From Glandiceps talaboti (lineage: Eukaryota > Hemichordata > Enteropneusta > Spengelidae): DNA of 64,000 bases. The translations under genes were made by a program, and so were the position numbers. The notes under the pieces are model-generated. The model made no database searches, was not told the DNA's origin, and saw only the letters and a list, made by a program, of their open reading frames with translations. The stretch spans positions 18,678,151 through 18,742,150 of the forward strand of contig NC_135563.1 of assembly GCF_964340395.1 (NCBI RefSeq). The letters run 5' to 3'. Numbering within the stretch: position 1 is the first letter of the stretch; each line of letters begins with the position of its first letter. Shown here piece by piece: positions 1-64,000 of this stretch.

Positions 1-81
1 CGTAAGTCAGCTAGCATGAAAAGTTGACGATTTTGATGCTGTAATTGTCTTTCACTCTCATCTCATCTCTTTTCTCTACAG

Positions 82-170
82 TCGATGAGTCACCTGAAAC
101 CGACCTGAGCTGGTTCAACAAAGTCGGATCACAGCGAAAAACGATTCCATGTGATGACAGAAATTTATAG
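82..170 (+). CDS. terminal coding exon of an unidentified + strand gene (partial)
   Basis: The window opens on C|GTAAGT, a good splice donor, so base 1 is probably the last base of the preceding exon and 2-81 a short intron. A pyrimidine-rich TTTTCTCTACAG acceptor ends at 81. The exon then reads open in one frame, with two bases completing a split codon, for 28 codons to TAG at 168-170. The encoded C-terminus is hydrophilic, beginning DESPETDLSWFNK and ending CDDRNL. Two AATAAA signals lie about 0.85 kb downstream. I do not recognise the family. The evidence is splice-site quality, the short intron and an in-frame stop only, so this could still be chance. Confidence 0.45.
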
Positions 171-1012
171 CCATCTCACAATCTGCATATTTTTCCCATT
201 GATTTGTGTTGCGAGTCAATTTCAATTCGTATCATATTGCACAACTCTGTAATGCATTGCTGTGTTTTCTATTTGAAGAGATGTGGCAGAACAGTTAACT
301 GGAACCAGAAAATCAACAAAAATCAATTTCAGAATCGCATAAAGCTGTAATTTTAATGTTGTTTTAAGAAGCGTAAAAAAATCAATATGAATAGCTCTAG
401 AACTCACATCGCTATCAAAGCAGTTATTTTACTCGTTAAGACAGGACCAAAGCAAGAATGTAAATGGAACGAGCTCTGTTTGCAGCGAATGTAAACAAAC
501 AGTCTTTCCTGTGTGTGTAGACAGCTGTCTTACTACTATCACTCATGCAGACAAGCTACTACTTTAGGTGATATTTTAGCACGCTGATAACTGAACTTTA
601 ATATTTAGAATTACCAGATTCATATTATTTCATATGAAAATGAATCTGACCAGCTGCTTGGAAATGTTACGATTACCTGTCCATCAAGCAGTTAAAATCA
701 ATAATTATCTGGGGGGGCCCATTTGCTGTCCGGCCCTCAAGTACTCCTGTATCCTCTATTCTAGTCTAGCTCATTAAATTACATTTGCAATTACATTAGC
801 ATTTCATTCATTACTCGCTGGTACATGATAATTATCAAATACTACAATCATTTATTCAATACTTACTATAATGATTGCAATTTCAGATTGCTATAATTTG
901 TGTCTCGTTTCACATTTTAATGGTGGAAAAACTACAAGTAACAAAATTCTAATTTGATTTATTTGATTTCCCCATGTCTTTATTTATTCAATTATACTTC
1001 AGCTATTATTTG

Positions 1013-1031
1013 AATAAATATGTGAAATAAA
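1013..1031 (+). promoter_or_regulatory. tandem polyadenylation signals
   Basis: AATAAA occurs at 1013-1018 and again at 1026-1031, about 850 bp after the stop codon of the + strand terminal exon. They would give that gene a 3' UTR of about 0.85-0.9 kb. AATAAA is common by chance in DNA this AT-rich, so the link rests on position and doubling only. Confidence 0.3.
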
Positions 1032-1039
1032 ATGATCAG

Positions 1040-4000
1040 ACTACTATGATTTTAATATTTACTAATCATTGTTCTCATTATGTGGAATAATTGAAGTCTC
1101 AGTTTTGATTTTCTTCAATTTTTTTATTCTGCAACTGGGAACCGGAGACAAAATATTGTGCATTTGAGACATAGTAATAAAAGGAGCTTAGAAACTAAAC
1201 ATTTTTTACTGTCTTCCGTTTATGAAATGAAAAATTTATTCTCGATATGAACATTTTCAGGGCTGCAGTGATATCTTTATTCATAATTATTATAAAAGTC
1301 TTATTTTTGATATATTCAAAGATGAAAAATAGTGATTACGATCAGAATGATAAACTATATCGCGAGAATGAATGTTCACTGAGACTCTGGGTTCATAGTT
1401 ATAAATAAAAATTTCTGCTCCAAGTCAAAAATTTATTGGAAAATAAATCACAAATTTTCGCTGACACCTTGTCAGAAGTGTATTGCAGCCAACTGTTTGG
1501 AGTACATGTTTCACTTCTGATGCTGATGACATGTCAGCAAAAATTGGTTTCATTTTCAAATTTTTTTTTTAACTTGGTAGGAATTTTCATTTATACATAA
1601 TATAATTTTATTTTTGAGGTCTGGGTGATAAAGATTGGAGGGGGAGGATAGACGACAACAAAATCACCTCATTACAGAGAATATCAAATAACTTCAAGAT
1701 CAACTACCAGTATGCTTTCTTTTTCATAACCTTTCATTCCACAAAAGTGACATTTTGGATCTATTTTCAAGAACTTTTAGTAGTAATTCTCAAACCATTT
1801 CTCACGATTCCATAGTTTTAGGTGAATCTCAGTCAAAACTGGCATCATGACTTTGCCAATAAGCACCTTCAAATTGCAATTTGTTGAAATTCAAATTCTT
1901 TGCTTCCCCCTTAAATAAAGTATTTCTCTAGAAAACAATACGTTTAATTCCTTAATGAAATGTCCTTGGAAAGAGAAGCGATATTTTACTGGAAGGGAAA
2001 ACCCAATTTTAAGTAATAAAATTCTCACTGCATTATTACATTTGTGGTACAAATGAATAATACATGGGTGTTACACTGAATAGCTAAAATTTGATGCTAC
2101 AAGATCATGTGCTAGTTTCTCAATATTTTTAGTAATAGTTGTTGAATTTGAAGGTTTTCTGAAAAGTAAATCTAAATTTTTAAAGTCGAAAAGCTAAATT
2201 CAAAGTAACCTGTTGACTCATCAACTATGAAATGTTTCAATCTGACATGTTTTCAAAAAAAAAAATGTTCCAAAAGAGAGAAATCTTGATATTTTACATG
2301 TTTTAAGTTAGGAAATAACACCAATGGATAACACATCTGTAGGTGCAATATGTAACAACAGCACGACGCAAATTTCCATGAAGCAAAATTACGAGCTTTA
2401 GTAAAATTTCCCACCTTTTCATTTCACTGATGAAAGTGTTATATAATGATTCAAGCATTGAATGTGTCAGACTAGACTGATGTATCATCATCAGCCTCCT
2501 TTAGTGAGCAACAAAAACATGTGGTACCTGACATACTTCTGGCTATCTTTAATATTTACTTATAATTACACATTAACTTTATGCACTATAATAGTCAACT
2601 CATAAGACCTTCAAATGCACTCATTCTCATGTGCCATTTTTTGTTGAAGGTTATTCACAGACAAAATATATCTAGAAGTGTCTGACAACTGAGATTCTCA
2701 CTCTAAAAATGTTCAACATCAAGGTACAGCAACTTTTACCAGATTGTTTCATTTCTGTTCTGTTAGCCTGTTGAAAAACCCTAAAGGTAAAAACCACTCC
2801 ACCTATTTATCACAAACTAAATCAAATAATGTGATAATGTGACCTTCGCATACATACATTATTTTTTAATTTCTTCAAATCATGTCAGGGATATGGCAAA
2901 CTATAAAACATGAACCTATAATCTCGTGGATGTGACAAAAATGTTGCCTTCAGTACGTGGATGCCAGGCCCAATGGCCAAGTTCAAGAGTGAGTGGATGC
3001 ATGAATGGACAGTCACTGATTTATGTTTCATTGGAGAATAAGAACATAAAATGTCACATTCTATACTCCCAAAACTAACATTGGTTTGCGTTTATTACAA
3101 CATGAACAATGGTATGATTTAAGAGATACAACTCACTACCTACTGCTCGTCTTTTTTATGACTCTTCCCATTCAAGCTTATTATTCTTTACAAGGGGAAT
3201 CCCTCCAGATCTTACCAGCGATATCAAAATGACATTCACTCTATCTTCTCCACTTTCTACTCCATCACCATATATCCTTTCGTAATCTTATATCACATCT
3301 ACTGAATGTTCAACGCACTAATCGCAGAGCTACACAGCTCAAGAGTTTTTCCGGTTTACACGTTCCTTACTTTTTAAAACTATATACTCAACCTAGCTTT
3401 TATAATTTACCCTTTCCTATCAATTTAGGCATTACTTTGGAAGACCACTTCGGTTAAAAGCCTGAGGAATTTACACAGATTTGTATCTAGTCATTGCTTT
3501 AACACGATTGGAAGGAGGAAATCGAGCAAAATTTATAGTTGATAATTCATTTAACAAACACCTGATAGAATAACCATTACAAACAAATCTGAGGAAGTTT
3601 TCTAGATTTAACTAAAGTACCGACTTACAGTACTGACTGACTGACAATTATTTTCACATTTGTTTGCTAAACTCTTGTATTTCAGGCAAGTTGCATCCGC
3701 AATGTAAGTTTCTGATCACAAATCTTTGTTGTAAAACTGTGGCGGAAAAAGATTCATTTAAATTTAAATTTCAAGTTACCAAAAAACATCAACAGCAAAA
3801 CTTGTACTGCAAATGCAACTTGCCTGAAGTACAAGAGTTTAACAAACAATCTGAAAAAAATTTTAAGAATGGAAATTTTGCCAAGGTTTTCTAAACATCA
3901 AAGTAGTGAAATAGCACATTTGTATTTGTACATAAATGTAGTTGGTTATATATTAAATGGCAGAAAAAACAGGACAGTCTGTGGGAAGGAAAACTTTAGT

Positions 4001-7000
4001 TATGAATGTCACTTTTTTTCTTCTTTCAATTAAATATGTGTAAAATCTTCATAAACCTGTACATTACGGTGAATTATTCCAAAAACAACAACACTTCATA
4101 ATTAATTCAGAAAGTCAAACAATATTCTGTATTTTAGGATAAGTGAAATTTGATATCGAAATAAATCAGTGCAAACAGTCTATGTCCCACACAGCTTAAT
4201 TAAGTAAGAATTATTCATGGCATTGACTTTGTACACAGTAGACTTCAGAGACATCAAAATGGGTTTATGTACATATTTTTCTTTTACTTGCATAAACAAA
4301 ACAAATACTTAAGTTTTGAGAAGCAAATTTATTTATTACTATTACATGTATTATCATATCAATATACATCATCTTGACATGATATACAATGTTTTACAAA
4401 TTCGGAGACAAATGTAAATTCTTCTGCTATATTTAGTTAAATGTGCAATTTTGTTGTGTGTTCTGGTGTGTTTGATTTTGAAGACAAAAGACAAACATTA
4501 CCCATGGAGAGAATCCCACTCACTTTGCAAATAAGGCAATCAAACACCTTCCATAGTCTATCTGGTAGTTATTTTTATTTTTTTTCTCTTCAAGGTCAGT
4601 TGATTTTGTATTTTTCTACTTGACTAAGATTCATTTGCTATCAATGTCTGGTACCATGCAAATTAATTTTATGTTTCATCATGTTATTTGACTTATTATT
4701 TGTAAAAATTACATGTATGTTTTATATAATACATAACCCATAGAGAGTTCAATTTCAATCTAACATTTTCATTAACACTTGCCAAAACATCCAACATCGT
4801 TAACAATTTTAGCTATGCTAAATTAGTGACAACTTCTTTTCTTTTTCAAAACTGACCTGAGGTTGCGTTATGTCGGAAAAATATCTGTGAAACGAAGCGA
4901 ATATGTTAAGAAATGTTATATGTTTACAAAGATACATCTATGGAAGACTTTCAATAAAACTCAATCTGTGGATGGTTAGTATGAACGTATAATGCTTGAT
5001 TTAATTTGTCTATCGTGTGAACAATAGAACCCGAGACGATTGAATTTTACCAATGTCGTTTAATTCAATCATTACTGCTTTAAAAAAAGTCTCAGACAAA
5101 GAAACCCACTTTCGCTGTTTCAAATACGGAGGGTGTCAATTTCTCTAGCAACAATAATTGCACATTACAATATTGGCAACTAATAAATGCAATATAGTTA
5201 CAAATGTACCTGCACTCTGTCAAAACGTACACCATTATTTTTAACCAGGAAGAAAAATCGATTTTGACTGCACAAATCAGATTCTGAATTGCAATTCAGT
5301 TTTTAAAAACACAAATTTGACCGGCTTGCGTCAGAGGAAGTGAAAATTTGTCAGTAGCAACTATTATTTGGAGTAAATTGGTCATTATTAATATGCAATA
5401 CTGTAAGGGTAAAGTTGCTTGTTACATAGTAGCATTTATCACTACTGCCTGCTTGGCTTCTTTCCATCACAACTTAATTGCGTTTTCACCACAAATAATC
5501 TCCCCCAAATGCTACCCAAATATGTACTAATCCAAAATATTGCGTGTGATCATAAAACGTGTGGTTGTAAGGCGACTGGACAATCTCTCTAAACAATACT
5601 GAAATGGCGAACAAATGAATTGTAGTTGCTGCATTCTCTACTCAAAAACTGTCGCAAGCTTTTCAGCTTTTGTTTACCTGGAATGTAGCCACGTTAACTG
5701 CTTAATTCAGGTACATTTGACCAAGTGTTCCTGTTTAGAGTAACTCTGTTGTCAAAAGTAACTCAGGTAATACATCTACTCCCCAACACTATAGTATTAT
5801 TAGGGGTCGAATTTTGCCCATGGATATACTAGTACTTTGGTGTGTGTTAGATACTATACTAAGGCTGGTGTGTGTGTATTCACTACTATTTTTATCAACA
5901 ACAGACTTTTCCTCTGGTGTTTCTTGTCATTGCCCATGCTGACAAGTTTGCCCAACGCAAACATTCGCTATACACCACATCCTGCTGCTTAGTTGAATGA
6001 AGCAGCTTCAGCTGCAATTTTTTGTTCTTTTTCTGACACAAAATTCTTCCACACAAATTTACTTTCTTTCTGAGTTTGACATATCTTTTATCCCGAGTTA
6101 AAATTAATGGCTTCCACAATGTTTTTATTTGAGGTCGTTTTTGGCCTTGAGCCTAAGTCAGAGTGCATACATTTGTCAAATAAGACAGTCAGGTCATTTT
6201 TCACTTTGACGTCTAACTCTGTGGTCGACCTTCTCCAAACTGGCACATACCAAAATCCACCCCATACGCTGGAAAAACAACCATTAGTGTACTAAGAAAA
6301 CAATTGTAAGGTTTTTAAGGTTTGGTTGTGTTGGGTCATGATAACATGGAGGGGGGAGAACCGCTGGTGTGACCTGGCTGTGTTACCAAACTATGTACTA
6401 ATTCTAACATGTGCACAACACATTTGTAAAGTGACAAGGCACTCAGCTGATTAGAAGATTTCACTAGTTCTTGTTTAGTTGGCTTGTAAACTGCTTGTTT
6501 TGCGCCCTTATTAGACATGAACAAACATATGCCCGGGACCATGTTGAAGCTTTAGTATAGAATGTAGCAATTTGTCACTGTCAAATCAGGCCAGCCCTGA
6601 CTGCAAGCTGAACACTGCCATGCAAATAACTTCGCCTCATTTCAACTTTCACAATAGCAAGCCTGTTTGCCTTTTGCCCCTGCTAACGGCCTATCATAAA
6701 TCTCTCTAGTCTATTTCGCTCTACTCACATATTTCATCCAAACTGGTCCATTTGGTCTAGGCAGTCAAATTCCACCCACCCATTTCACAGATTGCTATCT
6801 CTGCTGCTTTCCAACCAGTGCTTTCAAAAAGTCAACTTTTCTCCATCCCTTTTTTCCAAAAACAAACCCAAATAATTCATTCCAGTCCGATAATTACTAT
6901 TAAAATTGATCTTTTGATGGTACAAGCATGTGCATTTAATTCATCCCTGTCTGGTACACTTAATGCGGGGTTAAAGGTCAAACATCCCCTCCCTCCAAGG

Positions 7001-8715
7001 TCAGGCTATTATTATCTTCTCTAGTCTCACTCAAAAAATCTTTGTCTGAGAGGTACTATACCAGTCCAACCTGGTGAAATTGAGAATTCAAATCTTTGCT
7101 GGTCATTACAAAAACCCATGACTCTTCCATTGCAGTGAAATGCTCCATGGCAAAAACTGAAATTTAGGCTCCATCTCGCCTTTCATTTTCTTGGCTCCAG
7201 TTTCTCTTCAACATAAAAGACTATGTTTGCAGGCCAGCAGCGGGTGTGTGCTTTAAGTGTTCCCCTTTATTCAAGGTTGTTGACGGATTGCTTTGTGGGA
7301 CTCAAATGTAACATGGTCAACAGAAAAAAAAATTTGTCAACAATTTTTTTTTAAAATAGAAGAAAAGTCACTCCAAAATATTGAATTCTGGAGTTCAACA
7401 CTTCTTTTCATCACTGAAAACACTGTCTGATTGTAATGTTTAATTTCATGTTTAAACAGTAATTACTGATCAACTAACCCCACACTGGTAGTATCTAATA
7501 AACCAATCCAAAACACAGGAAACAGGAGATAACAGAAACCTGGGAAGGGGGTATGGTTGTTGTACTAACAACAAACGCAACTGTAAATAGCAGTTGGGCC
7601 AATACTGTAGTCAAAATTTGAACACTGTCAGTTTATCCTGTCTGCCTTTGGTGATTTATTTGAACGTGTCCATTCGACTTTGTTTGGTTGTTGTAAATAG
7701 GAGTCGTGGTCGGGTAACTCTAGACTGTGTACAAGAAATCCTGTGAAGAGATGTACTGCTGCTCGGTCCTAGTGCATAGTGTCCCACTAACTCACCCCTC
7801 GTAAATTATTAAGTGTTTTGAGTTAAACTAACAGCAAATACATGTTAATATTCCGAGTCAACATAATAAATTACAGCAGGTCAACTTCTAGGGCACGACG
7901 GGCCTGGTATCTAGGTGGAGGAGAAGATCAAAATGGCTGCCCATGATAACAAGGCAGTTACTTTGCTAAACCTGGTGTCCATTCTGACCGTTTCAAAGGA
8001 CAATATAATCGTCTAAAGTGTAGAACAATTAAGCAAGGCATTTGCTGTTGATGTCTTTAACGAGTTCCACAATACGGACACTGCGGACTCACTACATGTG
8101 TATTAGCCCTAGCCCCTGAGGTGTTAAATAGAATCCAATGAAAGGACGGCCCATCTCATCAACCAAGTGCCATCAAATCTTTCATAAAATTCACCCAACA
8201 ATGTAAAATAGACCGTTTCACAACATTTTATTTGACATCAAGTCACACGACGGTGAAGAAGCTCGCCTGGACTCGACGGGTAGTACTTTTATGGCTTCCT
8301 TTTTGCAGTTAGGTTGTATTTCGAGTTCTTACACAATGGAAGTATTTTAGTCACTCTAAAGGAAGCTTATAAATCACTCAGTAATTAGCTGAAATGACGC
8401 TGTGAACCCGAACGAGGTGGAAACAGTCCACTATGACCGTCCAGGGAATATGCATCAGTCAACTAAGGACACACTAAATCACATACTACATGAATGGAAC
8501 TTCACATGCCACTGAGAAGGAATTCGTGTGCGGTTCAGTCCCAGTTCAGAGACACCAGCCGACGACCGCTGAAAGGGTATGGTTTCAGTTCGCGTTCGTC
8601 AGCTGCTGTCGTACAATGCTGAACTGCACGTCGTTGCCGACCGTGAACCCTGGTAGTTTTATACTCCCCGCCAGTGTCTTGTGGTTCGAAATGAAATTGA
8701 ATAGAAATCTCTTAC
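1040..8715. other. gene-poor AT-rich stretch; possible intronic or 3' part of the minus-strand secreted-protein gene
   Basis: I find no exon here that I can support. The open frames are short, low in complexity or without usable splice sites. If the signal-peptide exon at 8716-8779 is real, its following exons should lie on the minus strand either here or beyond the left edge. I could not identify them by eye, so this stretch is probably intron or intergenic sequence. Confidence 0.4.
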
Positions 8716-8779
8716 CTTTTTCGCTGAGAGCAAATCCTAGTGTTGAAATAAATAATAACAGCGCGTTCAGTTTCGCCAT
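8716..8779 (-). CDS. first coding exon encoding a signal peptide (gene otherwise unidentified)
   Basis: On the minus strand an ATG at 8777-8779 begins MAKLNALLLFISTLGFALSEK. This is a classic secretory signal peptide: a basic residue near the start, a hydrophobic core of about 12 residues, then a small-residue cleavage region. The frame runs into a strong donor, AAAAAG|GTAAGAG, after 21 codons plus one base, giving a phase-1 junction. Phase-1 junctions after signal peptides are typical of secreted and cell-surface proteins built from phase 1-1 domains. The upstream DNA is richer in CpG than its surroundings, as expected near a transcription start. The downstream exons were not found, so the mature protein is unknown. 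The exon itself is convincing; that it belongs to an expressed gene is inference. Confidence 0.55.
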
Positions 8780-10470
8780 CTTTGAGTAGACTGCAACGGC
8801 GTGGCTTTGGTTGAAACCCTATGGGAAAGCAAAACAACACCACTAATGACGCTATTGTTGTTAAAATTACGAAGAACAAAGGGCAAAAACTGATAAACAC
8901 AACATACATCTTTAAAAGTGTAACATTAAAATGTAACTAAGTGAAGACAAAACAATAAGGTGTTAGGTTCATTATAAAAACGTGTTATGACACTCTGACG
9001 GCCAATACGAGGTACATCAATAGTTATGACCGTCCCAATGACATCGATAAAACATCAAACGCTCCCTAATAGTTATATGCTCGTCAATTCTTTCCCTAGT
9101 TCCTACTGCACAGTAAATGGTAAAATGGCCAAGCATGTGATTGCAGAAGTTTGTAATGGTGCACTATTGCCCCGAAAACCATGAACTAAATGGAGCATTA
9201 CATTGGTTTGAATGTAGTGATGTGCACGCGTCAGTGTGTTTTCACAGGACAGTGAAGCCTGCCTAGTAAAACTCAACAGCACCTTGAATATGTCCACGAG
9301 TTACAGCTCAATTCGCCAACCCCTTCCGATCAATTTCCAACTGAGTCAATCAATATAATATCCACAATGTCACGTCAGTAGCTCCATGCTATAGCTGGAC
9401 CATAAACATAGCATTTATGTGTGTCTTTTGGTAATAAAGCGGTCAATTAAGGCCGTGTACTAAGTGTGTGTCCCCGGACTTCGACTGGCTACTGTGCTGG
9501 AGTTGATGATTGCTCAATAGTCGGTCTTCACATCGAATTCTCACTGTATTGTGAAGCCTTTACACACCGACAGTACATCTATGAACGTAAAAACAACTAT
9601 ACAATAACACAGTGTCCCTTTGTTGCGAAGAATGGTCGGTAATTCAACTTGCAATCGCGATTCAGGAGTATTTCATGTCACCAACAAAACCCGGGCACTA
9701 GTTGAATTGAACCCTTACACCAGCCGCTGCTTCCACCGCAAATTAAGTCACAATGTCCACCCGGTTGCTTTTCTAAGACGTCCACAAAATCGGCCCGGCT
9801 TCAACAATTTGGCGTTAAGCTTGGTCAACAATACTTATTTTCCTCTCATTTGATCTGAAAATGCACTCTCTGCGCCTGTCCATTCAAATGTTAATAAAAT
9901 TTGTGCGAGTAATTTCCAAGTCGAGATGAGTAGAGCTGCGACCGTCTAACAATTTGGCAACAATAGTGGTACTGAGTAAAGCATGGACATCAAAGCCAAA
10001 ACGCCACCAGGGAATAAGCGCACCGGTCGGTCAACTGTTTAAATTCCATCTCATAAGTTGTACGGTTGGTCAGCTACTACTGGTTCTGGTTTCAGCGGAA
10101 AGCTTTAGGACTCCTTGCGTGCTTTGATGGGGCGCGAAACTCGGTATAATATGAAACCCCGCCTTATACGATAGTCTCGTTGTATATCGAACAATGCAAT
10201 GGAAAGTGAGATGATGAACCGATCAAAGGCCGTCTTTCCCTCGAAGTGCGTACAACTCAGTCGAGCAGAACGGTCATGAAAGCGTGTCGCAAAGGAACAG
10301 GAAAATACTGTGTGCTAATTTTGTGCTCGGTACCCAGTTCACCTAACACGGCGAAATGTTTGACTACAGGAAGTGTCACGGGAAACGCACAATTCAACCA
10401 ATCACACGTCAGTATGGCGAACTTCTACTTAACAGCTACACCCCTCTGGGAGCAATCTTGCGATAAAATT
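8780..10470. promoter_or_regulatory. CpG-richer region upstream of the signal-peptide exon (putative promoter region)
   Basis: CG dinucleotides are visibly more frequent across about 8.2-10.5 kb than in the surrounding AT-rich DNA. The region sits around the start codon of the minus-strand signal-peptide exon, so it probably contains that gene's 5' UTR and promoter. I could not fix a TATA box or initiator. Two open frames on the + strand (9620-9853 and 10246-10473) lie inside it but show no family resemblance or splice logic, and I do not call them genes. Confidence 0.25.
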
Positions 10471-10766
10471 TAGCCCAAAATGATACTTCAAAACAACACC
10501 ATCGCAGACATATTGCAATCCTCTCGTTAATATTTATTTGATATTCCCATTTCAAATTATATCTAAAAAACACGTCTCTTTTAGACGCCTAATAGCTACT
10601 ATTTTGACATCGCTCTTAAAACACTTTCACATGTTTCTTCCGGGATGCAATAAAATCAAACGGCCACCAATATTATCTTTGTGTATAGTCAATTTGTCTG
10701 AAGAGCGCAATCGAATAAATATTCTACAAGAATTGTCATCCCTAGCCATTAAACGACGTATCTACG

Positions 10767-10769
<3 letters not shown>

Positions 10770-10801
<32 letters not shown>
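10770..10801. repeat. (TA)n microsatellite
   Basis: About 16 uninterrupted TA units followed by a short degenerate AT tail. It is intergenic. Confidence 0.95.
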
Positions 10802-10808
<7 letters not shown>

Positions 10809-13800
10809 AATAAAAGAATTATTGCTTTGGGCCACTCCTTAAAAGACTGTGACAAATTTTCCTGTGTCTTTAACTTTAAAAAAGATGGGCTAACGTCAAC
10901 GCATTCCCATTGTATGAAATTAAAATGAAAAATAGTACTTCAACAGGCTTAGTTTGATATTTGGGCCGTGCATAATCTTTTAATATCCGCATAGCCGTCG
11001 GTGATTTCAGAAGAAGAAAAAATCTACAGAGTGTTCTGCAGAATATCTACTATTAGCTTATATATGAACATTTCTGTCAAGGTAGATATTTCCGTGGAGC
11101 TTTTTATCGATCGGTCGATGTGTACCAAATCTGATTATATAGCGAAGGCATCAAACGCTTGTACACGTATTATCAACTATCGATTCGTCGATGTTATTAA
11201 AACCTAGCAAAACACTATAGTAACAATGCCCATCATGTTGGCCCATGAAGAAGTGAGACAAACATCATTATCATGAAACTCGGGGCATGCTCAAGGTATA
11301 TTCACGCAACAAATTGCAGCTAGCATAGATAGATAACGGTGAGAAATTATCACCACTGGTCTAGCAAACTTATCTGTTGGAATTGGGTCGTAAAATGGCA
11401 AATTACCCGCCCCTTCTTATCGCGTTATTTGTATGTTATGTAAATGTACAAAAGTTTACGTTATTGTTAGATATAACGAGTTGTCCTCCCACCCAATCAC
11501 CACCACTAATTTTACTTGAGTTGGGGAAAAACGGTTTCGGGAACAGCTGACCAGAAGGGTTTCGTGTTCATGCCTTGGTGAGCAAGTGATGAAAGAATAC
11601 ATCTACCCCCATCACAGTTTATTTGAGCTTCAACCCCGAAGGCTTTTTATGACAGAAAACGGTTTGTTTTAAAATTCAATGAGAATATGTCAGAAAAGTA
11701 AATGTAAACAAATCTGTGTTAACAGAGTATGCAATGAGATAGAAGAAAAGGTGTATGGAAAGGACATTAGAGACGCCTCAACAAGACAGACTTAGAGTCT
11801 GTCATTGAAGAATACAAAACAAATGGCTCCTAATGAGCTAAACAATAGTCATTCAACGTAATTGGGTCTTATTGCTAAGTGGCACAAAAGAAATACTATT
11901 ACGATTTCAACCCTAACTGCATTTAGCTAATTATGAGCCCATTTCCACAAGCACCTTTATTTTATCACTTCTTCTTTTCTCCCCTCCTTTTGAATTTTTT
12001 TAGAAAAGGTTTCATCCGTCTTTTAGATGTGTGTACGCATTGACCCTGCTGGCCATAGCTCAGATCTCCCGACGACAGGTGCATGACTCCGTATGCTAAT
12101 ATGAACGAGTTGTCGCCTCTCCAGAACATGTTCATACTTTGAGCAAACTGACAATCTAAACAGCCTAATCGTAAATCGCATACACATACTTCATACCATT
12201 ACTGGCACAAATAAATAAAGACTGCATAACAACTTGGCTAGCTGTCGAAATGGTTTGTCAGTGACATGGGAATCGACTCAACATTCAAATTTGTGTGAAG
12301 CTTGAGGGTACGATGATTTGGAGAACGGCTATTGACAACAATCAGTATAAAGTACGACCGCCATGAGAATAGACCTAAATTTATCATGCTTAATGAGTCA
12401 CATTTTAACATTAACAAATGTCATCACAGTTGGTGAAGGGTCATTTCTTTCTCTCCAGAACCCAGAAAACATCATGATTGATATTGTATTTTAGAAATCA
12501 CTCATATGAATTGTTCTACTGCCTGTGCAGAATACACCCCAAAATAATTGGTTCCAGTATTCTGGTGCAAAGTTCGACGGATGACAAATGAACTTCGAAT
12601 GTCCCCTTTAGGTCTCATAAGTAATGGCCACAAATACTTTGACCGAGAAAAAAACAACCGCCTTTCCTTAACTTAAGCTTTGATAAAGACTACACTGTGT
12701 AAAAGGGACTTAAGTTTTTCAAGTTGTCTAAGTTTAGTTCTGTTTCATATACCACAATACAATACATTATTTTCGCACACAGTTTGTTACTGTACTAGTA
12801 TCAAGTCAAAAGCGAGTCAATTTCACGTGTACATTTCATTCGTAAATGTCACAATTCTATTAAAACGATTTGACCCTTGTGACCATCAGATCTTCGTAGA
12901 AGGCGTTTTAAAGTGTATCCTGGTGGCGAGTAGACGGCCATAAAGTGTAACAAGCGAGTAATAGAGCATCGTTTGACAGAGTTATGATTGTCCATGCGTA
13001 GCCTTTTTTACGACTCGATAGTAACCTCTTTACATTGTACCATATTCACGAGATATAATAAATTCACATCAAAACAGACGCCTGTCAAAATATGCACTGA
13101 AAGCGTACATATACAGTAGGTCTCATATACACATGTTTTAACATTTAAAAGAAATTAAATTATATCAAATGCGATGCCACTCACATGATTTACTGCAGAG
13201 ATGATCTAATCGTCTCTCCACATATATAACTGTTCTATAACTCATCTTTATTTATCAGGAATTACTCCCGTGCATATGATTTGTTTTTAGTGTTAATGAC
13301 TTTGCGCCATTCATTTCTGTACAGGCAGCATGATATAATATTAAATATTGTCATTGAATTAAACCCATAGACATATTACACAGTCAGGTGTATTGTTTGT
13401 CTATTAATTATTGGCATTGAATGACAAACTCTCATAATAAAATATAATGGTGTCGTAAACTTACCGCTAGTCGTGTCTATAGACAACAGTTTGAACTGTA
13501 CAAGTAGCGAGTGAATGTTCAAAGCTTCTACAATATGATCTCTCTATGTACTCCACAAGTGGAACTCCTCAGAGTGGTAAGACGGCTGGCTGTAAAAAAA
13601 ACAACGAGTGTTCGTTACCACCAGTCAGTACAGCTCACACCTTTAGACCTGTGCAAAGGCGTCCTTTGTCCACACACAAGATAACTTGCGAGATAATAAA
13701 TTGAGAGGTCTTGGGATGACTCGCTCAAATTTGGTCGGTATTATATCCACAGCATGTTGGAGTGTTGAAGAGCGACGGAGGCATTGTACATAGACAGCGC

Positions 13801-16800
13801 CGAGTTTTAGCCAACAATGAAAGAATACTGTTTGCCCAATAGCTTGCCTGTATTCGCTCACCTTATTTAAATGTACATACAGTGAGTTACCCACGATTTC
13901 AACCCGAAGCAACCAATGCTTTTGGACTTCACAACTTTACGGAGGGGAGACGGCTCATAAAATTAGGGACCGATCGAAGATAAGTTAATGATTCAAAACA
14001 AAAAGATAAAACAACAGTGATAAAATACTTCATTCGAATGCATCGAATAACCTCGCGAACATGATCTCGTCATGTGCTTCGCTTTAATTGATTTTAAACC
14101 ACATAGGATTTTGAAATCGTTTTTGCTGAGAAAAAGACATCGTATGTAGAGCTCCCCGGTCAATGTGGTGTTATTTCAAGCACTCACTGCACAATTAACT
14201 ACTTCACAAAAGGTATTTGCATTGCCCTTCGAAGATACCAATTCCATAAGTAAATTCTAAAATATCCGAAAATATAAATACACTTAGGTACAGTTGAGTT
14301 GATGCTATCCAAAGGATATCACAGCAGCTCCATTATCTCACGCATAATGCAATATTGTTTCAAGGAAAATGGCTGGAAGGGGAGAAGCATGCAGACAAAT
14401 ACTCCTCAGACCTAGTCTCTTTGCACCATACAATGGTGTATCGAACCTGTAATGACTGTATTGAGCTAGCATCCAACCACATGCTTGCAATTTCAGTCTC
14501 TTTGTTAACTTGTACAAACATTTATCTTTTTCACACATTCATGTACAAAGCTTTCACTAAAAAAAATGTTCGATTTTTACCTCACACACTCCTTAGAAAG
14601 AGAAACCATCAATACCACAACATGGCTCATACAAAGTGGAACAAAAAATTCCACTTCAATTGAATCGAAATAATATAACATTTTAAAATCTTTCAAGTCA
14701 CATCACTTTGTGATTTACATGTACATTTTCACGAAATCGTAATATATAAACTAAAAGGTATTGGAATGTTATGTGTTTGATTTCCTTAATTTGAATAGCA
14801 TTTCTGATTCTTTTTTTAAAAGTTTAATGCGATTTTATTGATGAATTTCATTTGTCAAAGTTTCACTGAAAGTCACGCTCTTCGATCATCCTCTAGGTCG
14901 TGACGTTTACGTTTTTGAAAATATTCTGCATATATCAAGGAAGGATGACACGACAAAATAGTGAGACATATATACAGCCACGTGCATCAGTTTGTAAAGA
15001 CGGCATCTTATCTTCAAGATTTCAAAGTATGTCTAGTTAATGTCTGTCGCTACTTTATAACACAACGAAATACCATACAGCACAACGTAGCAATTAAGTT
15101 AACTGCAAGCAATTAAAGATTTCACAGTTTCCCGCCCTTTTGAGTGACTGTGTTAAACATATGAACAATTACGGGATGTGATGAAAGCGGTGCCCGTTAA
15201 ACGGATACAACGATTGATCGTGTTACGAATACGTGCCATCATTTGGATGACGTGAAACGGGCATGTGGATCAAAAAATAATCACGATGAAAATGGCCCCA
15301 TAATTGAAAGTGGAAATGTAATTTGTACCAAGGCCCACGACTGTCTAAAAGAAACACACAGACTGTACAACACATGTGGGAACGAGACGAGGGAAAAGAC
15401 GCAATACGAGCGCTCCCACAATTACCGTTAAGAGACTAGTGATTTACATGGCGTGTTTTAAATGTTCAGTTAGCCTGGCACAAGATTTTTTTCTCACTTA
15501 TGCCACTACTGCACTGTTCCCCGTTTTCGAAGCGCAACACATGTTCTTGAGATTTCTGAAGTTGAGAGCCATCGATCAAATCAGATTCACGTCACAAACA
15601 TACTATAGGAAGGAGACACATATCTTTCATTGGTTTATAATTATGGGTTACATCGTAGTAAATGTTTTTGTCTGCAAATCCTGTAACTGTTCCCACCACT
15701 TACACAATTGTTTCACCACTTTTTTTAACAGTGTAAGCATTCCCAAACCATTTCTGCGATTCTTGGCAAAAGTTGACCACCGGTAATGCACATTGAGGAT
15801 ATCTCAACACAAGTTCTTAACATAGGCCTAGAATTTAGTTCAAAATTGTACAAAGGATGGAGCCCGACATTTCATTAGCGCTAACGACTTCAGAAAGAAT
15901 GTGGGGTGTTAGTGTTAACTCAAAGACGAAACTTGCTATTTATCAATCCTGACGTTCTGTTGAAAACAACTTGCAACATCCTTTTAAACAAAGTTTGTAG
16001 TGGAAAGATACCCTAACGAATGGTTGTCACAAATTATCCCTTAAAAAACTATCACATAATTTCTTAGCTACAATACTTTGTGTAAGTGAAGTAACCCATT
16101 ACAAATTATGTGGTGAAAAGAGAAAGTTTGTATTAATTTTTAAAGTTTTTCCGGTACTTTTGTGGTAAACGATGGATATGCGATGGACCACACAAGTGAG
16201 CTAAGCTCGAGCTGGACTAGGTGCGTTGTGACAAGCAATTGTCGGTATGTGCGTCGAAGGTCTTTTATGAACAATATCCATGCATTTGTGCTTAAAACCA
16301 ATACATCATCACCAACTTCGAAAGTAGTTTGATTAAACTCATTTAGCTCTTAATTCAAAAATCAATGCCGCGATATTATTAAATTTTGATGAAAAATAAA
16401 AAAAAAGGCATCTTGAAATACATTTGTGTGTAATGTGTTATTCTCGTGTTACGTGTATTCGATAAATGTGCAGTAGGACGGGCTAAGATTATGGTAATTC
16501 AAGAAAAAAAGTCATTCCTTATGGAAGGTCAATAGGATTATAGGAGAAACCCCGCAATGATGATGTAATATTCGCTTATATATTTAAAAAAAATATTTCT
16601 AATTATCACGCAATATTGTACATAAAAAAATTGTAACTTGTGTATAAAACAAGATGAATGCTGTACTGTGGATAGTTCATTGAATATTTTCTGAAGTTGT
16701 TTCTTTAATGCTCACTTTAACTTCAACCGAGAACTTTTGGTCGGCTAAAACATTTGTTGTTCCGATTACATAGCCGTGCTGACCCTGAACTGTTTTATGA

Positions 16801-17400
16801 AGTATGGAGAAAATATCTCAAAAATGGTGCAAAAATTCAGAAAAATATGAAAAACGTAGAGAAACGTCATGACTGCCAAAAATTGAAACAAATAAATGAA
16901 CAAGTATATACAAAAATAAATAATGACCCTACATATTTTTGTAAAGGTTTGTAATCATAACTACTATTTTCTCTTTTCTAGGTCTCAATAAGCTTATACA
17001 TGTATGTGGTAAACGTTGACAGATACAATACCCCAAGTTGCCAAACCAATGACGTCATCAACTGTGGACATATAGACTTATTGTCAAGTCGGATGTTAGA
17101 GACGTACCTATTTCAATGATGATGATGACACATGAACATTATGTGCATTTTTAGAACAATATTCGTCTGATTACAGAGATTTTGTTTTAATCATGAGAAA
17201 CCTCGGGAAAAAAATTATTGTCAGTGAAGTATGCAATATACAGATTTACACAAAGTGGCTTATTAGATTATATTTAATGTATGTTCAATTTGACAAGTTT
17301 ATAAGTTTATCGAAATTAAATTCTTCAACCTATTGGACTAAACTTGGTGGACAATTTGTTAACATTTGTAACTCTTCCTTTCGTGTAATCATTTTTTAAG

Positions 17401-17452
17401 TTCCTCTCCTTCCTTCCTTCCTTCCTTCCCCTCCTTCCTTCCTTCCCTCCTT
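17401..17452. repeat. (CTTC)n microsatellite
   Basis: An imperfect CTTC/CCTT tetranucleotide array of about 50 bp, interrupted by extra C residues. Confidence 0.9.
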
Positions 17453-20141
17453 TATGTTGTTTGTTTGCTACTGGGAGAGAAAGAAGTTCATCAATCCTTT
17501 GCAAACCATGATATGTTAAAATGTGGCACTTTTTAATTGTGATGCATGATCTTAAACAGTCAGAGACGAGGCCTGGTGAAATTTATAAAATGTCGGACGT
17601 TTACTTGTTTATGTCAATAAATAGTAGTTGGAAATCTGTTGGTATGCCTTGATCATTTAGACGTGTTTCTACTTTGTCGTGTTTAGACAGTCACCGAGTA
17701 AACTCTCACAAATGGGATAGATTTAAAAACATGAAATATGTGAAATATCTGAACGTTACATTCCATAGTATACTTTTAAAACACCGGCCACTCCAATGCT
17801 AATCCTTTGTGACTCATTCTCCCGTAGCGATTCTTTTCTTTCCCGGAGTTTGTTTCATCGGTAAAAGTTCCGGTTAGAACTCTACCATGAAATTTCTCCA
17901 TTCTACAACTTGCCAATCACCAGAAACGAGCCATTAAGACCAATTCCAATGCGAAAGAGAGATATTCCAGCTCCCTCCTAGCAAACCAAGTCATTCTGCT
18001 CAATTTGCCCCCAGTCCGTGCGATCCTACGCTATTATGGGCACTTTCTACCCAACCGTTAAAGTAAATTGTCAAGACATACCCCCGACCAATGCGACTCA
18101 AAATCCAAACTTTACTTAAGATGTCAAGCCAATTATAACCAGTCGAAGAATCTTAAAATCACAAAAAAGTAAAACCTACTGACCTCAAAGAACGACAACA
18201 TGCATAGCTTCCCAAACGATCAATAATGTTTCTACCTTGAACTTGTTGTGTTAAACCAAGCTTGTGGTCTCCTCTCTCGCATGATTTACAAATAAAAAAA
18301 TCTACTCTCACCCCCTATTACATCTCTTTATTCACTACCCTATTTTGCGGGAAATGCAAACAATTTGTGTCAATATTAGAGCACATGCAAGAACGATGCT
18401 ATTGAATCGGCGACTTAAATGAGAAGCCCAAGACAATACTCCACAAAGGTAGTACCAATCAATAGATTTGAATTGTTTGCAGCAGGAAATCGGAAAAAAA
18501 TAACTCAAAACTAAAGTTACCTTATAAATCAATGGATGATTTTCTTGACAAGACTTCAAATCGATCATGATTTATACGTCATTTATAATTGATAACTTGT
18601 AAAAGTTGATTTATGATATGATTTTGGGCTGTTTAATTTACCTCTAGTGGTATTGTTTGTTTTGTAAACGAACATCGTAGTGAGGTAACAGAACCAACAG
18701 GTCCAACGTTTTTTTTTCTTTGATTGTCAAAGTGTCAGGACAAACATTTCGACAACAGAAACAAAATGAATAACTGTGCCATATTGCTCTCTCCCCAATG
18801 TAAACTGTATACATAGGTCACTCTCATCTGCTCATGCTGACGTCATTGCGAACAGTTTGTTTCAATGTTCATATCTTTAATGCAGTAATTATTACTCGTT
18901 AACACGTGATTACAGAAGTGACCAAGAATCATTATAGTCAGTCCTAAATAAAGATTTATTAAACCTTCGAATTTATCACGTGACTTGCACTATGTGGTGG
19001 GAAACGTAAGCAAATTCCGAACTGGAAAAACAGCGTGAAAAGCTTTTGGAAGTTGATCATGAAAAATGATGGTACCAATTTGCTGAAATGAATAAAATTG
19101 AATTCATACACAGAAAGAGTCGATAATAGTTTGGAGTTTTTGTATGGTCTGTATGATTAAAAACACGACAACCAACTCGAGTAAGACATGTTTGCAAAGA
19201 AATGATATACTATAACAATGAATACCTTTTGTAAATAAAAACAATTGTTATAAGAATCAAGATTTTTTAACGAAAGAAAAAAGATAGCAATTTAGAAAAA
19301 CTATGTTCGTTTATGTAGGAAGATTTGAAAACTCTTATACAAAACACATCACACGATCAAACGGGGTCAAGTGTAAGATAGACAGGAAGTGAGCTTTTCA
19401 AATTACAAAATCCATGATGTAATTCCAGCTGGTCGCACCTGCATACGATAATGTATATCAGCTTATAACCATCTGGGCGTGATAATTGGATGGGCCACTG
19501 TCAAACTATTAAAGATAAGCCAAATATAAGCAAAAGTGGTAACCAATAAACGCACAAACGGCTAGTTGTTGAAGAAGGCGAACACAAACTAACATAAACT
19601 ATGGTACATAACACTTGGGTGAAATGGATGGGGAATTTTATACTAACGTAACAGGGGATGCCGTAATGGTTACTAACAGGCTTGGATAAAACGGTCTATG
19701 ATGATGGATGTGAGGGAAATGGATGGCCATGATGCTGTAACTCAAACTGGACACGATGAAGATAATTTCCTGAACATGGATGATAACGACACTATAATAA
19801 CATTTATATTGCCAAGTAATGATGCTGATAACAGTAATTAGAACAATAACAATAATTATGTTAATAAATGGCCAACAGAATTAGATAAATAAACATTTGA
19901 AGTTGATTAAGTCGGTTAATGAAAAGCTTTTAATGTCAAGATTGGTATGTAGAGATTATACTTTTACTCTCCATTACAAAAAAACAATTTACGTCCATTC
20001 TATTGTTTTTTGGTAACGATGGTCAGTCGTCATGTTTATTTCTATCTAACGTTTAGCGTAAATATGAAAAAAACAAACCACAAGGTAACATCTGTCAAAC
20101 AAACACTCACGCGTTACGTTGCAACTGTGCCAACCTTCTCA

Positions 20142-20520
<379 letters not shown>

Positions 20521-22410
20521 ATATTGCAGAAATAAATGTGAAGTGTACCCACTCCGTGTTTAGCCGCATAAGTAAAACAGACTTTTCTAAGTTAAAGTGC
20601 CTACGTGTTAACCTTAGTAAGTTCAGTCAATTCACTATATATCTTTAACACACTTTACGTGTTGTAAGGTAAGGTAATTATCACCATAGCAAATTAGTCT
20701 GCCAGACTTCTTAACACGTACATGTCTGTCTTCGACAACACTCTCTCTTGTTTTGTCAACAGTTCACCTGGCATAGACTTTGTTGCGTTCCTATTAGCCT
20801 ATATGACAGGGTGCATGTACTTATCCTCTTCAGTACCGAACACGATCCCGCCAAAATATTTGAACGATATTATTGCTTTCTCCCGCCAAATTTATTCAAA
20901 CAATATTGCTACTTTCAGCCGCCAAATTTTAGAACAATATTCTTTCCCCACTTTTGTTAACACTTCAAATTTATTTTAGACGATTTCAGTCCGAAAAAAA
21001 ATAACTAAAAATAATATTCTTCTTTTGTACAGATTTTCGTATCTGATAATAATTTACGAAATGTGGGTGGCCATATTTTATCCATGTGGACGAATTTTGA
21101 AGTAGTTGATTGGCATACATTCCATGGTATGTTTTTTCTTCTTCTAAAACCGCTACCTGTTTATTTTCATGTCTTTCGTTTGCATGGTATAACCAAACAC
21201 GACGTGTAAAATCAAATTTACCTAACAGCGGAGTCAATAACAATTATGCTATTGGTCGACGGATAAACTTACTTTCAAAAGGCAGGTGTTTTAAAATACC
21301 GAGGCGGTACAACTCTGAGTTGGTTATTGTAGTACGTTCTATTTACTTGTTTTATTGAAGTACCTGAGAATTACATCACGTTGTTGGAACGTTCGTTCTG
21401 TAACGAATGATCCCTGCAGGGTGTAAAGTGATATATAAAATTGAACATGTTGTCAGATCCATGTACCGAGGAGTTTTTCATATGTAATTGAAACCCTCTG
21501 AGGTATTTACATCTGAATAGTCAATACAAAACTTCAACTCTCCGTGGGAAGCTCTTTCATACATCATTCTACTTTTTTTTTCATTGCAAATTTCGGCAAT
21601 TTTTCGATATTGTAAAACTAACCACCTCTTTACGGCAACGTTGCGGAAAAATATGCTCTGGCTGGTCAGAATTATTTTCAGATTCCATTTTTTTCGTTTT
21701 GCAAATCTTTGGAAGGTCTTCACTTAGCACCATTGTACAAAGATAAAATCATATTTTTCTAAGGTACACCTATTATTATTATTATTGCATGTCACAATTA
21801 CAAAATGTATGATATATACCTTGTACTCAAACCCCTTGTCACCGATGAGATTTTCCGAAAGTCTGAAGCAATATTTTCACTGACTTCCAGTTGATTAATT
21901 GAAGAACCCTGTCATTTATTCAAAGACCATGCATCTTCAATATTTTACAAGGAAGTAAATGTTGTGGACATTGTAATATAACTGGGTTTTTTAGCAGTTC
22001 TTAACAATCGTGGTTCGTAAATAAATTGAAATGACTGCAAGACCTCAATAATCGACATGATTTCTGACTTTCTTATTTCGATACAAAGTTAACAAATTTC
22101 TTTCATTTGAAGCACTATCAAAGTCGTGATTAATCATTACATGGACAACATAAATCATCATCGTCCGATTTTTATTGAGAATATGTTCTGAATATGTATG
22201 CGTGCACGCGAATTTTAGTTGTGAGTGGCGCTATTTTAGGTTTTTTATTTTCTTATACTATTTTGCCCCTCCCTATCTACCGGCCTCAATTTCCACTTGA
22301 CAAACACATTGTATTTAACAGTTTCCTGTTCCTAAAATTATTACACACATATTTTTTAACGTAATATTGTGACTTTTTAATGTAGAGACCATCCGACTTA
22401 AGTACCACTG

Positions 22411-22456
<46 letters not shown>
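22411..22456. repeat. (TTG)n microsatellite
   Basis: A pure trinucleotide array of about 15 units in intergenic DNA. Confidence 0.95.
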
Positions 22457-23638
22457 AAATTTATTCCACTGATATTAAATAATAGGAGTCGGTGCTCACT
22501 GCACACAAACCGTGTTCAAAATCTGAACTTAGTCTATTCTACTGATTTTGAAACGCAACTATACTTTATTTGAATCGGAGGAAACTAGAAACCAAAATAA
22601 CACCTACGCTATCGATTTCATTCCGTTCACTCTCAAAATTATAACTTTACCCCATCACAAGTGAAATATACATATATCTATATCACCATTATTACAAGCG
22701 ACAATTATGGTAATATGACCATGTATATGGCAAGCCGCATTTATCACGACATGTGAAGACATTGTTGTAATGTAATAACGATATACATAATTTTACAAAT
22801 CGTTCTAGGTATCCAACTGTACATTTCCCCCAAACATAATAAATAATGAAATCTACACCAACTATGAAATTAGATTCACCTGAATTCAAAATTGATTAAT
22901 TTCAGTACCAACACTATATATTACACGTCATGTACATTTCATACTAAGACCTTTGACCGCTACATTTCATCACTACCCATGTAGTTTCAATAAATGTCAT
23001 TTCATTTTATCCTTTGTTCTTCTGACTCATATTTTCCTTCTACTAATCGCCATTTACACTTCTGCATGCAGGAGAAAGTTCAACTTGCTTGATGTTAAAA
23101 TGTAGGTCAGAACACTTCACTGCTGTTTTTCATCGTTGCCACGAAAATATATGATAGGGCATGCTAACGTGCATTATACGGACGCTTACCCTGTAAGACC
23201 AGTACGATTGGCGTCTTCTGTTGTAAAAAATCGGATTGGGGTAAGAAGACACAGGTTTCCCGCCTTTTTAAAAGAGAAAGAAATTATTGAAGAAAAAATG
23301 ACAACAATCTGATGCAATCAACAAGACAATTGCTGTCAGGACAAAGAATGAGAGAAGAGTAAACTCAGTTTTGAATTCACCCTAACCTGTGTAAATGTCA
23401 TATTTCAATGCTACAGGACATCAACCCGGTGAAGAATTTACGAACCAATAACATTCTACATACAAAACATATGGATTCTATTTTTAGCGTCTTTTTTTAT
23501 GAGTTGTTTCTCTCTCAAAATAGATGTCGTGGTTTGATATTAAGTATAATTATGGATATTTCTTTTACACATTCTGGTATTGTACATCATCACCATTGTG
23601 AACTGAGTTGTAACTGTTCTCTTTGAGGAGGAATACAG

Positions 23639-23676
<38 letters not shown>

Positions 23677-23686
23677 TCAACAACAA
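23639..23686. repeat. (ACA)n microsatellite
   Basis: An ACA trinucleotide array with one interrupting TCA unit. It begins a cluster of simple repeats that continues to 23921. Confidence 0.95.
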
Positions 23687-23739
23687 TTCTTTCTACTTGT
23701 CAATGTCTCCCTAACTCATTTACCCTTTCTCACTGCCAA

Positions 23740-23877
23740 CTCACTCACGCATGCATGCACGCACGCACTCACTCATTCACTGACTCTCACTCACTCACTC
23801 ACTCACTCACTCACTCACTCACTGAAATAACCCACCCCCATCCATCCACTCACTCACTCACTCACTCACTCACTCAC

Positions 23878-23921
<44 letters not shown>
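23740..23921. repeat. compound (CTCA)n-(CT)n microsatellite
   Basis: Degenerate CACGCATG-type units pass into CTCA arrays in two blocks separated by about 28 bp of unrelated sequence, then into pure (CT)n from 23881 to 23921. Confidence 0.95.
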
Positions 23922-23924
<3 letters not shown>

Positions 23925-25852
23925 AATTGCTGTAACAAAAGTACTTGTAATGGCAATAAGTAATTAATTCATGAGACTAAAGAAATCTAATTAACCATCA
24001 CTTTTTAGGTACTAAAGGAACTATAGCTAAATGTGTCTGTCCCTCATCTACTATTGGTGACTGCTAATCACGTGGTTTATGAAACGATAAAAACGCCAAG
24101 ATCATTGTGACTGGGTTGACAAGTACAAGCCAATGACATGTAATTCAATATGTTCAAAAGTATCAGTGTCACAAATCCAAAAGTTAATTTCCCCTTTCAC
24201 GGGATTACAACCATCTACATCTTAGAGCCTTGCTATTAATGCGTTCACTAGAGGCTTCGGGCTGTCGGTCTGTGTATCCCAGCAAATATTCACTCAGAAA
24301 CTTTCTTCAATGTTTCCTGGGGGATGTCGGCATCCTTTTTAACATTTAAAAATTGATAAGATAATTGAAAATCGTTTATATCAAACACCTTTATACGTTT
24401 AAGCCCCGGTCTTTACAACTAACGAAGTCGATTGCTTCAAAATTCTAAACGGGTTTGTCAGATATTGTTAGCTAGGACCACTTTTAGAAAATAAGACACC
24501 ATTTTTGTGCTTATTAATCGCTTTTAATCCCTCTTAAGCAGTGAGAAAAGACTGAATATCATTCTTTTGCGTTTGACAGATTTCAATGGTTTTCAGACGA
24601 CAAACATTATGAATCTACTGAGGTCATGACCTTTCATTCTGACACGTCAAATGGGTCTACAGAGGCGTATGAATCGCACCTGAAGACTACACAGCACGCC
24701 TGGGGAAACATAAATTTCAAACAATTGGCCGGTTCATTTTAGCGAAGTGGAAAAGTGGGAGACGTACTATGAACTCGTTATAATATTGCAGCTGTGAGAC
24801 TGTGATTAGACTACGGAGAATGATGCACTTCGCATGCTGAGTGTTCGACGAATATCCGATAGATCTCCCTCTGGAAAGTGAAAAAATGTCAAGCAACGGC
24901 AAAGAACGACACTCTCTACTGATATGTCACGCTAAGGGTGTTTATACATAGGTTTGAAAGTCCTGGGGGAGCTATCATTAGCGTTAATTAGGCGAGAAGT
25001 AGGGTACGGGGAACACGTGGTGAATACCCAATCAAAGTGACGTCTGACGTCTTTATTGTTTTTATTATTTTAGAATTCGAAAAACATTGCCAAGAAATTA
25101 AACTGCAACTAGTATTACACATTGTGAATAAATTTGTTCTAATCATAATTCTTTTTTTCTCTCTGATAATCTAATATATGATATTTAGCTAAAATATATG
25201 TAAAAGTAGAAATTAGCATATTGCATAAATTGGACTAAATTAGTTTTGAAGTCAATGTAGCTTCTCCGTACATTTCCCGCTGACTCGCACTAATTAAAAT
25301 GGAAAACACGCGCAATACAACTAAATTGGACAATTGCAATCAACAAAATAGACAACAGATGTATTTTTCTTTGGTTGCAACCAATAACGACAACCCTTTC
25401 ACGTAATTTACCTGTATCTCATTTGAAAGTGTAGATTCTCCGCAAGTCGTCATCGACCTGCTTCCGTCTGCCAGCTCCACCGCCAACCATAGATATTTGC
25501 ATTTGTACCTGCCCCAATTTACGCTATAGAGGGCAGGCTTTCACCAACACAACTTCACAATCGGACAGTCTGAGATTTGGTTTTAAAAATGGGTGTGTAT
25601 GTGTAGGGAGTATGGGGAGGGGGGGGGGCTAACAGGGTGAGGAGTGGTGTAAAAATCAGAAAATCTGAAAAGAGTACAAAAAACTAAATGTCGGGACCTC
25701 CAAAAGATAGAAATTATGAAATCGTCAAAATTGACCATGCAAAGTATAAGGTATGTTACCTGGGCCACCATTTTTGTTTTTAAGTGAAGGTGAGGTGTCT
25801 GCACATAGCTTTAAATATATTTTCTAAGATATATCATGACTTTTGTTTTCTA

Positions 25853-26145
25853 TAACTTTGAAGCAACATTTTCTAAATATATACTTGCCATTCAGAATCC
25901 TATGTTTACTTTCTCATTATAAGATACAGTGTTTGAAGTATTTTCTGACAGATTGTACACACCTTGCAAAGATGACATTACAAATACTTATTTTTATACT
26001 TTTTGAACTTGAAAATACTAATATCATTTTTTTTTTGTTTCTCTAACTTTGAAACATCCTTTCACTAAATACTTACATTCAGTACCAATGTTTACTTTGC
26101 CATAAAAGATGCACTGTTTTGGTGTATCCTTGTAGATTGTACTTC
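25853..26145. repeat. two-copy tandem duplication, period about 193 bp
   Basis: The segment beginning AACTTTGAAGCAACATTTTC at 25853 recurs in diverged form from about 26045. Both copies share the blocks AACTTTGAA, CTAAATA, ATGTTTACTTT and AGATTGTAC in the same order. This is an old tandem duplication with no coding content. Confidence 0.65.
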
Positions 26146-26689
26146 ATTTGAAGGTAACGTTATTATTTATGCTTGATGAAGTTTCAAATACAAAAACAAG
26201 AGGTTATAGTTCCCTGCAACAATGTTTTCCATAAACACTCAGATAATAGTTTTGCTCACACCCACAATGCATTGCTTGGGCACTTCCTGTCATTGCTAGT
26301 AGATTTGAAGGTAACATCACAGAATGAACACTTCAGTGGATAAATAGCCATCCTTTCAATGTGACCTTTGACCTTGGTTTCTTTCAGTGATGATCTCAGA
26401 ATGTGATATGTTTGAATGAATAATAAAGCTATGTACTGAAAATTAGAACCATAATAACAAAATTAACAAACAATGTATCATGAAAACATGGTTTCTAACC
26501 CTAAAAAAGTGCAATGTCACTGACTACAATGGTGGTCATTTCAGCAAACATGTTTAGTTTGGTTACAATGAGATTTATTTTAACACAAACATGTTAGTGG
26601 AAATACTATTTTTTTCACATTTTGGCTAAAATGTGTTTTGATTGATACAAACTTTTTGTACCGATTCACTCTAAACAAATCTGCCTTTT

Positions 26690-26790
26690 TAGATGTCAGA
26701 ATTTACCAGTGAAAGTGGTACCATTTTCAGTCTGATTTACTTTGGCACAAAAATTGTTTCAACTGAAAGCTCCGTGCCAAAATACACACA
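26690..26790 (+). repeat. dispersed repeat family member
   Basis: A block around TTTACCAGTGAAAGTGGTAC, followed by CATTTTCAG and a TTTGGCACAAA-like stretch, resembles sequence at about 34005-34090 (+) and, reversed, at about 28430-28640. It is probably a remnant of an interspersed element that cannot be classified by eye. Confidence 0.4.
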
Positions 26791-27766
26791 GTATGTTCAC
26801 AATTAATGTAGTAAGTACTGGTCATCTGAAAGATCTTTGGGATTTTTACTCCTAGTGCATATTTTTCGGTGATTTCACTCACATCACTTTTACACAAAAA
26901 GACCTAATGAAAGCACAAAATATATTAAATTGGTTTATTGGAAATAATATCAGAGAAATCCCATAAACTTAAAAAGTCTATCATAAGACATTACCTTATA
27001 GAATTATTGAAAGGAGAACAAACATCAATAAAACCTGCAATTCAAAATGGCTGAAACAACAGGCAACCAACTCTACAGTTATTTTGTTTGTTGGTTGTCT
27101 GTATCTAAATTAAAGAATAGCTCAAATTATTTTGGAAAAAAGAGCTTTTGGAAGACAAGAGGGTAAACCGCTTAAATTTTGTACATTTTCGGATCTGACT
27201 TGCCACAATTTTTTGTGTCACTTAGTTCTTCAAGAAAGATGTTATCAGTCTCTGAATTCAGTTATGAAAAACAAAATATCCCAAACTTCTTGTTAATCGA
27301 CAACTTGTGAGAGAAGAGACTGTAGTTTGAGCACATCTGGTAGAGTGACTCTGATTCTGATAGTAAGTAACCTTGCAGACTGAGGTACTTGAGTCACCTT
27401 CTTTGTGATGGATCAGCAAAAGTAGAAACTGTCATAAAACTGCATTGACAACTCTGTCAGCAAAATAAGTGAGTTCGTGGTTCCTGAGAGTATGCCGACC
27501 TCCCTTGACAAATGCTCTATTTACACACATGACAACCACTACAATGAAACCAGAAAACCACAAGATACAGTCCCTGTACTTTCTGTCCATAAATTTAGAG
27601 CCCTACCTACTAACTGTCAACGGAGTTGGCATGAAATAGTGGAAAAAGTCACACACACTATCATGTATGGGGTCAAAGGTCACATGCTCCCCCTTTTGAG
27701 GGTCAAATGTGATGAAATAAGGTAAAGGTTACACAAGTACTTGATTTTGGATAAACTGTCAATTTT

Positions 27767-27772
27767 TTTATT
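27767..27772 (-). promoter_or_regulatory. possible polyadenylation signal for ARH3-like copy A
   Basis: AATAAA on the minus strand about 320 bp past the copy A stop codon. The stop codon of copy A is itself inside an AATAAA, which is too close to act as the usual signal for that transcript. Confidence 0.3.
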
Positions 27773-28091
27773 TACATGGAATAACCTTGAGAATTTCTAG
27801 AAGTTTTGAAGATTCTTTTCAACTAAAAACCAACATTTTTAGAAAAAATAAAAATGTTGAACATTTAATATGTGCGCTTTTTTTCACTTCATTACTATTC
27901 CACACTCATGCAGAGTTGTATTCTGTTTGAACAGAAAATATGAGGTTATTCGTTCGACATCATGACAATTCAGTCTCAAATACATCACTTATTCTTGAAT
28001 GCTTGAAATATGATTGACACTTATTTCTTGGCAATAACTTCTTAATCATATTATTTCAGCTTCCGATGGATATTCACTTTAATTCTGAACT

Positions 28092-31000
28092 TTATTCTGT
28101 GACAAGTTCATAAAACTGATTTGCATACTGCACTGCATCATCCATTCCCTCACAGCATGTCTTCCAATTCTCAGGAATACTCTCCATCCCATAATATGCA
28201 CCAGCAATGGCACCTGCCATGGTTGCTATGGTATCAGTATCTCCACCCAATGATATTGCGTATGTGATTGTTCTGACAAGACCATTGGAGGATATATTAG
28301 GACTGGGTTTTAGACAGTGTAGAAATGAAAAAATAGCTGTAGGAACTGATTTGTATGCAGATACACCATTACCTGAAAGAATGATAAACTGAACAATTCA
28401 GTCACTGAACATACATATTTTGGCTCTAAATGTATTTTAGATTATTTAGCCAAACACAGTTTTGTCCCAGCATGAAAATGGGATAACTTTCACTGGTAAC
28501 TACAGATTTATTTAGGTGGGTGTAGATTTTACTAATTTAGATACAAAATTGATGTGGCTATAAGTTCAAAGCAGCCAACAGATTTTATCTGCCCATATAA
28601 AATGGTGCCAAAATGTGAAAAATTGTGTTTCAGTTGAAATTGTTGTGAGTGTACTGTTGATGTCACTGTAAGCCTTCACAAGATCACTAAAAGTAGAATG
28701 TACCATGTTGTATTACACAAAGCAGAATGGAACAGACAATGTCATTGGTCATTTAAACCTCAACCAACAAATATCCATAGCTCTCAGCCAATCAAAATGA
28801 TTTGTGCTAAATTCAGATGGGCCGAGCTGCTAAAGCTCAAAATGTTTTGTCTTCATTTATCTCAAATGAAACTTTTCTTGGTGATAGCATACCGACATGT
28901 CAAAAACTGCACTTCAGAATGATTCACATGTTTCAAACTAAAAATTTGATTGCACATATTAAGGCTTTTTTTAACTGAAGATCATATCTGGTATTCAGTG
29001 AAAAAATACCTGGTTGCAGATTGCATGAAAATTTACAAAATTTAAAAATATACCCCTTCCACCCCTCAATATGTGCCTTTTCAATATTCCATCCTCTCCA
29101 TAATGTGTCTTTTTGTGAAAACATAAATGAAAACCTTCAAATTACCAAATTCCATTTTTTTTACTAAAAAATGGAAAAGAAGAAAAAAAGGATCACAGCG
29201 ATTTGTATGATGACTGGGTTTTCTTTTTCACACTACAAATATTTAGGTAACTTATTCGCACTAAAACAGAATTCCAGCAACATTTTACCAACATTTAGGG
29301 CGTTCTCACTAAAAAATCTGTCAGTACTCCCTCCACTAAAGAAAATCTACACAGGATGTATGTTGTCGTTAGTTTGATCATTGTTTATTTTTCATCTTTT
29401 CACATCCAGGATCTGTCAGACAGCAGATGCCAACTGTACGGTGTAGGCTTGAACTGTTGTGACCCTCACCAAGTCCTACTTCATGCTACTTTGCAGTACA
29501 ACTGTCAGTACTGTGAATCTGTTACAGCTGGTACTATAAAACTTTGGGTGCTATATACTATGGCTAGGAAGTAGGACACCAAAATGGATGTGTTATTTTT
29601 GATGAAACACATGAACCAATATTTGATATGTAATGAAACAACTAAAACAAAATTAAACCTTTTTTTGATGGAAAAAAAATTAAAGTAAATGTACGTTTAT
29701 GAAAAATTTGGAACAGTTTACTTAGTAATTTGACAATGACATGATACACCTGTAAATACATCAACCAAACAAACATAATCTGATCTGCCTAACAAATCAT
29801 ATTTTGCAGCATAATATTGTTTTAGTGTAAAGTTTCTCACAAAAAATAGTTCAAAGTTTTTCAGGTAAAAATTAAAAATATTTTAAGTTTCTCACCGAGT
29901 ATTTCAACAACTCTGTCAGTTGTTGGGTCTGGGTCTCCCAGCAAACTTTTTAGTTTCTTTAATTTGACGCAATATGGCTTTTCATAAATTACATCTTGTG
30001 GATCAGCATTAGTTTCTCCACCTTTGACCTTTAACAAGCAATCTTCACCTTTGACCTTTGGTAAGCCATCTTCACCTTTGACCCTACCAACAGAAACAAA
30101 TAAATATGAGACTAAATCCTGCTAATAGGCCCATTATACTAGCCTTCGCTGCAGACAATAGTCAATTTTCCGGTTCCAAGATGCATTGCATGACAGGACA
30201 TTGCTTATGTTGTTAGATTTATTCTTGTTTTGTCTTTATTACATTTGAAATAACTTTTTCATCAGGAAATGATGGAGAGACATGTTTACCTCTTTGATTA
30301 TGAGTGATTTTATAGAAAAAAGACTAAACAGCATCAATGAGAGAGGAATATTACGGATGAACTCAGGTTACAGTCAGGTGACAACCATTCCCCTGAGTAG
30401 CGCGTGCAACCCCTCAGTGCATGCACAATACATGGTATTGTATAGAGAGATTGCAATGCATCTTGGGACCAGCCTCCCCAAACAAAGCAAAAACCACAAA
30501 GTACTGCCTAGATAACAAAGTATTGGTGACTTAACAGAGATATTTCTCTGTAAAATTATAGACAGTGGAGGAGAAACCCTCCACCACTCTGTATGGTAAA
30601 ATATACATTTTAAAAACACTTCTATTAAATACTATGCCCATATTTATTTACAATGTTTGAAACATTTGATATCCATGACAACCAAACCATAATATTTATC
30701 ACAATGCATAATACAGCTCAAGACTGCAACTCAGTTGGTTAGCTTACCTCATAGACCCTCCATTTGGTGGAGTGGCTACGCTTACCTAAGTTATAATTTA
30801 GTTACAAATGTTTCCAGTGTTTTGGCATGATCAGACATGATAATATAGTCATTAGCACAAGGTGTGAAAGGGAACAAATACATTGTCATGGTTACTTTCA
30901 AAGATGTGGACCTCTTGTCTTGAGAAGGAAATGGGGATTTAAGAAAACTCTACTGTGAGTGTAATCTGCACCAGAGTGGGACAGTAAGTCACAAAGCCCT

Positions 31001-34000
31001 ACAGCAAAATTGTTCAAAGTTAAATTTACAGGCCACTTGGTACACATTCATTCTAATGAGTTCTATTTAGCAAATATGTAAATTTCATTCATCACATTAG
31101 TTGAGAATTTCAGGTGGTATTACACAGTCTTCCATTGTTTTACTAAATGACCAATTAGTAAGACACTGGAACATTACCAATCACTAATCAAAATAACAAG
31201 CATTATGCTATTAAAGGGTTGGTCCTTTTAATTTCCATAAGAAAAGACTTCAGACCTTGAAACCCCTCAGAATACCTATTCAAATCTCTGCTAATGGGTC
31301 TGCACCCATTTGGGTAAAAACACACTGAATCACATAACTACATTCACATGCAATGATGAACTAAACATGACTTAATATGACAGTGTTTGTCGAAAATTTG
31401 ACAAGGATATTTGTCACTTTTTTGTTTTTTTGTTTTTTATCTATCTATCTTTAGTTGTACTTTTCTAAGTACAAAAAATTGCAAGTCTCTCATAGAGAAC
31501 ATTTTCTCTCAGATTTTAATAAGAAATATGAGAAATAAGAAAACAAATAAATGACCAAATAGAAATAAAATTTTCTGTATCCTATGTAATTTTAAGAAAT
31601 TAAATTTTCGACACACAGAGATATTAAATTTTTATATTTCAATCAAAATTACTTATAATACGTAGTGAAAATTGATATGGAATTTACTGGGTGGGTAGCT
31701 TGCAATATAATATGTGTTTGTTGTTTAACATGGATTTTCTTTCTGGTTGGAGGGATGTGGTAACACACAAAGCCGAAAACATCTTAGGACCAAAGCCGAT
31801 TCAGAAATTTGCTGGTTTCCCCTACCCCAGGGTAAAGATGGAATGCCATATGGGATGGTGGTGATATCTAAGTGATTATTGTAAAATTTCTATTGAAAAC
31901 TCACTGTAATGAAGCCAGTTAAGTTTCAGAAAAAGCTTCCAGCTGTTACCTTATTTCCGAGTTTTATTTACAGTTAACACCAAACTTCCTTATTACTTGG
32001 TAAATGTATGACGTTGACTTAATGAATACCTAAATATCTTCAAAATACAATTTTTTGATCACTTTGATTCAACATTTGATAAAATGGGGAAATTTAGAAA
32101 GGCAAAATTGAAACCACAGATTGGGAAGTACATGTACCTGTTGCGCATAGTGAATTAAATACTACTTTACACAAATGCCGACAAGAAGACACCGACTTTA
32201 ATGCCCTAAGTCTAAAAATATAAATATGGCTTCTATAGTTTCAGGATGTGAACATCACAAATCTATTATAAGGAACATGATTTTAGCGCTAAAACCGACG
32301 CTTGTTTGTATATCATTTTTGGGGACAAGAATTCGTTTCTCCTAGAATTTTTAAATCTAAAATAATGAAATAAACAGTGATTTTGCTAAGGGTGGTATTA
32401 AGGAGGTAAAATATACCCTAGTTCTCTTGTCATTTTACTGAGAATTTATCAAAAGGCTCAATATATGGGAAACTGCTACTTTTACTGGTTTTTCCCTTTC
32501 CTGTAACAGGGGTCAACATTCTTAGCAAAGCACACTGGACAAAAGTTGCAGGTTGGCAATTTGAGTAAAGAAATCTATCCACAGTTTACAACAAAATAAC
32601 AACTGCAGGACATTTTCTATCATGTGTTTTTGTGACAACAATGTTTGGGTCTTTTTGTGTCAGCAAGGCAGGCGGACTATTTTCAGTTTTATGAAAATCA
32701 GCTAGTCCCTGAGGTGGGCAAGTGCACTTCCTTTTCTTGGCGGAAATGTACCTTTTAAGTGACGTAGCTATGACATTTTTTGGAAATGTCCATCTTCTGT
32801 TTTGCAACAGCTTGACAGGTTTTTTTTAGCCCAAGGTCATACTTTGCTGTACGTATCTGCCAACCAGTGTTTTAATTCTGTAGTAAAATCAAAATATCAA
32901 GATATTCTGTGAAAAGACAGTTAGTAATAAAAAATCATGTTACAGGCTTTCACAAATAATTTGAAGTATTTTGAAGTCATTCTTTGGTTGAGAATTTTTC
33001 CTAAGCTAGGACAGAGGTTCGAATTTAAACAAATGTGACAGTTCTCAGAAAATATGAACAGTGTTGTGGTGAGAACAAGGAAAGAACAGCACTTGTACCA
33101 CAGTTCAAACACATTCTAACATTTCGTGCAGGAAATCGTGGGCAGCTGTGCAGATATTTCTTACAGCAAGTGTCTCTATTGTAGCAAAGCCATTTTTTCT
33201 TTGTCTTTGGGTAAACCATGTATACCTGCTAATGAAGACTAAAAGGTGGGAGACCATGGATTAAGGAGGTGTGATTGTAACACAACACTACAAACCCTTT
33301 CTCAATGATAAGAGTCTAGAGGTGAAGCTACTTAACTGCTCTTTTTTAATGTCCTGTCTAACACTGTTTAAAGACTTACTTTCGCGTATTTCACAGCAAA
33401 ACAAAAACCTCAAAAATAAGTAGTGACTAAAAGGCCTTCCTGTACATGAACACAATGTACCAGTCTGGTGATTAGTGAAAATTTGTCTTTTAGATCTAGC
33501 TGAAGACTACAAAAACACAACATTTTCGAGTGGCGAAAATATCTAGGCTTACAGTACTCTGCTCTAGACAGAAAAAATTTCAGTTCTGCACATCTGGCTG
33601 ATTCACAAAGGTAAATATACATTTTGGCACACAACACTTTTCCACAGAAAGAAAATTTTTCACATTTTGACACCACCTTATTATAGCTGACAAACATCAC
33701 TTCTATGAGTATAGATATTGTATTCAAATAAACCTGACTATAGTATATCCCCTATGGTTACTATGGTTACTATGAAGAAAGGCACTTTTTTCTTCTTTAT
33801 GTAATTCAAATTTTCATTCCTCAAGTGACAAAAGTGAATTTGTGCATATTTTGACCTCAGATGATAAACTTCCTCATGGAAAATTTCTTGTAGATGTAAA
33901 CAGTACGTCCTCCAGTAGTCTGCTAAAGGATTGTATTCACTTTATTTCTGTTTGCTGTACCATGCTTGCTATGGCATGTTGTTATGCAATAAAGATTTAC

Positions 34001-37000
34001 AGTTGCACAGAATCTACCAGTGAAAGGGACTACATTTTCACATGGATTTATTTTGGTGTAAACTTGTATGTTTCAGCTATAAAATAAGCTAAAATAAAGT
34101 TTAGAGACATATTTCTGGGAAGTATACATATGCTCACATTATTGCTTATGGTCTGTGACATCATTGAACAGTCTTGTCACCAAAATTTAGCATTTTGTAA
34201 TTGTTTTTATGTAGACATTCTGGTATTTGAACTCACAAAAATTAACTTACATGTAAAGCAGATTGCAATTTTGTTGCTGTCTTCTGCATGAATGTTTATG
34301 TATTTAGTCAATTATAACAGCTAAATCTTGGTTACAATTTAAAACAGTACATAGAAATAAAACCACAGTCCTTCTACCTTCGTGAATAGTATATATAACT
34401 AAAAACCCACAAGTGCCTGTGGGTTGAAGTGGACTTTTTAAAAATAAATTTCTACATCTATACACACATTAGGAGAAAAAGTCATACTTAAATCAAATTT
34501 TTGTCCCAACAATGCCAGATTTATGCACTTGAAATTCAAAATAAAATTACTTCAAGAAATTTCATAAATTGAACAGATTTCAGACATGCAGTGAAAACTT
34601 AAAAGTTGTAAATTCTGCCATTGAAGGTGGGGAAGACTATTATTAAAAATCCAAGTTTATTTTTTAGGAAAAGTTGGGTTACCTGAAGCAGACAAAATGT
34701 GAAATATAAACAGACCCAGGTGTGCTAATGAAATGTACATGAACAATGCATCAATTTCATGGCAGGAGAGTTCTTCCTACACTTGAGTTCTAGGTATGTG
34801 AAATATAACCTTTTGAAGTACCCTTGACATGCTGGTCAACAATACTTTAACACAACCACAGCTTTATGGATTTTTGGTTACTCAAAACTGAAAGGAGGGA
34901 TACCTGTTACTCTCATTGAACTAAAAAAATGGATGAAAAGTGTTTAGTTTATTTATATAAGGGTATGGGAAGGATGAAAGGGTCACAATCAGAAGCTTGA
35001 AAAATCACTGTTTGTGTAACTTTTTGTGTTTGACTAGTCATTTTATATCACGCTGTACACGTTCACACAGAAAATATGGTATTAATACCCTTTTCATTCT
35101 ATGTCACCTTGTACACGTGTACACAGAAAATATATTTATACCCTAGTCATTTTATATCACGTTGTACACGTTCACACAGAAAATATGATATTTATACCCT
35201 AGTCATTCTGTCACCTTGTACACGTGCACAAAGAAAATATGATACTTATATCCAAGTCATTCTATGTTACACTGCATATGTTCTCACCGAAACTATATCA
35301 ATACCCTAGTCATTTTATGTCACCTTGTACACGTGCACACAGAAAATATGATATTGATACTCTAGTCATTTTATATCACATTGTACACATTCACACAGAA
35401 AAAAACGGTATTAATACTCATTTCATGTTACATTGTACATGCTCAAACAGAAAATATGGTGTTAATACCCTAGTCATTCTATGTCATGTTGTACACGTGC
35501 ACACAGAAAATATGTGATTTATACCCTAGGTCATAGAAAATATGGTATAGGTGAGTAGCTTTGGGACTTTGAGACTTTCTGCAAGTAAACCCACTTCAAA
35601 TGACAATCTATCCCATAATGTGAATGCAGAGCAAATTACTTCACTCTCCAAAATGGCTGACAGAAAGGAGTAAATGTAAATTTTTCATGATAAAGTTTTC
35701 AATACAACAAATAAATAAAATTAAAAAAATAATAACAGAGGCAGTGAAAACAATGGAAATAAGACCGACATTGCATGGCAAGGTGTTGTTATGGAAACAA
35801 TAATAGAAAACACTCACTTTGAACTGATTCGACAAAGAATATTGAATATTGAAAATGGAAGCTGACAATATTACTTCAATTTCATGTTCAGTTCAACAAA
35901 TGAGGATTCCTTACTGAATCTGAATTCAAACCAAGACAAACACAGATGGCAATGAAAGAGAAGAGAATCCCTAAAACAAACTTTGTCTACTGACAACTTT
36001 CCACTAAGCAAACGATACTATGCTATAGAAAGTGCTCCTTCAACAAACAAACTTGAATTACTCACACAAAGCTACAATAACATAGTAACCAAGGTCATGT
36101 GATCAGGTTGTGTGATAATACACCATTCAGTGTAGTAAATAAACACAAAACCGATTGTAAAAAAAAATCCTGCTTCATAGACTTTCAATCTATCATGAAG
36201 GTAATTTTAGAAATGGAAAATTGAACTTTTTCACTTGAAGTATTTCCTGTGTGTCTCCGTTATGTCGAGGAAAACTTGGGTCCAGCTGAAATATTTCCTT
36301 GTAGTCTTTTATCCCATGTACTGAATGACAAGACACTTCTGTCTCACTGAAGGAATCATTTGATGGATGTCTACAATATTTATAAAAACTTGCCAGCAAG
36401 GTAGGTGGGTATGGGTTTGGATGTTTTGCAAGAGTCAGTTGTCAGTTTTTAGAGTGACTTCTATCATATCAATAGCGCCCTCTTTGGCCAACAATTACTT
36501 TAAAATTTAGAGGTCAGTTTTACGGTGACTGCTATCACATAAATAGCGCCCTCTTATCCAATCACTGCTTGAGATTTAGATGTCAGTTCTAATACTTTTA
36601 TAGTGACTGTTATCACATAAATAGCGCCCTCTTTGTCCAATCACTGCTTGAGATTTAGATGTCAGTTCTAATACTTTTATAGTGACTGTTATCATATCAA
36701 TAGCGCCCTCTTTGTCCAACCACTGCTTTAGATTTAGATATCAGTTGTAATACTTTTATAGTGACTGTTATCACATAAATAGCGCCCTCTTTGTCCAACC
36801 ACTGCTTTAGATTTAGATATCAGTTGTAATACTTTTATAGTGACTGTTATCATATCAATAGCACCCTCTTTGTCCAACCACTGCTTTAGAGTAACTTTAC
36901 ACCACCAAAATACCAGTCTATTTTGAATTAAAGTACATGCTCCTGAGATGAAACTCAAAGAATATGAAGAGTATTTCAAATTCTAGAGATTTCCAATAAG

Positions 37001-40000
37001 GTGAAGTAGAATATCAAAGAAAAAATTGTTCTAGATTGTTCACTTTAACTTTTAGCATAAATCTAATTATGGTCTAGTTATAGAAGCTTATTGGTTATTT
37101 CAACTTACTGAAATCAAACAACTTGTTTGCTAGCTAGTTTGGCTAGTTTAAATCACAATCTATGTTTTTTGCTTCACTGTTTCACAAACTGCTTACAATG
37201 TTAGCAATGACAAACAATAGCCACCCCCCCCCCCCAGCAGTTTTAGTTATCAGCATGCCTGTTTGTAAATATTTACAAACTGTTCACTATATTATAATCT
37301 TGACTGGTCTTTCCCTTATAACCAATGGAGGACATAACTTTAGAAAAACTTCCATCTCCTATTTTACATGAATTTTCAAGAGGGCGCCATACAAGGCTGA
37401 GACATTGCAGTGCCAAACCTGTCAAAAAATTTGAATTTCAGAAACTATAATTTTAATGTAAATAGAATTCTCAAACAGTTATGTAGACATAAAGTGATGT
37501 TTTCTATTTGTGTTGTTTTTATGTAGTAGAGAGATTTGTTTTCTTTTTTTAAAACTTTTTGTATGAAATAAAATTACGATCAACAATTCACGTTTAGTTT
37601 TGAGTGTTAATATTTCTGACAAGCCAAGTAAATGACATGTATAGATGACATACACAGAAGTGTCACAGGCTTTAATGACTGATACAGGCTAATAGTGACC
37701 TGGTCCATAATACGATGCAAAAACTATAATATCAGCTTTACTTCAAACAAACACATAAGGAAAGTAAGTAGGAATATGTGAAAAAAGATACCCTCTCTAT
37801 ACTTGAAAACCTGTCTAGTTAATGTAAATATGAACTGATCTATATTTCTGATCTAAACTGACAGATTTTTCATCATCTGCACTCCTTTCATCATTCATCA
37901 TCCATTACATGTTTTGTTAATGATTAACAGTACAGTGATGAATCTTTCAGACTAAGTACAACAAGTGACAGGTAAGCATTTACAACTGGTTACAAACATG
38001 GAAAGTAAACAATTGAATACATTAAAAACAATTAATTGGCACAGCATGTTGGTACAGAGACAAGTATGGCTTGACAAGAACAGTTTTATGGCCTCCTTTA
38101 CATACACATCATCTGTGGATGTGAGCTGTTGTGTAAAGTGGCCATAAAATTGTTCTTGTCAAACGATGGAATGTAATACAAGTCTCTGTACTTCCAACAT
38201 GCTGTGTCAAGTGTTATTAATCCAATTCTGACCAGTTCTTTACTTTCCCTGTTTGTAACACATTTCGCTTGTAAATGCTTGCCTGTTGCTGGTTGTATTC
38301 TACTCAGCTAAAATGTACCAAAAGTCTTTCCTACTTTTTCCTTGGTATTTCATCCTTTATAATAACTTCATCCTCAATCTCATCCATGTACTCTATAAGT
38401 TTATCAAGAAACTCATTTGCATCCAGTGAAGATTTGTCATCATGATGTAATGCTAGATGTACAGCTGCACATTGTAATATGGCTCCATTGTAACCATGGT
38501 GATGGAAATGTGTCAGCAGGGTATTCTTTTTGGCAATCTGCCAACATTAACAGAATGATCAATTACATAAACGTTATTTGGTGCTATAATTATAGTATAA
38601 TATCTATCATAAATTTATTTCTTTTTCAAGAAAAATGTTCAATGAAGTGTGAACTATGACCCACCTTGACCATTTCTTCAAAATCATGATATGCAAATAA
38701 TGCCACAGGAGCCACTCTCATTGCACCACCGTTGCCATAGGAACCAGTGCCATTAAACTGATCTCTGGCTGGTTTGTAAACATCCTCTAAAGATGGATCA
38801 AGTAATTTATCGAATACTTTCATAACATTTCGACCATAGGCTCTGAATGGTTCTTTTTTGTATTCCCTGGCAAATCTGTAACAAAACAATGATTTACATT
38901 ACCAATAACTGATAATTGTTATATAAATTCCCCAGGTGACATTGCTATCATTTGCATCATTTTACATCTGCCCAATTTATTAAAATGTGACTTTTGACTT
39001 TGTATCTGTAACTTGAACTATTTCCTCCCATAATTGTTGATATCACAGAGCTGACATAGAGGCTGGAAATAAATGTTATATTAAATACACTGTGTCTACT
39101 TGCTGGCTCTTTGACTTAGCTACAGTTGTTATCCCATGGATAGCAAACGAGTATAACGGAGTCACAGCATCGTGAGAATGAGTCACAGTTCCAGTACAGT
39201 CAGGACAGTCTGGTATGCACTGGTTGATACATTACAGACATTGCAAGAACCATTGATCGTTGTAATTTGACAATAAAAATACATTACCTTTGAGCCATGT
39301 CTTTGGCATTGTATCCTCTGTTCTTGATTAATGATTCAGCTACTGATCTAGCCATAGCAGTGTCATCTGTAAACTGCAATTTACCTGTAATTATCAGAGA
39401 GATTTGTTTGAGTACTTGCATTCACATCGTCAAGAGCTCGAGATGAGGCGTGTTTGGAAGCGCCCTCAACGGCAATATATGCATTAGGGAATGAGTCTCG
39501 GTGCTACCTGTCGTAGTTCATACCTTTGGTACTGCTTCATGCTGAAGTTATCACATGAGTATGTACTTCATTCCCCTCTCCAGACAAATCATATACCATA
39601 TGCAACAACATCCCTATTGTGTTGTATAACTATTATCTTGATCCTGTCAATCAAGTTTATAACTTGGAAGTTTATATATTCTGTATGTTGTGAAAAATCC
39701 ATGGCATGTACCACCCATACGCCTACCTCCCTGAACCAACCAACTGAACCTCGGGCAACATATATTTCAGCTGTAAGATATAGGGATAGGGGAAGGCAGT
39801 GGGCAGAGCGGGCAGTTTTCGATATTTTTTTCAGGAAGTAAGTGAATAAATGTTACTACAATATTCACAAGATGTAAATTAATTGTGTGATACAAATAAT
39901 TAATTTTTGATCATGTGTGTCATCGAAACTGGCGAGGCAGTGCATTGAGATTGCAGCACAACCTAATATGTCAACTGACAACTGTCAATACGTATATTTT

Positions 40001-40594
40001 ACAAGGAGAAATTGTTTTGTTGTGAGTATATAAAATAGCATCCTGTGTAAATTTAACATTAGGGCTTCAACGAATAGTGGACAGAGGCCATATGTCTGGT
40101 AGAGGGTAGCGGAGAGAGGGGAAACCTTGGCGAAAATTGCGGGAAGCAGCCAGTGGGCAGGCAAATCTGGCGGGAGGACTGGTCGTGTAATGTCGCAGTG
40201 GGAGGGCAGATACGACCAGCTTTCACTTTCCCCTCCAACCTTGAATCAAATGTAAAATTATGTAAATTATTATTAGCAATGTTTTAACTTTCTGTAATAA
40301 TTTCAGAAAAATGACTCGCTGGCTGCACCTGTATTTCAGTGGACAGTAGTATTTTCGTAACCAGCTGGATTACATGTTTTCGTCAATAGTTTACTACTTT
40401 ACACACTAGTTGACCACCATCGTCTTACCTCTTTTAGAATACGCTATATCAGGAGACTCAACATGTTGTACTACGGCTGTGTACTCTACTGAACCAAATT
40501 CAAAGTCCCATCCCAAGACGTCGCCGGCTACAGCAGCACATAGACACCCACGAAACTTCGATAACAACCTTCCGCTGTGACAAGGTAACGCCAT
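28092..40594 (-). CDS. ARH3-like ADP-ribosylhydrolase, copy A
   Basis: Six coding exons on the minus strand: 40594-40429, 39384-39288, 38875-38665, 38537-38335, 30083-29896 and 28372-28092, giving 381 residues; human ARH3 has about 363. ARH3 (ADPRS/ADPRHL2) is a magnesium-dependent hydrolase that removes ADP-ribose from serine and O-linked ADP-ribose from PARP products, in nucleus and mitochondria. Seen in the sequence: Gly24-Asp25 and Glu32, equivalent to the catalytic flap glutamate; Thr61-Asp62-Asp63, a metal-binding motif; the ADP-ribose loop GSYGNGG at 132-138; an LTH before GYNGAILQ; and LGGDTDT at 330-336, the second metal-binding motif. All joins have GT-AG borders and keep frame. The exon 4 donor, AA|GTAGGA, is weak and was placed by homology to copy C. 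Intron 4 is 8.25 kb against 0.2-0.5 kb in the paralogues, so the two blocks could instead be remnants of two copies, though the phases match. Predicted active enzyme. Confidence 0.8.
28430..28640 (-). repeat. dispersed repeat family member (copy A intron 5)
   Basis: Read on the minus strand, this contains TTACCAGTGAAAG followed by CCCATTTTCA and a GGACAAAACTGTGTTT-like block, resembling the segments at about 26690-26790 and 34005-34090. It is an old interspersed repeat within intron 5. Confidence 0.4.
30001..30083 (-). repeat. 27-bp in-frame tandem repeat inside copy A exon 5
   Basis: Exon 5 begins with about two and a half units of 27 bp encoding KVKGEDGLP, KVKGEDCLL and KVKGGE. Copies B and C have no expansion here. 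Exon 5 of A is 188 bp against 134 bp in both paralogues, a difference of exactly two units (54 bp, 18 residues). The repeat lengthens a charged linker before the conserved C-terminal part of the hydrolase and keeps the frame. Confidence 0.85.
33380..33560 (+). repeat. dispersed repeat shared with 52450-52635
   Basis: AAAATAAGTAGTGACTAAAA and, about 120 bp later, GAAAATATCTAGGCTTACAG occur here. Nearly the same two blocks, in the same order and at similar spacing, occur at about 52486-52630 in intron 3 of copy C. This is one family of old interspersed repeats, class undetermined. Confidence 0.55.
34005..34090 (+). repeat. dispersed repeat family member (copy A intron 4)
   Basis: It contains CTACCAGTGAAAGGGACTAC followed by ATTTTCAC and TTTATTTTGGTGTAAAC, similar to about 26690-26790 and to the reverse of about 28430-28640. 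Confidence 0.4.
35038..35545. repeat. minisatellite, about 9 units of 52-58 bp
   Basis: Diverged tandem units each run CATTYTATRTCAC, TTGTACACGTGCACACAGAA, AATATGRTATTWATACCCTAG. The GTACAC cores recur near 35053, 35111, 35163, 35218, 35327, 35383, 35436 and 35491, with one degenerate unit near 35275. Several units contain CACGTG, and the unit at about 35110 holds the perfect 14-bp palindrome TGTACACGTGTACA. The array lies in intron 4 of ARH3-like copy A. Open frames through it only translate the repeat. Confidence 0.9.
36454..36896. repeat. minisatellite, 6 units of about 79 bp
   Basis: Units begin GTGACT at 36454, 36525, 36603, 36682, 36761 and 36840, so the period is 71, 78, 79, 79 and 79 bp. 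Each unit carries AATAGCGCCCTCTT (AATAGCACCCTCTT in the last one). The units alternate between CATATCAATAGC and CACATAAATAGC forms. The array lies in intron 4 of ARH3-like copy A. The later units are nearly identical, which implies recent expansion or homogenisation. Confidence 0.93.
37958..38297. repeat. large imperfect inverted repeat (foldback element)
   Basis: The left arm, about 37958-38101, is matched in reverse complement by the right arm, about 38134-38297, with a spacer of about 32 bp. Blocks shared between the left arm and the reverse complement of the right arm include AAGCATTTACAA, GTTACAAACA, GGAAAGTAAA, CACAGCATGTTGG, TACAGAGAC, TTGACAAGAACA and TTTTATGGCC, all in order. The arms differ by small indels. 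It lies in copy A intron 4, within 40 bp of exon 4. It contains no coding sequence and is consistent with a foldback MITE or a long double-stranded RNA hairpin. Confidence 0.85.
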
Positions 40595-41507
40595 TTGGAT
40601 TTAAAAGCAAAGCTGTGACACCAAACTGAAACTATCCTGCCTAAATCTCCAACTTTTGAGGAAGGGACAACGAGATATTGAGCAGCCAATCAACTAATGG
40701 TCGATCACAACACGTCAGTGATTTATTCCATATAGAGCCTCGCATCACTACGTCACAGCTATAACTCCAAAGGTTCACGCACCAGTAACATCCAAACAAA
40801 GTCGACACAATTAACCAAAGATGTCGACTAATGATATGTAACCTTCAGATATATGGGACAAGACATAGATAGACATAGATTTTATTTTCATGGTCCTTTT
40901 CATGTGATACCCTTCAATAGTTTTCAATGCGGCATACACTTACATACTTAAAACGACTTAGGAACAACTCCGGTAAAGTTTCCCCATAACTTTACGTCTA
41001 CAAAAGTTTGTCACCCAACTTCATTTTCAATACTTCAATGTGTACGTAGGGATGTGGGATGGGGGTGAGGGATACCTCCCTGCATGGTATACAATACATA
41101 TACTTTTTGACTACAACACTCTGATGAGTCCAATCAACGACAGCCAGTTATAAACTGAATGTCCCCAATGTGGTCTTTAACTGTGAGTGGAGGTGTATAA
41201 AATCGTAATGATACTGCATAGGAACTAGACTGTCAAGATATATAATCTAGTAATCTAGTTCTCAAACAAAACGCACAGAAGATAGAAATGGTCAAAAGAA
41301 ACTTGTGTGTAAAGCAATTCATCAGACCACTACTAGAATTCGCCTCTGAAGCACGACGATATGCATGGCATGGCTACAGACGTCGACAGGCGTCACATTG
41401 ATCACTAACTACACAGGGAGCCCGGATACCGGTTTGTTTTTCACAAGAAACGACAAAGAAATAAACAGTAACACTCACAAACATTCATACTCAACAAAGC
41501 CCACACA

Positions 41508-41513
41508 TTTTAT
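41508..41513 (-). promoter_or_regulatory. possible polyadenylation signal for ARH3-like copy B
   Basis: Minus-strand AATAAA about 600 bp beyond the copy B stop. Other ATTAAA variants lie closer, so the assignment is uncertain. Confidence 0.2.
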
Positions 41514-41645
41514 TAAACATCAACATTTTTATATGTATCAGAAAAAGATATGTTTCCAGAAATTTCCCTGATCTATGTTAACTTACAAAATGAGTCAATA
41601 TAAAGGACAAAGAAATCAAAGAATACGACAATTCACAAATAATAA

Positions 41646-41676
41646 TCGTCGTAAACCACAGCCTCTTTTACGGCAC
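41646..41676 (+). repeat. 31-bp dispersed motif, copy 1
   Basis: TCGTCGTAAACCACAGCCTC continuing to TTTTACGGCAC. The identical 31 bp occur reversed at 62958-62988, and a three-mismatch version occurs at 44640-44670. GTAAA at one end and TTTAC near the other are partly self-complementary. It is probably the conserved core of an interspersed element. Confidence 0.7.
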
Positions 41677-42108
41677 TACCCAAGATATACCGTCAAGAGG
41701 TGTGTCACAAGAAAAATAAGGTCAGGTTTGTGAGAATGTAAATAACAAGATAATAAATGAATGGTTTTTATAACATTCTGTGAAAATGTAACCTGGGAAT
41801 TATGATTCTTTCATGTTAATGATTATGATAATTACATAATTAAATGTATATCATACCTCTATATTAGTTAATAAATAGTCAGCTCTGTTGAATGAATGAT
41901 CGTCAACATTACATATAGTACATTACAGTTTCTTTAAATAAGGGAACTCGATTTTTATCACATGATTTGTATTAAAATATCACCACATTGAAACAGGTGA
42001 ACAGTACATTAATATTCAAATGTGATAACATAATCTGTTCAAGTTGATGACGTCACATGTCATTCTGGTTGTACATAAATGATACAAGTTCTCTAAATGT
42101 CTTTTAAT

Positions 42109-45100
42109 TTAGATTTGGAAGCTGTACGTGCCACAACTTTCTTTTTCTGTGATATGTTCATAAAACTGATTTGCATACTGCACCGCATCATCCATGCCCT
42201 CACAGCATGTCTTCCAATTCTCAGGAATACTCTCCATCCCATAATATGCACCAGCAATGGCACCTGCCATGGTTGCTATGGTATCAGTATCTCCACCCAA
42301 TGATATTGCATGTGTGATTGTTCTGACAAGGCCATTGGTGGATGTATTTGGAGTGGGTTTTAGACAGTGTAGAAATGAATATATCGCAGTAGGAACTGAT
42401 TTGTGTGCAGATATACCATTACCTGAAATAAAACAAAATTTTCGATGAAAGTTGGGTGACAGCATGTTAGATTACTAGATTATATATCTTGACAGCATGT
42501 TATCTAGCTGAGACAATGTGTTTCCTATTCGCAATTTCGAAGGTAATTTCTAGATCTTTCTACTTTCGCATATAGAGAAGAGGAGTTCAACGAAGATATA
42601 CAGGTAGCTGTGGATAACACGGTTCATTTCCGTTTTGCATATTATAGTTTACTGAACGTTACTCACCTAGCATTTCGACAACTGTATCTATTGTTGGTTC
42701 TTGGTCAGCCATAAGATCTCGAACCTTCTTTAATTTGACACAGTAAGGTTTGATAGTCATTTTTTCCGATGGAATGACGTCACTTTCTTCCTTGTCGACT
42801 CTAAAAATAGAGAAAATAATGATTTCATGCTCTTTTTTTAATAGAAAATTTCCCCCTTTAATGAGTTCAAATTCATCGAAGCATACCATAACGTTCTCCT
42901 CTGAACGTAAAATTTAAAAAGAAGAAATCATCTATTAATTTGTACTTGCAATTTTCTAAAAAAAAGTGTACACAATTTGTGTAAACGAACAACTGTTTCA
43001 TCATATATCTTACCTTTGCGAATGTTCGCCTTCAATCACATCCATATATTCTACAAGTGTGTTTATGAACTTTTCTGAATCCAAAGGACTTCCATCATGA
43101 CGTAAAGCTAGATGTACTGCAGCACATTGTAAAATTGCTCCATTGTAACCATAGCAATGAGAATGCGTCAGAAGGGTCGTCTCCTTGGCAATCTGTTAAT
43201 ATTGAAATACGTAATTGACAATTTGTCCATATATGTCATCAAATATACCCGTCTGAAACAAAGTTGCACTTTCATTCTAAAGATGGTCGCCCTTTAAGAT
43301 GGCCGCTATGACGTTGCACCACAATGCCATGTATGGCATCAATTGGATAATTTGCTGGATTGTGATACCATATAGGTTGCGTACAATGTATGAGATGAAC
43401 AAAAAGTTGCACTAAAATAATTTGAAGCGGTGTATTTAAATTAATATTATGTGTTAGCTATTAGCTACTACGATTCAATATTACATGAATGAAACTCTAC
43501 ACTATAACATTAAAAATGTATGGACAGTAGCACCATGAATAAATTATACTGCGTTATCAAATACATGTACATTTTTATTCCCTGTGTAAAGTCATAGACA
43601 GTGGAGTCCCCTACAGTGTCTATGGTGAAGTCAACAAACCATCCCATAATTACAGTTTGTAACAATAGTAGATATTGACAAGCTGTGACTCACCCTCTGC
43701 ATTTCTTCGAAATCGTGATATGCAAATAATGCCACGGGTGCTACTCTCATTGCACCACCGTTGCCATAGGAACCCTTGCCATCAAATTGATCTTTGGCTG
43801 GTTTGTACACATCCTCTAAAGATGGGTCAAGTAATTTATCAAAAACAGTGACAACAGTTCTACCGTATCCACGGAACGGTTCTCTCACGTATTCCCTTGC
43901 AAACCTACAATAACAAAGTTTGAATATTCTGGTTGAAATTATACGCAAAACACCTCATTCTACATACTACACTTCTTCCATCATAGTTAACACCGTAACT
44001 GTAAAGGAAGAGGTACATTCACTTCTGACATTTTATAAAACAAAAAGATTTGTATTCAACTGCTAGACAACTCTCATTCATTTGTGTGTTCATTCATCCG
44101 CTACTAGAAACTTTTGAGGCCTGAGGCGGAGAATAGTCAGTGCTTACAGATGGAATAAGTAGGTACTTAAATCTGACGATGCCCCGTTCCTTTTCAAAAT
44201 CGAGTTCTGACTTACTCTGTCTGCAAGCAGGACTACCCGAGGAGAGCGCTGCAAATAATAAGACATTGATCCATAAGACAGTAAAACGTTTCTAAGATGT
44301 CATCATTTACCTTCCAGCTATGTCTCTAGCGTTGTATCCTTTGTTCTTAATCAATGATTCAGCAATTGACCTGGCCATAGCTGTGTCCCCTGCAAACTGC
44401 AATTTACCTGTATGATTGTTTATAGAAAAAAACAGATGCGAAATAGATGTAGTAGCAGCGGAACTCAAATAACATTATTGAAGATCCCCTGTAAGAGTGT
44501 ATTGAATGATTGGGATCATATGCTAATTCGTAATCGAATTAATGATGCTATATATAGAGATAACTATATGTATAGCGACGTACAGAAAGTCCTTGCATAT
44601 CAAACAAGAAAAAAAGTACATCTAGGCAATTCTCCATCATCGTCGCAAACCACGGCCTGTTTTACGGCACCGTTCTTAACGTGCCGTCCCACTGGTTTTA
44701 TTTCGAACTGTAGCGGAAGAAATGACAAGATTTTTTCTTTAACTCTTTTCAACAGACTTATGGCAAATGAGTGTTGTACAAAACGACAAATTCTTGCATT
44801 CCATGAGTCAAATTAGTTAGTTGTGATATCGATACCCTAAGCTCGGAAGACATGCTCACCAGGCTTACAGCAAAATGCATGAAGTGTGTTGGAATAAACA
44901 TGATTGATATTAGAAAAAAAATCGAAAAAAACTTCTTCTCCTGGAAAATTTTCTCACTAGGCCACACATCACAATTTTGAAGTTTATTCAATCATTGCCA
45001 ATCTTATTTCTAGATGACTGCAGGTAGAGGTTCTCTGCACTATGCAAAAACGTATTTGACATCAAACAAGTTAAAGTATGACGAATGTATAAAAGTGAGA

Positions 45101-45742
45101 GGTGTATATATATACCTCGTCGCGCTCTACAAATAAACCTTTCATGTCTATCCGCATCGCATCTTTTCATTGTGATACGTTTAAAGAGAACTACTGCATC
45201 TTCGAGGTTGAAGTTTAATGACTAGTGCACTCGTCAAAGAAATAAGTAAATTTGACCTCATAAATTGTACACACCTGGCTGGAAGAAGTTCACCGAAGCA
45301 GATAAGATATATTACTGAGCACTTTCCTCACCTAGTAATTTGAAAAGTGTTCAGTTTGTGTAATTTGTGATCTTGAGATTCTACAGGGATATAATTTTAA
45401 TATGCCTGGCAACAGCATACTGTGTACAGATGTACAAGTACACAGGGGAAATACAAGTGTTCTAGCCAGAAAAAATTAAAACAGTAAACGGTGCGGTTCT
45501 CACGCTTTTTGTTAACAGCAAATGTTAACTTACAGAAACCATGCACTTTATAACTGTTACCAAGAGTAACCATGCCAACATTTAGTTGATACAAGTGGTA
45601 TACATGTGAGATCAAGCTGGCTGTTTGTAGTTTTCCCAGTTCCTATCAATGATCATTGCAAACAATTAGACCTCCAAAGATCTCTAAAGATTACTTACTT
45701 GGAATATTTGCACTAAAATGAATTAGGTTTAGCTGATCAGTG

Positions 45743-45793
<51 letters not shown>

Positions 45794-46682
45794 CGGCTAT
45801 ATAGCTGGTACGCACGATTGAGAAATTCAATAACTTCTTGGTGACGGCTTTTTTTGTAAAATATATGCTGAAGGTTATTCAGATGTTTAATACAAAGGTT
45901 GTAATTGTCAATTTGATTAAAATCTGATGCAGGAATACGGTCAATGATGGGACGGGGCTATGGGAATGAGCGCTTCTGTTCTCCCAGAACAAGATCGAAA
46001 ACAAACAACAGCATACGAAGGAAACAAAATAAATAGCGCAATCGGGCCGTATTCACCACGGATGACATTGGATTTTAATCAGATTAGTAACTATCCTAAC
46101 AGGTGAATCCTCGGTCAAAATGTAAGTGTTCAATCTATAGGTCAAAATTTTCGAATGGGTTTTGAAACTGTTTACTGTGAAGTTACCGGTATCTATAAAT
46201 TATCTTCACATCGACGTTACACTGCAGTGTCTTTACAATAAAATCTACAGAATAAGAGGTTTCCTCTTTGTGCTGTTTACGAGGTAACTATCCTTAAATG
46301 ACCTTGCGAACTAATTTCAACATATTTACCTCAGCAGTATGGAGGGGCGGTGCATACTACCCTAGAAAAGAATATGATTTAGTATGGGCCATAAATAAGC
46401 CCTCACTTCAAGGAGAAAGTGTAGCAATGTCACTGTGTCCCCTATACACGAAAGGGATTCTGGTCAAAAGGGGTTGTCCAAAGTTGAAATGACTCTATGT
46501 CTGATCGAAGTTACTGAACAAATTAAGACCGGGTCGAGTTAGTGTTTGTTTCCATCCGAAGAACTAGGAATGGAAACTAAAGAAAGTTATAGAAGTGAGA
46601 TGAAAACAGGGTGTATAATCATTCAAGGAACTAAATTCAGAGTCTGTGGAGATGAAACGTTTTTGTATATATATGTATATAT

Positions 46683-46726
<44 letters not shown>

Positions 46727-47299
46727 ATAACCCGGCTTCCGTGGTGATCATACCTCAGTATTAGTAATTACAAAAATGCAGAATTCCCTGCCAACATGTT
46801 TACCTCTGTGATTGCTTTATATCCTTTCCCGGGTTCTTAAATTAACTATTTTCCAGGAATACTTTGCACACTACACCTGTGGGTACCATTGTGAGGCAGA
46901 TTTGATCATTTATAAAATAAGGGACACATTATTTTGTTTAAAGAAATTAGTGAGTAAGGGAAATGATATCGCAATGGTGTCAGAAACGATAAATAAAAAC
47001 AAAGCAATACAAACAATCTAAACGAAACAATAAAATAAAACTTTGTGGCAGATTTTACAATATTTTTGCAATATTCTCCACGACTCAACTTGTTAAGAAA
47101 TAGAGTATCGGGTTAGATTAACCAGTTTCCTACCTCTTTTGGAAAACGCGTTTTCGGGTGACTGAACGTGTTCGACCACAGCTGTATATTCCGCAACACC
47201 AAATTCGAAGTCCAACCCTAATACGTTACCAGCCACGGCAGCAGCCAAACATCCCCGAAACTTCGATAACAACTTTTCACTCGTACCAGATAGTGCCAT
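42109..47299 (-). CDS. ARH3-like protein, copy B (probable inactive paralogue)
   Basis: Six minus-strand coding exons: 47299-47134, 44407-44311, 43904-43694, 43192-43014, 42800-42667 and 42422-42109. They have the same phases as copies A and C and give 366 residues with no frame break. Family features kept: Glu32 in the FEF segment, ADP-ribose-loop residues GSYGNGG at 132-138, LTH before GYNGAILQ, and LGGDTDT at 304-310. Odd: the metal-binding Thr-Asp-Asp of exon 2 reads Ala61-Gly62-Asp63 (GCA GGG GAC, where A and C have ACA GAT GAC), and the conserved Gly-Asp is Gly24-Asn25. In characterised ARH3 enzymes the Thr-Asp-Asp side chains bind magnesium, so hydrolysis is probably lost or weakened while ADP-ribose binding could remain. 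The open frame, splice sites and conserved fold argue against an ordinary pseudogene. The C-terminus is slightly longer than in A. Confidence 0.85.
44640..44670 (+). repeat. 31-bp dispersed motif, copy 2 (diverged)
   Basis: Matches the motif at 41646-41676 with three substitutions. It lies in intron 1 of copy B. Confidence 0.6.
45744..45794. repeat. (ACA)n microsatellite
   Basis: A pure ACA array of about 17 units within intron 1 of ARH3-like copy B. Confidence 0.95.
46665..46722. repeat. (TA)n microsatellite
   Basis: A TA-rich array with GTATAT and CATGTA interruptions, then about 16 pure TA units. It lies in intron 1 of copy B. Confidence 0.93.
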
Positions 47300-48558
47300 C
47301 TTTATACTTTATATTGTTCAATTCAATCTTTCAATGGCAATACCAAGACCTGCCAATTTGACGACGACCGATGTTTAGCTCTCTTATAATTTGAAATTTC
47401 GATGTACATGGATGGTTTTGAGACCAGGGGGAACTACTTATCACGACATTGTAAATGTCGGCTTATAATGCTTTCGGAGTCATCAGCTCAAGAAATTAGT
47501 TTAACTTATTTCAGGGGAGAGTATGTTTGCTGTGACCATTTCTTGCCATCAATGACCAATGTGATATACCGTACGTTTCCACAGATTTTACCAAGTTTTC
47601 GATGTAATTCATTTTTTGAAGAAACAAATTTCCTTAGGTGTACGCCCCCGGAATGCCATGTGTATGGGAAAATGTCACTTTCAAGGTGAATTTTACTAAC
47701 TATTAGAAAGGTGGTATATTTTGGTAGAAAGAAGTATATATCAAACGGTATCTAAAAGTGCCATAGGTGATTTGTCATAAGTAACTGTGGTGTAGGGAAA
47801 AGATAGTGTTAGTGTACAATAAAAGGCCAGGCTGACCTCAGAGGGTAAAGACACGTCCTGTCGTTCTTCTCAATCTCGCGCGAAGTGGTAGCTGATACAT
47901 TGTCAAGGCCGTGTGCACACCGTGTCTTTACAGACACGCCTGAACTTATATACAATAAACATTATTTTTGAGTGCAGTCCCCGGGATGATAAAAATCCCA
48001 GAAAAAAAGTTACGATTATTGTAGCTAGTGTGAATTTGGAACAATCTTTTTACACTCGAAGTTCGGAGCACAGACATGCGCCATCACACTGTTGAACGGT
48101 ATAAATTCTACGTCGAAAACCAAATTCTCACGTGCCTTTCCTATACACAATAGGGTGAAAACCTAGAGCTTTCAGAAAGAGCCAGGACTAGTGCTTCGCA
48201 TGTCCATTCAAAAAGGGATCATGTATATTTGAAAAGGAACCAGCGCAGACAAGTTGGCTGATTTTTTCCTATCTGTTTCAGTTGATATTCAGGGAGGCCT
48301 GAAAAAGTCGCTATCCCTTTTTCGACTGGTAGAGACTTGTCTTTTTCTTGGCTGAATGAAGACAAATCCTGGGGAATTATATCAAATTACATATTTCAGC
48401 TATTTTCATATTAGGAAATTATCTAAGTAAAAATGGATTCATAGTTACTAGAATTGCATGTGTAGGTAATCCTATCAATTCTAAAGTGTGAACAAAAACC
48501 TGAAATATCATCCACATGTACCCATGTAATTAAATGATTTCATCCATATATTTTACAT

Positions 48559-48591
48559 GTTATTTATTTATTTATTTATTTATTTTTTTTT
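48559..48591. repeat. (TTTA)n microsatellite
   Basis: Six or so TTTA units grading into a T run, immediately before the retroelement-like tail. Confidence 0.9.
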
Positions 48592-48720
48592 GAGGGGGGA
48601 ATAAAGTTTCACTTTCATTTGACTCTGAAATTTCCTGATAAGGATCAATAAAGTTTCATTGTATTGTATTGTATTGTATTGTATTGTATTGTATTGTATT
48701 GTATTGTATTGTATTGTATT
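48592..48720 (+). mobile_element. 3' tail of a truncated non-LTR retrotransposon with (TGTAT)n terminus
   Basis: A short A+T-rich 3'-UTR-like segment containing two AATAAAGTTTCA boxes (near 48600 and 48647) ends in about 12 pure TGTAT pentanucleotides from about 48658 to 48720. A short unique segment with AATAAAGTTT and a short-repeat 3' tail is the usual structure of 5'-truncated non-LTR (LINE) insertions. No reverse-transcriptase sequence remains, so the family cannot be named. A plain microsatellite next to chance AATAAA is the alternative. Confidence 0.45.
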
Positions 48721-49566
48721 GACCTTGGAGATAACATCTACATTTGTCTACTCTCTTTACAAATAAATGTCTTATACTTCTTTCCAAACTGGAAGTATGA
48801 CTTCATCATGTGTTACATACATTTTATTTTCCTTGGAAATCAAACTTCTTAAATAGAGGTTTTTTGGATATGTTTTTTCTCTGAGGGACATATAACTTCC
48901 ATTCCAGATAAAACTCGGATATATCAGGCAAAGAATAACAGGTTAGATGTGTTTAAATAAATTCCCAATCCTTCCTAAATAAATAACAGGTGGGGTATTT
49001 ATTTCAAAGACGATGATAACAGGTGTACACCCAGTAACAGTCATCTTACAATAACTATATACAATCAACACATACAAAAGATTAAAACAATGACATATAC
49101 TGAACACATGGTTGGAAAAATAAATTTTACGAATATTTACAATTGATATATCCAAAACAAATCACAAGAAATAAAATAAAACAAATTAAGTCATTGCAAA
49201 CTGGCATAAAAGTGCTTTTCTAAACATTTGGTTAAAAATATCAGCGTCAATTTTGAACCATTTTAGTTTTCATCCGACAAAAATGGTTTTTACTTTTAAC
49301 GGAATCTGATTTGTATCGCTAAATTGAAACATTTCTAACAAATGTCATCAAATCGAGAAATGGAAGAATTTTTGCTATAATAGTAAAATACATTAAAGTG
49401 GCACTAAAATACAATAAAGTGTCAATAAAATAGCCTTTGTAAAATTACATACTGGCTTTATATTCACAGCACTACACACTACTACATACTGATTTGTTGA
49501 AGTTGATTGTGCTGTCTGAAACAATTATCAATTTTGGCCAATTAAGTTAGAAGAGGGAAGAGGTGG

Positions 49567-49583
49567 GGTGGGGGGGGGGGGGG
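49567..49583. repeat. poly-G tract
   Basis: GGTGGGG followed by a run of 12 or more G. Such tracts could form G-quadruplexes and are prone to length error in assemblies. A similar tract of 12 G lies near 50341. Confidence 0.9.
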
Positions 49584-50089
49584 TCTGAGACCTAACTGAA
49601 AGGAAATTAATTTTTCATCCTACACTGAACTGTTGATCTTGCCTCTCCTAAGACAAAGCTAAGTGGTCTGAGGACAAAGTGATTAGGTTAGAAACAGGCA
49701 AATCGGGTCTAAACATGATTATTTCATAAAAATTTGAAAGTTAAAACATAAAGTGGATTCATTTGGAAATTGGTGGGAATGTTTCTGGGGATGTTGAGAT
49801 GAAGATATGTAATGGAAATTCAGAATCAAGTCTCCAAAGTATTCTAACATATCATACAAATTCTGTATGGTAACAAAATGGCTGGTATTCTGATAACATT
49901 TATGTCCCATGTAATATGTAATCACTTTGCAAGCTTTGAGAGATAAGGTCCAAAAACACACACAGGATCAGGTGGGTACAAGATATACAACTGTTCGTCA
50001 TTCCATACCCACCTGAAGACTATATTCAATGTACAAGAGCATAGAAAATCAGAAGAAGCCAGACTCAAGGGCTAGGAACACACAAATAT

Positions 50090-50095
50090 TTTATT
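50090..50095 (-). promoter_or_regulatory. possible polyadenylation signal for ARH3-like copy C
   Basis: Minus-strand AATAAA about 500 bp past the copy C stop codon. It is the nearest canonical signal I could find. Confidence 0.3.
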
Positions 50096-50597
50096 CGCAG
50101 CGAAAGCATTAAACATTTTTACAATGTAGTGGGTGGTGACAGTACTTTCTGTACAATCATAAATGTCTAGTGATGCGAATATGTTGTACTAGGATCATCC
50201 TCATTGAATTTTACTGCATAAATTACTGCAAAAAGATGACACAATGATGGACTGATGTTTTTACTGATTGCGTCCAAGATTGATGATAAGAAGAAACTGA
50301 TGACTAGTGTAGCAGTGATGTAGATAACAGCCAGTAGCTGGGGGGGGGGGGGTCAAGTAAAAACATAGGTGTGGTTCTGATTACAAACCTTCAACAAGTA
50401 ACTGGTTAAGTATTGAACTTTATGTTACATACAGAAAATAGTCCTTGACAAAGAACTATTATTTACATCATTCTGCATGACTTACCTGTTGTATAGATTA
50501 TACTAAAAATTTACTAAAAAAATTAAATTCTTGCATATATCATGCACATCAAAAACATTAATGTTTATCAACAATTGCTATCAAATCACTTCCTACA

Positions 50598-51389
50598 TCA
50601 CTTTGACTCTGAACTTTCTTTTTCTGTGACATATTCATAAAATTGATTTGCATACTGCACCGCATCATCCATGCCCTCACAGCATGTCTTCCAATTCTCA
50701 GGAATACTCTCCATCCCATAATATGCACCAGCAATGGCACCTGCCATGGTTGCTATGGTATCAGTATCTCCACCCAATGATATTGCATGTGTGATTGTTC
50801 TGACAAGGCTATTGGTGGATGTATTAGGACTTGGTTTTAGACAGTGTAGAAATGAATATATCGCAGTAGGAACTGATTTGTGTGCAGATACATCATTACC
50901 TGAAATTTTGAAAGAAATCATTATATTTAACCAACACAGAAATAATTGGATAATTCATCGTATGTGCATAGGGTCTTTTAAGGGCATAAGATTCCATGTT
51001 AGAAAACAAGTGAAAATCTACTTTGGGCTAAGGATGGCAACTGTGCAGTACCTTCTTTTGGTCAACCTCATGCAAACCATAACAGACACTGTGATTGGTT
51101 GTTGAATCCTCACCTGATATATTTCAACCAATCAATAACTGACTTTATCATGAAAGGCACAACTCTGACCAGAGATTAGTAAAAAATACATTTTCAACAA
51201 AAACCTTTTACGTTTTGTATAAAGTTTCAAATTTATACATAGAAAGATGAGATTAATAGCGTACATACATACATACATACATACATACATACATACATAC
51301 ATACATACATACATACATACATACATACATACATACACATACATACATACATACACACACATACACACATACATACACACACACATACA

Positions 51390-51423
<34 letters not shown>

Positions 51424-54400
51424 CATACATACACACACACACATACATAAATGCATTCATGCATACATATATACAAACACACCTACATGCACACACATAT
51501 GCATACACCACCCTACCCCCATGCACACTTTTCCTTATTACCTAGTTTTTCGACAACTTCAGCTACCTTTGGTATCTTGTTTTCCAATAGATTTTTAACT
51601 GTCTTGAGTTTGTCACAGTAAAGTGTTTTAGAAGTTGTATCTGATTGGTCACCTTCACTTCCTTCACCTTTGACCCTGAAACCATATACATGAATGTGCA
51701 ATTAAATGTTAAAACAAGGGCAAATGTTGCTTCCAGTTATCCCCCCCCCCCCCCCACCACCACTTCAATTTGGATAACTGATATGCATGAAATTCGTTCA
51801 ACAACTACATACCAGGTCTTGGACATTACAACCACAAGTTGAATTCTGTATTGCACACTTCTTTATTCTATAATATTTGAACAATATACTGGAGGCCAAT
51901 AAATCACAAACTTGTAAGTTATACATTTCAAAACAGAACAGCTTCTCTACACAATACATGTCATCATTGCCGCCATGACTGTAGATGACAGTCCAGACAT
52001 TTGCTTATTCTTCCCACTGAGGGCGCTGTTCCACAAAATATTAAGGGAGGGTGAAATTGAAAATATTTTTTTCATTTTGATGTTGGAAATGAAAATTTGG
52101 GTTGGTCGGGTAATGAGAAACAGGACAAAAAATAGGGTCACTCTAAGAAAAGCTATCCAAATTCACAAAGGATAAGTCATTGTCTTACTTTTTTCTTGTT
52201 CCTTCACTCCTTTCACCTTCAATCTCATCCATGTACTCTATAAGTTTATCAAGAAACTCATTTGCATCCAGTGGAGATTTGTCATCATGATGTAATGCTA
52301 GATGTACAGCTGCACATTGTAATATGGCTCCATTGTAACCATGACGATGGAAATGAGTTAGCAGGGTTGTCTTCTTGGCAAGCTATCAAATAAGCAAATA
52401 TCATGGTGTTATATATTTAACTTTTGTAAACCTGGAATATTTCACTGAAGACTTATTTTCCTTTATTGTGCTCAAAAACTAAAACGTGAAAATAAGTAGT
52501 GACTAAAATGCCATCTAAGATCTTACACATAAACACAGTGAACCAGGCTTAGAAATTTGCATACCATACTTTTTGAAACCTGGTTGAAGATCGCAACAAT
52601 TTCTAGAAGCGGAAATATCTAGGTTTACAGTATTTGCAAAGAGGAATAACAACAGAGTTTTGAAAATGTAGATAAAAGATTAATTATGAGAAGTAAAACT
52701 TTCTTAAATACAAATTTGTTGAACTTTTGGGTGATTAGAATGAATGAGCTACAATCATGTACACCCATCCTGCTTTCTTTTTGTATTTAGAATCTGTATG
52801 TTTCCTTGTGAACACCATTGGGTGATGAACTTTGAACTATGAACTGTGACCCACCTTGACCATTTCTTCAAAATCATGATATGCAAATAATGCTACAGGA
52901 ACTACTCTCATTGCACCACCATTACCATAGGAACCACTGCCATCAAACTGATCTCTGGCTGGTTTGTAAACATCCTCTAAAGATGGGTCAAGTAATTTAT
53001 CAAAAACAGTGATGACATTTGCACCATAGCCTCTGTGTGGTTCCCGCTTGTATTCCTCGGCAAACCTATCAAAGACAATGCACACCATGGCATTTTAGCT
53101 TATCTGATGGAGACTACAACATACACTATACAGTAGTGTTTTTGTTTATCAGGGTCAGTGTGCCCTCTAACGATAGCTAAATTTTGTTGTTTTGAGTCAA
53201 AATGATAAAACCTGACATTTCTTGTGAGTCACCACATAGTAAGAGATAGGGGAACACCAAACTTTGGTGCGTCACTAGAAAGTGTGTGCGCCAGTGGTGT
53301 GTCAAATTGGCTTAGCAGGCACACTGATCAGGGTGGTTAGTGGGTAGAATCTACCAAGAGTTCTCCAAGTATTTTACCACTGGGGTTTTATAATGATTCT
53401 CCACAACAATGGTACATTGTAATACAAATGTTTCCAACATTAAACATATTCCCCATCCCTTAAGCAAAAGCATTGAACAGGTTCTTCCAGATTATGAATA
53501 TAGAAGGGTCTACCACCATTCAGTAAAACTGTATAGCAATAGGCTATATGCATGATAGCAAGGTTGACACCTAATTCCTTTTTTCCAGAAGTGACAGAAG
53601 CCAATAAAAGACATCTATACAAACATTTTAGGATGCACAGGACAGTAAAATACACATGACTTGACTTTTATCATATTTTAATCACATTGTCTAATACTTG
53701 TATGTTAGTGTCTCTGGTTATTTCAGTAATATAAGTCAGGGGCATGAAATGGGGATTATTTTGAGGTGTGACAACTGCTTGGCTGGTGAGCAGGTGGATG
53801 CACTCAACAGGGCACTTGCAATCCAGACTGAGCATGCTCAGCTGCAAAGGACTATGGGACAATCTGTAGTAATTGTACAACTAAATCTGGAGTTATAAAT
53901 TCAATAAACCTGCTACAATGGTCAGGCTAATCATAATTACATTATCTGTAGTTACAAACAATGTAAAATAACTGTTTACAAGACTGATTGATTCATATTT
54001 ATCATCACATTTCCCATGATGCACCATTCAGGATATTCAAATGATCTTTCCGTGCCACACCATGGGGTATATTATGAGAAAACCCTTACAGCTCAGATAT
54101 GGGTTTTGTGGACCTCAGTAGTACTGGTTACGGGTCCTCCTAAAGTCGGGCCCTTCCACCATACAACCTCGGTTGATTAAGATTTATAAATTACCTTTGA
54201 GCCATGTCTTTAGCATCGTATCCTCTGTTCTTGATTAATGATTCCGCTACTGATCTAGCCATAGCAGTGTCATCTGTGAACTCTAACTTACCTGTATATT
54301 TTAACAAGAAATATAAAGTAAAAATAGTTTGTCCTTAAACATGAATTCATATAGCAGAATGATACAATATTTATGATTACACGACAAACATCTCATAATC

Positions 54401-55254
54401 AGTCGTGTACTGTACAGCTGTATGTTTCAATGGCCATCTGGAATGTATAGTTACTTCTGTTGGCAGACAGCCAGTTGGGACTCTATTTTGACAGTTGTCC
54501 CTCTATTCCTCAAGAAATAAGAGATGGAATTGAGCCCTGTCTGCATGTAGTACTAGAAATTAGCTATTATCTGCATAGTTTGCAATTATTGTATCATCTT
54601 CAATTGGACTGTTACAACCATGACAACGTAGTCTTTCACAGCAGATTGAACTGTGCAGATTGATTCGTCTGACCACAGATGAGGTAGGCCTAAACAATAT
54701 ACAAGTACTTGGAATAGTTCAATAATGTTTAGACCATGTTTTTCTGTTATAGGCTGCATACTGGCACGTAGCTGCAGAGACTCCCTTCCCAAATATGTGG
54801 ACGAGGAACCTAGACAGCCAAAGTGTTAAAGTTGAACCCGAGTTGAAATTAAACATGGAAATGTGTGCTGAATTATCGAAAAGGTGTTTATCGTCTGTCA
54901 AGAATGAAAATATGGCAAAAAATATCAATCTTTTTCGTTCGTTTGATTCCTTTAACTCGAAAAATACCAACTTGCGCCTTTAATAATTTACAGTTTGTTA
55001 TAACATTTACGTTGAGTGAAAAGGGACTGTACATGATGAGCACTTCCGCGTTTCGTGTTCACGATGATCGATGATTGATTTGTGGTTTACCTACCTCTTG
55101 TGGCAAACGCTTTTTCAGGAGATTTAACATGTTCAACAACCTCTGGATATTTCGCCAAGCAAAATTCAAAATCTGATCCTAACACATCACCGGCCACAGC
55201 AGCAGTTAGACAACCACGAAACTTCGACAGCAACTTTCCACTGGTTATCGCCAT
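50598..55254 (-). CDS. ARH3-like ADP-ribosylhydrolase, copy C
   Basis: Six minus-strand coding exons: 55254-55095, 54291-54195, 53065-52855, 52382-52189, 51675-51542 and 50899-50598, giving 365 residues. Catalytic features are complete: Gly22-Asp23, Glu30 in the FEF segment, Thr59-Asp60-Asp61, GSYGNGG at 130-136, LTH before GYNGAILQ, and LGGDTDT at 307-313. It is predicted to be an active Mg-dependent ADP-ribose hydrolase of the ARH3 (ADPRS) type. The start at MAITSGKLLSKFRGC was chosen because it aligns with the starts of A and B, although an open frame continues 57 codons upstream. Exons 2-5, including the KVKGE linker of exon 5, resemble copy A, whereas exon 6 is almost identical to copy B at the DNA level. 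The introns are all 0.2-1.3 kb. The stop lies after an extended, charged ending (TEKESSESK). Confidence 0.88.
51261..51509. repeat. (CATA)n / (CA)n compound microsatellite
   Basis: About 250 bp of ACAT/CATA tetranucleotides with CA-rich interruptions, in intron 5 of ARH3-like copy C. It ends about 30 bp from the exon 5 donor region. The tyrosine/valine- and histidine/threonine-rich open frames across it are repeat translations. Confidence 0.97.
52450..52635 (+). repeat. dispersed repeat shared with 33380-33560
   Basis: It contains GAAAATAAGTAGTGACTAAA and later GGAAATATCTAGGTTTACAG, in the same order as the copy in the long intron of ARH3-like copy A. It sits in intron 3 of copy C. Confidence 0.55.
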
Positions 55255-55790
55255 TTTTGCTGTAGCATTCTCATGTACGTGTGAGGGCGCACTGTACCAA
55301 CCATGCAAATAAGCTGACTTCATGAATATTAACATTGTAAATGCGTTTAGAAAATTGGTCCTTACAGTGACGACTTCTAAATATGTGACATATATTGTTT
55401 GTCCAGAACGAAAGTTGCTTGACATTCTATCTAACTAAGAACTGAAGGGTACACTATTTGATTTCCGGGGTGCACGTGGGCAGCTGGATTTTCAAGAAAA
55501 AAAAGTGCCATAGGCCAAAAGTGAAGTAAAATATTGCTGACCAACTCAAGACAGAAAAAAATTTCTTCCAGTGTATAAGCTAAAAAAATGTGCTGCAAGT
55601 GGGAGAAATTAGCTACAAATGTCAAAATCCCAGGTACACGTGTCTCTGGCGCCACTACCCACACGACAACACCTAAGTTTTTTTAAATGTATAAAACTGT
55701 TCTAATTCATTCAAACATTGACATTCCTGTCTAATGATGATTATGTATGTCCAGTCACCTTTTCATACTGTGATGAAACAACAGTGATCG

Positions 55791-56010
<220 letters not shown>

Positions 56011-56966
56011 GAGATTGAAAATAATTTCAATATTCATTGCTTGTGTTAAAATATATATTTATTTATTGTATATTTATGAAAAGCAGGATACCAACCGTAT
56101 GCAGTTAAAATAACTAAACTTGAATTGTTTATACATGCACCAGCCTTCAAGTCAAATGCATGAAAACATCTCTACAAGACTTGGTAGAAAACTAAATACG
56201 TAGATCATTCTTCCGTTGGAGAGATGATACAAATTTTCTATCGTGATACACAGATCGTATTTCTTCAATACCTTTTTGTTGCTTAAAATTTGAGACAACT
56301 AGCAATGTCTGCGGTAGCACAATGACATATTCCAGGTACGTCTCAGAAAACTAAAGGACTTGGGATTCGCATTTGCGAGTGCCCCTTTCATCACTCTGGA
56401 CGTAAAAATGTGCTAGGTGCGACTAAAAGAGCGCCATCAACGACAATTCTAATTCTATCTACAGAACCTCGATGTGAGGTATCTATTTGCAGCTTCGCTA
56501 CAACTTCCCATGACTTAAAAATGCCCCGTATGCATATGCATTATATAACTGGAGATATAAAACAATAAAGTGGGAAATAATATATATTGTTACACTTAAA
56601 TATATTAAATTTTATCAAAGCAATTGCTGTCTTTCAGAAATGGAGCTGAAGCTGAGTTGACAAAATGAGAATTTTCTGTAGGAAAACTGATAAAAAAAGT
56701 TGCTTGTATTAAAAATGTAAATTTATATTATTTAAAATAGCACCCATACAAATGATAGGTTCCTAAACATGTAAATAATATTGGCAAGAGAAAAAACGAG
56801 TCGTATCGACCGAGATGTCAAGAAGTCTTTTGACGAGGTAGTGTCCGAGAGTTACTCATTAATAGTTGTTCCGAGTTTACTAAACATCATTGCCCTGCAA
56901 TTTCTTGATGGATAAAAATATAGTCTTTTCTCTCATAGAGAGGTTTGCACATATAAATAATACTGT

Positions 56967-63328
<6,362 letters not shown>

Positions 63329-64000
63329 CTGCAACACAATGAAACAAAAGGTTTTAATTTAACAATTTCACTGACAAGGGACGGTGTACTTAACTTCGTT
63401 CAAATACTGAAACCATTATTTTAAAAATATCATGTTTTAATAATATTCTATTTTTATATTTAAGTAGTATTATACAATGCATATAACATCTATTTCAAGA
63501 AATATAATACATATTATTGGTGTTTCAGTTGGACCGACTAAAGATGAACGTTTGGTTCACAGTTTCGACATGCCGGACACTCACACAGTGAATATAGGGC
63601 CTAAATATATTTATATCAGGTAACATAGTTTTTAAATTTTCATCTGCTCTTGCCTGTTTGGTGCATTGCCAACGTGTTCTTCTATACACGTAAAACAGTT
63701 TAAAGAGTAAAGTTGACCAAAAAAGGGGAAATGTTTGTAAGCTAAATACGCGGGTCGCTTGTCATCTGATTTATCGATAGAGGGCCTAGGGATACTTTGA
63801 CATGAAATCCCGGTGTAAACCTTTTCATTCAGTGGAAGGACTAACTTGCAATTCAATCCAAACTACGCAATCTCAACAGCAGAAGAAGTCTCTGTATTAT
63901 TTGCTAGTTTAGTAATACCAATTCTGTTATTAAGAATGGTAGTCCCCAGCCCCCCCCCCCCCCATCCCCATCCCATTCCACCGCGAGGATATATCAATAG
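63329..64000. other. intronic sequence at right edge
   Basis: This is upstream of the Ig1 exon of the FGFRL1-like gene. I see no exon here. It ends in a poly-C run (about 63949-63963). The signal-peptide exon expected for the receptor should lie further right. Confidence 0.5.

Follow-up and report, generated by a model that had tools for sequence, protein, structure and literature searches.

Copy B of a tandem of three ARH3 genes in Glandiceps talaboti appears to be an ARH3 paralogue without the Mg-A site, with Thr76Ala and Asp77Gly in the metal motif and Asp34Asn adjacent in the active site; Glu41 of the catalytic site, the adenosine-binding loop and the protein ligands of Mg-B are retained. 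The change in sequence, the open gene and the purifying selection on the B branch are observed directly. On balance, and by analogy with mutants of the human enzyme, we regard B as a selectively kept ADP-ribose binder, whose most likely role would be to cap or read serine-linked ADP-ribose beside its neighbours A and C, which are probably active erasers.

The three intact genes (A, B and C) lie on the minus strand of the window, that is, the whole 64,000-nt stretch of NC_135563.1 that was analysed (C16:18678151-18742150 of a genome of 590 Mb in 47 contigs). Each copy has six exons with GT-AG borders, the intron phases match among A, B and C, and all exons join in frame. Copy A (50598..55254) consists of exons 1 to 6 at 55095-55254, 54195-54291, 52855-53065, 52189-52382, 51542-51675 and 50598-50899, and copy C (28092..40594) of those at 40429-40594, 39288-39384, 38665-38875, 38335-38537, 29896-30083 and 28092-28372; both carry the canonical TDD motif. 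In exon 5 of copy C, an in-frame 27-bp tandem repeat of 2.6 units (30015-30083) makes the linker longer. Copy B runs from the start codon in exon 1 (47134..47299) through exon 2 (44311..44407), exon 3 with an intact ADP-ribose loop GSYGNGG (43694..43904), exon 4 (43014..43192) and the variable linker of exon 5 (42667..42800) to exon 6, in which GGDTDT (Asp314, Asp316, Thr317) is intact (42109..42422). All three reading frames run from ATG to stop uninterrupted by stop codons and encode proteins of 365 aa (A), 366 aa (B) and 381 aa (C); the description of B in the first-pass annotation as an open gene without a frameshift proved correct, with 366 codons, GT-AG borders and an unbroken frame.

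The match of copy B to Pfam PF03747 covers almost the whole profile (positions 1-286 of 287; 197.5 bits against a cut-off of 26.2). Among PDB sequences, its matches to ARH3 chains have E-values down to 2.5e-94 and those to ARH1 chains E-values of 0.02-0.03, so that B is nearest ARH3, not ARH1. The match listed first is 7l9h, whose sequence row has T-A-D at positions 76-78, in agreement with a D77A protein, and whose lead over the wild-type chains is trivial. Over the 328 residues of B aligned with human ARH3 (ADPRS, ADPRHL2), a Ser-ADP-ribose hydrolase which B resembles in its near full-length PF03747 domain, 162 are identical (49%; 159 in A and 164 in C); unlike that enzyme, B is without the Mg-A ligands T76 and D77, and Asn replaces D34. 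When the whole genome was searched with the copy A protein, 17 of the 18 best-scoring matches fell inside the A/B/C cluster, and A, B and C therefore look like the sole ARH3 genes of the assembly among the best-scoring candidates; the 18th match (on C7, E 4.3) looks like chance. Other ARH-type matches of the genome search are located on C1, C6 and C11 and elsewhere on C16. Pattern matches in bacterial, archaeal and viral contigs yielded zero confirmed relatives.

Residues were numbered after human ARH3 by anchoring at D77, with D314, E41 and D34 in register. The first-pass annotation had claimed that exon 2 of B encodes Ala-Gly-Asp where A and C have Thr-Asp-Asp, and that B has Asn for the Asp of the early Gly-Asp; the codons confirm both. 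Exon 2 spans exactly 44311-44407, and its motif (44385-44393, minus strand) reads GCA for Ala at position 76 (44391-44393), GGG for Gly at 77 (44388-44390) and GAC at 78 (44385-44387), so that Asp78 is kept, as against ACA GAT GAC in A (54269-54277) and C (39362-39370). At position 34, exon 1 of B has AAC (47225-47227), and A and C have GAT or GAC. Since Asp34, Thr76 and Asp77 are present in human, mouse and coelacanth ARH3 as well as in A and C, the changes in B are derived. An error of assembly or base calling at the motif is extremely improbable: it would have to account for four substitutions at two sites in separate exons, and an isolated error is unlikely because exon 2 of B differs from A at 22 and from C at 17 of 97 nt around the motif. 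An alternative exon 2 of gene B with Thr-Asp-Asp was likewise rejected, as a six-frame motif search of 42000-48000 did not find one in the gene and tblastn with the B protein gave a single exon 2 per gene. In exon 2 of B, a CAG 18 nt past the acceptor (44390-44407) is a candidate for an alternative acceptor in the same frame, use of which would leave out six residues; CAG also stands at the equivalent place of A and C.

Glu41, Asp78, Gly115, Phe143, Ser148, Tyr149, Gly150, Asp314, Asp316 and Thr317 are unchanged in B. The alignment was further inspected at human positions 117, 118, 146, 147, 149, 151, 152, 179, 182, 269 and 271. In a structural study of human ARH3 (PMC8141533, Table 2), the protein ligands of Mg-A are Thr76, Asp77, Asp78 and Asp316, and those of Mg-B are Asp314, Asp316 and Thr317. 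By this assignment, B has lost two of the four Mg-A ligands (Thr76 and Asp77, with Asp78 and Asp316 kept) and none of the three Mg-B ligands. The earlier wording that B had lost the Thr-Asp-Asp metal motif is thus right for Thr76 and Asp77 but too broad for the metal site as a whole, of which only half is lost, as Asp78 and the Mg-B ligands stay.

The expected consequences can be drawn from mutants of the human protein. As reported in that study, D77A, D78A, D314A and D316A are all without Ser-MAR hydrolysis (PMC8141533). D77A lacks Mg-A only, has the distal ribose rotated by about 37 degrees, and binds ADPR with a KD of 0.06 uM against 1.42 uM for the wild type, which is 23-fold tighter; D314A has lost Mg-B and has a KD of 62.89 uM (PMC8141533). 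Activity is severely reduced in D34G, E41A, T76R, D77N and D78N according to another report (PMC8319183), and ADPr removal is absent in D77/78N according to a third (PMC8221567). Substitutions at the three positions changed in B therefore cripple human ARH3, with the qualification that those at 34 and 76 are different substitutions (D34G and T76R). The combination of T76A, D77G and D34N was not found to have been made in any protein in the literature searched. The features that grip the distal ribose in D77A, namely Asp78, Asp316, the Mg-B ligands and Gly at 115, are all present in B; because B keeps these contacts, a dead enzyme with binding left would be expected, by transfer from a protein that is 49% identical. 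The human laboratory mutant (PMC8141533; 7l9h by its sequence row) is like B in that the D77 side chain is absent and the Mg-B protein ligands are kept, and unlike it in that B is natural, has Gly at 77 and carries T76A and D34N in addition.

By analogy with these mutants, B would be unable to cleave Ser-ADP-ribose or poly(ADP-ribose); it very likely lacks normal ARH3 activity and is very probably dead as a hydrolase. Both this loss and the retained or raised binding are transferred from the human mutants. Binding of ADP-ribose would persist in B and might even be stronger than in A and C, since Mg-A of the human enzyme positions the substrate but lowers the affinity for it, and B is plausibly a tight binder; however, loss of Thr76 or Asp34 might weaken ADP-ribose binding as well. 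That B could still be an enzyme, with one metal or re-tuned to another linkage or substrate, is quite improbable. In favour of it, B retains Glu41 and Asp78 along with the Mg-B ligands, and some PAR hydrolysis was left in the one-metal human D314A (PMC8141533); however, that residual activity followed loss of Mg-B, not of Mg-A, and PAR hydrolysis by D77A was nearly nil under three metal conditions (PMC8141533).

A dead B might also have had its fold reused, independently of binding, as a protein partner or structural element. The precedent is ADPRHL1 (ARH2), a known vertebrate pseudoenzyme of the PF03747 family with an essential role in the heart (PMC7390403), which resembles B as a paralogue of the ARH family in which the metal site is broken. 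ADPRHL1, however, is nearest ARH1 and has lost three of four Asp (Asp56, Asp302 and Asp304 in human ADPRH numbering) together with residues of the ADP-ribose cleft (PMC7390403), whereas B is an ARH3 that retains the checked cleft residues F143, S148, Y149 and G150 and the Mg-B ligands. The ADPRHL1-type pattern, with metal site and cleft both altered, is not seen in B, in which only Mg-A ligands and D34 are affected, and we consider such reuse of the fold unlikely.

Selection on the B branch was estimated with a codon maximum-likelihood model fitted to A, B and C only, over the 216 codons of exons 1-4. The dN/dS on the B branch came out far below 1 for these three copies of one species: omega_B was 0.147 (approximate 95% interval 0.09-0.24), compared with 0.234 for omega_A = omega_C, and omega_B = 1 was rejected (2dlnL 55.5, p about 1e-13). 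A single omega for A, B and C fits nearly equally well (2dlnL 1.8, exons 1-4), and constraint on B is no weaker than on A and C taken together. When each branch was given its own omega, the values for exons 1-4 were 0.15 for A, 0.14 for B and 0.54 for C, the branch of C being short. Without the three active-site codons, omega_B was 0.140 (exons 1-4), and over all 353 codons it was 0.234 (2dlnL 42.3 against omega = 1). The B branch is the longest, with 0.80 per codon versus 0.30 and 0.24. Meanwhile, identity over exons 1-4 to human ARH3 is 98/206 for B (A 100, C 99), to mouse ARH3 94/203 (A 101, C 98) and to coelacanth ARH3 94/202 (A 104, C 100), so that B appears to lie slightly, not grossly, further than A and C from the mouse and coelacanth proteins. 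Purifying selection has acted on the B branch, and the gene as a whole was maintained and not decaying. The reading of B as a pseudoenzyme is well supported by this selection together with the crippling effect of substitutions at its three changed positions in human ARH3.

Tandem duplicates often decay, and B could have been inactivated recently and now be drifting with its frame still unbroken. The branch omega averages the time before and after the loss and so gives the loss no date, and by our estimate from the omega interval neutrality may have covered roughly one seventh of the B branch at most. A simple simulation of neutral evolution, with substitutions as the only events, gives 217 codons a 10% probability of staying free of stops at a distance of 0.1 and a probability of 0.017 at 0.2. 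As omega_B is not above that of A and C either, such early non-functionalisation seems rather unlikely. The statement of the first-pass annotation that the pattern fits a reader or decoy rather than decay holds for the whole B branch, where omega_B is well under 1, but less firmly for its end, where a late loss with little decay since would still fit.

Conserved columns, defined as invariant in human, mouse and coelacanth ARH3 and in both other copies, are changed at 5/129 in A, 9/133 in B and 4/128 in C. The nine changes in B include D34, T76 and D77, i.e. three of the eight positions assigned to catalysis or metal binding (D34, E41, T76, D77, D78, D314, D316, T317), at which A and C have none. 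Among the other six, M100I, R140K, K172R, L212I and L253M are mild and K109V is not; five mild changes out of six speak against a B that is drifting. The hypergeometric p for the losses of B was 0.010 with the eight sites, 0.072 with seven (without D34) and 0.077 with a nominal 16, a set given as a number only; the clustering at the active site is modest and, as the site sets were chosen after viewing the data, suggestive only. The changes at conserved columns of the sister copies include G270D in exon 6 of A and G115A in exon 3 of C.

The evolutionary history of the three copies differs between exons. A tract of 295 nt in exon 6 is 97% identical between B and A (42135-42429 and 50612-50906), and other high-identity tracts between copies are found at 54186-54296 and 39279-39389 (93%) and at 52212-52384 and 38367-38539 (94%). 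The NG86 dS between A and B is 0.058 in exon 6 versus 0.55 to 1.0 in exons 2-4, and dS between A and C is 0.18 to 0.38 in exons 2-4 versus 1.05 in exon 5; NG86/YN00 values that were undefined (nan), namely A-B exon 1, A-C exon 1, B-C exon 2 and B-C exon 5, were left out. Exon 6 identity to C is 93% for A and 94% for B. In protein trees, B groups with C for exons 1-4 (79% support) and A groups with B for exons 5-6 (77% support). The high-identity tracts stop at, or extend little past, the exon borders, and in the 60 bp flanking each exon the similarity is at or modestly above that of shuffled sequence. A, B and C are thus mosaics, in which exon 6 of B was recently homogenised with copy A; exon-bounded conversion, perhaps via cDNA, would explain the tracts. 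Because exon 6 was homogenised, the intact second Asp pair says little on selection in B, and conservation of the Mg-B ligands in B is dependent evidence, shared with A through that exon. The earlier remark that the ADP-ribose loop and second Asp pair of B are intact is accurate as an observation, but the pair is weak as evidence of selection. Exon 2 of B is without overwriting by A or C sequence, which is compatible with selection for Ala-Gly-Asp, short of proof.

For the favoured reading of B as a kept ADP-ribose binder, a role as reader or decoy is plausible by analogy with the human mutants. More tentatively, and with less than even confidence, the locus may represent the change of an ARH3 eraser into a high-affinity ADP-ribose reader through loss of one metal, kept in tandem with two probably active erasers and competing with them for serine ADP-ribose. 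If true, a natural ARH3 lacking the aligning metal alone would show how few substitutions can turn an eraser into a reader, and for B a precise prediction follows from the structure of human D77A. The ARH family spans all three domains of life according to a survey of PAR systems (PMC4245714), the passages of which that were consulted make no mention of an ARH3 copy of this kind. Among the matches listed in the open-access literature, outside which most subscription papers lie, none announces an ARH3 pseudoenzyme, and vertebrate ADPRHL1 is the sole ARH pseudoenzyme.

A distant ARH-like open stretch elsewhere in the genome (L011, about 4747-5055; C1:6.64 Mb) reads W-T-V-D-F-D-Q-M where a possible relative (L012) has W-T-D-D-S-D-Q-M at the matching place; L011 may be a further case in which the first Asp was lost, or else a gene in decay. 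Within the window, a minus-strand open stretch at 56967-57590 gives a weak FAM176 match of 25.3 bits, under the curated cut-off of 31.5. In addition, AAA and AGG are absent from the 447 COX1 codons counted in the mitochondrial contig (C40). Lack of AAA is reported for Balanoglossus, but the position of cob, assigned by eye, does not match, so that the contig points to an invertebrate, perhaps a hemichordate. It has 51,222 bases and carries three copies of COX1 spaced 15,435 apart, apparently a circular genome assembled over three times round.
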